Shown piece by piece: positions 1 to 64,000 of a stretch of 64,000 bases of DNA. Made by a program: the position numbers and the translations under genes. Below the pieces are notes generated by a model. It ran no database searches. It was not told the origin of the DNA and worked only from the letters and a program-made list of their open reading frames with translations. Source of the DNA: a virus. Each line of letters begins with the position of its first letter. Within the stretch, counting starts at the first letter, position 1. The stretch is from IMG/VR virus record IMGVR_UViG_3300008954_000025, positions 23,893-87,892 of that record. One strand, 5' to 3'.

Positions 1-1
1 T

Positions 2-175
2 GTAGGCGCCGCGATCGGCTGGTGGCTCGTCCACCGGGGCGAGGCCACCAACGACGCGAGGCTCCGCGCAGAGCGCCGCGCCCGGATCCGCGAGGTCTTG
101 GTCGCGTTCGATGTCCCGCGCGATCGCCGGGATGCCTGCATCGACGCGCTCGAGCGTCTTATGGCATCGTGGTGA
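2..175 (+). CDS. C-terminal end of an unknown small protein (5' truncated by window edge)
   Basis: An open frame enters the window at base 2 and stops with TGA at 173-175, giving 57 residues. It opens with a short hydrophobic stretch (AAIGWWLV) and continues as a charged, Arg-rich helix ending in DALERLMASW. A hydrophobic segment followed by a charged amphipathic tail is common in small phage membrane or lysis-accessory proteins, but nothing diagnostic is visible. It ends 3 nt before the next start, so both are probably in one operon. Function unknown. Confidence 0.5.
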   Translation, partial: VGAAIGWWLVHRGEATNDARLRAERRARIREVLVAFDVPRDRRDACIDALERLMASW

Positions 176-178
176 CCT

Positions 179-412
179 GTGCCGCACCCGTTCGTCCACG
201 AACACGCGCCGACAATCAAGGACGTAGCGAAAATTCTCAACGTCAATGAAAGGACCGTCTATCGGCCGGTCCAACGGGGCGAGCTTCCGGCGTTCAAGGT
301 GGCCGGTGCCTGGCGCTTGCTCGCCGGCGACGTCGACCGCTGGATCGACTCACAGAAGGCCGTCACGGCCGACGAGGCTGGTCGGATCACAAGCAAGGCG
401 ACCAATGGCTGA
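179..412 (+). CDS. Excisionase-family helix-turn-helix DNA-binding protein
   Basis: A 77-residue protein starting at GTG 179. Residues about 12-55 read as the MerR-like winged helix typical of the excisionase/HTH_17 family: TIKDVAKILNVNERTVYRPV, then a Gly-Glu-Leu-Pro-Ala-Phe-Lys-Val turn, a Trp-Arg and the closing helix DVDRWID. Such proteins bind short DNA repeats as recombination directionality factors or transcription regulators. No integrase is present nearby, so a regulator role is at least as likely as excision. It overlaps the start of the next, frame-broken gene (ATG 405). Confidence 0.8.
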   Translation: MPHPFVHEHAPTIKDVAKILNVNERTVYRPVQRGELPAFKVAGAWRLLAGDVDRWIDSQKAVTADEAGRITSKATNG

Positions 413-723
413 CATCATGCCGGCGCATCAACGGTCCGCGCTCATGAAGCGAGGCCGCCCAGCTCGTCCACGCCGCCGGTGAGTCCGCCCCCGGCGACCT
501 CCCAGCAGGAACCCACGCCGTCGTTCTCGCAGCAGACGACGCGCAGCTGTCTGCGCTCCGGGACCGACTGGAGCGTCGAGGCGTACCTCATCGTGCCGTC
601 ATCGAGGGCGATGGTGCTCACGCAGGACAGCTACTTGCGGTTGGTCTAGCGCCCGCGCCCAAGCGCGCCGTGCAGCGTCACGTGAGCAGCCTGCCGCTAT
701 TGTGGAGGCGCCAGACGACCTAA
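405..723 (+). pseudogene. PTH2-like (peptidyl-tRNA hydrolase II fold) gene with a broken reading frame
   Basis: From ATG 405 (inside the end of the upstream gene) the frame reads to LMKRG and stops at 482. The +1 frame from about 448 has no start codon but reads EAAQLVHAAGE, then HAVVLAADD, a helix, GVPHRAVIEGDG, GQLLAVGLAP and SSLPLL to TAA 721-723. That order of helix, VVL strand and G-x-x-x-A-x-G-L-x-P strand matches the PTH2 fold, which hydrolyses peptidyl-tRNA and is used in small phage proteins. The halves join if one base is skipped (or two are missing) near 450-456. This could be a sequencing or assembly indel, a real mutation, or programmed shifting. The tRNA gene begins 9 nt after the stop. 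Confidence 0.6.
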
Positions 724-732
724 CTAACTTCT

Positions 733-807
733 GCGCGTGTAGCTCAGTTGGCAGAGCGCCCGGCCTAAGCAGTCGGGAGGTCCGAGGTTCGACCCCTCGC
801 GCGCGCG
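733..807 (+). tRNA. tRNA-like gene with enlarged anticodon arm; identity uncertain
   Basis: The cloverleaf is clear. The acceptor stem 733-739/800-806 is seven pairs with one G-T. The D arm is GCTC/GAGC with loop AGTTGGCA, and the T arm is CGAGG-TTCGACC-CCTCG at 783-799, with discriminator G807. CCA is not encoded. The anticodon arm is abnormal: 759-777 is 19 nt rather than 17. It folds either as a 5-bp stem with a 9-nt loop (CCTAAGCAG) or as a 6-bp stem with a 7-nt loop (CTAAGCA). In the second fold T766 sits at position 33 and the anticodon would be AAG, with an unusual C at position 37. The variable loop is short (5 nt), which argues against a normal tRNA-Leu. The isotype is left open. Confidence 0.8.
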
Positions 808-832
808 CTCGAGCCTTGTCGTCCGGACAGAA

Positions 833-1048
833 ATGTGGCAGCGTCCAGCTCGCGTGTCCGGACGGAAACCCAAGATCGGTCGTCCGCCGGGGTCCGAGTT
901 CCCCGACCGCGTCGAGATTCGCGTGCGCGCCGGCGACAAGCGCGAGCTCGCGGCGCGCTACGAAGCCGAGAACGCTGAGCGGTCGCCGCGATACCGCTTC
1001 GCCTCCATGGCGGCTTGGATGCGGCGGAAGCTCGGACTGCGGCCATGA
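833..1048 (+). CDS. Small basic protein, ribbon-helix-helix-like
   Basis: A 71-residue protein from ATG 833 to TGA 1046-1048. After a basic Pro-rich N-terminus (GRKPKIGRPPG) it reads DRVEIRVRAGDKRELAARYE and ends ASMAAWMRRKLGL. A beta strand, a helix and a final S-x-A-x-W-x-R-R-x-L helix is the usual pattern of short ribbon-helix-helix (Arc/MetJ-like) phage regulators. Its stop overlaps the ATG of the first glycosyltransferase by 4 nt (ATGA), so it heads the carbohydrate island operon and may regulate it. The family call is by pattern only. Confidence 0.6.
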   Translation: MWQRPARVSGRKPKIGRPPGSEFPDRVEIRVRAGDKRELAARYEAENAERSPRYRFASMAAWMRRKLGLRP

Positions 1049-2259
1049 CTCGTCGTCTGCTCCTGCACTGCGACTCGCTGTGCGCGAGCACCGGCTTCGC
1101 GGGCGTCGCGCGTACGATCATCGCCAACCTCGACGGCTGGGAGATCGACCAGGTCGGTATCAACCATCCCAACGCGCTCGATGAGCACGACCGCGTCCGC
1201 ATCTACCCGACGCGCGGCCAGACCGACCACGGCGGGCAGCTCGCGTGCGACCTGTACCTGCAGCGCGACTACGACGTCATGCTCATCGTGCAGGACCTCC
1301 ACGTCGGTGCGCAGTGGGCGCGCGGACTCCGGAGCGCGCAGGTGCAGCGCGCCCGCCAGGGTCGTAGGAAGACGCCCGTCGTCTTCTTGTTCCCCGTGGA
1401 CGGGCCGATGCTCGGCTTCACCGAGCTGGTCGACCTCGCCGACTGCGCCGTGAGCTGTACGCGATGGGGGCAGCGCGTAGTCGGTGCCCTGTCGACGTCC
1501 CGCGTGCAGGTCATCCCGCACGACGTCAGCAGCGACGCGTTCCACACGCTCCCCGAGGCGGAACGGGCGCGGCTGCACAGCAGCGTGTTCAACGTGGCGC
1601 CCGAGACACTCACGCTGCTGTCGGTGGCGGTGAACACCATCCGCAAGGACTTGTTCCAGGTGCTCCAAGGCATCGCAGCGCTGAAGGCGCGCCGCGGTCC
1701 GGTCGCCAAGATCCACTTCCACACGCCCGGCGTGCATCAGGACATGAACCTCCGTCTCATGGCGTCGGCGCTGGACCTGGTGCAAGGCATCGACTACCAG
1801 ATCGCGGACCCGTCGCTGCTGGGCGCGCCGCGCGAGGTCATCAACGAGCTCTACAACGCCGCTGACGGGCTCGTGTTCGCGTCGCGGCGCGAGGGCTGGG
1901 GTCTGCCCATGACGGAGGCGATGGCCGCAGGGACCGCGGTCGTCGCGCCCCGCTACGGGCCGTTCGAGGAGCTGCTGGCTCCGGACCGTGGGCTCCTGCA
2001 CGAGCCTGCCGGCCAGATCTGGACTGACAAGGAGCACAGGGGCCCGTGCTGGTTGTCCGACCCGGAGGCCATCGCCGACCAGCTCGAACGCCTGCTGGAC
2101 ATGCGCGGGACGCCCGAGCATCAGCAGCTCCTCGAGCGCGCCCGCGCTCGTGTGCAGCGCTTCGCCCCAGAGATTGTGGCCGAGCGCTGGCGGAAGTTGC
2201 TGTACGACGTCATGGACGGGCAGGAGCCGGCCCCGACGCCCGGCGAGGAGCTGTCATGA
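1045..2259 (+). CDS. Glycosyltransferase, GT-B fold (GT4-like)
   Basis: A 404-residue protein; ATG 1045 is preferred over in-frame 1015 because it forms an ATGA overlap with the upstream stop. The C-terminal half has the nucleotide-sugar site of GT4 enzymes: DGLVFASRREGWGLPMTEAM at about residues 274-293, then AAGTAVVAP and an E for the donor ribose. The N-terminal half (LLHCDSLCASTGFAGVARTI) has the Gly-rich start of the acceptor Rossmann domain. It should transfer a sugar from a nucleotide donor in the cytoplasm. It ends in ATGA overlap with another GT4, the usual layout throughout this island. Confidence 0.88.
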   Translation: MTRRLLLHCDSLCASTGFAGVARTIIANLDGWEIDQVGINHPNALDEHDRVRIYPTRGQTDHGGQLACDLYLQRDYDVMLIVQDLHVGAQWARGLRSAQVQRARQGRRKTPVVFLFPVDGPMLGFTELVDLADCAVSCTRWGQRVVGALSTSRVQVIPHDVSSDAFHTLPEAERARLHSSVFNVAPETLTLLSVAVNTIRKDLFQVLQGIAALKARRGPVAKIHFHTPGVHQDMNLRLMASALDLVQGIDYQIADPSLLGAPREVINELYNAADGLVFASRREGWGLPMTEAMAAGTAVVAPRYGPFEELLAPDRGLLHEPAGQIWTDKEHRGPCWLSDPEAIADQLERLLDMRGTPEHQQLLERARARVQRFAPEIVAERWRKLLYDVMDGQEPAPTPGEELS

Positions 2260-3437
2260 CCGCGCTCTGGGCGCCCGTGCGCCGTGAGGCAGAAGGCCTT
2301 CCGCCCGTCCGCTTCTCGGCCGACTTCGCGTCGCCGACGGGCTACGCGAACGACGCGCGCATGCTGGCCTACGCGCTCATCCAGGCCGGCGTGGACGTGA
2401 CGCTCGACGCGATCCCGATGGACTGCGGGACTGCGCACTTCGGCCCCGTCGCCGAGGCGCTGCGCCCACACATCGACCGCGAGCTCGACGCGCCGATCCA
2501 GATCCTGGACACCATCCCCAGCTTCTGGCCGCAGTACCGTCGCAAGGACGCGCAGCATGCAGTGGCGCGGCTCGCGTGGGAGACGGACACGACGCCGCCC
2601 GAGTGGGCTCAGCTCGCGCGGCGCTGCGCCATCGACGAGGTCTGGACGCCGAGCACGTTCAACCGAACCGTGCTGTCTGACGGCCTCCGAGCCCCCGGCT
2701 TCACGGTCCCGATGGCGCACGACCTGGACTTCATCGATCAGCACTCCGAGGGCCTGGATCTGCGGGAGCAGGGCGTCGCGAACGACGTCTTCGTGTTCCT
2801 GACCGTGGGGACCTGGATCAAGCGGAAGAACTTCGAGGGGCTGCTGGCGTCGTACTGCGCCGAGTTCGGGCCGGACGACGCCGTGTGTCTCGTGCTCAAG
2901 GTCAATAGCGGCCGAGTCGACGCCGCGGCGCGGGCGGCGATCGAGGCCGAGGTCGCAGACATCTTGATCAGCCTCGGCGCGGACCGCCGGCTGCCGCCGA
3001 TCATCATCCTGCAGCAGCACCTGCCGACCGCCGAGATGATCGGCCTGTACCGGCGCGCGCAGTGCGGCGTGTTCCCGACGTTCGGCGAGGGTTGGGGGCT
3101 GCCCATCAGCGAGATGATGGCGTGCGGCACCTCATCGATCGTGACGGGATGGGGCGGCGTGCTCGAGTTCTGCGACGAGACGACGGCCTGCCTGCTGCCC
3201 TACCAGCCGACACCGGTACGCGGCATGCGGCCGATGCCGTGGTACGACGCGCGCCACAGCTGGGCCGAGCCGGATCTGTGCGCGCTGCGCGGGCACATGC
3301 GCTACGTGTTCGAGCACCGAGACGAGTGGCAGAAGACCGGCTGGGTCGCGAAGCGCCGCATCCAAGAGAACTACAACATGCGCGCCGTGGCGCTGCGGAT
3401 GGTCGCGCGCCTGCGTGCGATCGCGGGGGGCCTGTAG
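2256..3437 (+). CDS. Glycosyltransferase, GT-B fold (GT4-like)
   Basis: A 393-residue protein starting at ATG 2256, 4 nt overlapped with the previous stop. The N-terminus reads RFSADFASPTGYANDARML, a GT4 start motif (S-x-x-G-Y-x-N). The C-terminal domain has FGEGWGLPISEMMACGTSSI from about residue 276, followed by a Gly-rich turn and an acidic residue expected to bind the donor. The region FLTVGTWIKRKNFEGLL is the strand-plus-K/R-N helix seen at the start of the second Rossmann domain. Substrate unknown. The stop TAG 3435-3437 shares its last base with the next GTG. Confidence 0.88.
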   Translation: MTALWAPVRREAEGLPPVRFSADFASPTGYANDARMLAYALIQAGVDVTLDAIPMDCGTAHFGPVAEALRPHIDRELDAPIQILDTIPSFWPQYRRKDAQHAVARLAWETDTTPPEWAQLARRCAIDEVWTPSTFNRTVLSDGLRAPGFTVPMAHDLDFIDQHSEGLDLREQGVANDVFVFLTVGTWIKRKNFEGLLASYCAEFGPDDAVCLVLKVNSGRVDAAARAAIEAEVADILISLGADRRLPPIIILQQHLPTAEMIGLYRRAQCGVFPTFGEGWGLPISEMMACGTSSIVTGWGGVLEFCDETTACLLPYQPTPVRGMRPMPWYDARHSWAEPDLCALRGHMRYVFEHRDEWQKTGWVAKRRIQENYNMRAVALRMVARLRAIAGGL

Positions 3438-4288
3438 TGCGCGTCGTGCTCGCCACCATCGCCTTGAACGAGGCGGAGTTCATCCCGCGGCAGCTCGCGC
3501 AGCACCTCGCTTGGCCGGGTCTCGTCGGCTGGGTCTGGGTCGAGGGCGCCGCCGAGCACTACGGCCGAAAGCACCCGGCGGCCGTGTCCCGCGACGGCCG
3601 CTCGGTCGACGCCACGTCGCAGCTGCTGGCTGCGGCTGCGCAGCGCGACCCTCGCGTGCGGTACGTGGCGCACGGCTGGGCGCAGGGCGGTGAGCGGACG
3701 ATGGGCGCCCAGAAGATCCAGCTCCGCAACGCCTACTGCACGGTCGCCGACGAGCTGGACGCAGACGTCCTGGTCGTCATCGACGCCGACGAGTTCTACA
3801 CGCGAGAGGACCAAGAGCGGATCCTCGACCTCATGGCGATGCGCGGGGCGGACCACGACGCGTTCCTGTTCCGCCAGCGGCACCTGTGGCGGCCGCCGTC
3901 GCTGCTCGGCGACGAGGCGCGCTACGAGGTCACCGGGGGCTACTGGGCCGTACCGCACGTCCGCGTGTGGTGGTACGAGCGTGGCGCCCGGTACCAGAAC
4001 CACAACCACCTCGCGCTGCCGGGTCAGCGCTATAACCCGAAGCGTCTGTACCGTCCCGAGCCCGGCGACCCCGAGTGCGTGCACCTCGGCTTCGCCCGCG
4101 ACCCGCGTCACCGACTCCGGACGAATGCCTACTACGTCGCCCGAGGCGAGGGCCGCGAGCGCGGCTTCAACCGTCAGCACTACGTCGACTGCCGCGAGGC
4201 GTGGGCGACGTGGCTCCCGGACACCGCGCTGCCACAGGGCGCAAAGGTCGGCGCGTACGAAGCCGTGTTGCCGGAGGTGTTGCGATGA
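3437..4288 (+). CDS. Glycosyltransferase-like protein, GT-A type (GT2-like)
   Basis: A 283-residue protein from GTG 3437, sharing one base with the upstream stop. It starts with VVLATIALNEAEFIPRQL, a typical GT2 beta-strand and N-E-x-x-x-I/L helix. At about residues 112-120 it has VVIDADEFY, which supplies the D-x-D metal/donor motif. Later residues are rich in Arg, His and Tyr (VRVWWYERGARYQNHNHL). The length suits a single GT-A domain without a membrane anchor. It differs from the GT-B neighbours, so the cluster combines both folds. Donor and acceptor are unknown. Confidence 0.78.
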   Translation: MRVVLATIALNEAEFIPRQLAQHLAWPGLVGWVWVEGAAEHYGRKHPAAVSRDGRSVDATSQLLAAAAQRDPRVRYVAHGWAQGGERTMGAQKIQLRNAYCTVADELDADVLVVIDADEFYTREDQERILDLMAMRGADHDAFLFRQRHLWRPPSLLGDEARYEVTGGYWAVPHVRVWWYERGARYQNHNHLALPGQRYNPKRLYRPEPGDPECVHLGFARDPRHRLRTNAYYVARGEGRERGFNRQHYVDCREAWATWLPDTALPQGAKVGAYEAVLPEVLR

Positions 4289-5046
4289 CGCGGGAGGTCT
4301 GGCTGCGATCCATCACCCGCGCCTTGACCTGGCGCGTGATCGCGTCGGTCACGACCGCGGTCATCGCCGTGGGCGTGTTGGTTGAGCGTGGCGCGGTGTC
4401 CCGCGCTGCGGTCCTCGGCGGCGCGCTGGCCGTCTTCGGCGCCGACTTCTTGGTCAAGCTGGCGCTGAAGATCGCGCATGAGCGTGTCTGGGCCGACGTG
4501 CGGTGGGGCCTCGAGCAGCGTCCAGGGTACATCGTGGCGCTGTTTGGCCTGCCATGCTCCGGCAAGACCACGATCGCGCGGAGTCTGGCGGATCTGCTCG
4601 ACGAGCCAGGACGGACGGTCGTGCGACTGGACGGCGACACCCTCCGAGGCGAGGACGGGCTCTGCCGGGACCTGGACTTTTCGCAGGAGGGTCGGGCCGA
4701 GAATCTGCGGCGGACACGTTGTCTGGCTGCGGCGCTCGCCGACGCAGGCGCGGGCGTCGTCGTCGCGAACATCATGCCGTACGCAGCTGACCGCCAGTTG
4801 CTGCGCGAGGTGCACGCGCGCGTGCTCATGGTGCATGTGGACACGCCGGCCGATGTCTGCGAGGCGCGCGACGTCAAAGGCATGTGGAAGAAGGCGCGGA
4901 CGGGTGAGCTCGCTGACTTCACCGGTGTCGACGCGCCCTTCGAGCCAGCGGCGGCGGGCGTAGTTACCGTCCGGTCGGTAGGTGCCACACCCGAAGCGTG
5001 CGCCGAAGAGATTCACGCAGTGCTCTGCGACCAGGAGTGGCTATGA
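4285..5046 (+). CDS. cysC: APS kinase (CysC) with N-terminal DUF2061 membrane domain
   Basis: A 253-residue protein from ATG 4285 (ATGA overlap). Residues 1-65 form a DUF2061 domain: RSITRALTWRVIASVTTAVI, a second hydrophobic helix and an ending WADVRWG. Residues 85-250 are an adenylylsulfate kinase: Walker A GLPCSGKT at 88-95, RLDGDTLR near 117, then a RAENLRR helix and NIMPYA. CysC phosphorylates adenosine 5'-phosphosulfate to PAPS, the universal sulfate donor. DUF2061-CysC fusions are known in bacteria. Inside a glycosyltransferase operon this suggests sulfated glycan synthesis, although no sulfotransferase was recognised. The kinase family also phosphorylates other small molecules. Confidence 0.85.
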   Translation: MTREVWLRSITRALTWRVIASVTTAVIAVGVLVERGAVSRAAVLGGALAVFGADFLVKLALKIAHERVWADVRWGLEQRPGYIVALFGLPCSGKTTIARSLADLLDEPGRTVVRLDGDTLRGEDGLCRDLDFSQEGRAENLRRTRCLAAALADAGAGVVVANIMPYAADRQLLREVHARVLMVHVDTPADVCEARDVKGMWKKARTGELADFTGVDAPFEPAAAGVVTVRSVGATPEACAEEIHAVLCDQEWL

Positions 5047-6089
5047 CCGGTACGCGCATCGGCCTCGTCGGCTACTGCTGCCCGACAGGTCTCGGCTACG
5101 AGAACCGCCGCATGTGGAGCGGCCTGCCGGACGTGCGCTGGCTCGTGTGGCCGCACGAGCTGCTCGGCGTCGCTGACCTCGACACCTTGTCCGGCGACGG
5201 CGGCGAGCTGGACCTGTCGGCGGTCCAGACGGAGTCCAGCGTCGACGTCTGCGTCGATGCGTTCCTCGACGGCGTGGACGTGGTGGTCTGCGCCGAGCGG
5301 CCGTTCCCAGATGACTTGTTCAGCCGCGCACACGCCCGCGGCGTGAAGACCGTCCTGCTCATCAACCCGGAGTGGCGGGTCGGCGAGTCGTGGTCTGAGG
5401 CCGACGTGGCCGTCGCACGCACTGCCGTGTGCAAGCGCGTCGTGGAGCAGGTCACTGGGCGCCGCGACGTTCACCACATCCCCTGTCCGCTGGACATCGA
5501 GCAGCTGCCCTTCGCCCATACGCTCCGGGCGGACTGGGGCCTATACTCGCACGGCTGGGGCGGGGTGCACGACCGCAAGGGCTGGCCGACGATCCGCGCC
5601 TTGTTGAACGTCTCGCCGACGGCACCAGTCATCGTGCGGTCTCAGCGCGTTCTCCTCGATTCACCAGTGCCGGTACACCCGGCGGTCGACTCGCCCGCAG
5701 ATCTGTACAGCCCGGACGGTGATGTTTCGGCTGACATCGCGATTCAACCGTCACGGTTCGAGGGTGTGGGCCTAGCCATCCTCGAAGCCATGGCGTGCGG
5801 CCTGCCGGTGCTCACGACTGACGCGCCGCCCATGAATGAGTACCTGCACGCAGCCTACGGTGACCTCGCGCACTACGCGCTGCTCGCTGTCGAACGCGTG
5901 GACCTCGTGCCCATGTGGGCGCCGTGGCCGTCGAACCTCGTGGAGCCGTCCGTCGTGGCGGAAGTTATGGCGAAGCTGCAGGCCGAACCGGACGTCGTCG
6001 CCGAGCTGTCGCTGCGCGGGCGCGCCTACGTCGTGAAGCATCACGGTGAAGCCGCGTGGGCCGCGCTACGGGAGGCCGTCATCGGATGA
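5043..6089 (+). CDS. Glycosyltransferase, GT-B fold
   Basis: A 348-residue protein from ATG 5043, again an ATGA overlap. The N-terminus IGLVGYCCPTGLGYENRRM has a Gly-rich loop. The central part has HIPCPLDIEQLPF, a linker typical of GT1/GT4 enzymes. The C-terminal donor motif is PSRFEGVGLAILEAMACGLP at about residues 236-255, followed by VLTTDAPPMNEYL. The catalytic Glu pair (E-G-V-G-L...E-A-M) is intact. The acceptor domain is shorter than average, as often seen in phage enzymes. It belongs to the same operon as its neighbours. Confidence 0.87.
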   Translation: MTGTRIGLVGYCCPTGLGYENRRMWSGLPDVRWLVWPHELLGVADLDTLSGDGGELDLSAVQTESSVDVCVDAFLDGVDVVVCAERPFPDDLFSRAHARGVKTVLLINPEWRVGESWSEADVAVARTAVCKRVVEQVTGRRDVHHIPCPLDIEQLPFAHTLRADWGLYSHGWGGVHDRKGWPTIRALLNVSPTAPVIVRSQRVLLDSPVPVHPAVDSPADLYSPDGDVSADIAIQPSRFEGVGLAILEAMACGLPVLTTDAPPMNEYLHAAYGDLAHYALLAVERVDLVPMWAPWPSNLVEPSVVAEVMAKLQAEPDVVAELSLRGRAYVVKHHGEAAWAALREAVIG

Positions 6090-7093
6090 AGATTCACATC
6101 GTCACGCACGAGGACATGGACGGCTTCCTGTGGGGCGTGCTCGAGGGCTGGCTCAACGGCTACACGCTCAGCCAGCACGAGGTCCGGATCAGTGGAGACC
6201 GTACCCTGCTCGGCGCCGCATCGCCCGACTTCTGGGAGACGCTGCCGACGACCGACGCGATCCTCTTCTGTGCCACGAGCGCCAAGTCGACCTGCGCGCC
6301 GCGCGCGCTCGAGCTGATCGCCAAGCACGATCTGTGGAAGCGCATCGTGCACTCTGACTACGTGCACAACACCAAGCTCAAGTACCCGAAGCTCGCGGAG
6401 CGTTGCGGGCGCCTCTTCGTCGGCAAGCGCTACAAGTACCTACGCTGCTGCGAGGGCTGGGACCACGCCGAGTGGCTGCCGCGTACCGGCATTCAGCGGC
6501 GAACGGGGCGGTACCTGCCACCGCTGCCGTGGCGACTGTGGAAGGACCTCCCCGCCGTCGGCGTCTACCACACGTTCAAGGCCGCACAGAAGCACCGGCT
6601 GCCGTGGCTGAAGGCCGCGCGCGAGGTGCTCCCGAACGGCGTGTATGGCGCTGTGGAGCCGCCAGCTCAGCAGCAGCCGCTGCTGCAGAAGGTCTACGGC
6701 ACGCGCCACAACAGTAACTACCTGGAGCTGGCGTCGCGTGCGCGCATTGGTCTGTACCTCATGGGCGGCACGGCGCTCGGCCACCAGTTCTGGGAGTACG
6801 CCGCGCTCGGCTGCGCCATCGTCGCACAGCATGCGAGCACGCACCCGCTGGCCGAAGAAGGCACGCAGGAGTGGGAGCACTTCGGCGAGGCCGGCGGCGT
6901 GTCACTCGTCGAGGGCGAGGACTTCGTCTACTTCAAGACGGAGGACGAGCTCCGGTCGCTGTTCGCCGAGCTGGACGCCGACCCGGAGCGCTGTGAGCAG
7001 ATGGCGAAGCGGGTCACCGCGAAGACGACGCAGTTCTACAGCGGGTTCCGCGGCTGGTACGTGATGCAAGCTCTGAAGGAGGTCGCGCGGTGA
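6086..7093 (+). CDS. Probable glycosyltransferase, divergent GT-B
   Basis: A 335-residue protein from ATG 6086 (ATGA overlap). It starts with MKIHIVTHEDMDGFLWGVLE. Near residues 220-250 it has YLMGGTALGHQFWEYAALGC, then AIVAQHASTHPL, which occupies the place of the donor-site helix in GT-B enzymes. The usual EGxGLxxxEA motif is degenerate. The end (YFKTEDELRSLFAELDADPE) is the helix that follows the donor site in family 1-like transferases. Glycosyltransferase function is inferred from this fold pattern and from context; it could be a catalytically altered relative. Confidence 0.6.
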   Translation: MKIHIVTHEDMDGFLWGVLEGWLNGYTLSQHEVRISGDRTLLGAASPDFWETLPTTDAILFCATSAKSTCAPRALELIAKHDLWKRIVHSDYVHNTKLKYPKLAERCGRLFVGKRYKYLRCCEGWDHAEWLPRTGIQRRTGRYLPPLPWRLWKDLPAVGVYHTFKAAQKHRLPWLKAAREVLPNGVYGAVEPPAQQQPLLQKVYGTRHNSNYLELASRARIGLYLMGGTALGHQFWEYAALGCAIVAQHASTHPLAEEGTQEWEHFGEAGGVSLVEGEDFVYFKTEDELRSLFAELDADPERCEQMAKRVTAKTTQFYSGFRGWYVMQALKEVAR

Positions 7094-7266
7094 CGCTTGA
7101 AGGTCGCAAGATCACCAGTTCCCCGCTCAGGTTGGACCGCGCGCGCTTGACCATGCAGTTGCAAGAAGCGCGGTCGCGTCTCGGCTTGCGCGACTTGCTT
7201 GGGCCGTGGGGCAGGCCAGCAGAACCGAAGCCTAACGTGCACCTCCTCATGCCCAAGAGACTGTGA
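7090..7266 (+). CDS. Small unknown protein of the carbohydrate island
   Basis: A 58-codon frame from GTG 7090, overlapping the upstream stop by 4 nt (GTGA), to TGA 7264-7266. It is rich in Arg and Leu (LDRARLTMQLQEARSRLGL) and ends PNVHLLMPKRL. Support comes from tight overlap at both ends: its stop shares one base with the ATG at 7266. Codon use is GC-rich like its neighbours. No domain is recognised; it might be a small helical adaptor or an unimportant filler ORF. Confidence 0.5.
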   Translation: MTLEGRKITSSPLRLDRARLTMQLQEARSRLGLRDLLGPWGRPAEPKPNVHLLMPKRL

Positions 7267-7838
7267 TGACGCCGCAACTCGACGACAACCCGCAACCGTG
7301 GCTGGCAGCTGAGGCTGTCGCGCACTTGGAGCGCGCGCTCACGTCGCGGTCGCACGTGCTCGAGTTCGGGGCCGGCAACTCCAGCGTTTGGTTAGCCGAG
7401 CGCTGCGGCCAGCTCGTCTCGGTGGAGAGTGCGCTTCCGTGGGCGGCGCTTCTCGTTCGAGCGCTCAAAGGCGCCGACCACGTCTCCGTCATTCACGTCC
7501 CGCCGGACGAGACGCCCCACCCTCCGTTCCGCGGCGCTCGCGGGAAGTCGTACCGTGCATACGTCGAAGCTGGCGTGTCGGCCGTCGCAGACGAGCTCGG
7601 GGGCCGCCTGGACCTGCTCCTCGTGGACGGCCGCGCGCGTGTCGCGTGCATTCGAGCGTGCGCTCCGTTGGTGCGGCCCGGCGGACTGCTCGTGCTCGAT
7701 AACGCCGACCGGCCACGCTACGCGCAGGCGCCGCGTTTCCTGATCGACGGCGGCTGGGAGCACGAGGCCACTTACACGGCCGACTTCGGAGATCGGCCCC
7801 CACAGACGGCGTTCTGGCGCCGGAGCGCAGGCACATGA
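7266..7838 (+). CDS. Class I SAM-dependent methyltransferase-like protein
   Basis: A 190-residue protein from ATG 7266 (GTG 7263 is also in frame). The SAM-binding loop is VLEFGAGNSSVWLAERC near residues 32-48, followed by LVSVESALPW, where the acidic Glu binds the SAM ribose. A later strand LDLLLVDGRARVACI and RPGGLLVLDNADRP match motifs IV and V of the Rossmann methyltransferase fold. The family includes small O-methyltransferases acting on sugars. Here it probably modifies a glycan or glycan precursor. It overlaps the next methyltransferase by 4 nt. Confidence 0.75.
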   Translation: MTPQLDDNPQPWLAAEAVAHLERALTSRSHVLEFGAGNSSVWLAERCGQLVSVESALPWAALLVRALKGADHVSVIHVPPDETPHPPFRGARGKSYRAYVEAGVSAVADELGGRLDLLLVDGRARVACIRACAPLVRPGGLLVLDNADRPRYAQAPRFLIDGGWEHEATYTADFGDRPPQTAFWRRSAGT

Positions 7839-8395
7839 ACAAGAAACTTCAGGCAATCAAGGCCGCGATGGCGTACGTTCCCGGCTACGCCGAGATCGAC
7901 GTGTTTGTGGAGACCGGCACGGCGTTCGCCACGACGGCGACAGCTGCGTGCGAGGTCTTCGCGGAGGTGCACTCCATCGACCTGTCAGAGAAGCTGCACC
8001 AGCGCGCGGTGGAGCAGTTCGGTGACCGCGAAGGCTTGACCTTCCACTTCGGCGATAGCGCTGAGGTACTGCCGCAGGTGCTCGCGAACATCGCCCGGCC
8101 GGCGGTGGTCCTCCTGGACGCGCACTACTGTCGAGGCTTTGCTGACGCTGCAGCCAGGCAGTCGTTCCCGCTGTGGTCCGAGCTGGACACGCTACTGGCC
8201 CGACCGTACGCCGACCTCGTGCTGGTGGACGACATCCACACCTTCGGCCGCGAGCGGCCGGACATCAGGGCAACGGACGGTCCGGAGTGGGAAGCCGTAA
8301 CGCCCCGCACCCTCGCCGCTTACGTCAACGAGCGGCTGGTGACGCACGCGCCGTTCCGCGATCAGTACGCGCTCTTCATGAAGGCGGCGACGTGA
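7835..8395 (+). CDS. Class I SAM-dependent methyltransferase-like protein
   Basis: A 186-residue protein from ATG 7835 (ATGA overlap). It has VFVETGTAFATTATAACEVF with a Gly-poor version of the SAM loop, then VHSIDLSEKLHQRAVEQF with the acidic residue after strand 2, and FHFGDSAEVL. PAVVLLDAHYC and YADLVLVDDIHTF are the later core strands. The layout resembles the FkbM/TylF-like group that methylates sugars. It is the last + strand gene before the inverted radical SAM gene; the two stops lie 8 nt apart. Confidence 0.7.
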   Translation: MNKKLQAIKAAMAYVPGYAEIDVFVETGTAFATTATAACEVFAEVHSIDLSEKLHQRAVEQFGDREGLTFHFGDSAEVLPQVLANIARPAVVLLDAHYCRGFADAAARQSFPLWSELDTLLARPYADLVLVDDIHTFGRERPDIRATDGPEWEAVTPRTLAAYVNERLVTHAPFRDQYALFMKAAT

Positions 8396-8403
8396 CGGGC
8401 GGA

Positions 8404-9372
8404 TCAGTTGCAGCCGTCGCAGATGGAGAGCTGCCGGCGTCCGCCACGCTCGCGGGTGGTTTGGTACAGGTCGCTGTTGACGATCTCCAGCAGGCTCCCA
8501 ACCTCGACCACGTTGCCGAGCTCCAGTTCGTAGTTCATGTCGTGGCAGCAGATTGTCACGTTCCCGTGGGGACTGATCGACGGGCGCCGTGCGTGCCGGC
8601 AGCCACCGCGGTTGCTGACGAGGCGCGTCTTACCGTCTATCTGCTTAGTGGTCACGCGAGCGCGCCAGGTGCGGTTGGTGGGCAGCGCGGTCAGCGCCTC
8701 CTCGTGCTGCTCCTCGGTCATCGCGCCGATCTTGTACAAGCCCATCTGTTTGGGCTGCCACTGCGGCAAGCCGTAGCTCGTGATCTGCTTCTGCAGCGCA
8801 GCCAGCTCGTGCTCGTTCCACGCCGTGACGATCGACGCGCCGGTGGTGTAGAGGCCGGGTGTGTCGCTGCGCCTCTGTTCCCCTCGCCGCTGCACCATAG
8901 CGCCCAGTGTCTGCAGGTTCTGCTTCTGCTGACTGATGTTGATCCGGCCTGCGATCTTGAGCGCCGTCTCCTTTTCGAGCGAGTCGACTTCGTAGACGAT
9001 GCGGAGCTGCTTGCCGTGCGACTTGAACACGTCGCACATGGCGTCGATGCGCGCCCAGTCGACGGAGACCGCAAGTTTACTTGCGATTTCTGTCGTCATC
9101 CCACTGTCGGCGACGTGCTCCAGCAACTCGTAGATGTCGGGGTGAGCGAAGGACTCGCCGGCTTGATAGACGATCGCACGCGAGAAGCCCTCAGCCTTCA
9201 TGATGTCGATGATCTGCTTGAACATCGGCGTGGGCATGACCGCGTTGGTTCCTGTCTGCCAGCGCTGGTGGTGGCAGTAAACGCAGCGGTGGGGGCACAC
9301 AGAGCAGACGTCGACGAGGCTAGTTTTGGGCCGCCAGGGGTATTGCGCGAGGTCCGCTGCAGAGGTGGTCAT
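8404..9372 (-). CDS. Radical SAM protein with C-terminal cysteine-rich (SPASM/twitch-like) segment
   Basis: A 322-residue protein read leftward from ATG 9372. The [4Fe-4S]-binding motif is C26-x3-C30-x2-C33 (CPHRCVYC), followed by YQAGESFAHPDI, where other radical SAM enzymes have their GGEP-type motif. The C-terminus has NRGGCRHARRP, TICCHDM and ends ICDGCN, so six Cys could bind an auxiliary cluster. Such enzymes perform radical chemistry on sugars, peptides or nucleic acids. It is the only gene of the island on the - strand and has its own promoter-like site. It contains one GCAAG-N4-CTTGC dyad (9071-9084). The reaction is unknown. Confidence 0.85.
   Translation of the reverse strand: MTTSAADLAQYPWRPKTSLVDVCSVCPHRCVYCHHQRWQTGTNAVMPTPMFKQIIDIMKAEGFSRAIVYQAGESFAHPDIYELLEHVADSGMTTEIASKLAVSVDWARIDAMCDVFKSHGKQLRIVYEVDSLEKETALKIAGRINISQQKQNLQTLGAMVQRRGEQRRSDTPGLYTTGASIVTAWNEHELAALQKQITSYGLPQWQPKQMGLYKIGAMTEEQHEEALTALPTNRTWRARVTTKQIDGKTRLVSNRGGCRHARRPSISPHGNVTICCHDMNYELELGNVVEVGSLLEIVNSDLYQTTRERGGRRQLSICDGCN
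9071..9084. repeat. GCAAG-N4-CTTGC dyad, copy 1
   Basis: GCAAG 9071-9075, spacer TTTA, CTTGC 9080-9084; the palindrome extends by one base on each side (C9070/G9085) and into the spacer (T..A). It lies inside the radical SAM gene, where the - strand codons GCA AGT AAA CTT are A/T-rich choices in a GC-rich gene. Confidence 0.7.
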
Positions 9373-9379
9373 CCTGGCC

Positions 9380-9388
9380 AGCCTAGCA
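9380..9388 (-). promoter_or_regulatory. Extended -10 element before the radical SAM gene (leaderless-type)
   Basis: On the - strand the sequence is TGCTAGGCT, then GGCCAGG, then ATG 9372. TAGGCT fits a TANNNT -10 box with an upstream TG-type extension. The 7-nt gap would place the transcript start at or next to the start codon, giving a leaderless mRNA. No good Shine-Dalgarno is seen apart from a weak CCAGG. Similar boxes precede 13381 and 20243. Confidence 0.4.
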
Positions 9389-9407
9389 CACGGCTGCGAG
9401 GGGCGGA

Positions 9408-9953
9408 GTGATCCGCTACGCCGAAAAGGTCGGGCGCGCTGTGTCCCTGGCGCGGTGCGTGCCGGAGTTGTTCGCGGAGGGGCAGCGCTCGGTCCTGTAC
9501 GTTGGGGCGCGTGCGTCACGGACCGAGTTCGCCGAAGACCTCGCTGCAGCCGGCGCCACGATCGACGTGCTCGAAGCGTGGGCGCAGAACGTCGCCGACT
9601 TGCGGGAGGCCGCGCCGTCTTGGCTGCGGCACGTGTTCCATCACGACGTCCGCGACGTGGATCTGCTACCCGCGCTGCACTACGACGTGGTCTTCTGGTG
9701 GCACGGTCCCGAGCACGTCACGCGGCTCGAGGCGCAGCGCACCGCGGTCAAGCTCCAGCGCATCGCGCCGCTCGTCGTGCTCGGCTGTCCGTGGGGCGAC
9801 TATCCGCAGGGCGCGCTCGGCGGCAACCCGTACGAGGTCCACCAGTGGGCCCCCGAACCGGAGGAGTTCGAGGCGCTCGGCTTCGACGCCGAGGTGCTCC
9901 CACCGAGGGGCCGCGGCGGCAACATCCTGTCGTGGTGGCGCAAGAGAGGTTGA
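9408..9953 (+). CDS. Methyltransferase-fold protein, function unclear
   Basis: A 181-residue protein from GTG 9408, starting 35 nt upstream-divergent from the radical SAM gene. It reads SVLYVGARASRTEFAEDLAA (a glycine loop after strand 1), IDVLEAWAQNVADLRE (acidic residue after strand 2), then YDVVFWWHGPEHVTRLEA and LVVLGCPWGDYPQGALGGNP. This is a Rossmann methyltransferase-like core with a distinctive C-terminal Gly/Pro-rich part ending NILSWWRKRG. The glycine loop is not canonical, so SAM binding is uncertain. It is followed after 1 nt by another methyltransferase. Confidence 0.55.
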   Translation: MIRYAEKVGRAVSLARCVPELFAEGQRSVLYVGARASRTEFAEDLAAAGATIDVLEAWAQNVADLREAAPSWLRHVFHHDVRDVDLLPALHYDVVFWWHGPEHVTRLEAQRTAVKLQRIAPLVVLGCPWGDYPQGALGGNPYEVHQWAPEPEEFEALGFDAEVLPPRGRGGNILSWWRKRG

Positions 9954-9954
9954 C

Positions 9955-10593
9955 GTGACGAGCTACGACCCACTGACCTACTGGACCGAGCGCACGCGCA
10001 AGTTGCTGGACACCGACAACCCGGCGCTGGTGCATCGCGACCGGAGTCTCGAGGTCGACGTCAAGACGGCTGACTGGCTGCGTGCGGTCCTGCTGTCTGA
10101 AGAGCTGCGCCTTGGCCATAAGCCGTCGATCCTCGAGGTCGGCTGCGGGTTCGGGCGCTGGTCGCAGATCCTGAAGTCGCGGTACGCCCGCTACGTCGGC
10201 GCCGACATCGTAGCTGACCGCGTGCAGGTCGCGCTGGACGACTACGCGGCGGACAACGTCGACTTCGTCGTCGTGGCGGCCGACGGTCGGTGGGATGTGC
10301 AGGCGCCAGCGGACGTTGTCCCGGTCGACGTCGTCATGTCGATCACCGTGCTGCAGCACGTCGACTTCGACACCACCGCCCGCCTGCTGCAGACCATGGA
10401 CCGGCACCTCAAGCCTGGCGGCGCCGCGCTGCTCGCCGAGTGGCGCATGTACGACGAGCCACAACAGATGCTGGACGCGCGAACGCACGAGGCGCACATG
10501 TTGCCGAAGTCGATACCCGAGCTGCGTGCAGTCGTCCCGGACCTCAACTGGACCGGGCGCCAAGGCCGCTTCATCTTGAGGAAGCCAGAATGA
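9955..10593 (+). CDS. Class I SAM-dependent methyltransferase
   Basis: A 212-residue protein from GTG 9955. The SAM site is textbook: SILEVGCGFGRWSQILKSRY near residues 57-76, then VGADIVADRVQVALDDY, VDFVVVAADGRWD, DVVMSITVLQHVDFDTTARL and HLKPGGAALLAEWRMYDE. The motif order is that of the methyltransferase_11/25 type enzymes. It is the clearest methyltransferase of the island and probably acts on a sugar or lipid-linked intermediate. The stop overlaps the next gene's ATG by 4 nt. Confidence 0.85.
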   Translation: MTSYDPLTYWTERTRKLLDTDNPALVHRDRSLEVDVKTADWLRAVLLSEELRLGHKPSILEVGCGFGRWSQILKSRYARYVGADIVADRVQVALDDYAADNVDFVVVAADGRWDVQAPADVVPVDVVMSITVLQHVDFDTTARLLQTMDRHLKPGGAALLAEWRMYDEPQQMLDARTHEAHMLPKSIPELRAVVPDLNWTGRQGRFILRKPE

Positions 10594-11597
10594 AGATCGT
10601 CAGCGTTTGCCGAACCTATCCGACGCAGCGTCCGGGCGGCATGCCGCACGTCACGCAGGACCGTGCAAGAGCGCTTGCGCGAGCTGGTCACGACGTCACG
10701 GTCGTGACCACGAGCCTGAAGGACGACGGCCGAACCGAGCTGGACGATGACGGCGTGCGTGTCGTGCATACGGCCTGCCCGTCGCAGGCGTACACGCCGC
10801 TGTTCGCCGAGCGGTGCCGCTGGGAGTGCGAGGACCTCGCGCCGGACGTGATCCACCTCGACAGCTTCGACCGCGCGCGGCCGTGGTGGGTCGGCCTGTC
10901 GGCGCGCACCGTGGTGACGATGCACGGCTTCGGCGTGGGCGCGATGCTCACGTCGTGGAACAAGTTCCTGGCCGGAGGCCGCACGGCGCCGATGCCGGAC
11001 TGGTCCGCGCTGCGCGACGAGGCGGACGTGCTGCAGACGTTCGATCGGGTCTTGGCCATCTCGACCCACGAGCAGTGGATGCTGTCGGACGTGTACAACC
11101 TGCAGGACCGCGTGCGCTTGGTGCCTAACCCGATCGCGCCGTACTTCTTCGACATGCCGTGGCCCGTACCGGCCGTGCCGGCGGCCCCATTCGTGTGCAT
11201 CGGGAACCCCGGCACCAGCGGCAATCGCGACTTCGGCCGGGTCCGCGACGCGGCGCGAGCAGCTGGCGTACCGCTCGAGGTCATCACTGGCGTGGAGCGC
11301 TCCCGCATCCCGCAGATGCTCGACGAGAGTCAGGGGCTCGTGCTGCCGACGCTGTGGTCGCAGGGCTACGACCTCGCTGTGGCCGAAGCTCTAGCGCGTC
11401 GGCGCCCCGTCATCGTCTCGGGTACCGGCTCGTACTGGCACCTGCGCGCTCCGTACGTTCGCGTCATCCCGCGCGCGGCCGCGTTAGACGTACTTGTTGA
11501 GGCGCTCCAAGCAGCACTACCGGAAGTGCCCGCCGGCGCCGCGGACGACCACCGCCCCAACCGGCACGTCGACGCATGGGAGGCCGCTCTTGCCTGA
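10590..11597 (+). CDS. Glycosyltransferase, GT4-like
   Basis: A 335-residue protein from ATG 10590 (ATGA overlap). The N-terminus MKIVSVCRTYPTQRPGGMPH is a hallmark GT4 start (Y-P-x-x-x-G-G). TVVTMHGFGVG corresponds to the T-x-H-G acceptor loop, and VLAISTHEQWMLSDVY to the S-x-x-x-x-x-x-L helix. Donor site: LVLPTLWSQGYDLAVAEALA at about residues 250-269; the E-x7-E motif is modified (Q-G-Y-D...E-A). It carries dyad copy 2 near its 5' end (10665-10678). It ends 8 nt into the next frame. Confidence 0.82.
   Translation: MKIVSVCRTYPTQRPGGMPHVTQDRARALARAGHDVTVVTTSLKDDGRTELDDDGVRVVHTACPSQAYTPLFAERCRWECEDLAPDVIHLDSFDRARPWWVGLSARTVVTMHGFGVGAMLTSWNKFLAGGRTAPMPDWSALRDEADVLQTFDRVLAISTHEQWMLSDVYNLQDRVRLVPNPIAPYFFDMPWPVPAVPAAPFVCIGNPGTSGNRDFGRVRDAARAAGVPLEVITGVERSRIPQMLDESQGLVLPTLWSQGYDLAVAEALARRRPVIVSGTGSYWHLRAPYVRVIPRAAALDVLVEALQAALPEVPAGAADDHRPNRHVDAWEAALA
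10665..10678. repeat. GCAAG-N4-CTTGC dyad, copy 2
   Basis: GCAAG 10665-10669, spacer AGCG, CTTGC 10674-10678, inside a glycosyltransferase gene. The codons involved are GCA AGA GCG CTT GCG; AGA and CTT are uncommon choices in this GC-rich genome, so the DNA sequence rather than the protein may be constrained. Confidence 0.65.
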
Positions 11598-12906
11598 TCG
11601 CGCACTCGCTGTCTTCGGCCACAGCCGCCCCGAACTGCTGCGTCGCGTGCTCGCGCAGGTGCCCCAGCTCGACGGCGCGAACGAGTTCGACCTGTGGTGC
11701 TTCATCGACGGCCCAAGGGAGCACGACGCGGAGCTGGTGCAGCAGTGCGAGGCTGTAGCTCGCGCCGTCGTCCCTCGGGAGCGGTTGGTCGTGCGCGGCA
11801 AGAATCTCGGTGTCGGCCTGCACCAGACCGGGGCGCGTCGATTCTTGTTCGAGGAGCAGGGCTACGACGCCGTGCTGCAAGTCGAAGACGACGTCGAGCT
11901 CTCACCCTGCGCGCTCACGGCGCTCGGCGCGCTGCACCATGCGAAGCCGGGTCTGGTAGGCCACAGCTTCATGGACACGCGCAGCTCGCGTGAGAAGCTG
12001 GGCGCGCTTCGGGACGTGCGTCCTGGAGCGGCGCTGCTGTGTGCGCTGATCACCGGCGAGGTGTACGACGCGACGGCCGGGACGATGGACGCGTACGCCG
12101 AGCGCTTCCTCATGCCGCTGCACCAGCGCGGGCGCCCGTACAAGTGGCGGGACGACGCAGCCATCCGCAAGTTCCTGTCGGACCTCGTCGGCCACGACGT
12201 GACGTCGCTGTACCCGACGAGCCAGGACGCCGTGCTGCTCGCCGCGTGCGTCGCGGCCGACGTGCCCGTCTGGTCGCCGACGGTGAACCACATTCGGCAC
12301 GTCGTCGACACTGGCGAGCACGTGCTGCCCAGCTCGGACGTGGGCATTGCCTGTCGACGGACCAAGCTCGACCTCTTCCCTGGTGCGGTGGCGGTCACTG
12401 CGCTGTCGGACCCGCAGCTGGACGACACGTCCCCTCCGCTGGGCAGCCAGCGCAGCTACCTGCACGTGAGCCTGCTGCAGCTGTACACCGAGGCCCGGCC
12501 GGAGACCGCGATTCAGTACGGCATCACGCCGGCGACGCCTGTGCTATTGGGCCTGACCGGGGGCGAGCTCCACACGGTCGAGGTCGAGCGCGCGTGGCAG
12601 GAGCGCGTGGCGTTCGACCTCCCGGCGCGGAGCTTCGGGCGCTGGTGCCCGCATGGAGGGCGGTCGTTCGCAGGCGTGGCGCGGCTGGACGATGCACTGG
12701 CCCGGGTCCCTGGGCTGCCGAGGGAAGCCGACCTGGTGCTCGTGAACGCGCCGGCCGGCAGTGCGTGCTTGCGAGCCGCGGCGCGGCGCGTCGCCCCCGG
12801 CGGCCTGCTACTGACTGACGATCCGCGTGCCCGGCCCCCTAGCGGTCCGTGGCACCGCATAGACATCGACGGCGGAGCCGCGTTCCGTCGCACGGAGGAC
12901 TCATGA
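11590..12906 (+). CDS. Glycosyltransferase (GT-A type) with C-terminal methyltransferase-like domain
   Basis: A 438-residue protein from probable TTG 11590, overlapping the upstream stop by 8 nt. The N-terminal 300 residues begin ALAVFGHSRPELLRRVL, a GT2/GNT-I-like start. They contain DLWCFIDGPRE and LQVEDDVELSPCAL, where E-D-D is the metal/donor motif. The last ~130 residues have VLLGLTGGELHTVEVE, EADLVLVNAPAG and RRVAPGGLLLTDDPRA, which look like strands of a Rossmann methyltransferase without a clear SAM loop. The two parts look like a natural fusion. The role is glycan assembly or capping. Confidence 0.68.
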   Translation: MPDRALAVFGHSRPELLRRVLAQVPQLDGANEFDLWCFIDGPREHDAELVQQCEAVARAVVPRERLVVRGKNLGVGLHQTGARRFLFEEQGYDAVLQVEDDVELSPCALTALGALHHAKPGLVGHSFMDTRSSREKLGALRDVRPGAALLCALITGEVYDATAGTMDAYAERFLMPLHQRGRPYKWRDDAAIRKFLSDLVGHDVTSLYPTSQDAVLLAACVAADVPVWSPTVNHIRHVVDTGEHVLPSSDVGIACRRTKLDLFPGAVAVTALSDPQLDDTSPPLGSQRSYLHVSLLQLYTEARPETAIQYGITPATPVLLGLTGGELHTVEVERAWQERVAFDLPARSFGRWCPHGGRSFAGVARLDDALARVPGLPREADLVLVNAPAGSACLRAAARRVAPGGLLLTDDPRARPPSGPWHRIDIDGGAAFRRTEDS

Positions 12907-13352
12907 GCAACGTAGAAGACACCGGTGGCCGCGAGCCTGCCGAGGGGCTCCGGAAGCAGCGGCGTGCCGAGGCGGCCGCGCGCCGGCGCGCCGCGGCCAA
13001 GGATCGCCCACCCGCGGAGCCGTGTTGGGGCCAGGTGGTTGCGGTGGAGCCGGCCGACATCGACCGCTTCGCCGCCCTGCACCAGAAGTCGCAGGCCGAG
13101 CGGCTCCGGTTCGCGGACATGGCAGCCAGCGCGATGCAGCAGCTGGCCCCGCAGCTCCTGGCAATGGGCGAGGCGAACAAGGAGGTCCGCGGCGTGTTGA
13201 CGCACCTCGCCGAGAAGTATCGCATCACCCCCGAGGAGCGGGGCGCGGACGCTGTGTGGGAGCTGCTGCCGGCTGAAGGCGGCTTCGTCCGCCGCGATGA
13301 GGTCCCCGAAGTCCCGGTGCCGCCCGCGCCGGACACCCCGGACGACCCTTAG
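12903..13352 (+). CDS. Unknown protein, last gene of the island
   Basis: A 149-residue protein from ATG 12903 (ATGA overlap with the fusion gene). It has a highly charged N-terminus (LRKQRRAEAAARRRAAAKDR), a helical middle (IDRFAALHQKSQAERLRFAD, then SAMQQLAPQLLAMGEANKEV) and a Pro/Asp-rich tail (VPPAPDTPDDP). No domain is recognised. It may be a virion neck or internal protein, because it sits next to the first structural gene, or a small carbohydrate-island accessory. A promoter-like box follows it. Confidence 0.55.
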   Translation: MSNVEDTGGREPAEGLRKQRRAEAAARRRAAAKDRPPAEPCWGQVVAVEPADIDRFAALHQKSQAERLRFADMAASAMQQLAPQLLAMGEANKEVRGVLTHLAEKYRITPEERGADAVWELLPAEGGFVRRDEVPEVPVPPAPDTPDDP

Positions 13353-13362
13353 CCCGCTGCTG

Positions 13363-13371
13363 TGGTAGGCT
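13363..13371 (+). promoter_or_regulatory. Extended -10 element before the neck gene (leaderless-type)
   Basis: TGGTAGGCT at 13363-13371, then 9 nt, then GTG 13381. TAGGCT matches TANNNT with an extended TGG. The same hexamer precedes the radical SAM gene. A transcript starting about 7-9 nt downstream would begin at the start codon. No -35 hexamer and no Shine-Dalgarno is apparent. It separates the carbohydrate island from the structural genes and would be a late promoter. Confidence 0.4.
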
Positions 13372-13380
13372 AAGACCGCC

Positions 13381-14460
13381 GTGTCTGGGCCGGCCGTCAT
13401 CAACTTCATCGTCCAGAACTTGGGGGCCGTCCGCCAGTTCTACGACGAGATCCGCGTACACCGGAGCGTTACGGGCCGCGCAGGGCCCTACGTCGAGGTC
13501 ACCGCGGCCGGCGTCGCCGAGTACCCGCGGATCCCGCTCGAGGACGACAAGGTCGTCTACGAGTTTGCCCATCGGCAGGGGGACCCGACTGACTGGTATC
13601 GGGTCTCCTACAGCCTCTCCACCGACGCTACGGGTACGGTGGAGTCGTCACAGTGCGACCCGGTCCGGGCCGACTTGGAGCAGGTCCGCGACGTCATCAC
13701 CGCGCAGGAGATCAAGACCAATTTCCTGTTCGGTCTGGACCTGACCGACGACCGCGGCGAGGAGCTGCCCGACAGTGTGTACGAGTGGTACGCGCTCGCG
13801 GCCACCGACCTGCTGGAGTCCCAGCTCGACATCGCCATCCGGACCCGCACCATCGACAGCTCGGCCGTCGACGGCGGCGTCAGCGCGCCCGGCGACGAGT
13901 TCCAGGACTTCTTGGTGCAGGAGTACTACAAGTTCATCTGGCTGCAGCTCGACCGGTACCCCGTCATCAGCGTCGACCGGATCCGGCTGGTGCTGCCCAA
14001 CGGGCAGGAGATCATCAACTTCGACACGAGCTGGTTCAAGGTGCTCCAGGCCAAGGGCCAGGTGATGATCATCCCCAGCTCCGGCTCGACCGCCACGATC
14101 ACGCTGGGACAGAGCGGCGCGTGGCTGCCGCTCGTGTACGGCTGGACCGACTTCATCCCCGACGTGTTCGAGATCCGCTACACGGCCGGCTTCGCTAACG
14201 GCGTGCCGCCCGCGCTCAAGAACCTCGTCGGCAAGATGGCCGCGATCGGACCGCTGGCGATCCTCGGCGACCTGATCATCGGCGCCGGTATCGCCGAGCA
14301 GAACATCTCGATGGACGGGCTGATGCAGAACGTCCGGAGCACCGCGTCGGCGACCAACTCCGGGTTCGGCGCGCGGATCCGCCAGTACCTGGCCGAGATC
14401 AAGCAGGAGCGCAAAGACCTCTACCGCTTCTACCGCGGTATCCCGCTGCAGGTGGCGTAG
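13381..14460 (+). CDS. Virion neck/head-tail connector-like structural protein
   Basis: A 359-residue protein from GTG 13381. It is rich in Val, Tyr and Asp beta-strands (GPYVEVTAAGVAEYPRIPLE; WYRVSYSLSTDATGTV). A helical C-terminus follows: ALKNLVGKMAAIGPLAILGD, then an internal segment with IIGAGIAEQNISMDGLM, and IRQYLAEIKQERKDLYRF. The segment YPVISVDRIRLVLPNGQEII resembles head-tail adaptor proteins of the gp6/connector type. The position at the start of the neck-tail operon, before small completion proteins and the sheath, supports a connector or neck role. No specific family is claimed. Confidence 0.6.
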   Translation: MSGPAVINFIVQNLGAVRQFYDEIRVHRSVTGRAGPYVEVTAAGVAEYPRIPLEDDKVVYEFAHRQGDPTDWYRVSYSLSTDATGTVESSQCDPVRADLEQVRDVITAQEIKTNFLFGLDLTDDRGEELPDSVYEWYALAATDLLESQLDIAIRTRTIDSSAVDGGVSAPGDEFQDFLVQEYYKFIWLQLDRYPVISVDRIRLVLPNGQEIINFDTSWFKVLQAKGQVMIIPSSGSTATITLGQSGAWLPLVYGWTDFIPDVFEIRYTAGFANGVPPALKNLVGKMAAIGPLAILGDLIIGAGIAEQNISMDGLMQNVRSTASATNSGFGARIRQYLAEIKQERKDLYRFYRGIPLQVA

Positions 14461-15263
14461 TGGGCGTGAAGAGCGACGTCGTCGGGCTGCCCTTCAAGCT
14501 CAACCCGCGCGTGGACTTCGAGATCGCGCGGTTCGAGAAGCTCGTCGAGCGGAGCCCTCGCTTCGTCTGGGAGCGCAGCGCGCTGTGCCCGTGCGCCAAC
14601 AACAACACGCAGACGCAGCAGGCCGACGTGACGTGCGTGCTGTGCGGCGGTGCTGGCTTCTTCTGGTTCGGGCCCAACGGCTACGTCGTCGATGAGGACG
14701 TGGTGGGCGCGCTCACCCAGACGCAGAAGAGCGTGCAGGCGCGGAACGACGGCGCGATCATCCGGGGCTTCATGGCGAGCGCCCAGATGATGCAGACCGG
14801 CTACGACCGGCTGGGCGGCTGGTTCTGGGGCCAGATGCGCATCACCGTGCGGCCGGAGAACAAGCTCGGCTACTACGATCGACTCATCAACCTGGACGAG
14901 TCGATCGTGTTCACCGAGACGCTGGAGGTCGACGGCGCAGCGACGACGCAGCTGCGGTACCCGGCCATCGACGTGTACGAGCTCCGCACGCTCACGTCGC
15001 GGTTCATCTGCGGCGTGCACTACGACGTCGTTGACGGAGACATCTCCTGGCTCGGCGGCCAGGAGCCCGACGCTGACACGCGCATCGCGGTCCACTACCT
15101 GTGCCACCCCGCGTGGATCGTCATCAACTTCCCGCACGTCGAGCGCGCGTCGACGACGCGGTCGAAGACGCGGACGGCCGCTGGCCAGCCGTCGCCGCCG
15201 CCAGTGCCGCAGTCGCTGCCGATCCACGCAGACGTCAAACTCGAGTTCGAGCGGGAGGGCTAG
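14460..15263 (+). CDS. Neck/tail-completion protein with a zinc-ribbon-like segment
   Basis: A 267-residue protein from GTG 14460 (shares one base with the previous TAG). Residues about 43-64 contain CPC and, 17 residues later, CVLCGG, a possible four-cysteine zinc knuckle. The rest is beta-rich (GQMRITVRPENKLGYYDRL; FICGVHYDVVDGDISWLG) and ends with an Arg/Pro-rich tail. Similar cysteine-knuckle proteins occur among head-closure and neck genes of myoviruses. Context (between connector and tail completion genes) is the main evidence. Confidence 0.55.
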   Translation: MGVKSDVVGLPFKLNPRVDFEIARFEKLVERSPRFVWERSALCPCANNNTQTQQADVTCVLCGGAGFFWFGPNGYVVDEDVVGALTQTQKSVQARNDGAIIRGFMASAQMMQTGYDRLGGWFWGQMRITVRPENKLGYYDRLINLDESIVFTETLEVDGAATTQLRYPAIDVYELRTLTSRFICGVHYDVVDGDISWLGGQEPDADTRIAVHYLCHPAWIVINFPHVERASTTRSKTRTAAGQPSPPPVPQSLPIHADVKLEFEREG

Positions 15264-15953
15264 ATGCTGGACGTGCTGTTCGACGGCGGCCCGCGGTACG
15301 AGGACCAGATCGAGTACGCCGCGCACGGCGTGCGGCGGGACATTTTGGAGTCCGTCGGCCGCGAGCTGCGCGAGCGGTGGGTCCAGATGGTCGAGCGCGA
15401 GGTCTCGCCCGAGATGGCGCAGATCTACATCGAGGCCATCTCGGAGCCGATCATCGTCGGGGACAGCGTGTCCGTGGAACTGGACGAGAGTCACCACGCC
15501 GTCGTCCGGACCATCGAGCACGGCCAGAACAGCACCGACATGAAGGCGGCGCTGCTCAGGTCACCGAAGGCCAAGACGGCCAAGGACGGCGGGCGGTACA
15601 TCGACGTGCCGCTGGTCTACAAGGACCCGCGCATGACCGCGCAGCGCCGTGTCTTCCCGCGGGACCTGCTCCCTGCGTTCCGCGGGACCGATCCACGAGG
15701 CCGCGTGGTGCCCCGCGACGCCGACCACGGCCTGCGCGGGCTGCGCAAGGACGACCTGGAGTGGAAGAAGCAGCACCACACGCCGATGAATAGGTTCCAG
15801 GGCGTGAAGTTCCGGAGAGTCTCGGAGAAGAGCGGGAGCTGGATCTCGCAGACGACGTCGGCCCACAACTTCGCCGCGCGCATGCAGCACGTCGTGTCCA
15901 TGGTCGTCGACAGCGCGATCGACAAGGAGCTGAAGCGGGGACGCCTGGGATGA
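15264..15953 (+). CDS. Head-tail joining / tail completion protein (gp10-like), putative
   Basis: A 229-residue protein from ATG 15264 immediately after the previous stop. It has a helical N-terminus (GVRRDILESVGRELRERWVQ), beta-strands (IIVGDSVSVELDESHHAVVR) and a basic, Arg/Lys-rich C-terminus (FRRVSEKSGSWISQTTSAHN). Mixed helix plus short beta-barrel with a basic tail is what HK97 gp10-type joining proteins look like. Placement second to last before the terminator-like protein agrees. It overlaps the next ATG by 4 nt. Confidence 0.5.
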   Translation: MLDVLFDGGPRYEDQIEYAAHGVRRDILESVGRELRERWVQMVEREVSPEMAQIYIEAISEPIIVGDSVSVELDESHHAVVRTIEHGQNSTDMKAALLRSPKAKTAKDGGRYIDVPLVYKDPRMTAQRRVFPRDLLPAFRGTDPRGRVVPRDADHGLRGLRKDDLEWKKQHHTPMNRFQGVKFRRVSEKSGSWISQTTSAHNFAARMQHVVSMVVDSAIDKELKRGRLG

Positions 15954-16666
15954 TCGAGCGGTTCATCTACACGGCGCTGACCGACGGGCTCGCCGAGCTG
16001 ACGGCCGAGCCCGTGCGCCTCGAGCGCGTCTTCGACTTCTTCATGGGGCTCGACGACGCCGAGGTCGCCAAGATCCGGACGTACTACGCCAGCGACCCGC
16101 CGAACGTCATCCACAACTTCCCGCGCGAGAACAGCCCGTTCCCGCTGTTCGCCATCGTGCTCAAGAACGAGTCGGAGCCCACCAAGTTCCTCGGCGACTT
16201 CGCTGGCCAGATCACCGACCTGGACCTCGATGCCTACGAGGGCTTCGAGGCGGACGGCGTCGACGGCTCCGAGGTCTTCGGGTCCATCTACCAGCACTCG
16301 TTCAACATCATGGTGTACGCCAAGCACCCCGATGTGTGCATTTGGTACTACCACCTCGCCAAGTACATCATGACGCGCGCCCGCGCCTTCTTCGTGGAGT
16401 GTGGACTGTTCGACATGGAGCTGGGCGGCCAGGACGTGGCGCCCGACCCGCGCTACATCCCGGCCTTCCTGTTCGCGCGCACCTTGCGCTTCTCCTGTCA
16501 GCGCCAGTTCGAGGTCGTCGGGGAGCCTGCGAGTGAGGCGGAGGGCGGCGGCCGGGTCCGGGCAGTGGCCGGCATCCACGTCGCGGGCGGCTCAAACACG
16601 ACCGTGGACGGTGACGACGCAGTCCCTGGGGTCAAGACGCTCGTCACGCCCTACAATACAGAGTAA
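15950..16666 (+). CDS. Tail terminator/completion-like protein
   Basis: A 238-residue protein from ATG 15950 (ATGA overlap). It begins MIERFIYTALTDGLAELTAE, an N-terminal helix, followed by FPLFAIVLKNESEPTKFLGD, SFNIMVYAKHPDVCIWYYHL, a helix YIMTRARAFF and a strand FARTLRFSCQRQFEV. This alpha/beta pattern with paired long strands resembles tail terminators (gpU/gp15-like) that cap the tube and sheath. It directly precedes a small basic gene and the sheath gene, the usual place for such a protein. Confidence 0.6.
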   Translation: MIERFIYTALTDGLAELTAEPVRLERVFDFFMGLDDAEVAKIRTYYASDPPNVIHNFPRENSPFPLFAIVLKNESEPTKFLGDFAGQITDLDLDAYEGFEADGVDGSEVFGSIYQHSFNIMVYAKHPDVCIWYYHLAKYIMTRARAFFVECGLFDMELGGQDVAPDPRYIPAFLFARTLRFSCQRQFEVVGEPASEAEGGGRVRAVAGIHVAGGSNTTVDGDDAVPGVKTLVTPYNTE

Positions 16667-16678
16667 AAGGGGAAAGAC
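16652..16678 (+). promoter_or_regulatory. Candidate -10 box and strong Shine-Dalgarno before 16679
   Basis: TACAAT at 16652-16657 lies inside the end of the previous gene and fits a -10 hexamer in an otherwise GC-rich stretch. It is followed by AAAAGGGGAAAGAC directly before GTG 16679, a purine-rich ribosome-binding site that decides this start. No clear -35 is seen. Confidence 0.35.
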
Positions 16679-16939
16679 GTGGCTACACGACGAACGAGGA
16701 CGACCCGGGCGGCGAAGACGGCGGCCAAGACGCCCGCAGTGGCGCCCGCCCCGCCCGCCCCGCCGCAGCCTGTGCTTCCGCGCGTCAAGCTCGTGGTGTT
16801 CACGCAGACTTCCGGTGTGCACCCCACGCGGATGGCCGGGTTCGTCCGCAGGATGCGGGGGATCCAGCCTGAGCGGCGAACAATGGTAGAGTGGCGGCAG
16901 GCGTACGAGGCGTTCCTGCGGGCCCCGATCGTAGGCTAG
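16679..16939 (+). CDS. Small basic structural-region protein
   Basis: An 86-residue protein from GTG 16679 with a strong Shine-Dalgarno. The N-terminal third is an Arg/Lys/Ala/Pro tail (TRRTRTTRAAKTAAKTPA, then Pro-rich). The rest, VKLVVFTQTSGVHPTRMAGF and TMVEWRQAYEAFLRAPIVG, looks like a small alpha/beta domain. It is next to the sheath gene. It may be a tail-tip or neck accessory; the function is unknown. Confidence 0.55.
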   Translation: MATRRTRTTRAAKTAAKTPAVAPAPPAPPQPVLPRVKLVVFTQTSGVHPTRMAGFVRRMRGIQPERRTMVEWRQAYEAFLRAPIVG

Positions 16940-16951
16940 AGGTACTGAGAG

Positions 16952-19702
16952 ATGACGGCGACCACGATCTTCTTCGACGGACGACTGACCGCTATCCCCG
17001 GCGTGGAGACGCGCGTGGATGCCTCTGCGCTCGAGCAGGTGGGCCTGGGCGCGAGCGGCGTGGTGGGACTTATCGGTACCGGCGTCGGTGGCCGGCCCGT
17101 GAGCTCGGGCATGACTGTCGACCAGATCATCCAGCTGACCAGCCCCCGAGCTGCGCGGGACACCTTCCGCTCCGGCGACCTGCGTGAGGCGTGCTCCGTC
17201 GCGTTCGAGCCGAGCACCGACGCGGCCATTCCTGGTGGCGCCCAGACGATCATCGCCATGAAGGTCAACCAGGCGACGCAGGCCACCGCGGTCCTGTCCA
17301 ACACCATCGGCGACGCGCTGACTCTGACCTCCGAGGATTGGGGTGAGTTCACCAACCAGATCAAGGTCTCGGTGGGCAACGCAGGTGCCGGCGCATTCGG
17401 GCGCTTGCTCACCGTGGTGCTGGAGGCGACCACCGAGTCGGGCGACGGTGTTGGGCAGGTCGACGACACGATCACTAACCAAGAGACGGCGCTGTTCCAG
17501 CTCGACTACGAGCCGAGCACGCTGCTCGACGCCGGCTGGGAGACGATGACGGCCGACGTCCTGCCCACTGGGACTGTCCGCTGCTACGGCACGCGGACCG
17601 ACCCCGGGCTCGACGGCGACGTGGACAGTGGCGATACCATGCCGGGCGGCGCTGACACGCTCGAGGTCCTCGCCGCAGTCACCAGCGCGAACATGGTCTC
17701 CAAGGTCGTTACGGTCTACGGCCTCAACAACGCTGGTACGCCGGCGCCCGTTAGTGAGCAGTTTACGCTGCACGCTGTCGATGCTGCCGCGAATCCCATC
17801 GCCGGCACCGTGACCTTCTCCAAGGTGCTCGGTGTCATCGTCGACCAGACGTCCGGCAGCGGCGTCGCGACGGACCAGATCATCAACGTCCGTGAAGCGT
17901 CTGGCAACACGGTCATCTACTCGGTCGCCGTCGCCGCGCTGCGTGAAGGTCTCGTGCAGCCCTCGGCCATGTTCGTTGGCGGGACGACGATCGTCGGCGC
18001 GCTCGACGCAGCGCCTGGCGGCACGCGCGACGTCGCTGTCTGGGGTCTGGCGGCCAACGGCGCCGCGGCCTCCGACACGCTGCAGTTCACGATCGCGAAT
18101 GGGGCCGTCGCCGTGCGCGGCTCGACGAACTTCTCACAGATCGACGTCATCGCCCTCGGCGACATGGACGCAGGCCGGACACTGACGATCAGCGCCGTCG
18201 CGGCGCAGACCAACGGCTCCATCGATACGCTGACGAAGGTGCAGGACTACTTCAACGCGCGACAGGTCGACAACGTCGCCGCCGGCGCGCAGGAGTTCGG
18301 CTTCACGTTCACGATGCGGACGGCGCAGACGGGCCTCGACCCGGCCTTGCTCGACTGGACGAACACGCCGACGAACATCTTCAACCAAGGTTCGCCTGCG
18401 ACCGCGCACGCCGGCTTCTCGGCTGTGCTCAACGCGATGGTTGACTACTACACCACCAGCTCGGACCTGGTGACGCCTACTCGCACGGCGTTCACTGCGA
18501 AGCTGTACACGTTGTCGATCACGACGGAGGGCATCGGCGACTGGGACGTGACGATCGACGGCGTCACCGTGACGTACACGGCCGACGGTGCCGACACGGT
18601 CACGACCATCGCAGCGGGGCTCGTCCTGCTCATCAACAACCACCCGACCCTGTCGCAGTACGTGCTCGCGGCCTCGACGGCGGGCGTCCTCACGGTCTCG
18701 GGCTCGACACCGCGGGCGACGACTGGGTTCATCACGACCATCGCCGGGGCTGCTGGTGGAGGCACCTGGGCGCTCGTGCTGACGACGGCGCAGGCGGGTA
18801 GCGGGCAGCCGCCAGACAACGTCACCAACCAGTTCCTCTCCGGTGGCGGTGAGGGTGTCGCGGCCGGCGGTGATTGGCAGGAGGCGCTCGACCAGCTCCG
18901 CAAGGTGGACTGCAACACCATCGTGGTGCTCAGCGGCGACCCGGCCGTGCACAGCGCGCTCGAGGCGCACTGCGCGTATATGGGCGGCGCCGGCAAGTCG
19001 GAGCGCGACGGTATCGTCGGGCTGTCCGCGGTCGACTCGGACAACGCGCCGACCGGCGTGCTGCCTGCCAAGGCGAGCATCAAGTCGCAGGTCCTGAGCA
19101 TCAACTCGCGGCACATCCGAGCCTGCGCGCAGACGATCGATCGGCCGAACACCGCCGGCGTCTCGACGACGTTCATGCCGTGGTTCCAGGCCGCCGGCGC
19201 TGCGGGCATGCAAGCCGGCAGTCCCGTCGGCACCAGCCTCACGCGCAAGACCATGAAGGTCGCGGCCATCGCGCAGGACAGCTCGTGGGATCCGGTCGAG
19301 GACGCGCACGAGATGATCCTCGCCGGCCTGTGGTTCATGGAGGCGCACCGCACGGGCCGCCGCTGCGTCCGGAACATCACGACGTACCTGCAGTCGGTCA
19401 ACCTGGCCTTCGTCGAGGCGTCGGTGAACGAGGCGGTGAACTTCACCGTGTTCAACTTCCGGAACGCGATGGAGACGGTGGTCGGCGAGCCAGGCTTTGC
19501 GGGCACGCTGGCTGCGGGCAAGAGCGCGGCGCAGACCAGCCTCAACCTGCAGCTGCGGGAGGGGGCCGTCATCCAGTGGCGGGCGCTGTCGCTCACGCTG
19601 GCCGCCGACGTGATGGACGTCTCGGTGGAGGTCGCGCCCATCATCCCGGTCAACTTCGTCAGGGCAACGGTCCACCTGGTCACGTTGTCCCAGGCGGCGT
19701 AA
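16952..19702 (+). CDS. Contractile tail sheath protein
   Basis: A 916-residue protein from ATG 16952. The N-terminus (FFDGRLTAIPGVETRVDAS; GVVGLIGTGVGGRP) and the C-terminal ~280 residues are those of sheath subunits: KVDCNTIVVLSGDPAVHSAL, a LSAVDSDNAPTG loop and DPVEDAHEMILAGLWFMEAH near 770-795. VEVAPIIPVNFVRATVHL closes the fold by adding a strand to a neighbouring subunit. Between residues about 200 and 640 lies a large beta-rich insertion with Ig-like repeats, so the protein is much longer than usual (about 400-660). It polymerises around the tail tube and contracts on infection. Confidence 0.9.
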   Translation: MTATTIFFDGRLTAIPGVETRVDASALEQVGLGASGVVGLIGTGVGGRPVSSGMTVDQIIQLTSPRAARDTFRSGDLREACSVAFEPSTDAAIPGGAQTIIAMKVNQATQATAVLSNTIGDALTLTSEDWGEFTNQIKVSVGNAGAGAFGRLLTVVLEATTESGDGVGQVDDTITNQETALFQLDYEPSTLLDAGWETMTADVLPTGTVRCYGTRTDPGLDGDVDSGDTMPGGADTLEVLAAVTSANMVSKVVTVYGLNNAGTPAPVSEQFTLHAVDAAANPIAGTVTFSKVLGVIVDQTSGSGVATDQIINVREASGNTVIYSVAVAALREGLVQPSAMFVGGTTIVGALDAAPGGTRDVAVWGLAANGAAASDTLQFTIANGAVAVRGSTNFSQIDVIALGDMDAGRTLTISAVAAQTNGSIDTLTKVQDYFNARQVDNVAAGAQEFGFTFTMRTAQTGLDPALLDWTNTPTNIFNQGSPATAHAGFSAVLNAMVDYYTTSSDLVTPTRTAFTAKLYTLSITTEGIGDWDVTIDGVTVTYTADGADTVTTIAAGLVLLINNHPTLSQYVLAASTAGVLTVSGSTPRATTGFITTIAGAAGGGTWALVLTTAQAGSGQPPDNVTNQFLSGGGEGVAAGGDWQEALDQLRKVDCNTIVVLSGDPAVHSALEAHCAYMGGAGKSERDGIVGLSAVDSDNAPTGVLPAKASIKSQVLSINSRHIRACAQTIDRPNTAGVSTTFMPWFQAAGAAGMQAGSPVGTSLTRKTMKVAAIAQDSSWDPVEDAHEMILAGLWFMEAHRTGRRCVRNITTYLQSVNLAFVEASVNEAVNFTVFNFRNAMETVVGEPGFAGTLAAGKSAAQTSLNLQLREGAVIQWRALSLTLAADVMDVSVEVAPIIPVNFVRATVHLVTLSQAA

Positions 19703-19712
19703 GGAGTAGTTC

Positions 19713-20192
19713 ATGGCGGCACCGGCTTCACAACGCGCAGGCATCACCAAGGGCTTGGTCGCCACGGGCGCGCGCGTCCACCTGGCGATCAAGCAGAGGC
19801 CGGTGGGGTACGCGACGATCGCGTCGTACTCCGAGACGATCGGCTACGACCCCGTGGCCGTGCTCGACCAGATGGAAATCGCCGAGCACGTGCCCGTCAG
19901 CTACGACGTCACGTTCACCGCAGCGCGGCTGTACATCGTCAAGAAGTCGCTCAAGGAGATCGGCTTCATGCCGCAGTGGCCCTCGGGCCAGGGCAGCGAT
20001 CAGCTCCTGCTGAACATCCTCGCCCTCGGCGAGATGACGGCCGACATCATCGACCAGCAAGTGAGCACGCTCGTGTCGCTCGAAGGCGTCCGGGTCACGT
20101 CGCACAACCTGACCTTCGGCGCGCGCAGCATCGTGGGCGAGGACGTGGCGTTCGTGGCTATCCGCGCCATCGACGCGGTCGAGGCGCCGTAG
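19713..20192 (+). CDS. Tail tube protein
   Basis: A 159-residue protein from ATG 19713 with Shine-Dalgarno AAGGAG 9 nt upstream. It directly follows the sheath gene, as tube genes do. The sequence alternates beta-strands: TKGLVATGARVHLAIKQRPV, AVLDQMEIAEHVPVSYDVTF, a LNILALGEMT helix and EGVRVTSHNLTFGARSIVGE, ending VAFVAIRAIDAV. Size and pattern agree with the Hcp-like tube fold of myoviruses. It should form hexameric rings through which DNA passes. Confidence 0.8.
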   Translation: MAAPASQRAGITKGLVATGARVHLAIKQRPVGYATIASYSETIGYDPVAVLDQMEIAEHVPVSYDVTFTAARLYIVKKSLKEIGFMPQWPSGQGSDQLLLNILALGEMTADIIDQQVSTLVSLEGVRVTSHNLTFGARSIVGEDVAFVAIRAIDAVEAP

Positions 20193-20227
20193 AAGCGCGG
20201 CACTTACTGTCCGTACAAGCCCAACTC

Positions 20228-20236
20228 TGGTAGAAC
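20228..20236 (+). promoter_or_regulatory. Extended -10-like element before the chaperone gene (leaderless-type)
   Basis: TGGTAGAAC at 20228-20236 ends 6 nt before ATG 20243. It shares TGGTAG with the element at 13363. No Shine-Dalgarno is seen, and the spacing suggests a leaderless transcript start. The last base of the hexamer is C instead of T, so it is a weaker match. Confidence 0.3.
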
Positions 20237-20242
20237 GCGGAC

Positions 20243-20767
20243 ATGGTCCGCAAGCGAACATCCGCTACTAAACCGTCCACGACAGCCGAGACTGCCGCCG
20301 ATCTCCGCGCGCAGGCTGCCGAGCTGGCCCGCGCGCCCCTGGTCGCTGCACCCGATCCGGAAGAGGAGAAGGACGCCGAGTCCGAGCTCGACGCGACCGA
20401 GGTCACCTTCGACTTCAAGCACGTCGACCGGCGCGGGAACACGCACGAGGGTGTGTTCACCAACCGCATCCTGACTGTCGGCGAGCAGCAGGCGGCTGCC
20501 GCGACCTCTGCGCGGCTGAGCGGTGGGGTGCCGCGCGAGGCGCTGGATGCCGGCGCGGCCGTGCTCAACGACGCCATCGCGCACATGGCACTGTCGTTCA
20601 CCGAGGCCAAGACTGGCGACTTCCGTGGTCCGAGCTGGGCGCAAGACCTTCGGGCGCTCTTTGAGCAGGAGATCATCATCGAGCTGTGGAAGAAGGTGGT
20701 GGCGCACGAGCGCCGGTTCTTTCGACTGGACGAGGTTGCAGAATCTGGCCAAGAACCCGCCGAATGA
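20243..20767 (+). CDS. Tail assembly chaperone, first frame
   Basis: A 174-residue protein from ATG 20243. It has an acidic/Ala-rich N-terminus, then DATEVTFDFKHVDRRGNTHE, GVFTNRILTVGEQQAAAA, a helical middle and LWKKVVAHERRFFRLDEVAE. Its position between tail tube and tape measure, with a second overlapping frame that continues beyond its stop, is the signature of tailed-phage tail assembly chaperones (gpG/gpGT-like). The short form and a frameshifted long form coat the tape measure during tail assembly. The second frame is +1 relative to this one. Confidence 0.75.
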   Translation: MVRKRTSATKPSTTAETAADLRAQAAELARAPLVAAPDPEEEKDAESELDATEVTFDFKHVDRRGNTHEGVFTNRILTVGEQQAAAATSARLSGGVPREALDAGAAVLNDAIAHMALSFTEAKTGDFRGPSWAQDLRALFEQEIIIELWKKVVAHERRFFRLDEVAESGQEPAE

Positions 20768-21071
20768 CGACCTCGGCGCACTTCAGCGCTGGTGGTCCGA
20801 CAAGTACAAGTTGCCCCCGAACGACCCCCGGTTCATGGACCGGCCGTTCGCAATGCACGTGCGGGACTTCCTTGAGGACATGACGCAGGTTCTGTCTCGC
20901 ATAGAGCAGCAGCTGCGTCTTGGCGGGGCCGGAGAGGATCAGTCCGACCTGGAGAAGACAAAAGAGACCATTCAGCGCATTCTGGGCGTCAACACCGACT
21001 CGGCGGCCGCCTGGCAGGAGGAGGTCGAGAAGGCACTCGAAGAGGGTAGAATGCCGGACTGGGAGACGTGA
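20736..21071 (+). CDS. Tail assembly chaperone, second frame (likely reached by +1 frameshift)
   Basis: This frame is open well before the end of the first chaperone frame and ends TGA 21069-21071. A possible independent start is TTG 20736, giving 111 residues: LQNLAKNPPNDDLGALQRWW, KLPPNDPRFMDRPFAMHVRD and a coiled C-terminus DLEKTKETIQRILGVNTD ending RMPDWET. No Shine-Dalgarno supports the TTG. The last codons of the first frame are GAA CCC GCC GAA TGA; slipping +1 on CCC or at the stop joins the frames. A -1 shift would not reach this frame. The product would be the long chaperone form. Confidence 0.65.
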   Translation: MQNLAKNPPNDDLGALQRWWSDKYKLPPNDPRFMDRPFAMHVRDFLEDMTQVLSRIEQQLRLGGAGEDQSDLEKTKETIQRILGVNTDSAAAWQEEVEKALEEGRMPDWET

Positions 21072-21079
21072 GGCAGTAG

Positions 21080-23596
21080 ATGGCAGTCAAAAAAGTCGAC
21101 GTCGAGCTCAACTACAAGACCAAGCTCGACCGCCAGTCCCTCGCGGAGCTTCAGCGCAACACGCGCTCCGTCACGAGCGCGATCGACCTGAACCAGCTGC
21201 GTCAGGTCGCCACGCTCCTCACAAACATAAAAGGGTCCGTCCTCGACATCAACAAGATCGCGGGCACGGCCACGCAAGCGATCAGCGGGCCGGTTCGGGC
21301 GTCGGTCTTCTCGCGCGGCGGGCGGCAGCAGACCAACTACTACATCCCGGGACGCCAAGGCGCCGCGTCGATTGGCGCCGCGATGCACCATCAGGCGGCC
21401 TATCTCGACCAGCTCGCGGGCGGCAAGGCGACACCGCAGGCCATCGGCGAGGCGGCAGGCGTCCTCGAAGGACTCATCGGCCATCAGCGGCGCCAGGTCG
21501 CCGACGCACAAGCACGTCAGCAGGCGCGGCACAGCCGCCTGCAGATGATCCCGCACCCAACGCTGTACGGCTCCGGAGGCATGACCATGTCGCCCGGTGC
21601 GATGGCTGGCGGCTCGGCGGCGACCCGCGCCGGCTTCGTTGGCCCGGGCTGGGGCTGGACGCGCGGGCTCGGCGGTTGGGGGGCAGGCCCAACGCGGCCT
21701 GCGGCGGCGGCCGCGGGTCCCCAGCTGCTGCTCGGTGCGGGCGCGGCTCCACTACAGCAGCTTGGTGGTGGGCGCGTCCCGCTACAGCTCGGCGCAGGTG
21801 CCGCGCGCGTCGGCTACCCGCCGCCGCCTGGTCCGCCGGCGGCGCCGCAGCTGCTGTTGCCTGCTGGGGGGTCAGGTCCGCTGCTGCTGGGGCCCGGCGG
21901 TGGTGGCCCAGCGTATTTGGGCGCAGGGCCGCGCGTTGGCTATCCAGGGGGAAGCCGCCCTCCACTGCAACTGCCCGCCTGGAGCTCGCACATATCGCCG
22001 CAGGGGATGGGGCCGCAGACGCCGTACCACCTCGAGGTCGGCGCTACGCCGTGGCAAGGTCCCCTGACGCGCGAAGCGTCACGGGCGGCCACTGTCCAGT
22101 CGATGGGCATCGGGTCCCAAGGCGGGAACCTGTACACCGCGTATCAGTACGCAGTCCGGCAGGGCGCGAGCCCGGCTGCGGCGGGTGCGGCGATGCGCAG
22201 CGGCGACGAGAGCGTCCTCCTCGCGCTCGCCGGCGGCGCCGGCGCGGGTGGCGGCCGCGGGGCCGGTCTTCGGCTGGCCGGCAAGGCCGCGCTGGTCGGC
22301 CACGCGTTCCGGCGGGCACCGCAAATGGTGGTCGGCGCTACGTGGGGCATGGGCTTCGGCGAGTCCGCCTTCGGCGTGCCTGGTGCCTTCCTCGGCGGCG
22401 CGCTCGGACTCGCCATGGGTCCGCAGTTCCGCGCAGTCGGCCAGCGCATGATCAAGGCCGCGGCTGGGACCAACCAGTACCGCCTCGCGGCGCAGTCGCT
22501 TTACAGCGTGGCTGGTGAGCCCGGCGCGGCGTACGGCAGCAAGATTGGCGGCGGCCTCCGCAGCGCGGGTGTGGCGCTCGGTTTCGACCCGACGCAGACG
22601 GCGCAGATCGCAGCGCGTACAGCGCGCAGCGCTGGCGGGTGGGCCGGTCCTGGGATGGACCAGAACGTCATGCTCGGCCTCTTCGGTGCGCGGATGGGCC
22701 TGTCCGCAGGCGCCGTCGGCAACCTCGGCTTCGCGGGGCGCCGCGGCGGGCTGGGCGGGCGCGGCGGTCGTATGTTCGCTGAGCACGCGTGGATGGGCGG
22801 TTTGGCGTCTGGCCTCGAGGGCAGCGAGCTGGTCGACCTGCTGGAGACGGCGGGAGCTGATGCCGGCGTGTTCCGGTCGACAGGTATCGGGACCAGCCTC
22901 GGCGGCTTCGCCGGCGCGACTGGGGCGAGTCGCAGCTTGGGCGTCGACACATTCCAGGGCTCGCGCATCGGGCACGGGATCCGCCAGTCCGGGCGCGCGC
23001 GGTCCCTCCGCGGGCCGCAGGGCTTCCTGGACATTCTGATGCTGCAACAGTTCGGCGGCCTCGGGCGCCTGGGCAGCGGCGTGTCGTTCAGCCGGCTCCG
23101 CGACGCGCGCAAGCGCATGGAGTCCGGCGCAGGCTTCACGGCGGGCAACATCGGCAGCTTCATCGACCGCCTGATCCAGATGGGCGGCGGCGGAGCTGGG
23201 GGCGAGTACCTCGCGCAGCAGTCGCTGTTGGAGCTCGGCGTCCCCGTCGGTACAGGTCTCATGGAGGAGATCGGTCAGTACCGCTCGACGGGTCAGATGC
23301 CACAGGGCGTGGTCGACGCGTTCCGGAAGGGCGGAGGCAAGGCCGGCAAGTTCGCTGCGGGCGGCGGCCTGGCCGGGCAGCTCGAAGGCACGACCGACTC
23401 GCAACTCGGGCAGCTCGCCGCGGCGGCGGACCGCGTGCATGAGGCCGCGATGCAGCTCGAGGGTGGGCTCGTCGCCATGCAGAAGGCGCAGGCGCGTATT
23501 ACCGAGAGCCTCGTGCACTACAATGGTGCCGTGGAACGCGCGGCCGCGGGACTGACGCGTGTCGGCGACATCGTCGAAGGGATCGGGCGTCCGTAG
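21080..23596 (+). CDS. Tail tape measure protein
   Basis: An 838-residue protein from ATG 21080. The first 170 residues are helical and Gln/Arg-rich (RQSLAELQRNTRSVTSAIDL; GHQRRQVADAQARQQARHSR). Residues about 200-320 are a low-complexity Gly/Pro/Leu region with repeated PQLLL, PLQL and RVGYP units. Residues 380-480 include hydrophobic Gly/Ala-rich stretches (GMGFGESAFGVPGAFLGGAL) typical of tape measure membrane segments. The C-terminus is helical again. It follows the chaperone pair directly, as expected. It sets tail length and probably helps DNA entry. It is somewhat shorter than many myovirus tape measures. Confidence 0.8.
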   Translation: MAVKKVDVELNYKTKLDRQSLAELQRNTRSVTSAIDLNQLRQVATLLTNIKGSVLDINKIAGTATQAISGPVRASVFSRGGRQQTNYYIPGRQGAASIGAAMHHQAAYLDQLAGGKATPQAIGEAAGVLEGLIGHQRRQVADAQARQQARHSRLQMIPHPTLYGSGGMTMSPGAMAGGSAATRAGFVGPGWGWTRGLGGWGAGPTRPAAAAAGPQLLLGAGAAPLQQLGGGRVPLQLGAGAARVGYPPPPGPPAAPQLLLPAGGSGPLLLGPGGGGPAYLGAGPRVGYPGGSRPPLQLPAWSSHISPQGMGPQTPYHLEVGATPWQGPLTREASRAATVQSMGIGSQGGNLYTAYQYAVRQGASPAAAGAAMRSGDESVLLALAGGAGAGGGRGAGLRLAGKAALVGHAFRRAPQMVVGATWGMGFGESAFGVPGAFLGGALGLAMGPQFRAVGQRMIKAAAGTNQYRLAAQSLYSVAGEPGAAYGSKIGGGLRSAGVALGFDPTQTAQIAARTARSAGGWAGPGMDQNVMLGLFGARMGLSAGAVGNLGFAGRRGGLGGRGGRMFAEHAWMGGLASGLEGSELVDLLETAGADAGVFRSTGIGTSLGGFAGATGASRSLGVDTFQGSRIGHGIRQSGRARSLRGPQGFLDILMLQQFGGLGRLGSGVSFSRLRDARKRMESGAGFTAGNIGSFIDRLIQMGGGGAGGEYLAQQSLLELGVPVGTGLMEEIGQYRSTGQMPQGVVDAFRKGGGKAGKFAAGGGLAGQLEGTTDSQLGQLAAAADRVHEAAMQLEGGLVAMQKAQARITESLVHYNGAVERAAAGLTRVGDIVEGIGRP

Positions 23597-25360
23597 ATGC
23601 CAAAGCCGAGTCACAGCGCTGCAGGCAACCGCTCCGGCACGTTCCGCGGGTCGGAGACCAGCGGCGCGAAGGTGTCCGTTTACGGACACGCCGACGAGCC
23701 GGGAATGCCGCAGGCGCGGAAGCGCGCGATCCACTTCGACTCGCGGGCGCACGGCGTCAGCGACGATCGGTTCCGGCTGATCGCGGCCGAGACGCGCAAG
23801 AACATCGACGGCAGCCCCGGCACGTTTACGTTCGCGGTGAAGTCGCGAGACCCGAACGTGGACCTGCGTGACATCATCGTCGACGACGACTGGGTCGACA
23901 TCTCGTTCACGCGGCACGACCGGAGCTTCCACGCCATGCGTGGTCTGGTCGATGTCGTGGCGCCGGCCACCTCGGCGTCGGGTACTGGCGCCACCGAAAC
24001 GACCTACGTCGTGACCGGACGTGACTTCACCAAGATCTTCGAGCTGACGCCCGTGTGGTTCGACCGCATCACCGACGGCGACTACGCCGGCGCGGCGCTC
24101 ACGCGGATCATGGAGGAGACCGAGGGCGTCTTCGGGAACGTCAAGGAGGTCGTGTCGAACCTGCTGTTCGGCTTCCTCCACGAGCTGGACGAGCTGGGCC
24201 GCGCGACTTGGGTGCTCCCGCCTTCGCTGCCGTCCGGCCAAGGCACCGTCGAGGTCATCCAGTACGGCAAGCCGCGTTTGAAGAAGAGCCCGCCAGGCCC
24301 GAAGCCGTCGCCGTTCTCGCTGCAGGCGCCGCCGTCGCCGTCGATCACGCGCCCGCTCGTATCGATCCGAGGCGGCCGGAACTTCTTAGACGAGATCCAG
24401 TACTTCACGGACCACTGGATGAACGACCCGCTGCGGTCGAGCTCGCTCAATCCGGTCTACTTCGATCCGCAGAACACGTACCTGTGGCCGATAGCGCAGC
24501 ACTACTCGGACCCGGCCCTGTGCGAGCTGTGGTGCGACCTCGTATCGCGCGACTCACCAGACACAGTCGCGTACACGCACAACGATCAGGGCAGCACGCC
24601 CGACACGACGGCGATGGCTGTGATCCTACGCGACAGGCCGTTCCTCACCGCTACGCGCCGCGAAGCCGCCGCGAACGTGAACGAGCCGGATCCCGACAAG
24701 CCGGAAGCGCTGTCGTCCGGGCCCTGGCTCAACCGCATCCCGCTGTACACGGTCGACCGCGGGGACTGCGTCGCCGTCCAGACCGCGCGCAGCGGCGCCG
24801 AGCGCCGGAACATGTTCATGGCCGCGCCCGCGATCTACCAGGAGAGCTTGAAGGCGTGGCCCGAGCTGCAGACGCCGCTCATCAGCGTGAAGGACGTGAG
24901 CCGCCACGGCGTGCGGCGCATGGACGTCATCACGAACTATGCGACGTCCTCGACGGACGTCGACCTCGACGGCTCGCCGCTCGGCCTCGCGCTCAACTAC
25001 AGGGAGCGGATCCGCGACTTCCACTGCATGAACTACCTGTTCTACAGCGGGACCATACCGCTGGCGATCGGACGCCCGGACATTCGCGTCGGCGGCCGAC
25101 TCCGGATCCGCGGTGACGACCCGGCGCGCGACGAGACGTACTACGTCGAAGAGGTCCGCAACGCCTGGCAGGCTCCGGAGAGCCTCACCCGCGCCGGCGG
25201 GCTGGCCACGACGCTGGGCGTGACCCGAGGTTGGCGGGGCACCGATCAATCGCTGGTGCGGGCGTTCAACGTGATCCGTGACGAGTACAACGACGCTGCG
25301 ATCCAGGAGGAGCTGCAGAAGCAGGCCGCCGCGATCAAAGCGCGCGAGGAGGACAAGTAG
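23597..25360 (+). CDS. Baseplate/tail hub protein (gp27/gpD-like)
   Basis: A 587-residue protein from ATG 23597, immediately after the tape measure. It opens with a beta-rich domain (RFRLIAAETRKNIDGSPGTF, WVDISFTRHDRSFHAMRGLV) and TYVVTGRDFTKIFELTPVWF. GRDFTK is the typical hub motif following the first barrel. The second half contains LYTVDRGDCVAVQTARSGAE and GRPDIRVGGRLRIRGDD plus TYYVEEVRNAW, a tail-tube-like second barrel. The C-terminus is a charged helix. Hub trimers connect tube, tape measure and spike. Confidence 0.8.
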   Translation: MPKPSHSAAGNRSGTFRGSETSGAKVSVYGHADEPGMPQARKRAIHFDSRAHGVSDDRFRLIAAETRKNIDGSPGTFTFAVKSRDPNVDLRDIIVDDDWVDISFTRHDRSFHAMRGLVDVVAPATSASGTGATETTYVVTGRDFTKIFELTPVWFDRITDGDYAGAALTRIMEETEGVFGNVKEVVSNLLFGFLHELDELGRATWVLPPSLPSGQGTVEVIQYGKPRLKKSPPGPKPSPFSLQAPPSPSITRPLVSIRGGRNFLDEIQYFTDHWMNDPLRSSSLNPVYFDPQNTYLWPIAQHYSDPALCELWCDLVSRDSPDTVAYTHNDQGSTPDTTAMAVILRDRPFLTATRREAAANVNEPDPDKPEALSSGPWLNRIPLYTVDRGDCVAVQTARSGAERRNMFMAAPAIYQESLKAWPELQTPLISVKDVSRHGVRRMDVITNYATSSTDVDLDGSPLGLALNYRERIRDFHCMNYLFYSGTIPLAIGRPDIRVGGRLRIRGDDPARDETYYVEEVRNAWQAPESLTRAGGLATTLGVTRGWRGTDQSLVRAFNVIRDEYNDAAIQEELQKQAAAIKAREEDK

Positions 25361-26601
25361 TGCCGCGGATCGGTGCGCAACCTCGCCTGCAAGCCGGCAC
25401 GCAACGTCCGGGAGGCATCCCGCTGGTGCGCTCCGCGCGCGGCGTGATGATGCGCGGCGTCGTCGTGCGCACGTACTCGTTCAATGCGGACGAGCGCTAT
25501 GCGTGCATGGACCGGCGCTCGACGCCCGCGGCGCAGTACGCCGACGTGCTCTGCTACACGAGCATGCGCGGCGGCCGCTATCACTACCTGCCGCGTTGCC
25601 TGATCAGCCGCGAGTACAGCGGCGCGCACGACGGCGACATCTCCACGCCGCGGCCGAATCGGCACGGCTTCGGGCAGACTCCTGACGTCAACACGAAGAC
25701 CAGCCCGGCGATGATGGACGGCGACCACGTGCTCGTCGGCTTCATCGACGACCGCTGCGAACAGGGCGTGATCCTCCGACACATCCCGCACCCTCGAGCG
25801 GACACCGGCAAGGCGCCCGACGCCGCCAGCGGCGACCGTCTCCGCATCATCGGCGACGGCGTCACTGACGACGGCACGCCACGCGCGATCAAGCACCAGG
25901 GTGTGGTGGTCGGCGTGACGGCCAACGGCGGCTGGCTGCTCGACCTGCGCCGGGCGCACCTCGGCTTCGGCGGCGGTGGCACGGCCAACACCGGCGGCGG
26001 CTACGACGCAAACACGGGTGACGAGGTCGCGAGCACGCAGATCGACACGCAGACGAACTACGCATCGGCAGGCAACGTCCGTGTCCGGCTGCCCGACGAC
26101 GCAGTGTTCTCGGTCGACTACGGCGACGGCTCGGTCGAGCGCATCAGTCTGCTTCACCATGCAGCGGGGCAGTCGACGATGGCGCTCATGGCCGACTACG
26201 TCCGCATCGGCTCGCCGGCGGCCGCCGTGGTCAGCCCCGAGGACGCTGCGGTGCGCGGTACGGCATGGGGCGACGCCCGGAACACGCTGTACCGCGACGT
26301 TGACACTCGGCTCGGTCACATCTCGACGGCTGCGGACGTGCTGAAGACGGCGGCGGGCAACTTCGCAGGCAGCAGCGTCTCGGCCAGCCAGGGCAGTTCA
26401 ACTGTTCAGGTCGTGCCGGCTACGGCGAGCGCCGCGCTCGGGGGCGCGCTCGAGGCATTCCTCATAGTGCTGAAGGGGCAACTCGAAGCCATCAAGCTGT
26501 CAATCGACTCGTTCGAGCGCCCCACGACTGGCGCGGACCAGTCAGCCGAGGAGGCCAACGCCTACTTGTCGAACCACGTATACTTCGTGGAGGAGGCGTA
26601 G
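25360..26601 (+). CDS. Baseplate spike / gp5-gpV-like protein
   Basis: A 413-residue protein from GTG 25360 (TAGTG overlap). It contains an OB-fold-like region: VVVRTYSFNADERYACMDRR, MMDGDHVLVGFIDDRCEQGV and ILRHIPHP. This is the pattern of the N-terminal OB domain in spike proteins. It is followed by a Gly/Asn-rich beta region (GFGGGGTANTGGGYDANTGD) and YGDGSVERISLL. The C-terminus is helical. No lysozyme domain or metal-binding apex motif was recognised. Location directly after the hub supports the role of central membrane-puncturing spike. Confidence 0.65.
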   Translation: MPRIGAQPRLQAGTQRPGGIPLVRSARGVMMRGVVVRTYSFNADERYACMDRRSTPAAQYADVLCYTSMRGGRYHYLPRCLISREYSGAHDGDISTPRPNRHGFGQTPDVNTKTSPAMMDGDHVLVGFIDDRCEQGVILRHIPHPRADTGKAPDAASGDRLRIIGDGVTDDGTPRAIKHQGVVVGVTANGGWLLDLRRAHLGFGGGGTANTGGGYDANTGDEVASTQIDTQTNYASAGNVRVRLPDDAVFSVDYGDGSVERISLLHHAAGQSTMALMADYVRIGSPAAAVVSPEDAAVRGTAWGDARNTLYRDVDTRLGHISTAADVLKTAAGNFAGSSVSASQGSSTVQVVPATASAALGGALEAFLIVLKGQLEAIKLSIDSFERPTTGADQSAEEANAYLSNHVYFVEEA

Positions 26602-28496
26602 TGATTCAGCTCATCCCCACCACTGCGGCCGACGTCGAGCAGCAAGCCAAGCAGCAGGCTGATGAGAAGTATTGGAAGAAGTTCCTGTACTTCTTCGAGC
26701 TGCGCATCGCTTCGCCGGCGTTCGATGGAGACGGCGTCGGGCCCCAGTTCGCCATGATGCCGCTGATCCTCGCGCCGCAGCGCATGACGATGGGCGAGCC
26801 GTTCGCAGTGAAGGCCACACCGACGCTCGGCGGCGGCCTGTACGTGGAGGAGTCCGGGATTCTCGCGAGGCCCATGCAGATCGCGGGCACGACCGGCTTC
26901 GCGCCGCGTCTGCTCGACCGCGTCCCGGTGTCGTCGAAGCGCGTGCGCGATGAGCTCCGATCGTACGTGGATCGGACGGTCGAGGTGGACGACTCCGTCA
27001 CGCGCCTGTCGGGGCAGAAGCAGCTGCAGATGCTCCAGGACCGCATCTTTCGGCTCTACGCCGACCTGAAACGGAACCCGGAGACGTCGGCCGGCACCGA
27101 GCTGATCTGGCACAACATCAAGGACGACGAGCACTGGCGCGTCATCCCGCAGAGCTTCGAGCTGCGCCGCGCGTCGCGCCGCAGCACGATGTACTTCTAC
27201 AACATCCAGATGCTCGCGGTGGAGCCTGCGGCGCAGCGCTCTCGGATCGTCTCCGAGGACCACGACCTCTTCGATGAGATCGGCGACCCGGCGCGGTCCA
27301 TCCGCGAGGGCATCGACCTCGTGAGCGGGACGCTGGACAACGTGGGTGGCCTGGGACGAGACACGGACGACTCCATCCGGAGTTACGTCAGCTCGGTCCG
27401 CTCGGTCACCCAGATCGCCGCCTCGGCGAACAACGTCGCGGCGGCCTCGGCCGACTTCGTGAACGGCCGGACTACCGAGATTCGAGGCGTCACGTCCGAC
27501 GGGCTCCTGCAGTTGCTCGCCGACACCGAGAACCTCCTGGACGCCATGGACTCCTCGCTGGTCGCCGTAGGCACGCTGCCGGCCTCTGTGCGCGCCGACT
27601 GGACCGACTTGGAGCGCGGGCTTCAGCGCATCGCTGCCTGGCCAGACCGGCTCCAGACGGCCCTACAGGCCCGCGTGACCGCGCTGGACGACGGCTCCGA
27701 GACCACCGAGGCCGAATCCGCCGCCGTGACCGCCCAGGTGACGTTCAGAGGCGTTCGGGCGGCCGGGACGCGGCCGAGGCTGGGTGACGCCCGAAAGCGC
27801 CGAGCGGCCCGTCTGGAGACACGCAGGCGCGCGCTCGAGGTCGCCGGCCTGACGGAGCGCACGGTCGGACAGGGGCAGACCATTCACGACATCGCCGCCG
27901 AGTACTTGGACGACGCGTCGCGGTACCGGGAGATCGCGGCGATCAATGACCTGCGGGCACCCTACATCCACCCGGCGGGGCTCCCGGGCACCCTACGACC
28001 GGGCGATCAGATCCTCATCCCGAGTCGGGCGTCTCGGCAGACGGCGCGGACGCTGCCGGTCGTCCGGGGCACCGACCTCCTCGCGCCCGAGACGCACCGC
28101 CTGTTCGGCGTGGACTGGCGCCTCGAACCGTCCTCGGACGGGAGCGGATTGTACGATATGGTGCTCGATGAGGCGAACAACGCAGGTAAGGACGTGAAGC
28201 GCGTCGCGGGGATCCCTAACCTGGAGCAGGCTGTAGGCACCCGTCTCCGTACGAACAAAGGGGACAGCGCGATGTACCGAGAGCTGGGGACCAATGTGGT
28301 GGTGGGCATGGGCAACACAGTCGTGGACACGGAGACGGCGCGGCTGCACATGACCTCCGCGGTGCAGGACGACCCGCGCATCGTGACCGTGTCGGGGGTC
28401 CAGCTCGCGCCGAGGGGGCCGGACAGCATCGACGTCGAGTTCAACGCTTCGGTGTACGGCCTGTCCGACCGGGTGAACATCACGTCGCGGACGTAG
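26601..28496 (+). CDS. Baseplate protein with LysM domain fused to a gp25-like wedge domain
   Basis: A 631-residue protein from GTG 26601 (GGAGG upstream). Residues 1-400 are a beta-rich N-terminus (FELRIASPAFDGDGVGPQFA) and helices. Residues about 421-474 form a LysM domain: VGQGQTIHDIAAEYLDDASR, EIAAINDL and LRPGDQILIP. Residues about 498-628 are a gp25/gpW-like domain: HRLFGVDWRLE, AVGTRLRTNKGDSAMYRELG, and a strand with TVSGVQL and IDVEFNASVYG. gp25 starts sheath polymerisation at the wedge. LysM here links hub and wedge in many phages and is not necessarily a wall binder. One polypeptide combining both is notable. Confidence 0.75.
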   Translation: MIQLIPTTAADVEQQAKQQADEKYWKKFLYFFELRIASPAFDGDGVGPQFAMMPLILAPQRMTMGEPFAVKATPTLGGGLYVEESGILARPMQIAGTTGFAPRLLDRVPVSSKRVRDELRSYVDRTVEVDDSVTRLSGQKQLQMLQDRIFRLYADLKRNPETSAGTELIWHNIKDDEHWRVIPQSFELRRASRRSTMYFYNIQMLAVEPAAQRSRIVSEDHDLFDEIGDPARSIREGIDLVSGTLDNVGGLGRDTDDSIRSYVSSVRSVTQIAASANNVAAASADFVNGRTTEIRGVTSDGLLQLLADTENLLDAMDSSLVAVGTLPASVRADWTDLERGLQRIAAWPDRLQTALQARVTALDDGSETTEAESAAVTAQVTFRGVRAAGTRPRLGDARKRRAARLETRRRALEVAGLTERTVGQGQTIHDIAAEYLDDASRYREIAAINDLRAPYIHPAGLPGTLRPGDQILIPSRASRQTARTLPVVRGTDLLAPETHRLFGVDWRLEPSSDGSGLYDMVLDEANNAGKDVKRVAGIPNLEQAVGTRLRTNKGDSAMYRELGTNVVVGMGNTVVDTETARLHMTSAVQDDPRIVTVSGVQLAPRGPDSIDVEFNASVYGLSDRVNITSRT

Positions 28497-28506
28497 AGGA
28501 CAGCCA

Positions 28507-30192
28507 ATGCCCAAGCTGCAGATCAAGACCAAGCAGGAAGTCCAGCGGGACATCATCAACGCGGTCGTGGCGCGCACGTCGCTGTCCGACGTCACTGACA
28601 GCTCCACCCTCAAGCACTTCATCACGGCGCTCTCGACCGAGATCGCCGAGGTCTACTACCAGTTCACCCGACTCGCGGAGCTTTTCGACTTCCGCAAGGC
28701 GGCGGGCCTCGACCTCGACGAGCGCGCCAAGGAGATCCTCGGCGGGACCATCGAGCGGTTCGAGGCGCGCCGCGCCGTCGGGCAGCTCGAGTTCACACGT
28801 GCTGTCGCGACCGCTGCGCCGGTCACCATCCCGGCTGGGACGATCGTCGAGACGGCCGACGGCACCGCCGTCGAGACGACCGAGGACGCCCCCATCGCCG
28901 CGGCCGCGACCAGCTCGGCGCCCTTCGCCGACGCCCGCGCCGTCGAGGTCGGTGTGGACGGGAACATCGGCGTCGCCACGGCCGTCGTCTTCCGGACGAA
29001 GCCGATCGGCGTCGACTCGGTCAGCAACCCGTCCAGCTTTGGGCAGGGTCGCGACCGCGAGTCGGACGACGCCTACCGTGCGCGCATCCTGGACCTCATC
29101 GCGACGCTCCCACGCTGCACACCAGAGGCGCTCGCGTTCATCGTCCTCGGCGTCGAGGACCCGGCAGGCAGTGGCAAGACGATCGTCTTTTCGCACACGT
29201 TCGAGAACGCCAACGCGCCCGGCACGGCCATCGTGTACGTCGACGACGGCACGGGGAACGTGGCCGACTACGCGCGCCGACGGAGCGCCGCGGTGGTCGC
29301 CGCGCCCGGGGTCGACTCGCTGAGCGTGCTCACCGGAACCACGCAGACGCTGACGTCGGCCGGCGCGTTCCCGACCGACGCGACCGAGCGGGCCGAGATC
29401 GTCGGTGGCTACATCGCGATCACCAACGCGGCCAACGCAGGCAACGAGGGCCTGTTCCCGATCCTGTCGGTCCCGGACGCCAACACGATCACGTACACGA
29501 ACGCCGACGGCGTGGTCGAGGGTGCGGGCGCGCTCTTCGTTGCGGGCGAGCCGCTGACGCTCGGCTTGAACGGCCCGCCGACGGACAGCGCCGTGGGCGG
29601 CGAGGAGTTCCTCGACCACAACAACTTCCCGATGGTCACCGGAACGGACCTGCTCTACCTCGTCCGGGGCGACACGATCACGCTGCTGACGCCGGACACG
29701 GCCGCAGGTAACGACTACGACCTGCGCCAGTCGAACGGCCGCATCTTCTTCTCGGGCACGGCGGGTCCGCTGCAGACTGGTGACCGGATCGTCTCTGGGT
29801 ACCAGTACTACACCGGCGTCATCGCCGAGGCGCAGAAGGTCGTCGACGGCGACATCGACGACCGGCTGAACTACCCCGGCTGGCGCGCTGCTGGAGTCGA
29901 CGTTCGGGTCCTGCCGCCGACGGTGCGGCAGCGCGCGGTCACGGCGCGGTTGACCGTCCTCGAGGGCTTCGAGCGGACGACTGTCGTGTCCGACGCGGAG
30001 ACCGCGGTCAGCGACTACATCAACAACCTGGGCATCAGCGGCGACGTCATCTACCACGAGCTCGTGGAGCGGGTGATGGGCGTCGACGGCGTGTACGACA
30101 TCACGCTGCTGCTCGATGGCGCGGAGTCGAACGTGACCATCGACGATCACGAGATCGCGCGCATCACCGCGCTGAACATCGACGTGGCGTAG
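28507..30192 (+). CDS. Baseplate wedge protein J-like (gpJ/gp6 family)
   Basis: A 561-residue protein from ATG 28507 with GAGGA upstream. Hallmarks of baseplate J are present: FDFRKAAGLDLDERAKEILG near residues 60-80, VTIPAGTIVETADGTAVETT for the strand-rich domain, VGVDGNIGVATAVVFRTKPI and ESDDAYRARILDLIAT. The C-terminal VLEGFERTTVVSDAETAV and GDVIYHELVERVMGVDGVYD is the usual end of J proteins. It includes a longer central beta-insertion (GTTQTLTSAGAFPTDATERA). It forms the wedge ring around the hub. Confidence 0.88.
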   Translation: MPKLQIKTKQEVQRDIINAVVARTSLSDVTDSSTLKHFITALSTEIAEVYYQFTRLAELFDFRKAAGLDLDERAKEILGGTIERFEARRAVGQLEFTRAVATAAPVTIPAGTIVETADGTAVETTEDAPIAAAATSSAPFADARAVEVGVDGNIGVATAVVFRTKPIGVDSVSNPSSFGQGRDRESDDAYRARILDLIATLPRCTPEALAFIVLGVEDPAGSGKTIVFSHTFENANAPGTAIVYVDDGTGNVADYARRRSAAVVAAPGVDSLSVLTGTTQTLTSAGAFPTDATERAEIVGGYIAITNAANAGNEGLFPILSVPDANTITYTNADGVVEGAGALFVAGEPLTLGLNGPPTDSAVGGEEFLDHNNFPMVTGTDLLYLVRGDTITLLTPDTAAGNDYDLRQSNGRIFFSGTAGPLQTGDRIVSGYQYYTGVIAEAQKVVDGDIDDRLNYPGWRAAGVDVRVLPPTVRQRAVTARLTVLEGFERTTVVSDAETAVSDYINNLGISGDVIYHELVERVMGVDGVYDITLLLDGAESNVTIDDHEIARITALNIDVA

Positions 30193-30202
30193 GAGACGCA
30201 GC

Positions 30203-32011
30203 GTGCCCGTCATCAACCAGCAGACGCTCACATCGCACGCCACCTTCACCGCGGCGATCGCAGGCATCCCCGCTGGTGCGTGGCCGGCTGGTGGCTACGA
30301 GCTGCGCGCCGACGACGACGGCCCGTACGTGGAGACGATCACCGTCAGCCCCGCGACGGTGACGATCGCGGACAAGGGCAACGAGGAGCTGACGCTGTCC
30401 GGGCGCCTCGACGGCGGGGGCCTCGTCCCGACGACCGTCGTGGACGCCGACCCGGCACCCGCTGGTGGCGACGGCGTGTACGTGTGGGGCGTCAACGACG
30501 TCACGATCAAGGAGCTCGTCTTCATCGACGTGCACACGTCGAACGCGTTCACGAACGCGGCCGTCCGCATCGGTGAGCGCGGTGGCGGAACGAACCTGCC
30601 AGCGCACCGCATCACCATCGACAGCTGCCTCCTGGGACAGATCACCGTCCCGGCCGCCAACGCGGGCGTGTACATCGAGGGACTCGGCGCTGCGTGCGAT
30701 GACATTCAGATTCTCGGCGGCGACCCCTCCGTCGACGTGGTGCCGCGGACGCAGATCCGGGGGACGCGGAGCTGGTGCGTCTACGCACAGAACGTCACGC
30801 AGCTGACGATCGACTACGCGCTGTTCCTGCAACACACGGGCGCGCTCAGCTCGGGTGCAGCCATTCAGCTCATCAACACCGACGACGTCTTCATGCACCG
30901 GACGTTTCACCGGCTGCACGAGACGGCAGCCCTGTACGTCGGGGCGTCGGACCGCGTGCGCGTGGTCAACTCGCAGTTCCAGGAGTGCAACGACACCGAC
31001 GTCAACAACGAGTACATCGAGCTGGACAACGTCGACGGGTTCGCGTCCTGGAACAACACGTTCGCGCACCTCGACGGCACCGACCCGATCCGTGCCTTCA
31101 CGTACGTCCACAACTCGACGGCCGGCAGCGTCATCCACTTCGAGGGCAACATCTTCTACCTCGCCGGTACTGGCGCGACGCACGATGTCTACCGGCTCGG
31201 CGCCGTGGTGGACCTCAGTGCGCTGCAGACCGGCGACTCGAGCAGCAACTGCTTCCACCTCGTCGACGCAGGCGAGGCTGCACCGAACACGCCAGGCATC
31301 GCCCGCGTCGATGCGACGGCGACAGACTACGAGACGCTGACGGCCTGGCGGGCCGGCGCGTCGTTGGACCCCTCCGGCTCGATCGGCGCCGTGCGGTCAG
31401 TCGACGCCGACCCGGTGTTCCAGGACGCCACGCCCGGCAGCGGGGCGGACCTGCGCATCGGCACTACCAGCGGCGCCATCGGCATCGCGGCCAAGACGTG
31501 GACCGCGGCGTTCGGCGAGGCGGCCGTCACGCAGCCGATGACCGCCGACTTCTTCGGCAACGCGCGCTCCGAGGCGCTCAACGATGCCGGGTACCACGAG
31601 GTGATCACGACCTCGACGTCGGTCACGCCGACCACCGTCGAGAAGAACGGCGGGTACCGGATCGCAGTGACGGGGCTGTCGATCCCGGACGGCAGCTATC
31701 GCTTCCACCTCGGGCCGCTCGGCACCACCGCTGACCCGATCTGCTACGCCGGTAGCTACGGCAGCGTGAACGACGTCGTCGTCGCTGACGGTTCGGGCGT
31801 CTTCGTGTCGCCGCCGCTAGCCTCCGGCGGCCCGTACAACGTCTTCGTCGCCGGGTTCGACGCGACCTCCGGCAGCACCGAGCTCGTGTCTGGTGCCGTG
31901 TCGTACGTGCACAAAAACCACCGCAGCAGTTTGTACGCGCTGCGCTCTCTGCTACTGCCGTGGTGGAAGACCGGACCGCGCCAGGTCGCGAAGGAGCCGC
32001 TGCAGACATGA
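30203..32011 (+). CDS. Right-handed beta-helix tail spike or fibre-like protein
   Basis: A 602-residue protein from GTG 30203 with a TAGGAG site. Repeated short strands such as GVYVWGVNDVTIKELVFIDV, RITIDSCLLGQITV, WCVYAQNVTQLTIDYALFLQ and DRVRVVNSQFQECNDTDVNN have the spacing of pectate-lyase-like parallel beta-helices. The last 100 residues look like an Ig-like domain (NGGYRIAVTGLSIPDGSYRF) and a basic tail. Such proteins bind or cleave surface polysaccharides. Being between gpJ and the next baseplate gene, it could be a baseplate-attached spike. No catalytic residues are assigned. Confidence 0.65.
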   Translation: MPVINQQTLTSHATFTAAIAGIPAGAWPAGGYELRADDDGPYVETITVSPATVTIADKGNEELTLSGRLDGGGLVPTTVVDADPAPAGGDGVYVWGVNDVTIKELVFIDVHTSNAFTNAAVRIGERGGGTNLPAHRITIDSCLLGQITVPAANAGVYIEGLGAACDDIQILGGDPSVDVVPRTQIRGTRSWCVYAQNVTQLTIDYALFLQHTGALSSGAAIQLINTDDVFMHRTFHRLHETAALYVGASDRVRVVNSQFQECNDTDVNNEYIELDNVDGFASWNNTFAHLDGTDPIRAFTYVHNSTAGSVIHFEGNIFYLAGTGATHDVYRLGAVVDLSALQTGDSSSNCFHLVDAGEAAPNTPGIARVDATATDYETLTAWRAGASLDPSGSIGAVRSVDADPVFQDATPGSGADLRIGTTSGAIGIAAKTWTAAFGEAAVTQPMTADFFGNARSEALNDAGYHEVITTSTSVTPTTVEKNGGYRIAVTGLSIPDGSYRFHLGPLGTTADPICYAGSYGSVNDVVVADGSGVFVSPPLASGGPYNVFVAGFDATSGSTELVSGAVSYVHKNHRSSLYALRSLLLPWWKTGPRQVAKEPLQT

Positions 32012-34953
32012 CCGAGGGGTTGATCGAAGGACTGACCGGCGCGCTCGGCGACGAGCTGTCACGCCTCGGCGGCTTCCGGTCGACCCGGGTGCAAGTGCAG
32101 TTGACGCCGGCGGCCACGGTCGTCGACTACGGCGCGGCGTTCAACCCGAACGCCGAGACGGCACAGCCGTGGAACCTGGATCCGCACCAGGGCGCTGTGT
32201 CAATCAACGCGGCTGGCACGACCGCGACGTTGACGGTCGGCGCCGAGCGTGGCTTCAGCGCCGCCATCACGGCCGCCCACCGCTTCCGTATCCTGTCGCC
32301 TCTGCTCGCGGCGCCCTCGGTGACCGACTCGATCGTGTCGCGCGACTCGGCGACGCAGCTCACGCTGGGCGGCGGGGTGTTCGACGACAAAGACACCAAC
32401 GCCTCGTGGGAGGTCTACGACCCGACGCTCATTCACCACCTCAACGTCGAGACGACCTTCGGTTGGGACACCAGCGGCATGTTCGTTATGGCCGGCGGCC
32501 TGTACCGGTACACGGGGACGACGCCTGTCCAGCTCCGAAACGTCGAGTTCTTCAACGGCGAGGTCTGGACCTACCTGCTGCCGCAGGACCTCATCTTCGA
32601 GGTCGGCGACGAGGTCGTGGACTTCACGCGCGCGTTCTCGGCTGTCGATTCGATGTGGCGGTCCTTCCTCGTCGACTACGCGACTGGGACCGACCTCGAC
32701 ACCCTCGGCTACAACCTTGGCGTGCGCCGTGTGCCGACCAGCCTCGACGCCGTCTATCGCGCGGTGATCAAGGCCATCGCGTACGTCCCCCGCGGCACGA
32801 TGTGGGTCATCGAGCTGCTGCTCGCCGCGCTGATCGGTGAAGGCAACTACGAGGTGTTCGAGGACCTGACCCAGCGCGTGCCGACGGCTGCGCAGGTCGC
32901 GGCCGGCGCGCACTTCCGTTTCAGCGCGAACCACCCCGCACAGATCTTTATCCGCGCGACGGCTGCGTCTGGCGCCGCCGGCAAGACGTTCGTCGAGGAC
33001 GTCGAGCGCAGGCCGCTGCTGGCCGGCAACACCGTGCAGATCACCGAGACGCCGATCAAGGTCGTGGGCGTCGAGCTCGCGCGCGAGTGCTTCGAGCGCC
33101 TGGTCGCTTCGGGCGACAGCGCGACCGGCACGGTCACTGCGACGACCGGCCCCGGCAGCACACCCACCACGCTGTCGGTCGCGTACGACGCGGCGGCCGG
33201 GCTGCTGTCGGGCGAGGTGTTGGTCGGCGACGACTTCCACATCACGTCGCCGGGGCTGCTCGGCCGCGTCGGTCCTATCTCAGCCGTCTCCGGGACCACG
33301 CTGACGCTCCGCGACATCGACGGCGCGGCTGGCATGCAGCTGCGGCGCGCGTGGACGGGGCTGGCCTGGAAGGTCACCCGCGAGAAGACGGGCGTGCTCC
33401 ACGGCTACCGGCCGTCCGAGGACCTGCAGGTCGAATACGAGGGCGGACCCCTTCGCCAGCTGTGGGTCTACGACGGCAACGACCTCGGCGATCCGGACAC
33501 GTGGCCGGCGGCCGAGACGACGTACGTCACGCACGTGACCGAGGCCGGACAGGGCCAGTTCCTCCGCATCGCCGAGCCGCCGTCGGTGGACTCGCGCGCC
33601 TTCTACGACATGCAGTCGCGCGTGACGGAGCAGAGCTACGCCACGTTCGAGCTGCTGGTCCGGATCAACGGCGCCGACGGGGCTGACGTAGGCGGCTCCG
33701 ACGCGAGCAAGCCGCAGTTCTCGATGCAGCTCGAAGACGGCCGGCGCCTCATGGCCGTCGGCGTGCTCGCGTCGGGTGCCGGCGGCGACACGCGCTTCGG
33801 GTTCTTCAACCCCAACGGCGCAGTGCCGTGGATCACCTCCGGCGGCGCGGTGACCATCCCGTCCGGCGAGTGGACCACCCTCGAGATCAAGAAGTGCCGC
33901 AACGACAACGTCCAGCTCTACGCGGACGGCCGCCTCGTCGAAGACGTGCCGTACGGCGACTTCCCGTCCGGCGGTGCCTTCCGACGGCGCTTCGGCAACA
34001 CGAGCGGCCCGCAGACCGGCATCCTCATCGACGTCAAGCACGCGGACTGGTCTGCACGCACGCCCCGCGACTACTGGAACCACCACGTCGCGACAGGCGA
34101 TGCGGCGGACGCCGGCCCGAACGTCACCGACACAGGCACCAGCGGCGCGTTCGGCAGCGCGGTGGTGGGCGACCTCGTCCGCATCCACCGCCACTCGACG
34201 CTGAACGCGGTGGGCGGCGATGCTCGCGGCGAGTGGGTCATCGACGATGTCGTGGACGCGAACACGGCCCGCACGACCTACGGCCGGACGCACAACGACG
34301 GCCAGGTCATCGCCGGCTCGCTGCTGCAGTTCCGGAGCGAGGACGACCCCCGCGCGTTCACGTTCCCGACGGACCTCGGCAACCAGATCGAGCTGGTCAC
34401 TGGCGCGGACGCCGGCACGGTCTGGCTGATCGACCAGTTGCTGGACCCAAACACCGGCCGCAACCTCGCGACGCTGGATGACGGGACGACGGCCGCGCTG
34501 GTCAACGTCCCGACCGTGACGAGCGTGGCGCTGGTGTCGCCTGTGCCAGCCGGCGCCGCGACGCTCACCGCGCAGAGCCGGTCGCAGTGGCGGAAGATGC
34601 TCACCGCGCAGCCGGCCCCGTCCGATCCGGACGTGGGCTTCGAGGTCGTGGATCAGGGCACGCTGGTCGGTACCACGCTGACGCTGCCGCAGACGTTCCC
34701 GATCGGGCTGTACACGCTGCCGGACGGCCCGCTGGTCGAGGTGCACTACACGCGGCTGCTGACGGCGCAGGTGGTCGAGAACGCCGACGTGGTCAATGAC
34801 ACCAACGCAGACCCAGGCTATGCCTACTACCCGTTCTACCTCTCAGACAGCTTCGGGTGGGTGAAGGGCATCCTGGACGTGATCACCGCGGCCGGCGTGC
34901 ACGTCGATCTGCGCAACTTCTTCCGCGACGCCTCCGGGCCGCACATTAGGTAG
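32008..34953 (+). CDS. Large baseplate/tail protein with a concanavalin-like (lectin) domain
   Basis: A 981-residue protein from ATG 32008 (ATGA overlap). The first 320 residues include AVDSMWRSFLVDYATGTDLD, NLGVRRVPTSLDAVYRAVIK and AYVPRGTMWVIELLLAALIG. This reads like the helical region of tail-protein-I/wedge proteins that follow gpJ. Residues about 520-680 look like a LamG/concanavalin sandwich: FRLRI-type strands, YATFELLVRINGADGADVGG, PSGEWTTLEIKKCRNDNVQL and YADGRLVEDVPYG. The rest is beta-rich. It probably links fibres to the wedge and contributes receptor binding. Confidence 0.6.
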   Translation: MTEGLIEGLTGALGDELSRLGGFRSTRVQVQLTPAATVVDYGAAFNPNAETAQPWNLDPHQGAVSINAAGTTATLTVGAERGFSAAITAAHRFRILSPLLAAPSVTDSIVSRDSATQLTLGGGVFDDKDTNASWEVYDPTLIHHLNVETTFGWDTSGMFVMAGGLYRYTGTTPVQLRNVEFFNGEVWTYLLPQDLIFEVGDEVVDFTRAFSAVDSMWRSFLVDYATGTDLDTLGYNLGVRRVPTSLDAVYRAVIKAIAYVPRGTMWVIELLLAALIGEGNYEVFEDLTQRVPTAAQVAAGAHFRFSANHPAQIFIRATAASGAAGKTFVEDVERRPLLAGNTVQITETPIKVVGVELARECFERLVASGDSATGTVTATTGPGSTPTTLSVAYDAAAGLLSGEVLVGDDFHITSPGLLGRVGPISAVSGTTLTLRDIDGAAGMQLRRAWTGLAWKVTREKTGVLHGYRPSEDLQVEYEGGPLRQLWVYDGNDLGDPDTWPAAETTYVTHVTEAGQGQFLRIAEPPSVDSRAFYDMQSRVTEQSYATFELLVRINGADGADVGGSDASKPQFSMQLEDGRRLMAVGVLASGAGGDTRFGFFNPNGAVPWITSGGAVTIPSGEWTTLEIKKCRNDNVQLYADGRLVEDVPYGDFPSGGAFRRRFGNTSGPQTGILIDVKHADWSARTPRDYWNHHVATGDAADAGPNVTDTGTSGAFGSAVVGDLVRIHRHSTLNAVGGDARGEWVIDDVVDANTARTTYGRTHNDGQVIAGSLLQFRSEDDPRAFTFPTDLGNQIELVTGADAGTVWLIDQLLDPNTGRNLATLDDGTTAALVNVPTVTSVALVSPVPAGAATLTAQSRSQWRKMLTAQPAPSDPDVGFEVVDQGTLVGTTLTLPQTFPIGLYTLPDGPLVEVHYTRLLTAQVVENADVVNDTNADPGYAYYPFYLSDSFGWVKGILDVITAAGVHVDLRNFFRDASGPHIR

Positions 34954-34970
34954 GATGAGGAGAGTATCCC

Positions 34971-36767
34971 GTGAGCGACACCAAGAAGTACCTGCGTACC
35001 GAAGACGGCGAGCGCGTCGACCAGCCGGACTTCCAGCACGCGGCCGAGCGCTCTCAGCTCAACGGCCTCACCCAGATGGGCGACTCGGTGCTGGTGGGCG
35101 TCGACCGCGCACGTGCAGCTGCGGGCGACCCGGCGCAGCTGCGTCACTACGTGCTCGAGGGCTTCGAGGTCCGGGCGCAGGCGTCCGGCTCCATCGTCGA
35201 AGTCGACGGCGGCGTCGCGCTCATGGGCTACCGCCATGAGCGCCAGGTGCAGTACGGCGCGGTGAACTCCGGCCAGACGATGCAGCTGCACGACGTCGGC
35301 GGGGCCGCGAACCCTGGCGTCGTGCACACCATCTGGGTCCGCTTCAACCTCGCCGACGAGGACCCCGGCAACCGCGCCTTCTGGAACAGCGCCGGCGCGC
35401 CGCCAGTCGAGATCGTGCGCAGCATCCCCACCCGGCTCGCCGAGGAGTGGCAGATTACGCACACCGAGGGCGACTGGCAGGTCGCGGGCACCGTGTCGCC
35501 CGGAGACGAGTGGATGCCAGTCGCGACGGTCACGCCGTCGGACATCACCAACACGCTCACCGGCACGCGCGTCTTCTACTTCGAGGGCCGGGAGTCCGCG
35601 CTCTTCGAGTTGGGCGACGCGGACTGGGGCCACGCCACCGACCGCGATCCCCTGCGCGAGACGAACGGCGTCTTCGGCTTCCGGCGCTTCGCGATGGGCG
35701 TGCTGAGGCAGTTGCAGGGCATCATTCACGGCTCAGGCTCGGTGTCACTCGGCAGCCAGCCCTGGTACACGGACGTCACGGGATTCACCTCCGCCGGTGA
35801 CGAGCAGGGCCTGCGCGAGCTTCATTTCAACAAGCTCGACAGTCGCGGACGCACAGCCGGGTCGCCATACGGCGAGATGACGGGCCACCTGGACCCCGCC
35901 CTCGCCAACGACAATACGCTCGACATCGGCAGCCTAACCCAGCGCTGGCGCGACTTCATCGGCCGCGGCGTCCAGCTCGGCGCGGGGTTCATCGCGTCGC
36001 AGGCCGACGCGCTGCTGCCGCGCATCACGATGCCCGTGCGCACAACGGCGCTCGACCGCACGCTGCTGTGGGAAGTCACTGACTCATCGTACGCGCCAGG
36101 CACGTTCCGCCTCTACGCCTCCAAGCCTGCCGGGACTGGCCTGGCTTATGTAGCGACGCTCAATGCGGCCTGGAACCCCGCCACGAGCCAATGGGATCGC
36201 GACGTCGTCCTCGGAGCACGAGACGCAGTCATCGTTAGTGTCACACCCGAGTCTGCGACCCTAACCATCGGTCGACACGCCGCTGCGCTCGCAGCCTCAT
36301 GGAACGATGTTTTCGCGGCAGGGGGCAGCGACTGGGCCATTGTGTTTCGGGGACCCAACAACGGCACCAACCGATCGGAGCTCGACTCATTCGACCTCAC
36401 GAACAACGCGGGCGCGACTGTCGGCGGTAGCGAGAGCGTCTACGCCAACTCGATCTGCAAGGCGTGGGGTATGGTCCAGACCGACGGCGCGGGGCTCATC
36501 TCCACTCGTCGTGGATACGGCTACGACCAGGCCGGACTCGTGCTTACCGGACCTGGCGGGCTGCAGGTCGACCTGCTGGGCACACCGATCAGCACCTTCG
36601 ACTACGCCGTGGTCACCAGCGTGGTCAACGCAGCTACTGGGACACCCGCCGCGATCGGCGCGCTTCCTGATGCGCTCCAGCCCGAGCGCTTCGTGATCAA
36701 CTCGACGCTCAACTTCAACACCGTCTCCGTGAAGATCTTCTTCCAGGTCTTCGGGCGCACCTCGTGA
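34971..36767 (+). CDS. Tail fibre / receptor-binding protein
   Basis: A 598-residue protein from GTG 34971 with GAGGAG 8 nt upstream; a GGTAGGAT sequence lies just before it. The N-terminal 300 residues contain baseplate-attachment-like strands (YVLEGFEVRAQASGSIVEVD; IWVRFNLADEDPGNRAFW). NDNTLDIGSLTQRWRDFIGR near 310 is a typical fibre segment after which distal domains vary. The C-terminus (VKIFFQVFGRTS) is beta-rich. It is the last structural gene and overlaps the lysis cassette by one base. Host-range determinant by context. Confidence 0.65.
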   Translation: MSDTKKYLRTEDGERVDQPDFQHAAERSQLNGLTQMGDSVLVGVDRARAAAGDPAQLRHYVLEGFEVRAQASGSIVEVDGGVALMGYRHERQVQYGAVNSGQTMQLHDVGGAANPGVVHTIWVRFNLADEDPGNRAFWNSAGAPPVEIVRSIPTRLAEEWQITHTEGDWQVAGTVSPGDEWMPVATVTPSDITNTLTGTRVFYFEGRESALFELGDADWGHATDRDPLRETNGVFGFRRFAMGVLRQLQGIIHGSGSVSLGSQPWYTDVTGFTSAGDEQGLRELHFNKLDSRGRTAGSPYGEMTGHLDPALANDNTLDIGSLTQRWRDFIGRGVQLGAGFIASQADALLPRITMPVRTTALDRTLLWEVTDSSYAPGTFRLYASKPAGTGLAYVATLNAAWNPATSQWDRDVVLGARDAVIVSVTPESATLTIGRHAAALAASWNDVFAAGGSDWAIVFRGPNNGTNRSELDSFDLTNNAGATVGGSESVYANSICKAWGMVQTDGAGLISTRRGYGYDQAGLVLTGPGGLQVDLLGTPISTFDYAVVTSVVNAATGTPAAIGALPDALQPERFVINSTLNFNTVSVKIFFQVFGRTS

Positions 36768-37090
36768 TGAAGCAGGCCAAGAACTGGCTCAAGTGGATCG
36801 GCGGTCTCGTGCTGTTCGTCCTGGTCGCCGCCGGCGCGCGGGCATTGTTCATGCGGCGCGGCCGGCCGGTCCTGCCGGACGTGAAGCACGAGCTCGCCGC
36901 GATCGAGGCCGAGCGCAAGACGGCCCGCCTCGAGGCCGAGCGTGGTCACGCTGAGGCGCTCGCGGCCGTGTACCGCGACCACGCGGATGCGCTGGCCGGC
37001 CTGGACGACGCCGCCGCGGCAGAGGCAGAATCGCTGAGTGCCGACCCTCAAGCGCTGGCTGGCTTCCTGGTGCGTGCTGCTCGCGGGTAG
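36767..37090 (+). CDS. Membrane-anchored coiled-coil lysis protein (inner-membrane spanin-like)
   Basis: A 107-residue protein from ATG 36767 (GTG 36764 also in frame), sharing one base with the fibre stop. Residues 8-28 form a transmembrane helix (WIGGLVLFVLVAAGARALFM). They are followed by a charged coiled coil, KHELAAIEAERKTARLEAER, which continues to DHADALAGLDDAAAAEAES. Short TM plus periplasmic coiled coil is the i-spanin/Rz pattern. The next gene starts within it in another frame, similar to Rz/Rz1. Spanin function is inferred; in a Gram-positive host it would be a different lysis accessory. Confidence 0.55.
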   Translation: MKQAKNWLKWIGGLVLFVLVAAGARALFMRRGRPVLPDVKHELAAIEAERKTARLEAERGHAEALAAVYRDHADALAGLDDAAAAEAESLSADPQALAGFLVRAARG

Positions 37091-37505
37091 CGCCGTCGCG
37101 TACGCCGAAGTCGAGTGCGACACCGCCTTCCCTGACCGCTGCTCGGCCCCCATCGAAGCGGGCGCCCCGGCGCCGTTCGCCGGCCAGGTGCTGACGACCG
37201 AACTGGCCGTGGCGCTCGGGCAGAAGGCCAACGCAGCCGCAGCTCGCCAGGCGCTGGCCGTGCGTACAGCGACGCGCGCAGCGGCCGTGGAACACCGATA
37301 CCGGCTAGACCTGGCCGCTGCGGACACCCACGCGTGCGAGCGGCGCGAGCTGGTTCAGCAGGAGCGGGCGGAGCGCGCAGAGGAAGCTGTGCGGGCGGCC
37401 GAGCCGGGCGTGCTCGACCACCCGCTGTTCTGGGCGCTCATAGGCGTAAGTGTGATGGCCGGCGCCTTCGCGCTGGCTCGCGGTGAGATCAAAGGGCTCG
37501 AGTAG
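37038..37505 (+). CDS. Secreted/membrane lysis-cassette protein overlapping the previous gene
   Basis: A 155-residue protein from GTG 37038, overlapping the coiled-coil gene by 53 nt in a different frame. The N-terminus has a signal-like stretch (LASWCVLLAGSAVAYAE). Then comes AGAPAPFAGQVLTTELAVAL, similar to a region common in phage holin/spanin-type proteins. A long Ala/Arg helix follows, and a C-terminal hydrophobic segment, FWALIGVSVMAGAFALA. With the preceding gene it forms a plausible two-component lysis pair. The endolysin lies on the opposite strand. Confidence 0.5.
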   Translation: MPTLKRWLASWCVLLAGSAVAYAEVECDTAFPDRCSAPIEAGAPAPFAGQVLTTELAVALGQKANAAAARQALAVRTATRAAAVEHRYRLDLAAADTHACERRELVQQERAERAEEAVRAAEPGVLDHPLFWALIGVSVMAGAFALARGEIKGLE

Positions 37506-37518
37506 GCGCCTGCGCGCC
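37505..37518. terminator. Hairpin between convergent operons
   Basis: GGCGC 37505-37509, loop CTGC, GCGCC 37514-37518, placed exactly between the stop of the last + strand late gene and the stop of the - strand gene at 37526. It is a compact five-pair GC stem with no T tract on either side, so intrinsic termination is uncertain. Confidence 0.3.
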
Positions 37519-37525
37519 CTCGGGC

Positions 37526-37915
37526 CTACAGGAAGCGCTGCTGCACTTCGACCGAGCTGACGAGGTCGCGGGTAGCCGCGTCCACGTTGTCGCCGGTCTG
37601 CACCGTGACGATGTCGCCAGGCTCCACGTCGATGGACAGGCTGAGTGTGTCCTGCGACGTCGAGGCGGCGGCCATGGTAGCCTGGGCGCCGCTGTTGATC
37701 GTGCCGTTGACGGCGACGGCCGTGTCCTGGTCGCCGGCCGGCGCGACACGAGACGCCACGCGGTGAGCGATGATGCGGCCGCGGATGCCGACGACGCCTC
37801 CGCCGAAGCGGGTGTTCGCTACGGTCGGCTGCGCCGAGAACGCGTCGATGCGCATCGAGTTGCGGAACTGGCCCGCGATGTTTGCCCAGTCGCTGGGGCT
37901 GTTCGGCGTTACCAT
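37526..37915 (-). CDS. Unknown beta-rich protein, last gene of the leftward operon
   Basis: A 129-residue protein read leftward from ATG 37915. It starts MVTPNSPSDWANIAGQFRNS and continues beta-rich (GVVGIRGRIIAHRVASRVAP; LSLSIDVEPGDIVTVQTGDN). It ends AATRDLVSSVEVQQRFL. TATGTT lies 11 nt upstream of the start, so it may have its own promoter. A small beta-barrel virion or decoration protein would fit, but there is no recognised family. It is the final gene before the convergent hairpin. Confidence 0.5.
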   Translation of the reverse strand: MVTPNSPSDWANIAGQFRNSMRIDAFSAQPTVANTRFGGGVVGIRGRIIAHRVASRVAPAGDQDTAVAVNGTINSGAQATMAAASTSQDTLSLSIDVEPGDIVTVQTGDNVDAATRDLVSSVEVQQRFL

Positions 37916-37948
37916 GAAGTGTGTGTAACATAGCCCCCGCGATGACGG

Positions 37949-38695
37949 CTAGGGCTGCATGTCGATGAAGTCCAGGCGGCTGTAGGACCTGCGTCGGGCG
38001 CAGACTTCGTAGCCCTCCCGGCTGCCTTCGTCGTTCGTGTTGCCTTCGATGGTCGTCACCACGCTCGGCGTGGCGTCCGTGACGATGCCGGTGTGCGCCC
38101 AGTCGTCGTCGCGACGATAGGTGAGGAAGAGGTCCCCAGCTCGAAGCTGCGGGAGCGTGCGTCCGGGACGTGGGGCGGACGCGTAGCGGATCAGCCGGCC
38201 GTCCTGCTCTGCCGCGAGCGCGAGCACGTCGCAGCTGACCGTGCTGCGCAGCGGCCGATCAGCGCCCGTGGCCTCGCACGCCTGCCCGATGATGTAGCTG
38301 ACGAAGCCTGCGCACCAGGCCCACACGTCGCCGTCGCGGCCGCTGCAGTACAGGCGCACCCACGGCCCCCGGTTCTGGCCGCCGACCTCCCTGGGGTGCT
38401 GCGCGAGGTGCTGCTTGGCGAAGTGGACGATCGCCTCGGGGAGTGTCATGCCGACTGTTGCCTGCCGGTCGATCGCAGCGGCGCGCTCCATCGGACGGTG
38501 CAGCGCCTGCCACGTGGTCGCGTCGACCTCGCCGTACTGGACTGGGGCGCGGCGCCCCACGTTGACCTGGAAGGCTGTGACGGCCGCTTCGGTCGCGGGG
38601 CCGAAGTCCCCGTCTATGGCGCAGCCGAAGTCGTGCAGGTTGAGCCACTCTTGGAGGTCCCGAACGTCAGTTCCCCGGCTCCCCTTCCGCAACAC
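37949..38695 (-). CDS. Endolysin: peptidoglycan-binding domain plus CHAP amidase/peptidase
   Basis: A 248-residue protein if started at GTG 38695; the frame is open to TTG 38725. GTG is preferred because the PG-binding domain begins there: LRKGSRGTDVRDLQEWLN, IDGDFGPATEAAVTAFQ, to about residue 66. Residues 120-245 are a CHAP domain with nucleophile C128 (WAWCAGFVSYI), H201 (DWAHTGIVTDA) and E217/N219 (IEGNTN). CHAP enzymes cut peptide cross-bridges or amide bonds in the cell wall. Its start lies inside the end of the upstream gene (38667). It is near, but on the opposite strand from, the other lysis genes. Confidence 0.85.
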   Translation of the reverse strand: MLRKGSRGTDVRDLQEWLNLHDFGCAIDGDFGPATEAAVTAFQVNVGRRAPVQYGEVDATTWQALHRPMERAAAIDRQATVGMTLPEAIVHFAKQHLAQHPREVGGQNRGPWVRLYCSGRDGDVWAWCAGFVSYIIGQACEATGADRPLRSTVSCDVLALAAEQDGRLIRYASAPRPGRTLPQLRAGDLFLTYRRDDDWAHTGIVTDATPSVVTTIEGNTNDEGSREGYEVCARRRSYSRLDFIDMQP

Positions 38696-39422
38696 GCGCC
38701 GATGGTGACACGGGGTTCGCCTCAACGTCTATGGTGACACTGGTAGGCGCAGGTAGGGCGGGCACTGCCGTGGGTGTGCCCTGGTCGTCGTCCTCGGCCG
38801 ATTCGACCTCCTCCAGCTCCGCGCGACGGTGCGCGAGCGCCGCCTTGGTCATCGCGGCGATCTCGTCGGCGGTGACGCCGTCAGGCAGCGCGTCGTGGTC
38901 GGTGGCGTCGTCTGATTGCATGCCTCCCGGGACCAGGCGGTCAGCCGCCATCGGCGCGATCTCTTCGACACGACGGGACATGTCTACGAAGCTGCGCATC
39001 AGCCCCTCATAGGAGCGGGGCAGGACGCCGTCTGGGTCCATCAGCATCTTGTATGCCTGGGCCCGGACGTCGATGAGCATCTTCACGTCGGCGATCAGCG
39101 CCTGCGTGAGCGTGTCAGCCGCGCGCCGGCGCATCTCCTTGAAGGTCTCGGACAGGAAGCGCTGGCGCTCGATGACCCAGTTGTCTTGAGTGCTCCAGCG
39201 CTCGAGGGTTCGCCGGCTGACGCGCCCCTCGAACTTGGGGTGGTTGGCGAGCTTGTCGATCGAGTCGCACTGCGGATCAGTGATGTAGGCGATTCCCGCA
39301 TTGCGACGCAGCTGCTCGTTGCGGACGGCTGTCTTGGCCTGCTTGAACTCGACGATGTCGGCCCGCGGCTCGTCGAGCTCCGCCGCGTCGGTCTCTTCAG
39401 CGATGCTGAGCTCGTCGTCCAT
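38667..39422 (-). CDS. Small terminase subunit-like DNA-binding protein
   Basis: A 251-residue protein from ATG 39422 (TAATG overlap with the zinc-ribbon gene). After an acidic N-terminus, residues about 45-90 form a helix-turn-helix: ITDPQCDSIDKLANHPKFEG, then VSRRTLERWSTQDNWVIERQ. S-x-R-T-x-x-R-W plus N-W is typical of phage small terminase HTHs. Long helices follow (LTQALIADVKMLIDVRAQAY; RSFVDMSRRVEEIAPMAADR), consistent with an oligomerisation core. The tail is acidic and Pro-rich. No large terminase is in the window, so packaging function is inferred from the HTH layout. Confidence 0.55.
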   Translation of the reverse strand: MDDELSIAEETDAAELDEPRADIVEFKQAKTAVRNEQLRRNAGIAYITDPQCDSIDKLANHPKFEGRVSRRTLERWSTQDNWVIERQRFLSETFKEMRRRAADTLTQALIADVKMLIDVRAQAYKMLMDPDGVLPRSYEGLMRSFVDMSRRVEEIAPMAADRLVPGGMQSDDATDHDALPDGVTADEIAAMTKAALAHRRAELEEVESAEDDDQGTPTAVPALPAPTSVTIDVEANPVSPSARVAEGEPGN

Positions 39423-39670
39423 TAGTCCTTCATCCCGAAGCCCCGGTTCGGGGCGCTGATGCCGAAGTGCCCCGGGACCTTCCGGCCATCTTCCAGTATG
39501 GCGGCCGTCCGGAACCGCTTGTCGGCTGTCGCGCCAGCAGTGTTCGCGATCAGCCGCTCCAGCTCGGCGCTGCAGCGATCGCAGCGTTGGGGCTTGCCGC
39601 AGTCGCTGATCGAGTGCGTGCGCTCGGTCTCGGCGCCGCATGAGGGGCAGCGGTAGTCGTATCGCGGCAC
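39422..39670 (-). CDS. FmdB-family zinc ribbon protein
   Basis: An 82-residue protein from GTG 39670. It begins MPRYDYRCPSCGAETERTHS and has a second pair, CDRCSAELERLI, so two CxxC knuckles sit 20-25 residues apart. This is the FmdB-type regulatory zinc ribbon, named after a formamidase-region regulator and frequent in phages. It usually binds zinc; its target is unknown. It ends on the start of the small-terminase-like gene (TAATG). Two tandem hairpins lie upstream in its leader. Confidence 0.75.
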   Translation of the reverse strand: MPRYDYRCPSCGAETERTHSISDCGKPQRCDRCSAELERLIANTAGATADKRFRTAAILEDGRKVPGHFGISAPNRGFGMKD

Positions 39671-39783
39671 GTCTTGATTGTCGGCGGGACGTCGGTGCTC
39701 GTCAAGTCATCGCAAGCCCCGAAGCTCTGGACTCGGGGCGCCCCAGCGTTTCGTACGTTGGGGACCCTGGCGAAGTAGCGGAG
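39671..39783 (-). other. 113-nt leader/intergenic region with two tandem hairpins (39717-39763)
   Basis: No gene is seen. CCCCGA 39717-39722 pairs with TCGGGG 39733-39738 (loop of 10), and CCCCAGCG 39741-39748 pairs with CGTTGGGG 39756-39763 (8 pairs including one G-T, loop TTTCGTA). The stems are 2 nt apart; the middle GGGGCGCCCC is itself palindromic, so an alternative single hairpin is possible. There is no T tract. On the - strand this lies between two genes and could be a terminator, an attenuator or a structured leader. Confidence 0.5.
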
Positions 39784-40185
39784 TTAGCGCTCGTCGAGCT
39801 GCGCGGTGATCCAGTCCCGAACGGCGCGGAGCTCGTCCGGTTCCATCGCGTCGGAGAGCGCACGGCGCGTGACGCCGGCGCCGTGGCAGGTGCGGCAGAT
39901 TGGCGTCACCTCGGCAGTCACCGCCTCGTACTTCCGGGCGCCGCGACAGCGCGTGCAGGGCTCCTCGACCGGCGGGCAGTGCGTCATGCGCCACTCACGG
40001 AGGTACTGCGCGAGCGCCTGGAACCACTTGGCGCCCATCGGCCAGCCGAGGCCCTTTTCGAGCGCGTCCACGAGCTGGACCGCGTCGATGATGATGTAGC
40101 GCCGATTGTGCTGCGTGAGGAATCGCTTCAGGTGCGCGGGCGACTTCATCGAGATCTTGTCGCGTTGTTCGGCGGACAGCGGCAT
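39784..40185 (-). CDS. Small protein with DnaJ-like zinc finger
   Basis: A 133-residue protein from ATG 40185 (TGATG overlap). The N-terminal 70 residues are helical (HLKRFLTQHNRRYIIIDAVQ; AKWFQALAQYLREWRMTH). Then CTRCRGARKYEAVTAEVTPI followed by CRTCHGAGV gives two CxxCxG repeats, as in DnaJ-type zinc fingers and late-gene regulators of the Q/antitermination kind. It ends with a helix, ELRAVRDWITAQLDE. It could be a transcription regulator of late genes, but that is inference. Confidence 0.55.
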   Translation of the reverse strand: MPLSAEQRDKISMKSPAHLKRFLTQHNRRYIIIDAVQLVDALEKGLGWPMGAKWFQALAQYLREWRMTHCPPVEEPCTRCRGARKYEAVTAEVTPICRTCHGAGVTRRALSDAMEPDELRAVRDWITAQLDER

Positions 40186-40502
40186 CAGATGTTCCCCATG
40201 AGTGACGGCGCGGATGTAGCTCGGACGCGCATGACGAAGGTGTTGTAGGCGACGGGCGTCAGCAGCTGCGCCCGCAGGAACCCGTCGCAGACACCGAGCG
40301 CGTGGCCGTGCCGGACGAGGAACGCGGTGAAGGACCGCTGCTGCAGCAGGGCGCCCCCGCCCACGACCGACGCGATGGAGACGTCACAATTGGTGCGCGC
40401 CTCCTCCAGCTTGGTGATGAGCTCTTCGATGTAGCTCGTGGCCGCCTCTGGCGACTCGATGACCGGGGGCGCGCTGGGCGCCTCGACCGTGAAGTTACTC
40501 AT
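40185..40502 (-). CDS. Unknown 105-residue early protein
   Basis: Starts ATG 40502 and ends by TGATG overlap with the zinc-finger gene. It has an acidic/Pro-rich N-terminus (VEAPSAPPVIESPEAATSYI), a helix EELITKLEEARTNCDV, then GGALLQQRSFTAFLVRHGHA, LGVCDGFLRAQLLTPVAY and VMRVRATSAPS. No domain is recognised. Overlaps at both ends make translation likely. Confidence 0.5.
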   Translation of the reverse strand: MSNFTVEAPSAPPVIESPEAATSYIEELITKLEEARTNCDVSIASVVGGGALLQQRSFTAFLVRHGHALGVCDGFLRAQLLTPVAYNTFVMRVRATSAPSLMGNI

Positions 40503-40726
40503 GACTCCTCCAGTCGGATGGCGATGCTGCCGCCCGGCAGCTGCTCGAGGAAAGCGAGCAGCTGCTCTTGGTCCTCCGGGACCGTGAAGTCGACGATGTA
40601 CTCGGTGCCGTCATCGTCCTCGAAGGCGGCGCGGGTGCGGACCGTGCCTGGTGCGTCTGTCCACGCCTGCAGGTCTACGGGCTGCATGTGCGCGTCGAAC
40701 CACTCGCCCTCGTCCTTGCCGATCAT
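40499..40726 (-). CDS. Unknown small acidic protein
   Basis: A 75-residue protein from ATG 40726, overlapping the TSCPD gene's stop by 4 nt and the next gene by 4 nt. It reads MIGKDEGEWFDAHMQPVDLQ, AWTDAPGTVRTRAAFEDDDG, TEYIVDFTVPEDQEQLLAFL and ends GSIAIRLEES. It appears as a small acidic alpha/beta fold. Function unknown; it could be a host-takeover or inhibitor protein. Confidence 0.5.
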   Translation of the reverse strand: MIGKDEGEWFDAHMQPVDLQAWTDAPGTVRTRAAFEDDDGTEYIVDFTVPEDQEQLLAFLEQLPGGSIAIRLEES

Positions 40727-41433
40727 GGCGTCCTCGCTGTGGCCTCGTCCGTCCCTACGTGCGTGAGGTCCGGCTCCGGCTCCCACGCGCGCACGCCGGC
40801 GTCGTGCCCGAACCGCAGCACCAGCCAGTGGAACATGTAGTCGACGACCGAGGTCGCCGTGCCGATCTCCGACCCGGTAGCGACGCCCTGCGGCTCGAAC
40901 CGCGTGAACCGGAACTTGTCGGCGATGGTGTCGATCGAGACGCCGAACTGCAGCAGCAGGCTCGTCAGCTTGGCGATGGTGTCCATCAGCCCGCGCACGG
41001 TGGAGCCCGCCTTGGACATCGTGACGAACACCTCGGCCGGCGAGCGGTCGCTGTACAGGCCGACGTTGATATAGCCCTCGTGACCGCCCACCGCGAACTT
41101 GTGGTTGATGCTCTCGCGCTCCGGCGGGAGCTTACGTCGCACGGGCCCGAGCCCTTGAACGAACACGGGCAGCCACGTATCCAGGTCCGGGTGCAGCCCG
41201 GCCGGGAACGCGGCTGGGTAGCCGGTCAGGGCCAGGCGCTCGTGGATGCGGTCTCCGATCGCGCGGGGCAGCGCGTCCCCGTCGTGCCGGATCTTGATCG
41301 GCGGCGGCACCGCGGGCGGCACTGGCGGTTCGCTGTCGTGCTGCTCGATGTGGTCAGCGAGCGCCCGAAGGAACCCGGTGACCGGGGTCGGTACAGGGCC
41401 GAACTGTGTGGTGTCCTCGTTCTTGACCTGCAC
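40723..41433 (-). CDS. Stand-alone TSCPD-domain protein (class II ribonucleotide reductase C-terminal domain)
   Basis: A 236-residue protein from GTG 41433, with a Shine-Dalgarno GGAGG inside the end of the upstream gene. After a Pro-rich N-terminus, residues about 100-215 match the C-terminal TSCPD domain of B12-dependent ribonucleotide reductases: RRKLPPERESINHKF, VGGHEGYINVGLYSDRSPAE, VFVTMSKAGSTVRGLMDTIA, LLLQFGVSIDTIADKFRFTR and VVDYMFHWLVLRFG. The catalytic reductase barrel is absent here. In full enzymes this domain is accessory, and separate copies occur in bacteria and phages. It may bind a host reductase or act on RNA/DNA. Deoxynucleotide metabolism is the best guess. Confidence 0.8.
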   Translation of the reverse strand: MQVKNEDTTQFGPVPTPVTGFLRALADHIEQHDSEPPVPPAVPPPIKIRHDGDALPRAIGDRIHERLALTGYPAAFPAGLHPDLDTWLPVFVQGLGPVRRKLPPERESINHKFAVGGHEGYINVGLYSDRSPAEVFVTMSKAGSTVRGLMDTIAKLTSLLLQFGVSIDTIADKFRFTRFEPQGVATGSEIGTATSVVDYMFHWLVLRFGHDAGVRAWEPEPDLTHVGTDEATARTP

Positions 41434-41434
41434 T

Positions 41435-44209
41435 TCAGCCTCCCACCCGGATCACGTTCCATGACGCCGGAATGTCTTCCACGTGGTCGATGCGCGCGGC
41501 GGGCCACGCCGCGAAGACCTGATCGACGGTGCCGTCGGCGACGCGCGCCTCGATCTGCTGCAACATGGCTTGCAGGTTGTCCGGCTCCAGCATGGCGAGA
41601 TCCTCGTCGTCGAGGAGCAGCATCCGTGTCGGCGCGTCCTCGGTCCACGCGAGCGCGAGCGCTACGATGATGGACGCCTTCTCGCTGCCGCACATCGTGT
41701 GACGGCTGTGCGCGCGATCATCGTCGCCGACGATGCGCCACTCACACTGCTTATCTGACAGCGCGAGCCGGGCCGCGAACCCGTCGGGCATGTACTTGTT
41801 GACCGCGGTCTCTGCGCGCTTCTTCGTCTTGCGGAGAGCAGCGGTCATCGCCTTCTTCGCCTCGGTCTTCAGCGTCTTGGCTGTGTCGGCCCGCCGCCGC
41901 AGGACGCGGACGTCGGTCTCCATGCGCTCGAGGTTCATGCGCGACGCCTCGGCGTTCCGGAGCTGGCCGATCTGCGTCTCGATCTCGGCGCTGGCTGGCC
42001 CCGCGTAGTCCGCCATGTCTCCGAGCGCGCCGCGCAGCGCGTCGATGCTCGCCTCCACGCGGTGCGCCTCGGTCTTGAGCTTGGCGCGGTCATGCTGCGC
42101 CGTCGCGACGCGCTGCTGGGCCGTCGCGACGAGCTGGGCGCTCTCGTCGACGGCGGTCTGTGCCTCCTTGCGCTTCACATCCGCGTTGTACGCCGACGCC
42201 TCCGCGTTGTTCTTCCGGATCGCGACGAGCGCTTGGACCTGCGCGATGCGCGCTGTCCAGTCGATGCCGCAGGTCGCGCAGAACGGGCACGGCGTGGCTG
42301 CAGGGTCCGGCTGCCCCATGACGCGTTCCAGCAGTGCGTGTGCATCGAGCGCGCGTTGGTACTTGTCCTGCTCCTCCGCGGCCTCGTCCAGCATCTGCTG
42401 CGCATCGGCGAGGATCTTCTCCGCCACCACGCCAGCTCGGTCCCGCGCTTCCTGCAGACGCGTGAGGTCCGCCTCGGCCGCTTCGCACTCGGCGATGATC
42501 GCTTCCGCGCGAGGCTGAATGTCCGCCATCTGTTGCTCGGCGACGACCAGGCTCGCGCGGTTGCTCGCTTGCTGCTCGAACGCTCGGGCCTTGTCCCGCT
42601 GCGCTTCGAGCTCGGGTAGGAGCTCGACGCCGGCGAGGTCGAACGCGATGTCGCGTGCAGTCTCGAGATCGCGCTCCTTGCCGTTCGCTTCGGTGTTGGC
42701 GGCGCGCTGCGCCCGGTCGAACCAACCCTGCATCCCTGCGAGGATCTCGGCGGCTGGCTTCTGCTCGATCGCGGAGGCGATGAGCGCGTCGGCGGACACG
42801 AGTGACTGCACGCCAGCGACGGCCGCGATGGCCTCGCACCACAGATTGAGCTGCTGCTCGTCGAGCGCCTTCGGTACCGGGATCGTCTTGAGCCCGCCGA
42901 AGCGGGTCATGATCGTCTCGCGCGCCTTCTCGGCGCTCTTGCTGAGGAGGTCCCGCAGCGACACGGAGGGCAGCACGTGCTCGTAGCCGCTGACGCGCTG
43001 CGCGAGGTCTGGCGAGAACGTCGGCGCGCCGGGGAGCTTCTTGCCTGCCTCGGCTGAGTACGCCGCGGTGTGCGCTCCGTTGCTCAGCTCCGTCGACAGG
43101 TGCTTCACGCCGTCCGGCGTGAACTCGACGACGTCCTTGCCGTGCACCAAGCCGGGGAGCTTGCCGGTCCACGCGAGGCGGACCGCCTCGATGCCGGCGC
43201 TCTTGCCCTTGCGGTTGCCGCCGACGAAGATGTTGAGCGGTCCCAGCTCTGCTGTGATCGGGACCTTCACGTTGGCGTTCAGCCTGTCGAAGCGGACGGG
43301 CGATTTGGGGGTGGCGGGTGTCGTTCTTCTCGTTGCCATGGCACGGGCTCCTGGTTCTGCGTCGACGAGCAACTCGGTGATGCGTCCCCGATGCTTCGGG
43401 TCGGCGGCGACGTTGCGGTCGACGGTGAGTTGACGAGCCTCGGCGGCAGGCCAGTGTTCGGCCAGCCATTGCTCGACGGTCGGCTCGTCGGCGTTGGAAT
43501 AGATGACACGCGCGCCGGCATCGGTCCAGCGGGCGCACTGCTTGATGAGGTCTGTTTGGTCGTCGGCCGTGAAGCCTTCGGCCGTGTAGCTGACGAACCC
43601 GCCCTTGCCCCAGTACGGCGGGTCGAGGTAGGCGACGTCGTCCTTGCCCAGCTCGTACTCACGGTCGAACGCGCGGAAGTCGAGGCACTGAATGTCTACG
43701 CCGGCGAGGGCGACAGCGCACGCTTCGAGGCGCTCGAGGCTCGGCAGGTTGAGCTTGCGTAGCTCCTTGGCTGGACGCGGCGGCACGTTCATCTTGCCAC
43801 TCTTGTTCACGCGCCAGAGGCTGTTGAACGCCGCCTGCCGCAAGACGAGTTGCAGGCCGCGCGAGTTGCGCCGCGTCCCGTTGAACAGGTCGCGGAGCTT
43901 GTTGTAGCAGGACTTGGCGTCCTTCGCCTCAGCGAGCATGGCGGCGTAGGTCAGCGCGGTCTCGTGCACGTTCGTTGGGTCCTGCTGCACCGCGACCAGC
44001 AAGTTGACCAGGTCCGGGTTCGCGTCGGCGAGGATGACCGTCTTGCCGTCGAGCACGCCAGCCTGCTGCGCCGCGAAGAACACCGACGCGCTGCCGCACA
44101 TCGGCTCCACGTAGCAGCCGAACTCGTCCGGGAACCGCTTGAGGATGTGCGGCGTGAGCGGACTCTTGCGACCGACGTAGTAGATGAACGGTCCAGCAGG
44201 CTCAGCCAT
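41435..44209 (-). CDS. Fusion: D12-class Dam adenine methyltransferase + Rad50/SbcC-like ATPase
   Basis: A 924-residue protein from ATG 44209. Residues 1-290 are a D12-class DNA N6-adenine methyltransferase: YYVGRKSPLTPHILKRF, YVEPMCGSASVFFA and the catalytic DPPYWGKGG at 196-204. Residues 291-924 form an SMC/Rad50-type ATPase: Walker A GGNRKGKS 330-337, two long coiled-coil arms (about 500-630 and 660-800), a hook-like CPFCATC at 641-647, signature CGSEKAS at 840-846 and Walker B LLLDDED 864-870. Met291 (43339) has AGGAG 8 nt upstream, so the ATPase could also be made alone. The downstream gene is TSCPD, the upstream a small protein overlapping by 8 nt. The combination suggests methylation-linked DNA repair, recombination or protection. 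Confidence 0.85.
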   Translation of the reverse strand: MAEPAGPFIYYVGRKSPLTPHILKRFPDEFGCYVEPMCGSASVFFAAQQAGVLDGKTVILADANPDLVNLLVAVQQDPTNVHETALTYAAMLAEAKDAKSCYNKLRDLFNGTRRNSRGLQLVLRQAAFNSLWRVNKSGKMNVPPRPAKELRKLNLPSLERLEACAVALAGVDIQCLDFRAFDREYELGKDDVAYLDPPYWGKGGFVSYTAEGFTADDQTDLIKQCARWTDAGARVIYSNADEPTVEQWLAEHWPAAEARQLTVDRNVAADPKHRGRITELLVDAEPGARAMATRRTTPATPKSPVRFDRLNANVKVPITAELGPLNIFVGGNRKGKSAGIEAVRLAWTGKLPGLVHGKDVVEFTPDGVKHLSTELSNGAHTAAYSAEAGKKLPGAPTFSPDLAQRVSGYEHVLPSVSLRDLLSKSAEKARETIMTRFGGLKTIPVPKALDEQQLNLWCEAIAAVAGVQSLVSADALIASAIEQKPAAEILAGMQGWFDRAQRAANTEANGKERDLETARDIAFDLAGVELLPELEAQRDKARAFEQQASNRASLVVAEQQMADIQPRAEAIIAECEAAEADLTRLQEARDRAGVVAEKILADAQQMLDEAAEEQDKYQRALDAHALLERVMGQPDPAATPCPFCATCGIDWTARIAQVQALVAIRKNNAEASAYNADVKRKEAQTAVDESAQLVATAQQRVATAQHDRAKLKTEAHRVEASIDALRGALGDMADYAGPASAEIETQIGQLRNAEASRMNLERMETDVRVLRRRADTAKTLKTEAKKAMTAALRKTKKRAETAVNKYMPDGFAARLALSDKQCEWRIVGDDDRAHSRHTMCGSEKASIIVALALAWTEDAPTRMLLLDDEDLAMLEPDNLQAMLQQIEARVADGTVDQVFAAWPAARIDHVEDIPASWNVIRVGG
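43337..43354 (-). promoter_or_regulatory. Internal ribosome-binding site and ATG within the Dam-Rad50 gene
   Basis: On the - strand CAGGAG is followed after 8 nt (CCCGTGCC) by ATG 43339, in the same frame as the fusion. This is exactly where the methyltransferase domain ends and the ATPase domain begins. It would allow a 634-residue ATPase to be translated independently. Confidence 0.5.
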
Positions 44210-44504
44210 CGCCGGCCTCGAATGGTGCGTGCGCGGCGCAAGCTCCGTTGCCGTTGAGCGGACAGGTGCAGATGAGCCGGTACACGCGCCCGAAGCGCGA
44301 GTCGTCGACGATCTCGGCATGGCCCGCGTTGATGTACAGCCGGAGCAGGCGGCGGTCGATCACGCCGAACTTGCTGGTCTTGACGCAGCCGTTCGCCGAG
44401 CTCTGGATGCGCGGGATGACCTTGAGCGCTGCCAGGAGCATCTTCGCCCGCGCTGGCGCGTCCATCTTCGCGACCTCCTCGGCGACCTTGTGCGGGTACT
44501 TCAT
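44202..44504 (-). CDS. Unknown 100-residue protein, possible winged-helix
   Basis: Starts ATG 44504 (ATGA overlap; GGAAGG upstream). It reads MKYPHKVAEEVAKMDAPARA, KMLLAALKVIPRIQSSANGC, KFGVIDRRLLRLYINAGHAE, VYRLICTCPLNGNGACAAHA. Helix-helix-strand with an R-R-L-L-R-L-Y helix could be a small winged helix; C-T-C and C-A-A-H could bind zinc. No family is recognised. It overlaps the Dam-Rad50 gene by 8 nt. Confidence 0.5.
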   Translation of the reverse strand: MKYPHKVAEEVAKMDAPARAKMLLAALKVIPRIQSSANGCVKTSKFGVIDRRLLRLYINAGHAEIVDDSRFGRVYRLICTCPLNGNGACAAHAPFEAGDG

Positions 44505-44698
44505 CCGAGCCCTTCCTTCTCCGCCCACCACCGCTCGACCACGACCTTGCCCGTCGCGTTGTCCTTGTCGTCGTAGACCTCGCTGTCGTCGTGAATGACG
44601 GTCTTCGGGATCCAGATCGACTTGTTGCAGTCGACGAGCTGGATCAGCAGCGCCTTCTTCGTTGCACGGCGCACCGTGCCCTTGCCCAGCGCCGGCAT
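44501..44698 (-). CDS. Unknown small basic protein
   Basis: A 65-residue protein from ATG 44698 (TGATG overlap). It reads MPALGKGTVRRATKKALLIQ, LVDCNKSIWIPKTVIHDDSE and GKVVVERWWAEKEGLG. Alternating strands with K-x-I-W-I-P-K suggest a small SH3/KOW-like barrel, often seen in phage nucleic-acid-associated proteins. Function not known. Confidence 0.5.
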   Translation of the reverse strand: MPALGKGTVRRATKKALLIQLVDCNKSIWIPKTVIHDDSEVYDDKDNATGKVVVERWWAEKEGLG

Positions 44699-45858
44699 CA
44701 GTTCGGCTCCTGCGCCTTGATCGGCGCGCCGTTCAGCGCGGCTTCGATGCGGCCCTGCTCCTGCACACGCTCCAGTTCCGCTGCGGCGACCGCGTGCCCA
44801 GCCTGCCGGAGCAGCGCGACGGCGACGGTGCGGGCGACGCTGTCGGCGATGCCGAGCGTCGTAGGTGATGCCGCGCCGAGCTGTCCCTGGCCGCTGCCGA
44901 TCAGCGCGCCGATAGCCGCGGCCTTGAACGCGCCCTCGCGGCTGGAGCCTTCGCCCCAGCGCTCGCGCGCGTACTTCTCGACCGTGCCCATGATCCGCGT
45001 CGCCTCGGCCGCGACCGCGTTGGTCGCCGTCTGCAAGACGTCTTGCAACTCGACACCGTGCAGCGGCGGCTCCAGTGCGGTCAACGCTTCGAGCGTCAGC
45101 GCGACCTGGTGCCGGTTGACGACGAGCGGAGAGCTGGACACCGGAGCTTCGGGCGCCGTGTCACAGCTGCCGCGGGCGACCTCGGCCTCGAAGGTCTTCT
45201 TCTCCTCCTCGTACGCCGCCTGTGCAGCGTTCTCGGCCTCGAGTTGCCCAGCGAACTTCACGAGGATGATCTCGCCTTGGTCGTCGATGACGACGCCCTC
45301 GCCGATGCTGCCTTCATCCGCGCGCACGAACACGAACGCGCCCTCCTCGTACTTGTCGAGCTGCGTCGGCGGCTCGACGTCGGCGGTCGAGCCTGGCTTA
45401 CGATTGTCTCGGGCGCGCTGCTCGACGAGCGCTGGCGGAAGGCCGGCCCAGTACGTCGGGGCGACGTACTCTTCGGACGCCTCCTCGCTCGCCATGACGC
45501 CGAACTCGTTCCACACCTCGGCGTACGACACGGCCTCGTCGACGTGTGGCGTGAGCCAGTCGATGAGCGCCATCGCCGCTTTCGCCTCGTCGCCGCGCAT
45601 CTTGATCGACGGGTCCATCTTGTAGTGCCGCCGGCCTTCCTCGTCCGTGCTCGCCTCGGCATTGTCGATGCCCGCACACAACAGCGTGGGCCAGCGCTCC
45701 GAGAAGTCCGTGAACAGCGCGTGCTCCGGGAGCTGCAAGTCAGCTTGCGCTGCCGGGTCGGCGCCGGGGTCGGTCATGAAGTTGACCAGCTCGATGACTT
45801 CGGTGGGCGTGTCCGCCTTGAGTCGGAAGTCGAGGGTGATGTCGAGGTAGTGTCCCAC
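44698..45858 (-). CDS. Unknown 386-residue early protein
   Basis: Starts GTG 45858 (TAGTG overlap). The N-terminal ~130 residues begin HYLDITLDFRLKADTPTEVI and contain aromatic motifs (FSERWPTLLCAGIDN; EVWNEFGVMASEEASEEYVA). The centre has GAFVFVRADEGSIGEGVVID and IILVKFAGQLEAENAAQAAY. The C-terminal 130 residues are helical (LTLEALTALEPPLHGVELQD; YARERWGEGSSREGAFKAAA). It carries two dyad copies (45033 and 45735). No family is recognised. The last domain has the look of phage dNTP- or host-interaction proteins with helical bundles, but this is unsupported. Confidence 0.5.
   Translation of the reverse strand: MGHYLDITLDFRLKADTPTEVIELVNFMTDPGADPAAQADLQLPEHALFTDFSERWPTLLCAGIDNAEASTDEEGRRHYKMDPSIKMRGDEAKAAMALIDWLTPHVDEAVSYAEVWNEFGVMASEEASEEYVAPTYWAGLPPALVEQRARDNRKPGSTADVEPPTQLDKYEEGAFVFVRADEGSIGEGVVIDDQGEIILVKFAGQLEAENAAQAAYEEEKKTFEAEVARGSCDTAPEAPVSSSPLVVNRHQVALTLEALTALEPPLHGVELQDVLQTATNAVAAEATRIMGTVEKYARERWGEGSSREGAFKAAAIGALIGSGQGQLGAASPTTLGIADSVARTVAVALLRQAGHAVAAAELERVQEQGRIEAALNGAPIKAQEPN
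45033..45046. repeat. GCAAG-N4-CTTGC dyad, copy 3
   Basis: GCAAG 45033-45037, spacer ACGT, CTTGC 45042-45046; with T45032/A45047 it is a perfect 16-bp palindrome. On the coding (-) strand the codons are TTG CAA GAC GTC TTG, with low-GC Leu and Gln codons at the arms. Confidence 0.75.
45735..45748. repeat. GCAAG-N4-CTTGC dyad, copy 4
   Basis: GCAAG 45735-45739, spacer TCAG, CTTGC 45744-45748, in the same gene as copy 3. The codons on the - strand are GCG CAA GCT GAC TTG CAG, again CAA and TTG. Confidence 0.65.
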
Positions 45859-46181
45859 TAGTTCTCTCCTATCGTTCGGTACTCGATGGTGCAGCCGGAG
45901 CCGACGGCGTGGTCGATGCCGTACTGCATGCCGCCGCTGATGCCGTAGTCGGTGTACACGACGATGACGTGCGCGGCGCCCTGCCAGGCGAAGCCGGCGT
46001 GGATGCCGGTCTCGCGCTCGACGGGATCGGCGTCGTCGAGCACGCCGGGTTGCGTGTACAGGCCGTGACTGGCGAACGGCGCCTCGCCGCGCCGCAAGCA
46101 GTCGTGCATGCAGCGCCGCAGGTATGTCAGGTTCCGCTCCACGTCGCCGGCGTACGGCGACTCGATGATGACGCGCTTCAT
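45858..46181 (-). CDS. Nucleoside 2-deoxyribosyltransferase-like (DUF7768-type) protein
   Basis: A 107-residue protein from ATG 46181 with GGAG upstream. It reads MKRVIIESPYAGDVERNLTY, LRRCMHDCLRRGEAPFASHG, LYTQPGVLDD, ETGIHAGFAWQGAAHVIVVY, TDYGISGGMQYGIDHAVG. Short proteins of this type, with S-P-Y-x-G-D and G-x-x-x-G-I-x-x-A, are common in phages and have a Rossmann fold like nucleoside 2-deoxyribosyltransferases or DprA/LOG-like domains. Possible role in nucleotide salvage or in binding nucleotides. Activity unproven. Confidence 0.6.
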   Translation of the reverse strand: MKRVIIESPYAGDVERNLTYLRRCMHDCLRRGEAPFASHGLYTQPGVLDDADPVERETGIHAGFAWQGAAHVIVVYTDYGISGGMQYGIDHAVGSGCTIEYRTIGEN

Positions 46182-46465
46182 TGGTTTCTCCCTACTCCGC
46201 ACACGTGCGACCGCGAGTAGCCCAAGACGTAGCCGACGTCAGCCCACGTCATGCCCTGCGCCCGGAGCCGCTTGACCTCGGCAGCATCCACACGCGTCTT
46301 GCGGCCGGAACGCGCCGTCGAGCGCAGGCCGTTCCTGCGGGCCCAGTTCGCGATCGTCTGCCGATCGCGGACGAGCTCGTCGCCGACCTCCTGGTACGAC
46401 CGCCCCTCGGCGAGCAGCTCGACGACGCGCTCCGTCTCGTGCGGCTGCAGTTGACGATAGCTCAC
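46178..46465 (-). CDS. Helix-turn-helix protein (homeodomain-like, two HTH units)
   Basis: A 95-residue protein from ATG 46465, overlapping neighbours by 4 nt at each end. The first HTH is ETERVVELLAEGRSYQEVGD followed by RDRQTIANWARRNGL. The second is DAAEVKRLRAQGMTWADVGY followed by LGYSRSHVCGVGR. This looks like a resolvase/transposase-type tandem HTH that could bind DNA with dyad symmetry. It is a candidate regulator of the early operon, and perhaps of the dyads nearby, but this is speculation. Confidence 0.65.
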   Translation of the reverse strand: MSYRQLQPHETERVVELLAEGRSYQEVGDELVRDRQTIANWARRNGLRSTARSGRKTRVDAAEVKRLRAQGMTWADVGYVLGYSRSHVCGVGRNQ

Positions 46466-46683
46466 CTCGGCACCTCGGCCGGCGTCAGGTGCACCGCTGT
46501 GGCGTAGCGCTCGCTGATGTCCGGGTGCGCCTCGCGCCAGGCCACGAGGCGCAAGTGCGCTTGCGCGAAGGCATCGTCCAGATCGTCGGCCACGACCGGG
46601 CCAAGCATGAGGTCCGGCCTGTGCGACTGCACAGCGGGCGCCGTCGCCTCGAACATCGTCGCGCGTCCCAAGGGCAGCGTCAC
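46462..46683 (-). CDS. Unknown small protein
   Basis: A 73-residue protein from GTG 46683 (GTGA overlap with the gene before). It reads PLGRATMFEATAPAVQSHRP, LMLGPVVADDLDDAFAQAHL, RLVAWREAHPDISERYATAV. A helix with L-D-D-A-F-A-Q-A and A-W-R-E-A-H-P suggests an HTH-like helical fold. It contains dyad copy 5. Function unknown. Confidence 0.45.
   Translation of the reverse strand: MTLPLGRATMFEATAPAVQSHRPDLMLGPVVADDLDDAFAQAHLRLVAWREAHPDISERYATAVHLTPAEVPR
46551..46564. repeat. GCAAG-N4-CTTGC dyad, copy 5
   Basis: GCAAG 46551-46555, spacer TGCG, CTTGC 46560-46564, flanked C/G so the palindrome is 16 bp outside the spacer. The - strand codons are GCG CAA GCG CAC TTG CGC, with CAA and TTG at the arms. 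Confidence 0.7.
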
Positions 46684-47183
46684 GGCCTACACCCTTCGAC
46701 GGGGGTGGTCATACACACCGCTTTCGCTGGGCCTGCCTGGGGCACGGGCAGCGTATCGATGCGACGCCAGCCATCCATCGGCCCCTGCGTGAACGGAGAC
46801 CAAGGACGGACGACATCCCCCACCTGCATGTCGTTGAACTCGCGCAGCTCTCCCGTGGCGTACTCCAGGAGGATGCTGCTCTCCCGCTTCGCCTTCTGGA
46901 TCATGCGCGCCCGTGCCCCCAGATCGAATGCCGATAACGACACGACGCGACCTGCTTGCTTCCGCCTTCGTGGCGTTGGGGGCTCTGTTGCCCATCTCGT
47001 CTCCCTTGCCGCGCGTCGAGCCCTCTTCTCAGCCCGCTTCTTGGCCTTGTTGTTTCTTCGCTTCTTCCCAAGGTTGAGCGGCCCGTCGGCCTTGCTGTTG
47101 TGCGAGATCAACAACGGGATCGGCGTGTGATCGAAGTTCGGGTGGGTTGGGGTGGTGACGTCCAGGTCTTCTTCGGGTTCCAT
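46680..47183 (-). CDS. Unknown basic protein downstream of DNA polymerase
   Basis: A 167-residue protein from ATG 47183, using AAGGA near the end of the polymerase gene; the polymerase stop is 5 nt away. It has an acidic start (MEPEEDLDVTTPTHP) and a strongly basic middle (LGKKRRNNKAKKRAEKRARR, AARETRW). A beta-rich end (LLEYATGELREFNDMQVGDV; WRRIDTLPVPQAGPAKAV) follows. The basic stretch could bind DNA. No recognised domain. Confidence 0.5.
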   Translation of the reverse strand: MEPEEDLDVTTPTHPNFDHTPIPLLISHNSKADGPLNLGKKRRNNKAKKRAEKRARRAARETRWATEPPTPRRRKQAGRVVSLSAFDLGARARMIQKAKRESSILLEYATGELREFNDMQVGDVVRPWSPFTQGPMDGWRRIDTLPVPQAGPAKAVCMTTPVEGCRP

Positions 47184-47187
47184 CTTG

Positions 47188-50106
47188 TCATCCTTGCTCT
47201 GCCCACGTCTTCGTCGCGAGGACCTCGTCGCCGGGCAGGGGCAGCCCATCCAGCTCCGCGTACATGGCGTCCTCGATGATTGCTTTGGCTTCGTCGGCGC
47301 GTGACTCCGGAACGTACACGCCGAGGTAGTCGTGGACCTGCAGGCACAGCCCGGTCCACCGGCTCCACTTGCCGAACGGGATCTGCTCCGCGACCTTGAG
47401 GATCGCGTCGTTCATCAGCGCGGCCGCCGTGCCCTGGATGGTGTGGTTCGGCGGCGCGTTCTTCTTGCTGGGGCCGCCGGGGAAGAAGCGCTTGCGCAGG
47501 TGGATGCGGTCGCAGACGTAGCCGAACTCGCGGACGCCAGAGGCGATCGTGGCCTGCCAGACGCGCGTCTCGGGATGGAGCTGGTGCCAGCGCTTGTGCC
47601 AGCGCTCCGCGTCGGACGGCTGGATCGTCGGGAACGTGCGGGCGCCAGTCGCCTTGTCGCGCTCGCCGAACATCGTCTGGAAGAGCTTGTCTTCTTCGCC
47701 GCCGTACGCCTCGAGGTACTGCACGCGCTTGGCGACCGTGCGCACGTACTTCTTCTTGCCCTTCGGGAGCTTCTTCAGGACGTGGTACGTGTCCATGATG
47801 TCGCTGTCCGTCGGGTCGGACGCTTCGCAAAACAGCGTCGCCGCGTTCAGCAGGTGCGGGTCCATCGGCTCGCCGTCGCGGTCCTTGCCGCGGAACGCCC
47901 GCAGCAGGAACTGGTCCTGGGCGAACAGCGCGTAGAGTCGCTGCTCGATCTGTGCGAGGTCGCTGCCGACGATGACGTGGCCAGGCGGTGCGACGACGAG
48001 CTCGCGTAGGTTCGTGGGTACGCCGCGCAGCGGCAGGCCGGTGTGCGGGTCCTGCACCCAGCCCTGTCCGGCCTCGTCATAGATGTACGGAGCGAAGGCG
48101 CGCGCTGGCCAGTTCTGAGCGTTCGGTGAGCTGGCCCAGCGGCCGGACGGCACGACGTGGATCTTCCACGAGATGTTGAGCAGCGACAGCGCGGGACGCC
48201 GGGACAGGATCGTCTCGCCGTCGAGCACCACCGCGTCGGCGTGACCGAGACCTGCGAGCGCCTTCACGTTCCGGACCTTGGCGTTGTCGATGTATGACCC
48301 GCGGAGCTTGTCGCAGGCGCGGAACTCGATGAGCGCGTCAATCGCGCGCTCGACGTCGGCGCTCACCCCTTGGTCGAGCAGCTGCAGCAGCGCGGGGGTC
48401 GAGGTGCTGACGTCGTCGCCCTCCTCCCACTCGTGACCTTGCGGCGTGAGCGTGGGCGAGTAGCTCAGCTCGTCGTAAAGCCAGGTTGCGACCTGCTTGG
48501 GCGAGTTGGGGTTGATCGGTTTGCCCGCCGTCTCTTGGAACTTCTTCGTCAGGTCCCGGCACAGGCGGTTGAAGACCAGGCTCAGCTCACCGCGCCGTCG
48601 CTCGTCGATGACGAGCCCGAGGTCGCCCATCTGCGACGCGACTGGCGCGAGCCGGGAGTCGACGACGAACTGCTCCTTGGTACCGCACGCGAGGATGTCG
48701 TCGCGCAGTAGCGGCCACAGGCGGCCAGTGACCAGCACGTCGTCGCCGCAGTAGAAGTGCAGGTCGAAGTCCTCGTCGACGTTGTCGGCCGCCTTGTGGT
48801 CGACATCGTGCTTGTGCATCGGCGCCTCGAACTTGCGCCGCATGCAGAAGCCGAGGTCGTGCGGCAGATCGTTCTCCATCGTGTCGTGGTGCGCGATCAT
48901 CGTGTCGAAGCAGATCTTGTCGCGGATGGGGAACATGCCGTGGCGGTACAGCACCGGAACGTCGAACCCCATGAAGTTGTGGCCGACGATGCGGCAGTGC
49001 TCGTTGACGCGCCGCACAGCGGCGACCGCGCGCTCGTGATCGCGACGGTCGGCCCAGTACGGCCGACCATCACGCCACCGGAACGGCACGACGATGACCA
49101 GCTCGCGGTCGCCCGTGAGCGGGTTCGGCTCTGGCGTTTTGATGTACAGGCCGACGCACCGGATCCGCGCCGTCTGTGTGTTCGCAGAGTCGGTCTCGAT
49201 GTCCTCGACGACGCGGCACTCTCGGTTGTCGCGCCACTTCAGCATCCAGTCAGTCGCCTGCTCGACCTGCTCGACGGTCGGGAAGACGATGTACTTCGGA
49301 CGCTTCCAGTCGATCTTGTTGCCGCGACTGGCGATGCGCGCGCCCTTGGCGATGTCGTCGAGGATGACGTGCTTGTACGCGCGGTTGCCGCGCATCGCGA
49401 AGGCGGGATGCAGCGTCGGCGCGATGATTACGCCGTGCTTCTCACGCAAGTCGATCGGGCTGCCGTGCTGGTTCTTGATCGTGGCGACGGTCGGCACGCC
49501 GCGCTTGTCCTTGGCCTTGCCGTAGTGCAGCCCGTACCGCTCGGCCGTCATGCGCAGCGCGTAGCCGCCGACAGCGAGGATGGTCGTGGCGCCCGCTTCT
49601 TCGATGTCGAGGTCGAGACGCGGGCGGCAGCACTCGAGCGGCGTGGGCGCCGGGACGTACGTCGCGAGTGCTTCCTTCTTGGTCAGTGTCCGGCCGTTGA
49701 CCACCACGGGTCCGGCCTTCAGCGCGGCCAGCTTGCGCGCCTCCTCGCGCCCAAGCCGCTCGATGTAGCTCTTGATGCCCTCGGGCGGCTGGCACAGCAG
49801 CGTGTTGGTGATCGAGATGTCGTCGCGGGTCAGGTCGCCGCGACCGAGCCCCTCAGCCAGCTCGGTGCCGGAGCGGCCGACGAACGGTGCGCCCTGCGCG
49901 ACCTCGTGCTTGCCGGGCGCTTCGCCGATGGCGATGAGCGCCGAGCTCGGTCGAATCTCGCCCATGACTGGGCCGCGATGGCAGCCGAAGAGCGGGCACT
50001 CGGTGCAGCGTGCGCCTCTGGCGGTGGCGCGTGCGTGCGCCTCTTCAGCGCTGTAGGCGCGGACAATCGGTCCGTCGTCGAAGATCCTGAGCCCGTCGCT
50101 GACCAT
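47188..50106 (-). CDS. Uracil-DNA glycosylase (family 4-like) fused to family A DNA polymerase
   Basis: A 972-residue protein from ATG 50106. Residues 30-250 are a 4Fe-4S uracil-DNA glycosylase: ligand Cys C34, C37, C105 and C159/160, the GEAPGKHE loop 61-68, VGRSG, and LHPAFAMRG. Residues about 295-520 form a DEDD 3'-5' exonuclease with EDIETDS (301-307), HNFMGFDVPVL and YCGDDV. The rest is a PolA polymerase: motif A VGSDLAQIEQRL, motif B RTVAKRVQYLEAYGG and motif C QVHDYL. A Tyr takes the place of E. coli Phe762 in motif B, as in T7 polymerase. It should be the replicative polymerase with linked uracil removal or sensing. Confidence 0.92.
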   Translation of the reverse strand: MVSDGLRIFDDGPIVRAYSAEEAHARATARGARCTECPLFGCHRGPVMGEIRPSSALIAIGEAPGKHEVAQGAPFVGRSGTELAEGLGRGDLTRDDISITNTLLCQPPEGIKSYIERLGREEARKLAALKAGPVVVNGRTLTKKEALATYVPAPTPLECCRPRLDLDIEEAGATTILAVGGYALRMTAERYGLHYGKAKDKRGVPTVATIKNQHGSPIDLREKHGVIIAPTLHPAFAMRGNRAYKHVILDDIAKGARIASRGNKIDWKRPKYIVFPTVEQVEQATDWMLKWRDNRECRVVEDIETDSANTQTARIRCVGLYIKTPEPNPLTGDRELVIVVPFRWRDGRPYWADRRDHERAVAAVRRVNEHCRIVGHNFMGFDVPVLYRHGMFPIRDKICFDTMIAHHDTMENDLPHDLGFCMRRKFEAPMHKHDVDHKAADNVDEDFDLHFYCGDDVLVTGRLWPLLRDDILACGTKEQFVVDSRLAPVASQMGDLGLVIDERRRGELSLVFNRLCRDLTKKFQETAGKPINPNSPKQVATWLYDELSYSPTLTPQGHEWEEGDDVSTSTPALLQLLDQGVSADVERAIDALIEFRACDKLRGSYIDNAKVRNVKALAGLGHADAVVLDGETILSRRPALSLLNISWKIHVVPSGRWASSPNAQNWPARAFAPYIYDEAGQGWVQDPHTGLPLRGVPTNLRELVVAPPGHVIVGSDLAQIEQRLYALFAQDQFLLRAFRGKDRDGEPMDPHLLNAATLFCEASDPTDSDIMDTYHVLKKLPKGKKKYVRTVAKRVQYLEAYGGEEDKLFQTMFGERDKATGARTFPTIQPSDAERWHKRWHQLHPETRVWQATIASGVREFGYVCDRIHLRKRFFPGGPSKKNAPPNHTIQGTAAALMNDAILKVAEQIPFGKWSRWTGLCLQVHDYLGVYVPESRADEAKAIIEDAMYAELDGLPLPGDEVLATKTWAEQG

Positions 50107-50190
50107 GAGAGTTTAGGTGCCGGCTGTGCGGACGTCGTCCGCTTCTCCACTAGGGAAGGGCCAGCCGGCGGGCCCCTGACGAGCCTCCGT
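50107..50190 (-). promoter_or_regulatory. Polymerase leader with two hairpins
   Basis: An 84-nt gap between the SSB-like gene and the polymerase on the - strand. GCGGAC 50128-50133 pairs with GTCCGC 50137-50142 (loop GTC). GGGCC 50158-50162 pairs with GGCCC 50171-50175 (8-nt loop). These may end or attenuate the SSB transcript. CCTAAACTCTC lies directly before the ATG; no Shine-Dalgarno is visible. No gene is seen. Confidence 0.4.
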
Positions 50191-50853
50191 CTACAGCAGC
50201 TCGGTTGCGGCCTGCGACGCCGTGGGCGCCGCGGCAGCCGCCGCGTGCGCCGCCGCGCCGTTGGTGCCAGCGCCCGGCGCCGACACCGCAGCGGCAGCGG
50301 AACCGCCGGCGCGCTGCGCGGCCCACGCCTGCGCCTCGGGCGGCAACGCCGTGCGGTGCGCGTTGATCGCCTTGTTGGCCAGGTAGCGCTCCTTGCTGAG
50401 GAAGAAGCCCGGCTTGGACGACCAGTTGCCGGTCTTCTCGTACTTCTCGGCGCGGGCCGTGATGTAGCAGGTGCGCCCCTTCAGGGTCTCGCAGATCTGC
50501 TCGATGGGCATCTTGCCGATCTCCTCGAGCTTCTGCAGCTTGTCCTTCGTGGTGCCGCTGCTGTCGAGCACCTCGAACAGCCGGTGGGCGTTCGGACGGG
50601 GCGGGTCGCCCTTCGCCATGCCGGTGTACGGCACGTACGAGACGAGCTTCTTGCCCTTGTTGTCGTCGTCGCTCACCACCAAGGTGAAGATCACCTGGTA
50701 GTTCTCGCTGCTTTTGCTCTTGCCGGGCGCGGCCTCGGCGATGCTGACCTCGAAGTCGCCGTCAGCCGTCAACAGCTGTGAGGACTGGCCACCTTGCGGG
50801 CGCTCCCACGCGCCGGCGCCAGTGAAGTCGAGAGGAGGGAGTACGTCTGTCAT
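50191..50853 (-). CDS. Single-stranded DNA-binding-like protein (DUF669-type)
   Basis: A 220-residue protein from ATG 50853 with AAGGAAAA upstream. It starts MTDVLPPLDFTGAGAWE, then DGDFEVSIAEAAPGKSKSSE, NYQVIFTLVVSDDDNKGKKL, VSYVPYTG, and a helical region with LQKLEEIGKMPIEQI. ICETLKGRTCYITARAEKYE closes the OB-like domain. The tail is a long Ala/Gly/Pro low-complexity region ending ATELL, as in SSB-type tails. DUF669-like proteins of this pattern sit in phage replication/recombination modules, between the nuclease/ATPase and polymerase genes as here. Confidence 0.65.
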   Translation of the reverse strand: MTDVLPPLDFTGAGAWERPQGGQSSQLLTADGDFEVSIAEAAPGKSKSSENYQVIFTLVVSDDDNKGKKLVSYVPYTGMAKGDPPRPNAHRLFEVLDSSGTTKDKLQKLEEIGKMPIEQICETLKGRTCYITARAEKYEKTGNWSSKPGFFLSKERYLANKAINAHRTALPPEAQAWAAQRAGGSAAAAVSAPGAGTNGAAAHAAAAAAPTASQAATELL

Positions 50854-50936
50854 TTTTCGTTTTCCTTGCTAGCTAGCTTCGGTCGGGCAGGTTGTCTCGC
50901 CGCGCCCACCCCCTGCCCCCAGGGTGCGCGCGACCT
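50854..50936 (-). other. Intergenic spacer, 83 nt
   Basis: No gene is seen. On the - strand it holds the SSB ribosome-binding site (AAGGAAAA) at its left end. An AT-richer GCTAGCTAGC palindrome also occurs, plus a C/G-rich stretch. A promoter for the SSB-polymerase transcript could be here, but no convincing -35/-10 pair was found. Confidence 0.3.
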
Positions 50937-52019
50937 CTACAGGAGTGCTGCGGGACTCGCGGCGCTTGCAGCGGCCGACATGTCCGGCATGTCTCCCAAA
51001 GGTCGGGGGACGCCGTAACCTGCGCGGTACAACGCCCAATGAAAGTGATCGATGGCGATCGACTCGCCAACGCCGAAGTCCCGGAACTTCCGGAAGTGCG
51101 TTTCGGTGAGCTTGGTCATCAGCTTGCGCGTGCCCATGTTGTCGATGACGCCCTCGAGGACGGCGTCGGCGATCGCGCTGACCGCTGTACGCAGCGGGCC
51201 CGTCGTGAGCTGAGGTCCACCGCGGTACTTGAGCTCGCCCATGCGCTGCGGCGGATCGGTCTTCGCCTGGCCGAAGTACGCCGGGTCAGCTCGGTGGCAG
51301 ACCAGCGCCATGAAGCACTCCAGCGAGCGCGGGACGTTCGTGAACCAGTCGACGAACTCGTTCATCCCGACGCGCCGAGCGAAACCTGACTTGCGCAGGT
51401 CCTTGAGGCTCGTCTTGATCGCGCCGACGTTGGCGACCCAATCCTCGACGTCTTCGATCTCGGCCGCCCACCGGCGGAAGAACTCCGTGCCCTCGTCCCA
51501 GACGAGGCCACTGTACGGCACCACGCCCTTGGCTGCGCCAGCGCCGTAGGCGTTGACGATTCGGTAGGCCAGCTCCAGGTTCGGCGCGCGCGAGCCCACG
51601 TCAGCGGGCTTGAGCTTCGGGATGACCTTCACCGCCAGTCCGCCCTTGTCGTACGGGCGCTGCTTGACGGGGATGCCGGCCAAGCCGTCGAGGAACGGCG
51701 GCAGGTCGACCACCGACCCGACCTTCTTCGCCTTGGCCGGCGTCCACTCCGGGTTCCACATGAAGACGGTCCGCATGCCGAGGCCGAGCACCTCCTCCGG
51801 GTTCTCGCGGCACCATGAGGCGTACGGCCGCAACACCTGCTTGTTGGTGAGCAGGAACAGCGCGCCGGGCTTGTCGACCTGCCCGCCGAAGCTGCGTGCA
51901 AGCAGGGTTGACTTGCCCCAGCCGGGGTCGGCCGTGATGATCACGAACGGCCACTCGGTCATCATCCCGGTTGTGTCGGTCAGCGTCAGACCGATCTCGT
52001 CCTTCAGAATGTCGTTCAC
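50937..52019 (-). CDS. AAA/RecA-like ATPase (AAA_24-type), recombination module
   Basis: A 360-residue protein from GTG 52019; the longer open frame overlaps the nuclease gene and is not needed. Walker A is PGWGKSTLL from residue 32, and Walker B is GLVWDEGTEFF near 215. Other features are FLLTNKQVLRP, ELAYRIVNAYGAG and a SLKDLRKSGFARRVG helix. ALVCHRADPAYFG resembles sensor regions. Compact P-loop ATPases paired with Cas4-like nucleases and SSB-like proteins form phage recombination systems (Sak4-like). That role is inferred from neighbours. Confidence 0.7.
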   Translation of the reverse strand: MNDILKDEIGLTLTDTTGMMTEWPFVIITADPGWGKSTLLARSFGGQVDKPGALFLLTNKQVLRPYASWCRENPEEVLGLGMRTVFMWNPEWTPAKAKKVGSVVDLPPFLDGLAGIPVKQRPYDKGGLAVKVIPKLKPADVGSRAPNLELAYRIVNAYGAGAAKGVVPYSGLVWDEGTEFFRRWAAEIEDVEDWVANVGAIKTSLKDLRKSGFARRVGMNEFVDWFTNVPRSLECFMALVCHRADPAYFGQAKTDPPQRMGELKYRGGPQLTTGPLRTAVSAIADAVLEGVIDNMGTRKLMTKLTETHFRKFRDFGVGESIAIDHFHWALYRAGYGVPRPLGDMPDMSAAASAASPAALL

Positions 52020-52050
52020 AGCACGGACTCCAAGCGCGCAGACGCGCGGT

Positions 52051-53067
52051 CTAGGCTTTGGTCGGAAGTTGTACGAGCTCGGACGCGTCCGGCGTCGAGA
52101 ACTCGGTCGCGAGCACGCGGCTCTGCTGCTCCTTCGAGCGCGCCGCGCACACATTGAAGTAGTCGCACTTGCCGTAGCGCCCTTCGCAGGCGGCGTAGTT
52201 CGGCGTCGGCTTGCCACCGACGTTGATCTTCTCGATGATCTGCGCCTCGCGGCGCACGGCCTCGACCATCATCATCTTGCTGTCGTTGTAGGCCAGCTCC
52301 GGCGGCCGGAGCGCGTGTCGGTCGCCGTCGTAGGGCAGCGTGCGCTTGATGCGGTTGATGGCGAAGCCGCGCAACGGGTAGTTGATGGGCAACTCGTCCT
52401 GGTTCCGGCAGATGTGCAGGTTCTGAAACACCTGGAACGACAGACCGAAGTCGCCGTCCTCTTTCCACTTGGCCAGCCGGCCGCTGTTCGACCCGCGCGA
52501 CGTCTTGTGGTCGACGATCCACGCCTCGCCGTTCCACACCACCACCAGGTCGTTGCGGCAGGTGATGACTTCGTCGACCAGGTCCGGAGGGCACGCCGCG
52601 CCGATGATGCGCCCCAGCGTCGACCGGAACTCCTCCTCCACGTACAGCGGGTGCCAGTGCTCCGCGGCGTAGCGGTGCTTGCACCACTCCCCGATCTCCT
52701 TCGCCTGGCGAATGAGGTCCGGGTAGCCCTTGCCGTCCTCGAGTAGCGCGACCTCCACGTCCGGCTGCTCCACGAGCCACGCCGGCGCCGTCTCGGTCTT
52801 CTGCGCGAACCAGTAGGCGAGGATCGTGTGCACCAGCGTCCCGAGGAGCTGGTAGCTCTTCTGCGCCTTGGGGCGGATGTACATGTGGTACCGCAGCGCC
52901 CACAGCCGTTCGCAGGTGAGCGCGGCCGCGAGCCGGTGCGACCCGCGGGCCGAGCTGCCCGAGACGCCGCTGGTCGCCGGCCGCGCCGAGAGCTTGGAGG
53001 GCGACGCCCCGATGGATGAGTCGAGCACGGTGCCCTCCGTTTTCCCTCGTACGGACAGCGCCGTCAA
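52051..53067 (-). CDS. PD-(D/E)XK nuclease, Cas4/RecB-like, with 4Fe-4S-type cysteines
   Basis: A 338-residue protein from TTG 53067; GTG 53028 is an alternative. H80 in LLGTLVHTIL and WIVDHKTSRG near 183-192 give the RecB-family GxxxH and DxK motifs, and an acidic residue lies in VEEEFRSTLG. C52 (LTCERLWALRY) with the C-terminal group in CEGRYGKCDYFNVC forms the one-plus-three cysteine pattern of Cas4/AddB-type iron-sulfur nucleases. It probably resects DNA ends for recombination or replication. It lies just upstream (in transcription order) of the AAA ATPase. No CRISPR array or cas1/2 is present. Confidence 0.85.
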   Translation of the reverse strand: MTALSVRGKTEGTVLDSSIGASPSKLSARPATSGVSGSSARGSHRLAAALTCERLWALRYHMYIRPKAQKSYQLLGTLVHTILAYWFAQKTETAPAWLVEQPDVEVALLEDGKGYPDLIRQAKEIGEWCKHRYAAEHWHPLYVEEEFRSTLGRIIGAACPPDLVDEVITCRNDLVVVWNGEAWIVDHKTSRGSNSGRLAKWKEDGDFGLSFQVFQNLHICRNQDELPINYPLRGFAINRIKRTLPYDGDRHALRPPELAYNDSKMMMVEAVRREAQIIEKINVGGKPTPNYAACEGRYGKCDYFNVCAARSKEQQSRVLATEFSTPDASELVQLPTKA

Positions 53068-53082
53068 GCTGGCCCACGTGCT

Positions 53083-53265
53083 TCATATTCCGCTGATCTC
53101 CAGCTCCGGGCCGGCCGGGTAGTCTTCGGCGTGCAGCTGAAGCTCGCTGACCTCGATGTGGCTGAAGTCGACCCAGCTGAGCACGATGTCCTGCCCGAGC
53201 TCCTCCTCCTTCAAGTAGGTGTCGACTGCGCGCTTGAACTGTCCCCAGGTCATCTTGCCGCTCAC
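53083..53265 (-). CDS. Small conserved-type phage protein (MTWGQFK motif)
   Basis: A 60-residue protein from GTG 53265 (GTGA overlap). It reads MTWGQFKRAVDTYLKEEELG, QDIVLSWVDFSHIEVSELQL, with an acidic end. The opening M-T-W-x-x-F-K-x-x-V-[DE] followed by a strand is a recurring small protein in phage replication operons. Function unknown. Confidence 0.6.
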   Translation of the reverse strand: MSGKMTWGQFKRAVDTYLKEEELGQDIVLSWVDFSHIEVSELQLHAEDYPAGPELEISGI

Positions 53266-53468
53266 AGCGATGCCCCTTCCGGCCGGTACGCGCCGCCGGT
53301 GTTCGCATCCACATGGCCTTCGCAGGCGATCACCGGGCCACCGAAGTCTCCGTGGTCTTCGTAGTCGACGACCTCGACCTGGCCCCAACACGGCTCCGCC
53401 TCGGAGTCGTACGCGCAGTCGCCCATGTACGACGCTTCATAGCTCGCGCTGCGGTAGTGCTCAGTCAC
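53262..53468 (-). CDS. Small acidic protein, possible metal binding
   Basis: A 68-residue protein from GTG 53468, overlapping neighbours by 4 nt. It reads HYRSASYEASYMGDCAYDSE, AEPCWGQVEVVDYEDHGDFG, GPVIACEGHVDANTGG. C-W-G-Q-V plus C-E-G-H could form a Cys/His metal site. Related small proteins accompany helicase genes in phages; the job is unknown. Confidence 0.5.
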   Translation of the reverse strand: MTEHYRSASYEASYMGDCAYDSEAEPCWGQVEVVDYEDHGDFGGPVIACEGHVDANTGGAYRPEGASL

Positions 53469-55432
53469 GCCGCGTCCTCCCAGTCCTCGCCGATGTGGCC
53501 AGCCAGCCGCTCCAACGTCGCGGCCAGCGTCTCCTTCTCTTCCTCTTTGGTCATGGTGCCGCGGAGCTGGACGGCGCCCTCTTCGTCGGTGACGCGGGCG
53601 AGCGCGTCGACCTTCGGCAGGAAGCGCGCTTCGCGGTGCTCGTCGATGGTGCCCTTGACGACGTAGTACACCAACGACAGACCGCGCTCATCGAACTCGC
53701 CAGTCTTCGGGTCAGGCTCGTACGGCCGGTCTTCGGCCTGCAGCATCGCCGACGGGTCGTGGTGCATGTCGACCCAGTGCTCGGTCACCGCGCCACGGAG
53801 TGAGACGCCGACCTGGAACGAGTCGATGGTCATGACGAAGACGCCCGCGCCGCGGTGCTCCCGGAACGCTCGGCCCATCTTGCCCCGGGCGTCGACCGAC
53901 ACTTCGCCGTGCGCGCACCAGACCTGCGCGCGGACCTTCTCCATGCGCTTCTTGAACTCGCGCTTCTTGCACTGCTTCTTGAAGGCGTCGGCGTAGAGCT
54001 TGGCCGTGTCCGGGTTGAAGCACACGACCATGATCTTCAGGCCCTCGACCAGTTCGGGCATCGCGTTCTCGAGGACGTGCGACAGCTTCACCTTGGCGGT
54101 CTGCGCCATCAGCTTCTTGGTCTTGTCGCCGATGTCCAGCTTGCCGCGGAGGATGCGGCGCACGGCCGTCATGGCCACGTCGGCTTCGATGCGCAGCACC
54201 TGGCGCTGCTTCTTCGGCATGTTCGGTAGGATCTCCGAGCGCGGGCGCATGATGGCGAAGCGCTGGATGCGGCGCTTGAGCTCGGTCTCGGCGTACTGCG
54301 ACGCGCCGCTGTTCTCCCAGCCATAGTCGCCTGTCTGGCCATCACAGTAGCGCCGGTCGAAGTCGAAGAAGAGGCGGTCGTCACTCCACGTAGTCGCAGC
54401 GCCGAGCGACGCGGCGTCGAGCTGGCCCCACCAGTCCCGGACGTACGAGAACTGCGGCGTGCCTCCAACCAACCAGCACCGGTCGATGCGCGCGGTCAAC
54501 TCGTTGAACTTCTCGCGCCGCGTCTGGCCCTTCTTGGACTCGTCGGTGTTGCGACCGCGGAGCATGTGCGCCTCGTCCGCGATGACGAGGTCGAAGCGGT
54601 AGCGCGCGAGGTGCGGGACCCAGCCGAGCAGGTCCGGGCGGATGTACTTCACGCCGGCCGCGTCCTTGGCCTGCTGCGCGACGATCAGCTCGTAGTTCAC
54701 GATGACGTACTTGGCCCGGTCGATCGTCTCGTGAAGCTCCTGGGCGCACTGCGGACACGTCGTGTCGTGCTTGGTGCAGGTGCCGTGCCCTGCGTCGATG
54801 AGGCGCAGCCCGTTGCTCTGGCCATTGAGCAGCTTGCAGTCGTCGCACGATGAGCCGTCGTCGGTGTTGAAGCCGCGACCCATGCACGACTTACAGAACA
54901 CGCGCGCAACCTTGCCTGCGCGGCCGTAGAGGATGACGGCCTCCTCGTCGCACCAGCGCGCGATCTCCTCGGCCCACCCGAGCTTCGGCAGCGCGGGCAC
55001 GACGCACAGGATCTTCTCGGCCCCGACCAGTTCGGCCGCCCCGAGCGCGGTCGGCGTCTTGCCCGACCGCATCGGATTCGCCAGGAAGCCCCAGTGCCAC
55101 AGCGCGAGCTGGAGTGCGTCTTCCTTCTGGTAGCTCCGGAACTTCTCAGGGAAGCCGAGCTTGCGGTAGCGCTCCAGCCCCGACATCTGCAAGACGGCCT
55201 GCACGCGGCTGTCGTTGGCTTGCAAGGGAAGTTGCGGAGCGTCCACGTCGAGCAGCGCCGCGACCGCCCACGCGACGTCCCACGTACACGCGAAGCCGCC
55301 AGTCACCCGCTGCACGCCGGGGATGGCGAGGATCTCGTCGGCGCGGGCGCCGTACGCTTCGCCGGCGAGGAAGCACGGGCGCTCACCGCGTCGCCCCATC
55401 GAGGGCAAGATCTCTTGCGGCGACAGCGTCAT
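53465..55432 (-). CDS. SNF2/DEAD-type helicase with zinc insertion
   Basis: A 655-residue protein from ATG 55432. Motif I is MRSGKT at 121-126, preceded by FRSYQKEDALQLALW (Q-motif-like). Motif II is DEAH 286-289 and motif III LVGGTPQ. The second RecA domain has IMVVCFNPDTAKLYADAF, VFVMTIDSFQVGVSLRGAVT and EDRPYEPDPK. Between motifs Ia and II a segment with C180, C183, C196, C199, C226 and C229 should bind zinc. It resembles phage SF2 helicases for replication or recombination initiation. The first codons contain dyad copy 6. Confidence 0.85.
   Translation of the reverse strand: MTLSPQEILPSMGRRGERPCFLAGEAYGARADEILAIPGVQRVTGGFACTWDVAWAVAALLDVDAPQLPLQANDSRVQAVLQMSGLERYRKLGFPEKFRSYQKEDALQLALWHWGFLANPMRSGKTPTALGAAELVGAEKILCVVPALPKLGWAEEIARWCDEEAVILYGRAGKVARVFCKSCMGRGFNTDDGSSCDDCKLLNGQSNGLRLIDAGHGTCTKHDTTCPQCAQELHETIDRAKYVIVNYELIVAQQAKDAAGVKYIRPDLLGWVPHLARYRFDLVIADEAHMLRGRNTDESKKGQTRREKFNELTARIDRCWLVGGTPQFSYVRDWWGQLDAASLGAATTWSDDRLFFDFDRRYCDGQTGDYGWENSGASQYAETELKRRIQRFAIMRPRSEILPNMPKKQRQVLRIEADVAMTAVRRILRGKLDIGDKTKKLMAQTAKVKLSHVLENAMPELVEGLKIMVVCFNPDTAKLYADAFKKQCKKREFKKRMEKVRAQVWCAHGEVSVDARGKMGRAFREHRGAGVFVMTIDSFQVGVSLRGAVTEHWVDMHHDPSAMLQAEDRPYEPDPKTGEFDERGLSLVYYVVKGTIDEHREARFLPKVDALARVTDEEGAVQLRGTMTKEEEKETLAATLERLAGHIGEDWEDAA
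55405..55418. repeat. GCAAG-N4-CTTGC dyad, copy 6
   Basis: GCAAG 55405-55409, spacer ATCT, CTTGC 55414-55418, within the first ten codons of the helicase gene (start 55432). The - strand codons CAA GAG ATC TTG again use CAA and TTG. A site this close to a start codon could be an operator. Confidence 0.7.
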
Positions 55433-55797
55433 TGTTTGCGCCGCCTCTTCGGCCGCATGACGACGTGGCGGACTTGCATCTTGCGGATGATGTTGCCGTC
55501 CTGCTCGATGACCGTGCCTGAGAGCGAGAAGTCCAGCGCGTCGCTGCCTAGCTTGACCACCTCGCCTGGCGCGACGGCATCGAGCGGAACGATTTCGGCG
55601 AGCAGCTGGCCGCCTACGACACGCGCGTTTTGGGGGTAGCCACCGACGCCGCCTGCGCGGCCGCTGCCGTCACCCACCCACATCTTGTCGGTGTTGATCT
55701 GGGCGGCCGCCTCCTGCAGCGCCTCGACGGTGAACGTGGTCCCGTCTGGCCAAGCGACGTTCACGTCGGCGAGTACGGCGGTGTACTTCTTCGTCAC
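55429..55797 (-). CDS. Unknown beta-rich protein
   Basis: A 122-residue protein from GTG 55797 (GTGA overlap with the HNH gene), ending in ATGA overlap with the helicase. It reads YTAVLADVNVAWPDGTTFTV, a helix EALQEAAAQINTD, GGQLLAEIVPLDAVAPGEVV, DFSLSGTVIEQDG and a basic end VVMRPKRRRKQ. Compact beta fold, unknown family. Confidence 0.5.
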   Translation of the reverse strand: MTKKYTAVLADVNVAWPDGTTFTVEALQEAAAQINTDKMWVGDGSGRAGGVGGYPQNARVVGGQLLAEIVPLDAVAPGEVVKLGSDALDFSLSGTVIEQDGNIIRKMQVRHVVMRPKRRRKQ

Positions 55798-56321
55798 GGC
55801 GACTCCTCCGCAGGCTCGGCGTGCTCCCAGTAGCGCTCCAGCTCGATCTTCCGGATGTGCTTGCCGGTCACGCCGTACTTCTCACCGAGCGCTTCGTAGT
55901 CGGGCGCCTCGCCGGCCTCTTTCGCCTTGCGCAGATCGAGCTGCAGCTGCAGCGCTCTGGCGGTGGTGAGCACGCGGGTGCCGGGCTCATCATCGCGCAC
56001 GAGGTAGCGCTGCGCGTTGACGACGTAGGTCACCGGCTCGAGGTGGTGCGGGGCCACGCAGAGCTTGTTCATGCAGAGGTGGTCGACGACGAGGTCGGGG
56101 TCCCACGGGGCCAGGTACAGCTTCGCGCTGATACGGTGCACGGGGTAGTTGCTGCCCTGGATGCGCATCGTCCCGTAGGGCCCGCTGGTGGCGCCCTTCC
56201 ATACCCAACAGGGACCGAGGTGGCGGACCGCCTCTGGCGTCTCTTCCGTGGACGCCTCGCGCCACTTCCGATCGAAGCGCCGCTTCACTCCCCGCACGAT
56301 GGGTACCGGTCGGTTCCGCAC
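55794..56321 (-). CDS. HNH endonuclease (intron/homing-type)
   Basis: A 175-residue protein from GTG 56321. It contains CWVWKGATSGPYGTM, VHRISAKLYLAPWDP and the catalytic VDHLCMNKLCVAPHHLEPVT, which supplies H-N-H and paired Cys. The C-terminus is a helix-turn-helix (DYEALGEKYGVTGKHIRKIE). It is a typical free-standing HNH nuclease that nicks DNA; it could be a mobile element or part of replication. It is the first gene of the large leftward operon. Confidence 0.85.
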   Translation of the reverse strand: MRNRPVPIVRGVKRRFDRKWREASTEETPEAVRHLGPCWVWKGATSGPYGTMRIQGSNYPVHRISAKLYLAPWDPDLVVDHLCMNKLCVAPHHLEPVTYVVNAQRYLVRDDEPGTRVLTTARALQLQLDLRKAKEAGEAPDYEALGEKYGVTGKHIRKIELERYWEHAEPAEESP

Positions 56322-56456
56322 GATGACGGACTCTGGACGAGACCGGTCTTCGGGTCAAGCCCCCCGCACCCACTTTTTTACATGTCAATTAGCGGGCGCT
56401 CTCGGCCCACGTTTTCGCCGTTGACGCCGGGGTTGGCTTGGGTCAGGCTCGCCTTC
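56322..56456. other. Divergent intergenic region (about 135 nt)
   Basis: This region lies between the leftward HNH gene and the rightward ATPase. It should contain promoters for both. It has an unusual T-run (ACTTTTTTA at 56372-56380) after a C-rich stretch. TTGACA on the - strand, overlapping ATGTCAA, is a possible -35, but no partner -10 at normal spacing is convincing. The rightward frame is open through it from ATG 56382, so part may be coding. Confidence 0.35.
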
Positions 56457-58334
56457 GTGCCGGAGATCAATGCGTCCACACCATTCGCAGTCATCGAAGG
56501 AGGGGCAGAGCCTGTACCACGGGAACCCTCTGGGCGCCAAACCCTGGGCGACTTCGTGGTGCCGTACGGATACGAGGTCTGGGGGGACGGCACGTACAAG
56601 ATCGAAGAGGCGCCGGACGACGAGGAGGAGCGCCGCCGCGATCCCGATCTGAGCGCCACACCGACCAGCGCCCGCCGGCGCGGACTGCGCATCGTCACCC
56701 GCCGGCCGCTGTGGATCCGCCAGTTCGGCGCCACCGTCGACACCGAAGATGAGCTTGTCCAGCTCGCCTTCTACGACGCCTTCGGGTCGAGCCCTCGCTT
56801 CGAGTGGGTGACGCGGTCGCAGATGAGCGACCGGCGGCAGATCGTCGCGCTCGCCAATCTGGGGCTGCCCGTGCGGACGGGGAACGCCCAGCTCGTCGAG
56901 GAGTATCTGGACAAGGCGCTCCACGAGAACGCGCCGTCGCTGCCGCGCGTCCTGATGGGCACGCGGTCCGGCGCCTACGAGGTGGACCTCGACGACGACC
57001 TGTCCAACAAACGCGGATGGGGGTGGCTGCTCGGCCGCTCGTGGATCGGGCCGGCCGGAACCAACGTGGAGCCCGACCCTCGCGCCGACAGCGGCCACGC
57101 CAAGGGCTACGCGCTGTCCGGCTCGGAGGAGGCGTGGTTCGCCAAGCTCCGGGACGTCGCGGGCGCCGGCCCCGTGCCGCGCTGGCTCTGCTTCTCGACA
57201 TTCGCTGCGCCGCTGCTGCGGTTCATCAAGCACCGCACGTTCATCATCCACCACTGGGGGGACAGCGGCTCAGGCAAGACGGCGCTGATGAAGTTCGCGA
57301 TGAGCGCATGGGGCGATCCGCACGCGCTGACCGCGACGTTCAACCGCACCGACAAGTCCTTCGTCGAGATCTTCAAGTACACCGACGACCTCACCGTCGC
57401 GTTCGACGAGCTGCAGGCATCGACCAACGACGACCACGCGCAGGTCATCTACGCGCTGTGCCTCGAGCGCGGCCGCGGGCGGGCGACGAAGACCGGCGGC
57501 CTGCACGACGAGATCACCAGCTGGCGTGCCATCATCCGCATGACTGGCGAAGAGCCGATCATCGGCAACGGCCGCATCGACCTCGGCGGTCAGTCGAACC
57601 GCGTGCTCCAACTCAACGCGCCCGCGTTGGACAGCGCGAGCGCCGAGGCCATTCACCAGTGGATGGAAGGCAACCATCACGGGTGGGGCGGCTTCCGCTT
57701 CATCGAGCACTTGCGCGACCTGGTCCGCGACCCGCGCGCGGCGCCGCTGCTGTGCGAACGGCACCGCATGATCCGCGACAAGATCAACCAGAACACCGAG
57801 GGGCTCCGGAGCCGGAGCTCGGCGCTGGCCGCAATCGCGCTTGCGCAGATGCTCGCGGCGCAGTGGTTCTTCGGCGCGACGCGCGACCAGGCGCTGCACG
57901 GCGCGATCGACGACGCAATCCACGTTGCGCAGCTCATCGCGGCCGACCAAGAGGAGCAGATGACCGTGGTCGAGCGGGCGCTCCAGCTCTTTCGGGACCA
58001 CCGCGAGGCTAACCGCAAGCGCTGGATCGACGCCGGCTCCGAAGCGGGGCGCAGCGTCATCTACCAGAAGACCTACCAAGAACTGTTCGGTGTGGAGAGC
58101 GCCGGCCCGAACGCCGACGAGCTGTGGCTCGTGGGCACCGAGGCGAACAAGCTCCTGCGGAAGGAGGGCTTGCCGCCGAGCCGCGTCTGGGTAGACATGC
58201 GGCGCAGCGGCGTGCTGCGCGTCGGTGTCGCGGGCACGGCGGGCAGGCTCAGTCCCATCCGCAAGTACGGCAAGTTCCGGAACCGGGTGTACGTCATACG
58301 TCAAGACCGGTTCGACTTCGAGGGCGAGGACTGA
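56457..58334 (+). CDS. DUF927-type superfamily ATPase (replication primase/helicase-like)
   Basis: About 625 residues from GTG 56457; TTG 56433 and ATG 56382 are alternatives. GTG is chosen because CAGGCT lies 7 nt upstream, as at other leaderless-type starts. It contains FVVPYGYEVWGDGTYKIEEA, RRPLWIRQFGATVDTEDELV, and QIVALANLGLPV typical of the DUF927 N-terminal domain. The ATPase core is HHWGDSGSGKTALMKFAMSA (Walker A 268-275), then VAFDELQA (Walker B) and WRAIIRMTGEEPI. The C-terminal region is helical with a winged-helix-like end. DUF927 proteins occur in phages and plasmids as primase-helicase-like factors. It is alone on this strand among early genes. Confidence 0.8.
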   Translation: MPEINASTPFAVIEGGAEPVPREPSGRQTLGDFVVPYGYEVWGDGTYKIEEAPDDEEERRRDPDLSATPTSARRRGLRIVTRRPLWIRQFGATVDTEDELVQLAFYDAFGSSPRFEWVTRSQMSDRRQIVALANLGLPVRTGNAQLVEEYLDKALHENAPSLPRVLMGTRSGAYEVDLDDDLSNKRGWGWLLGRSWIGPAGTNVEPDPRADSGHAKGYALSGSEEAWFAKLRDVAGAGPVPRWLCFSTFAAPLLRFIKHRTFIIHHWGDSGSGKTALMKFAMSAWGDPHALTATFNRTDKSFVEIFKYTDDLTVAFDELQASTNDDHAQVIYALCLERGRGRATKTGGLHDEITSWRAIIRMTGEEPIIGNGRIDLGGQSNRVLQLNAPALDSASAEAIHQWMEGNHHGWGGFRFIEHLRDLVRDPRAAPLLCERHRMIRDKINQNTEGLRSRSSALAAIALAQMLAAQWFFGATRDQALHGAIDDAIHVAQLIAADQEEQMTVVERALQLFRDHREANRKRWIDAGSEAGRSVIYQKTYQELFGVESAGPNADELWLVGTEANKLLRKEGLPPSRVWVDMRRSGVLRVGVAGTAGRLSPIRKYGKFRNRVYVIRQDRFDFEGED

Positions 58335-58342
58335 GCCGTCGG

Positions 58343-58356
58343 GCTGGCTACAGCCG
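58343..58356. terminator. Short hairpin between convergent genes
   Basis: GGCTG-GCTA-CAGCC at 58343-58356 lies at the junction of the rightward ATPase stop (58334) and the leftward PAPS-reductase-like stop (58348), partly inside the latter. It is only five pairs and lacks a T tract, so termination is uncertain. Confidence 0.25.
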
Positions 58357-59082
58357 GCACACGCGGCAGGCGTCGGCGCCATCCTCTTCCTCGTCCGGCA
58401 GCACGCCGTCCTTCGGGATGCCGCGAGGCGTGTCGCCATCCGCGAAGCGCCGACGGAGCTGGACGAGCTGCGCCGGCCAGGTGTCACGCCGGGGCGACCG
58501 GAACGTGGCGCCGATGCGCTGCTCCTGCTGCACGGCGTCTTCGTAGATCTCCGGGTGCCGGGCCCACAGCTTGTACCAGTCGGACAGGCGCTGGCCGTAG
58601 CAGCGGGCGCAGTCCGTCCGCTCCGGGATCTTGACCTCGCGCTCCTTCAGGTAGCCGACGACCTCCTCGAGTCCCCAGCCCCACTCCCGCAGCGGAAAGC
58701 GCGTCTCGACGTCTTCGCTGTAGATGCCCTGGCGCGCCTCCTCGTCAGCTCGCAGGCCGACGTAGAGCACCGGGTCCTCGAGGCTCTTCAGGTAGGCCAG
58801 CGTCGGCTCGATCTTCAATAGCCTCGTGCACCACCTTTGCCGCCAGTTCGGCAGTGCATCGAAGTGGTCGATCCACGCGTCCAGCGTCTGGTTGCGGAGC
58901 TGGACGATGGGCTGCCCGAGCAGGCGCTCGAGCTTCTCCCAGTGCGCCGTCATCGACGGCAGCTCGTCACCGGTCGGCGTGCACAGGTAGATGAACTCGC
59001 GATCGGGTTCGAGCTCGGCGAGCCGGAGCGCGAGGGCCGTCGAGTCCTTGCCGCCCGACAGGCCGACGACGTGCTTGCTCAC
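58348..59082 (-). CDS. PAPS reductase / ATP-pyrophosphatase family protein (CysH/DndC-like)
   Basis: A 244-residue protein from GTG 59082 (GTGA overlap). SGGKDST at 9-15 is the PP-loop of the PAPS-reductase/ATP-pyrophosphatase fold. FIYLCTPTGDELPSM is the second strand, and WCTRLLKIEPT sits where the substrate-binding basic residues lie. The C-terminus contains CARCYGQRLSDWY and CRVC, possible metal or cluster ligands. Members reduce PAPS or activate sulfur for tRNA/DNA modification. Together with the APS kinase at 4285 the phage encodes both a PAPS maker and a PAPS-reductase relative. Confidence 0.8.
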   Translation of the reverse strand: MSKHVVGLSGGKDSTALALRLAELEPDREFIYLCTPTGDELPSMTAHWEKLERLLGQPIVQLRNQTLDAWIDHFDALPNWRQRWCTRLLKIEPTLAYLKSLEDPVLYVGLRADEEARQGIYSEDVETRFPLREWGWGLEEVVGYLKEREVKIPERTDCARCYGQRLSDWYKLWARHPEIYEDAVQQEQRIGATFRSPRRDTWPAQLVQLRRRFADGDTPRGIPKDGVLPDEEEDGADACRVCRL

Positions 59083-59394
59083 GTGTCGCTGCCTCCGCGA
59101 ATGCCTGGCACGATCACGAAGTCCCAACCAGAGTCGACCTCGTGCTCAGCCCACTCGGGGTCGCCAGGCTCCACCGCGTAGCCAGGGCGGCAATCGTCCT
59201 TGAGTCCGTCGCACGGCGCCAGGTCGCCGAGTCGACACGCGCATCCACAGTCCGCCTCGACCAGTCCGTCGTAGCCCTCGCGCTTGACGGCACTCGCAGT
59301 GGCACTCGCGGCGAGCACCCCGGCGAAAACGGTGGTCCCCGGCGGGACACCCGCACACCGAGCACCGGAACAGGGGCGGCCCGCTGTCACTCAT
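59079..59394 (-). pseudogene. Cysteine-rich protein whose two halves lie in different frames
   Basis: From ATG 59394 the frame reads MSDSGPPLFRCSVCGCPAGD, then HRFRRGARRECHCECR, a clear zinc-binding segment, but then becomes Arg/Gly-rich and stops at 59146. The +1 frame, stop 59079, has no good start but reads REGYDGLVEADCGCACRLGD, LAPCDGLKDDCRPGY and ends GIRGGSDT. The two parts join if one base is skipped around the CGA GGG codons at about 59280. It is either a frameshifted single gene, a sequence error or two overlapping small genes (a GTG at 59318 could start the second). Function unknown. Confidence 0.5.
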
Positions 59395-59734
59395 CGCGAC
59401 TCCCGTCCGTTGTCGTGCCGATAACCGCTCGCAACGCAGCGGCCGTGCAGTCTTCGGCACACGCCTCCGCGTCGAGCTCGGCGTGACAGACCACGCACGC
59501 ACCGTCGGCGGCGCTCCGTTGAGCCACGTCGCTGAGAAAAGCCTTAGCCAGACCAGCCAAAGCGGCCGGACCCTGGCGCTGCATCGCGACGATCTCACGT
59601 GCTGCTCGGTTGGCGCCGCGCACAACCCCGTCGTTGACGTCGTCCGACAGATCGTCGGGCATCTCGTCCATGATCGAGTCGGTGATGCTGTCGGTGACCC
59701 GATCGAGCAGCGGTTGCTGAGTAAAAGTGCTCAT
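59387..59734 (-). CDS. Unknown acidic protein with C-terminal CxxC
   Basis: A 115-residue protein from ATG 59734, chosen because GGAGGGG lies 8 nt upstream; the frame stays open to ATG 59989. It reads LLDRVTDSITDSIMDEMPDD, LSDDVNDGVVRGANRAAREI, an Ala-rich helix and CVVCHAELDAEACAEDC. The regular Asp spacing in the N-terminal helix is notable. It overlaps the next gene by 8 nt (ATGAGTGA). Possible zinc knuckle; no family. Confidence 0.55.
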   Translation of the reverse strand: MSTFTQQPLLDRVTDSITDSIMDEMPDDLSDDVNDGVVRGANRAAREIVAMQRQGPAALAGLAKAFLSDVAQRSAADGACVVCHAELDAEACAEDCTAAALRAVIGTTTDGSRDE

Positions 59735-59999
59735 TCTGTTGTCCCCTCCGTCGGCTGCGGCGAAGTCGGCTGCCGTGACCCGCACGAAAACGCGCGTTTC
59801 GCGTCCGTTCATTCGCCGTTCCCCCCTTCCCCGTCGACAACCGACCCAAGCGAGGTGTCTGAGTCCGTTGGCTCGAAGGAGAGCATCGTCTTTCGCAATT
59901 ACTCGCTCTAGAAGATTGACAACTTGATTGACTAGATCGTCCGACGGGGCTCCGCGATGACGACAAGGTGCAGCTTGATCAAAACCCATCCCGGCGCGC
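59735..59999 (-). other. 265-nt leader, unusually AT-rich in the middle
   Basis: The stretch 59890-59945 (for example TTGACAACTTGATTGACTAG on the + strand) is much lower in GC than anything around it. The - strand frame is open (VNQVVNLLERVIAKDDALL), so it might encode an N-terminal extension of the 59387 gene from ATG 59989. Equally it may be a promoter region: TTGACA at about 59917-59922 on the + strand lacks a suitable -10. No other gene is seen. Confidence 0.35.
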
Positions 60000-60430
60000 C
60001 TATTGTGCGGAGGCGGACCAAGCCGCAATGTGTTGATCAACCCTCTTCAGGAACGGATTCTTGGTCTCCGCTCGCCCGCCCGGCTTGGCCTTGCCTGCCT
60101 CAGCAATGCGCTCGGCTTCTGCCGAGCGAGCGGCAAGCTCATTCAAAATGCTCGAGGCGAGGTGCGCCACGACCGGCACTGCCACACCGTCCCCCATCGC
60201 CAAGTATGAGTCGTTATACGAGAACCCCGCGAGGAAGAACGGGCGAGAGCTATCTGGTAAGCGGCCTTTCGCGTCGAGCGCAATCCCCATTAGGCGGGCC
60301 GCTTCGATCCGCGATAGCAGGCGGGTTCGCACACTACCATCCCTCACCACCACCACGGTCTGGCGGCTGGAACCCCCTTTAGGTGTCCGCAAGCAACCGA
60401 GCTTGCCGCGTCGCTTGGACAGGCATCCAT
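60000..60430 (-). pseudogene. C-terminal fragment of a C5-cytosine DNA methyltransferase (split or remnant)
   Basis: The frame ending at 60000 reads KGGSSRQTVVVVRDGSVRTR, LLSRIEAARLMGIAL and YLAMGDGVAVPVVAHLASSI. These are motifs VIII-X and the target-recognition end of C5-cytosine methyltransferases. The catalytic PCQ and ENV motifs are missing. The only start in frame is TTG 60392. Upstream, ATG 60430 with a very good GGAGGT begins another frame (MDACPSDAASSVACGHLKG) that meets this one at A AAG GGG G, a perfect -1 slippery heptamer. Either a programmed -1 shift, an indel in the G run or decay explains this. It is unlikely to be an active enzyme alone. Confidence 0.65.
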
Positions 60431-60431
60431 C

Positions 60432-60644
60432 TCAGACCTCCTTGTTCTCGGAGTAGGCGTATTCCATCTCCCACTCGTCGAGGGGCTCGCCGTCGCCGCG
60501 GACGACCTCGCGGTCACTGTACCCGCCCTGAACTTTGCAGCCGCGCTGGTCGCGCCACTTGCACTCTGCCGCAGTGTAGACCGACCGGTGCTTGTGCCCG
60601 CAGCAGCCACGGACGCTGCCGTTGGTTGTGTAGTATGTCGTCAT
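60432..60644 (-). CDS. Small cysteine-containing protein
   Basis: A 70-residue protein from ATG 60644 with AAAGG upstream. It reads MTTYYTTNGSVRGCCGHKHR, SVYTAAECKWRDQRGCKVQG and an acidic end. C-C-G-H-x-H plus C-K-W and G-C could bind zinc. The pattern is that of small phage proteins of unknown function. Its last codons contain the Shine-Dalgarno for the split methyltransferase frame. Confidence 0.5.
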   Translation of the reverse strand: MTTYYTTNGSVRGCCGHKHRSVYTAAECKWRDQRGCKVQGGYSDREVVRGDGEPLDEWEMEYAYSENKEV

Positions 60645-60659
60645 GATTGGTTGAACCTT

Positions 60660-60863
60660 TCAGATCGCGAGGGCGAGTTGTTCGCCCATGGCGGGAATGC
60701 GGCCGGCAAATGCGCGGCGGTATGCAACGGCAACGGAAGTCGCCGGCGCGGTGGCGGTGTCGAGCAGGGTGACAGCAGCGTCACGCACCTCTGATTGGGC
60801 GTAGGCGATCTGCGTCTCTAGCATCCGATCCACGTGGTCCGCTGAGTAGCTTCTCGTGCTCAT
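60660..60863 (-). CDS. Unknown small helical protein
   Basis: A 67-residue protein from ATG 60863 (ATGA overlap). It reads MSTRSYSADHVDRMLETQIA, YAQSEVRDAAVTLLDTATAP and RRAFAGRIPAMGEQLALAI. Mostly helical, no domain. It lies between two cysteine-rich small genes. Confidence 0.45.
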   Translation of the reverse strand: MSTRSYSADHVDRMLETQIAYAQSEVRDAAVTLLDTATAPATSVAVAYRRAFAGRIPAMGEQLALAI

Positions 60864-61387
60864 GACTCACCAAGAGCCTTGTCTCGCTGCTTGAGCGGGC
60901 ACCAGTCCCCCTCACGCCGAATCCGACCATCGGGCAAGACCTCGAGCGCCTCCCGGTCCAGCTCCAAGACGGGAAGGCTATCCCGCCTGAACACACCGAT
61001 GACGTCGTCCTGCGCGCCGCGGGTTCGGTAGATCACGACGAACAAGGTCGCTGCCTGAGCTGCGCGAGCTTCGTCGGACTGCCGTATCGCCGCCGAGTCT
61101 TCCCCGCCGTGCTCAGCGCACTCGAACTCGTGGACCACCGTCCGCTCCTCGCAACCTGGGTGAGCGCACCGGCGCATGGAGACCCACTCGTCTCCGAGCT
61201 TCACCATGTCGGGAGGGCACTGCGCCCAGTCCCAGTCCGAGACCCGGTAGTCGAGCATCTCAGGGGACGCTGTCTCTCCACATGGACATGCCTCGTCGAA
61301 CCGCTCCGTGCGGAGACCGTTGCAGCTTGGGCACTGCCTGCTGCCCGGGTTTGGCGCCGTTCGGAAGAAGTCCTCGTGGTTCACCAC
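60860..61387 (-). CDS. Zinc-ribbon-containing protein
   Basis: About 175 residues from GTG 61387 (GTG 61384 possible), with GGAGG 7 nt upstream. It has QCPSCNGLRTERFDEACPCG near residue 17-36, then CAHPGCEERTVVHEFECAEH, two Cys/His-rich knuckles. A Val/Ile-rich strand (AATLFVVIYRTRGAQDDVIG) and an acidic/basic tail follow. The first knuckle resembles rubredoxin-type ribbons. It could be a transcription or RNA-associated factor. Confidence 0.55.
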   Translation of the reverse strand: MVNHEDFFRTAPNPGSRQCPSCNGLRTERFDEACPCGETASPEMLDYRVSDWDWAQCPPDMVKLGDEWVSMRRCAHPGCEERTVVHEFECAEHGGEDSAAIRQSDEARAAQAATLFVVIYRTRGAQDDVIGVFRRDSLPVLELDREALEVLPDGRIRREGDWCPLKQRDKALGES

Positions 61388-61389
61388 TC

Positions 61390-61647
61390 TTAGTCCTCCG
61401 CGTAGTCCGCCGACAGCAGCTGGTGCTTCTTGGCGAGCTGGATCAGCAGGATGCGCAGGCCGGGACCGGGCTCGCCTCCCAGCTCGGCGACGATCGCCTT
61501 CTGGAACACGGCGCGCTCTTCCTTCGTGGTCGCGCACTTCACCTGGAAGTCACGGCCCTTGCCTCCGCGGGTTCCCTTGCCCTTCGTTCCGCCAGGGTGC
61601 AGTCGCTTCCGCGGTCCTTCGAGGATCTGGTCGATGAGGTCTGGCAC
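61390..61647 (-). CDS. Unknown small basic protein
   Basis: An 85-residue protein from GTG 61647. It reads MPDLIDQILEGPRKRLHPGG, TKGKGTRGGKGRDFQVKCAT, KEERAVFQKAIVAELG and ILLIQLAKKHQLLSADYAED. A Gly/Lys-rich flexible stretch is followed by two helices. No family. Confidence 0.45.
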   Translation of the reverse strand: MPDLIDQILEGPRKRLHPGGTKGKGTRGGKGRDFQVKCATTKEERAVFQKAIVAELGGEPGPGLRILLIQLAKKHQLLSADYAED

Positions 61648-61653
61648 TGCTAC

Positions 61654-61836
61654 TCACCCCGCCGCCTGGTCGCGCCCCAGCACGGCGTTCAGCCGGCCGG
61701 TGATCAGCGTAACCACTTCCTCCGCCACGTTCTCCGCAGTGTGCTCGGCGACCTTCTTGGCCGCGTGCTTGCTGAGAACAGCCTCGAGCTCGGCGGTCAG
61801 CCGCCGCACCAGCAGTTTCTTGACCTGTTCGATCAC
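61654..61836 (-). CDS. Unknown 60-residue helical protein
   Basis: Starts GTG 61836 (GTGA overlap with the XRE gene). It reads MIEQVKKLLVRRLTAELEAV, LSKHAAKKVAEHTAENVAEE, VVTLITGRLNAVLGRD. It is one or two amphipathic helices with heptad-like spacing. A coiled-coil adaptor would fit; function unknown. Confidence 0.45.
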   Translation of the reverse strand: MIEQVKKLLVRRLTAELEAVLSKHAAKKVAEHTAENVAEEVVTLITGRLNAVLGRDQAAG

Positions 61837-62195
61837 AATCCCTCCGGAACCTCGATCTCGGGTCGAGGTGCTGCGGCCTCGGGCGCCGGCGCCGCGACCG
61901 CAGTCAGGTTCTGCAGCTTGGCGCTGCGCTGACCGTAGATCACGTTCATGGGGTCGACTTCGAGGTAGCGCACGAGATCGGCGATCAGCACGATGCCGGG
62001 CTCGGCCTTGCCGTTCTCGAGGCGCTTGATCACGTCGGGCTCGACCTTGATCACTTCGGCGACCTGGGCCTGCGACAGACCTTTGCGGTCCCTGGCGCGC
62101 TTCACGGCCGCAACGAATCTGCGCCATGGTCCGGGGAGCTTCTCGACTTTGGTGTGCTCAGAGCTGGTCGAACCAGCCAATGCGGGATTCGTCAT
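61833..62195 (-). CDS. XRE-family helix-turn-helix regulator
   Basis: A 120-residue protein from ATG 62195, overlapping the helicase stop by 38 nt. Residues about 25-80 are a cro/C1-type HTH: FVAAVKRARDRKGLSQAQVA, EVIKVEPDVIKRLENGKAEP, IADLVRYLEVDPMNVIYG. An Ala/Pro-rich tail follows. XRE proteins bind palindromic operators, often as repressors, so it is the best candidate in the window for an early-gene regulator and could be tested against the GCAAG-N4-CTTGC dyads. No lysogeny module is seen. Confidence 0.8.
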   Translation of the reverse strand: MTNPALAGSTSSEHTKVEKLPGPWRRFVAAVKRARDRKGLSQAQVAEVIKVEPDVIKRLENGKAEPGIVLIADLVRYLEVDPMNVIYGQRSAKLQNLTAVAAPAPEAAAPRPEIEVPEGL

Positions 62196-64000
62196 CGTCG
62201 GACACGACAACACGCGAGTCCGGACCAGTCAAGTCAGGGTTAGCTAGGTCCGGACTCGACTGCTCGTCGGACATCGCATGCTGCAGCTGCTCCTGCAGCG
62301 TGGTCCGCCGCTCGGTGCCCCGGGTGTTCTGCGCCGCCCGGACCACCTGGTGACCCTGCCCATAGAGCAGGACCAGCTCGGACGCCCGCGTCACGCCGGT
62401 GTACAGCAGCGATCGCGTCAGCATGAAGCTGTGCTGCTCGTGGACCGGGAGCACGACGCAAGGGAACTGGGAGCCCTGGCTCTTGTGCACCGTGATGGCG
62501 TACCCCAGCAGCAGCTCCCGGACGTCGGCCTTGGTGTACGCGACCTTCCGGTCGTCGTACTCCACCACCACCACGCGGTCCGACCGGCCGGCCGCGTCGA
62601 TGGCAACCGAGATCACGTCGACGTCCTCGTCGGTCGCCACCATCCCGAGGTCCTGGAGCTCGTCCTCGAGGATGCCCTTGAAGTCGGCCGCCACCACCGT
62701 GCCCATCTCGCCGTTGAACACCAGCAGCTTGTAGTTGTTCTTCACGTGGATGACGCGGTCGCCGAGGCGCGCCCGGTACCCACCGCCAATCCACAGCCCA
62801 TCCTCATCGGAGCCAGGGTTCAGCCGCGCCTGTAGCGCCCGGTTGAGCTGCTCGACGCCGATGGGTCCGCCCTTCTGGGGCGCCATCACCTGGACCTCAC
62901 TGATGGGGTCGTAGGCTCGACGGCCGCGCGCGGGGTTCGCGGAGGGCAGCACGGTACCCACCGCCTTCACAATGCAGTCCGCCAGCGTCTCCGGGTGGTC
63001 CTCGCCGATGAACATGACGTCGCCGCCGGCGCCCAGGTCCGGAGCGCGGCCGTGGTTGATGTCGCGCGCCACGTAGGGGATACGTGACTCACTCGCCTGC
63101 CGGAAGATTCTGGAAAGCCGGCACACCGGGACGATTCCAGACTCGATGACGTCGTGCAGCACCCTCCCGGCGCCGATCGACGGGAGTTGATCGACGTCAC
63201 CGACGATGATCAGCCGTGCGTTGTCGGGGATTGCCCGCACGAGCGCGTGGAACAGGCCGGTGTCGACCATGCTCGACTCGTCCACGACCACCGCGCCGAC
63301 GTCGAGCGGCCCGCCGGCGACTCTTCCAGATTCGTCGTAGGCCACTTCGCCGTCGTCGTGCCGGAAGCCCTGCCCCGGGACGTAGCCCAGCAGCCGGTGG
63401 ATGGTCATCGCCTCCCGGCCGGTCTGCTCCTTCATCCGCTGCGCGGCCTTGCCGGTCGGGGCGCAGCAGGCCGTGTCGATGCCGTTGTGCTCGAGGACCT
63501 CCAGCACCGCGCTGAGCGTCGCCGTCTTGCCGCAGTTGTGCACCACGAACCCGCCAGCAACGTAATTCCGGTCAGGGTCGGCCATGACGAGGTCGTACAC
63601 AGGCCGCACGCCCAGCGGCGTGATGGACGTGATGCTGTCCACCTCTGTCTGCTGATTGCCGAAGTGCTGCCGGTTCTCGCCTCCGTGCCTCCGTGCGTGC
63701 TCCGCCTTGGACAGCGCTTCCAGATTCGTGGGGCGGTCGTCCGTCGGGTCGCCGTTCTTGTGGTGGACCTCGACGTTCGGCGGTAGGAACTCGAGTGTAC
63801 TGGCGAGGCTGCTGCTCTGAAGACAGCGCACGAGCTGCTCCAGCGGCAGGCCGTTCAGCTCGGCCTCGAGCACCAACCTGGCGTTGCGCACGAGTCGGTA
63901 CGTGTAGACCCTGCCCCTCGACAGTACGCGCTTGGTCCGCGCCTTTGGGTGGTAGGGCACGTGGGTCTCGGGACGATACTTGGAGTTCTTGCCGCGCGTC
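62158..64000 (-). CDS. RecD-like SF1 helicase interrupted by an HNH-containing intein (5' truncated by window edge)
   Basis: The frame enters from the right edge (64000). The first ~155 codons seen are the back part of an intein: an HNH homing nuclease (VEVHHKNGDPTDDRPTNLEA) and the splicing end VYDLVMADPDRNYVAGGFVV followed by H-N. The junction N|C is at about 63535. After it the host protein reads CGKTATLSAVLEVLE, so the intein sits inside the P-loop. Other helicase motifs are APTGKAAQRM, VVVDESSMVDTGL, IVGDVDQLPSIGAGRV, ITVHKSQGSQFPCVVLPVH and LYTGVTRA, as in RecD/RecD2. The N-terminal extein and intein block A lie outside the window. Confidence 0.9.
   Translation of the reverse strand, partial: TRGKNSKYRPETHVPYHPKARTKRVLSRGRVYTYRLVRNARLVLEAELNGLPLEQLVRCLQSSSLASTLEFLPPNVEVHHKNGDPTDDRPTNLEALSKAEHARRHGGENRQHFGNQQTEVDSITSITPLGVRPVYDLVMADPDRNYVAGGFVVHNCGKTATLSAVLEVLEHNGIDTACCAPTGKAAQRMKEQTGREAMTIHRLLGYVPGQGFRHDDGEVAYDESGRVAGGPLDVGAVVVDESSMVDTGLFHALVRAIPDNARLIIVGDVDQLPSIGAGRVLHDVIESGIVPVCRLSRIFRQASESRIPYVARDINHGRAPDLGAGGDVMFIGEDHPETLADCIVKAVGTVLPSANPARGRRAYDPISEVQVMAPQKGGPIGVEQLNRALQARLNPGSDEDGLWIGGGYRARLGDRVIHVKNNYKLLVFNGEMGTVVAADFKGILEDELQDLGMVATDEDVDVISVAIDAAGRSDRVVVVEYDDRKVAYTKADVRELLLGYAITVHKSQGSQFPCVVLPVHEQHSFMLTRSLLYTGVTRASELVLLYGQGHQVVRAAQNTRGTERRTTLQEQLQHAMSDEQSSPDLANPDLTGPDSRVVVSDDDESRIGWFDQL

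Follow-up and report, generated by a model that had tools for sequence, protein, structure and literature searches.

Organization of the fused gene

The window analyzed here is a stretch of 64,000 nucleotides (positions 23,893 to 87,892) of the viral record IMGVR_UViG_3300008954_000025 (G000), which is 87,892 bp long and possibly a fragment. It contains a single open frame in which an adenine methyltransferase (MTase) is followed by a Rad50/SMC-like ATPase (Table 1). The start of this frame (position 44209) overlaps the stop codon of the upstream gene as ATGGCTGA, and this overlap is kept in L006 (IMGVR_UViG_3300025131_000070), a separate IMG/VR contig which encodes a fusion of 925 aa with about 79% amino acid identity. 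The joint in the fusion of the window is short and the domains on either side of it are essentially complete.

Table 1. Features of the fused gene and of the neighboring genes (positions in the window)
Feature	Position	Strand	Evidence or remark
TSCPD-domain protein	40723..41433	-	PF12637 E 2e-11; 1 nt downstream of the fusion, tight operon
MTase-ATPase fusion ORF	41435..44209	-	single open frame, 924 aa
Rad50/SMC-like ATPase	41435..43339	-	634 aa; motifs, fold
Walker B LLLDD(E)	41606..41623	-	Asp replaces the catalytic Glu
ABC-signature-like MCGSE	41681..41695	-	motif reading
Second coiled-coil arm	41798..42259	-	model residues 651-804
CPFC zinc-hook motif between the arms	42278..42289	-	motif and model
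First coiled-coil arm	42317..42754	-	model residues 486-631
Walker A GGNRKGKS	43199..43222	-	motif reading
Internal ATG where a putative ATPase-only form of 634 aa would start	43337..43339	-	boundary position
D12-class adenine methyltransferase part	43340..44209	-	residues 1-290; PF02086 E 2e-33
AGGAG, Shine-Dalgarno-like site	43348..43352	-	8 nt before the internal ATG; same in L006
DPPY motif IV of the MTase	43613..43624	-	residues 196-199
UDG-PolA polymerase	47188..50106	-	PF00476 and PF03167
Weak SSB-like protein	50191..50853	-	phrog_378 E 0.002
AAA protein	50937..52217	-	AAA_24 match in the L013 homologue
PD-(D/E)XK exonuclease	52051..53067	-	PF12705 E 2e-9; phrog_1218 exonuclease
SNF2-type DNA helicase	53465..55432	-	phrog_62 E 1e-36

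The source sequence is metagenomic, and the first-pass annotation had pointed to a stop codon lost by an assembly error as an alternative to a real fusion. We regard such an artefact of assembly or sequencing as practically negligible, because the same open joint is present in the independent contig L006. Equivalent fusions were also found in three more relatives, L007 (IMGVR 3300037264_007739), L009 (IMGVR 3300030095_004245) and L013, a contig in a Gemmatimonadetes MAG. Furthermore, the other two frames contain no stop codon near the joint of the window, and a stop masked by an erroneous indel is therefore not a ready explanation. A comparison of the window with L006 gave a dN/dS of 0.29 for the MTase half and the same value for the ATPase half, while the junction evolves faster (0.70 over 22 codons). 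By this measure both halves are under purifying selection within the fused frame. Judged by these sequence comparisons, the D12 adenine methyltransferase and the short-armed Rad50-like ATPase form a genuine and selected fusion.

The methyltransferase half

The match of the MTase to PF02086 covers positions 1-241 of the 253 of the profile, and the match to phrog_56 had an E value of 2e-45. When the full protein was used for the search, TIGR00571 (dam) was matched over profile positions 3-265 of 267, above the curated cut-off. DpnM and Dam were the PDB matches of this half. The closest phage homologue is the dpnM product of phage Rctr197k, with 35% identity and 165 bits, vs 96 bits for the next one. 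Motif I is diverged in the window (EPMCGSA). On these matches residues 1-290 are a full-length D12-class adenine methyltransferase, in agreement with the first-pass annotation, which had read the gene as a D12 MTase with a DPPY motif joined in one frame to an ATPase with P-loop, coiled coil and CxxC hook. The AlphaFold model of this half was of low confidence and unusable because the alignment was shallow. Under-representation of GATC was tried as a hint of a methylated site, and it was uninformative: the observed/expected ratio in G000 is 0.94, neither clearly depleted nor enriched.

The ATPase half

In the AlphaFold model the ATPase half consists of a head, an arm of about 145 residues, the hook loop, the returning arm and a second head lobe, with pLDDT values mostly between 75 and 90. 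A Foldseek search with this model ranked Rad50 first and Lamassu LmuB (9hqu) third, followed by SMC heads. Together with Walker A, CPFC, MCGSE and Walker B, this bears out the earlier description of the second half as Rad50-like; by anatomy and modeled fold it is a Rad50/SMC-like coiled-coil ATPase.

Assignment to a narrower class was not made. Pfam AAA_23 remained below threshold with the ATPase of the window (E 0.014-0.022), and phrog_77 matched with an E value of 1e-4 in the window and 4e-13 in L013. The PADLOC LmuB profile PDLC03859 matched the window with 5e-11, mainly in the coiled coil, and the ATPase of L009 with 6e-12 over residues 171-643. The catalytic position of Walker B is Asp and not Glu throughout the members of the ATPase family. 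We did not class the protein as SbcC because the profile match is weak, the catalytic Glu is exchanged for Asp and no SbcD partner was found in G000, and not as LmuB because no LmuA or LmuC was recognized in the flanking genes scanned.

The CxxC hook is present in 8 of the 9 full-length members of the family. The exception is L007 (7980-9836, plus strand), where the ATPase has FPIL at the place of the hook; this suggests that the L007 lineage can do without the hook or has replaced it.

Relatives and joining events

The relatives were found by alignment queries. IMG/VR scans with single sequences, either the fusion or the ATPase alone, yielded no relatives, and neither did a plasmid search. 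In a tblastn search of 50,697 phage records the ATPase matched Rctr197k only, and none of these records covers 80% of the fusion. Among 298 Gemmatimonadetes genomes no relatives were found beyond the source genome of L013.

In L007, L009 and L013 a homologous ATPase is fused at its N-terminus to an MTase of the PF05869/phrog_111 type with an NPPY motif (PF05869 in L007, E 7e-27; phrog_111 in L009 and L013, E 3.5e-53 and 4e-57). PF05869 is a different Pfam family from the D12 family (PF02086) of the window. Each of the fused records contains exactly one match to D12 or PF05869, which is the fused copy (the D12 search left out the L013 genome). The ATPase stands alone in four relatives (Rctr197k, L010, L024 and L043), and L012 is a fragment. 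Rctr197k has one D12 gene (dam/dpnM), located about 16 kb from its standalone ATPase, while profile searches found no D12 or PF05869 gene in L010, in L024 or in the L012 fragment. Standalone ATPases, two of them in records where neither MTase family was found, indicate that the ATPase has a role without an MTase. Separate domains in relatives, which the first-pass annotation had raised as an argument against the fusion, thus do occur in the distant Rctr197k, whereas the closest relative L006 keeps the fusion.

The PF05869 tree did not decide between one and two fusion events for L007 and L009/L013 (p-AU 0.46). In the ATPase tree a single clade of the three PF05869 fusions is somewhat disfavored (p-AU 0.066), and a single clade of all fused forms was not rejected (p-AU 0.50). 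Because the trees do not fix the number of fusions, we left the count at at least two joinings, with an MTase swap counted as one. From the family membership of the MTases we infer that an MTase and the ATPase came together on two or more occasions, through separate fusions or through a swap of the MTase within a fused gene.

The internal start

The internal ATG with AGGAG at a distance of 8 nt, which the first-pass annotation had noticed at the boundary of the two domains, is present in the window and has the top Shine-Dalgarno score among 19 in-frame ATGs. All five fusions (window, L006, L007, L009 and L013) have an ATG at the boundary and a Shine-Dalgarno-like site before it. The site is AGGAG at 8 nt in the window and in L006, AAGGA at 8 nt in L009 and L013, and AGAGAGGG just before the ATG in L007. 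When the predicted pairing with the 16S tail was ranked, the boundary ATG was first or second of the 9-24 in-frame ATGs of each fusion.

The pair L009/L013 is well diverged, and none of 10 informative codons around the internal start carried a synonymous change (p about 0.0002); equally low values occurred in 3 of 488 windows along this pair. For the pair of the window and L006 the conservation at the internal start was not significant (1 of 9, p 0.29). The N-terminus of the standalone ATPase of L024, MATKRSRK, resembles the internal starts MATRRTT, MATRRKT and MAKRKTV, and the boundary ATG is probably the ancestral start of a standalone ATPase. Two products are the most likely output of the gene, the long MTase-ATPase and a putative ATPase-only form, an interpretation that these data support and do not prove.

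As a separate observation, the start of the MTase in L013 (8524-8553) has no obvious ATG and a strong GGAGGAG just before it. The L013 fusion may start at CTG or another codon.

Genomic setting

Upstream of the fusion the block is arranged in the order SNF2 helicase, PD-(D/E)XK exonuclease, AAA protein, SSB-like protein and UDG-PolA. The exonuclease, the SSB-like protein and PolA, with the ATPase and an AAA protein alongside, recur in Rctr197k, L006, L007, L009 and L013, and the helicase of the block recurs in Rctr197k and L013. PolA or a PolA end was also located near the ATPase in L010, L024 and L043, so that every sufficiently long record has UDG-PolA or a PolA end close to the ATPase. Downstream, the TSCPD gene adjoins the fusion in L006 and L013 as well, and ribonucleotide reductase genes adjoin the ATPase in L010 and L043 (in L043 by sequence reading). 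The genes around the ATPase are those of DNA synthesis and recombination and do not form a defence cassette.

Several neighboring genes had features of their own. The UDG-PolA of the window combines a family 4-like UDG and PolA in one protein of 972 aa; the same fusion was found with Pfam in Rctr197k and L007, and homologous genes are present in L006, L009, L013 and L024. The operon of the MTase-ATPase gene also contains a DUF7768/nucleoside 2-deoxyribosyltransferase-like protein (45858-46202, minus strand), which is 91% identical in L006. A RecD2-like helicase (62158-63960, minus strand) has an HNH domain and a weak intein-splicing match in its N-terminal part, possibly the remnant of an intein. 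In the UDG-PolA of L007 (1368-5246, plus strand) the UDG domain is interrupted by an insertion that matches LAGLIDADG weakly and is probably an intein. An insertion containing LAGLIDADG is also present in ThyX of L010 (1903-3843), and sequence reading of L043 (7073-9163, plus strand) revealed a ribonucleotide reductase large-subunit-like ORF with an apparent intein-like insertion.

Possible function of the fusion

We tentatively favor the reading that the locus is a two-product gene whose ATPase directs adenine methylation to newly synthesized phage DNA; we consider it plausible, at somewhat below even chance, and its mechanism is inferred. The boundary ATG would still be used, yielding the long MTase-ATPase and the short ATPase, and both forms would pair via their ATP-bound heads and the zinc hook. 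Rad50-family proteins bind DNA ends or fork structures, and the paired complex would do the same and thereby bring the methyltransferase to phage DNA that has just been made. Adenine methylation during copying or recombination would then protect the phage DNA from host restriction, and the ratio of long to short form would set the number of methyltransferases per ATPase dimer. A further reading, which we consider possible and clearly more doubtful, describes an end- or fork-sensing ATPase of the Rad50/LmuB type, acting as a complex of long and short forms, whose output at broken, recombined or copied phage DNA would be a self mark by adenine methylation and not cleavage, with MTases of two unrelated families.

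The first-pass annotation had linked adenine methylation with an end-processing ATPase. The link itself is now better supported, since relatives carry MTases of a second family on this ATPase; the end-processing part gained no such support, as no nuclease was found here and a phosphoesterase partner was seen in L009 and L013 only. Discrimination of self DNA, also proposed there, is one possible reading.

The fusion could alternatively be a passenger arrangement, in which a lost stop codon joined two neighboring genes of the block, each half works on its own and most of the ATPase comes from the internal start. The short joint between near-complete domains, the retained internal start, the faster evolution of the 22 codons of the junction and the separate MTase and ATPase genes of Rctr197k would all be in line with such an event. 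A neutral event does not predict, however, that at least two joinings with different MTase families always occurred on the same side of the ATPase, and the purifying selection on both halves in the fused frame also argues against it. We consider the passenger arrangement rather unlikely. Somewhat less probable still is a methylation-gated nuclease, in which the ATPase would regulate an SbcD/Mre11-type or PD-(D/E)XK nuclease in the manner of SbcC; the MTase would mark the phage DNA, and unmethylated DNA of the host or of competitors would be attacked. A PD-(D/E)XK exonuclease does belong to the conserved block of the window, and in L009 and L013 a phosphoesterase is encoded downstream of the fusion, a few hundred bases away. 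It matches phrog_704, 'DNA repair exonuclease', with an E value of about 1e-57 and has the motifs DxH, GD, GNHD and GHLH, so that some members of the family may form an SbcCD-like pair. On the other hand, searches with PF00149 and phrog_704 found no SbcD/Mre11 in the 87.9-kb record G000, possibly a fragment, in line with the absence noted in the first-pass annotation, and a phosphoesterase nuclease was not found in L006, L007, L010, L012 and Rctr197k, all possibly fragments. The ATPase family matches SbcC profiles weakly and, to our knowledge, no adenine-methylation-gated SbcCD has been described, which also counts against this explanation.

Phage-carried immunity of the Lamassu type, with an LmuB-type sensor of DNA structure and the MTase as effector against competing phages or plasmids, appears very unlikely to us. 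LmuB of PADLOC was among the best matches of the ATPase and 9hqu among its Foldseek matches, and the size, the arms of about 20 nm, the common but not universal hook and the altered Walker B Glu are striking parallels to LmuB (PMC10586767). The location of the gene in a replication block and not in a defence cassette argues against the immunity reading, and an MTase would be an unusual effector. Moreover, no LmuA or LmuC was recognized in the flanking genes scanned with Pfam and PHROGs, or with PADLOC on two flanking genes.

In the searchable literature, that is in titles and abstracts, we found no description of an adenine methyltransferase-Rad50 fusion. The repeated joining of unrelated MTases to one ATPase is strong evidence that both act together, and delivery of methylation by the ATPase would offer a concrete and testable example of structure-directed DNA methylation in phages, with a possible route for marking new DNA ahead of host restriction. 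The closeness of this phage replication-block family to Lamassu LmuB also bears on the origin of such defence sensors.

Comparison with known systems

The fusion family varies a known theme, the Rad50/SbcC-like proteins of phages, which include gp46 of T4 and the SbcC of jumbo phages. It shares with them the ABC heads split by a coiled-coil hairpin, the CxxC hook and the setting in phage replication and recombination, and Rad50 is the best PDB fold match of the ATPase of the window. It differs in the short arms (about 145 residues each), the weak profile matches, the Asp in Walker B, the fused MTase and SbcD, which was not found in most members of the family.

The phage Rctr197k has a homologous standalone ATPase (APU88860, 34% identity) that adjoins a homologous UDG-PolA, and its D12 MTase is the phage protein closest to that of the window; in contrast to the fusion, its ATPase and dpnM genes are apart. 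For LmuB a similar size, short arms, a frequent hook and an altered catalytic Glu have been described (PMC10586767). The family of the window resembles it in a length of about 560-650 aa, in the short arms, in a hook that is present in most and not all members and in the altered Walker B Glu, but the exchange is E to D here and E to Q in LmuB, and the genes lie in a replication block without identified LmuA or LmuC instead of a defence operon. The logic of two forms has a precedent in McrB, where a full-length DNA-acting NTPase is accompanied by an internally initiated short regulatory form (PMC12602166); McrB is an unrelated GTPase and a precedent in this respect only.

The closest precedents for the architecture are the Mre11/Rad50 fusions and RloC. 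Mre11/Rad50 fusions such as R555 of Mimivirus arose repeatedly in mobile elements (PMC3175470) and, like the protein of the window, carry a DNA enzyme at the N-terminus of a Rad50-like ATPase, the partner being a nuclease there and a methyltransferase here. In RloC a zinc-hook Rad50-like ATPase is fused to a tRNase toxin (PMC2610378); both proteins combine such an ATPase with an effector enzyme, which is a tRNase in RloC and a DNA MTase in the fusion of the window.
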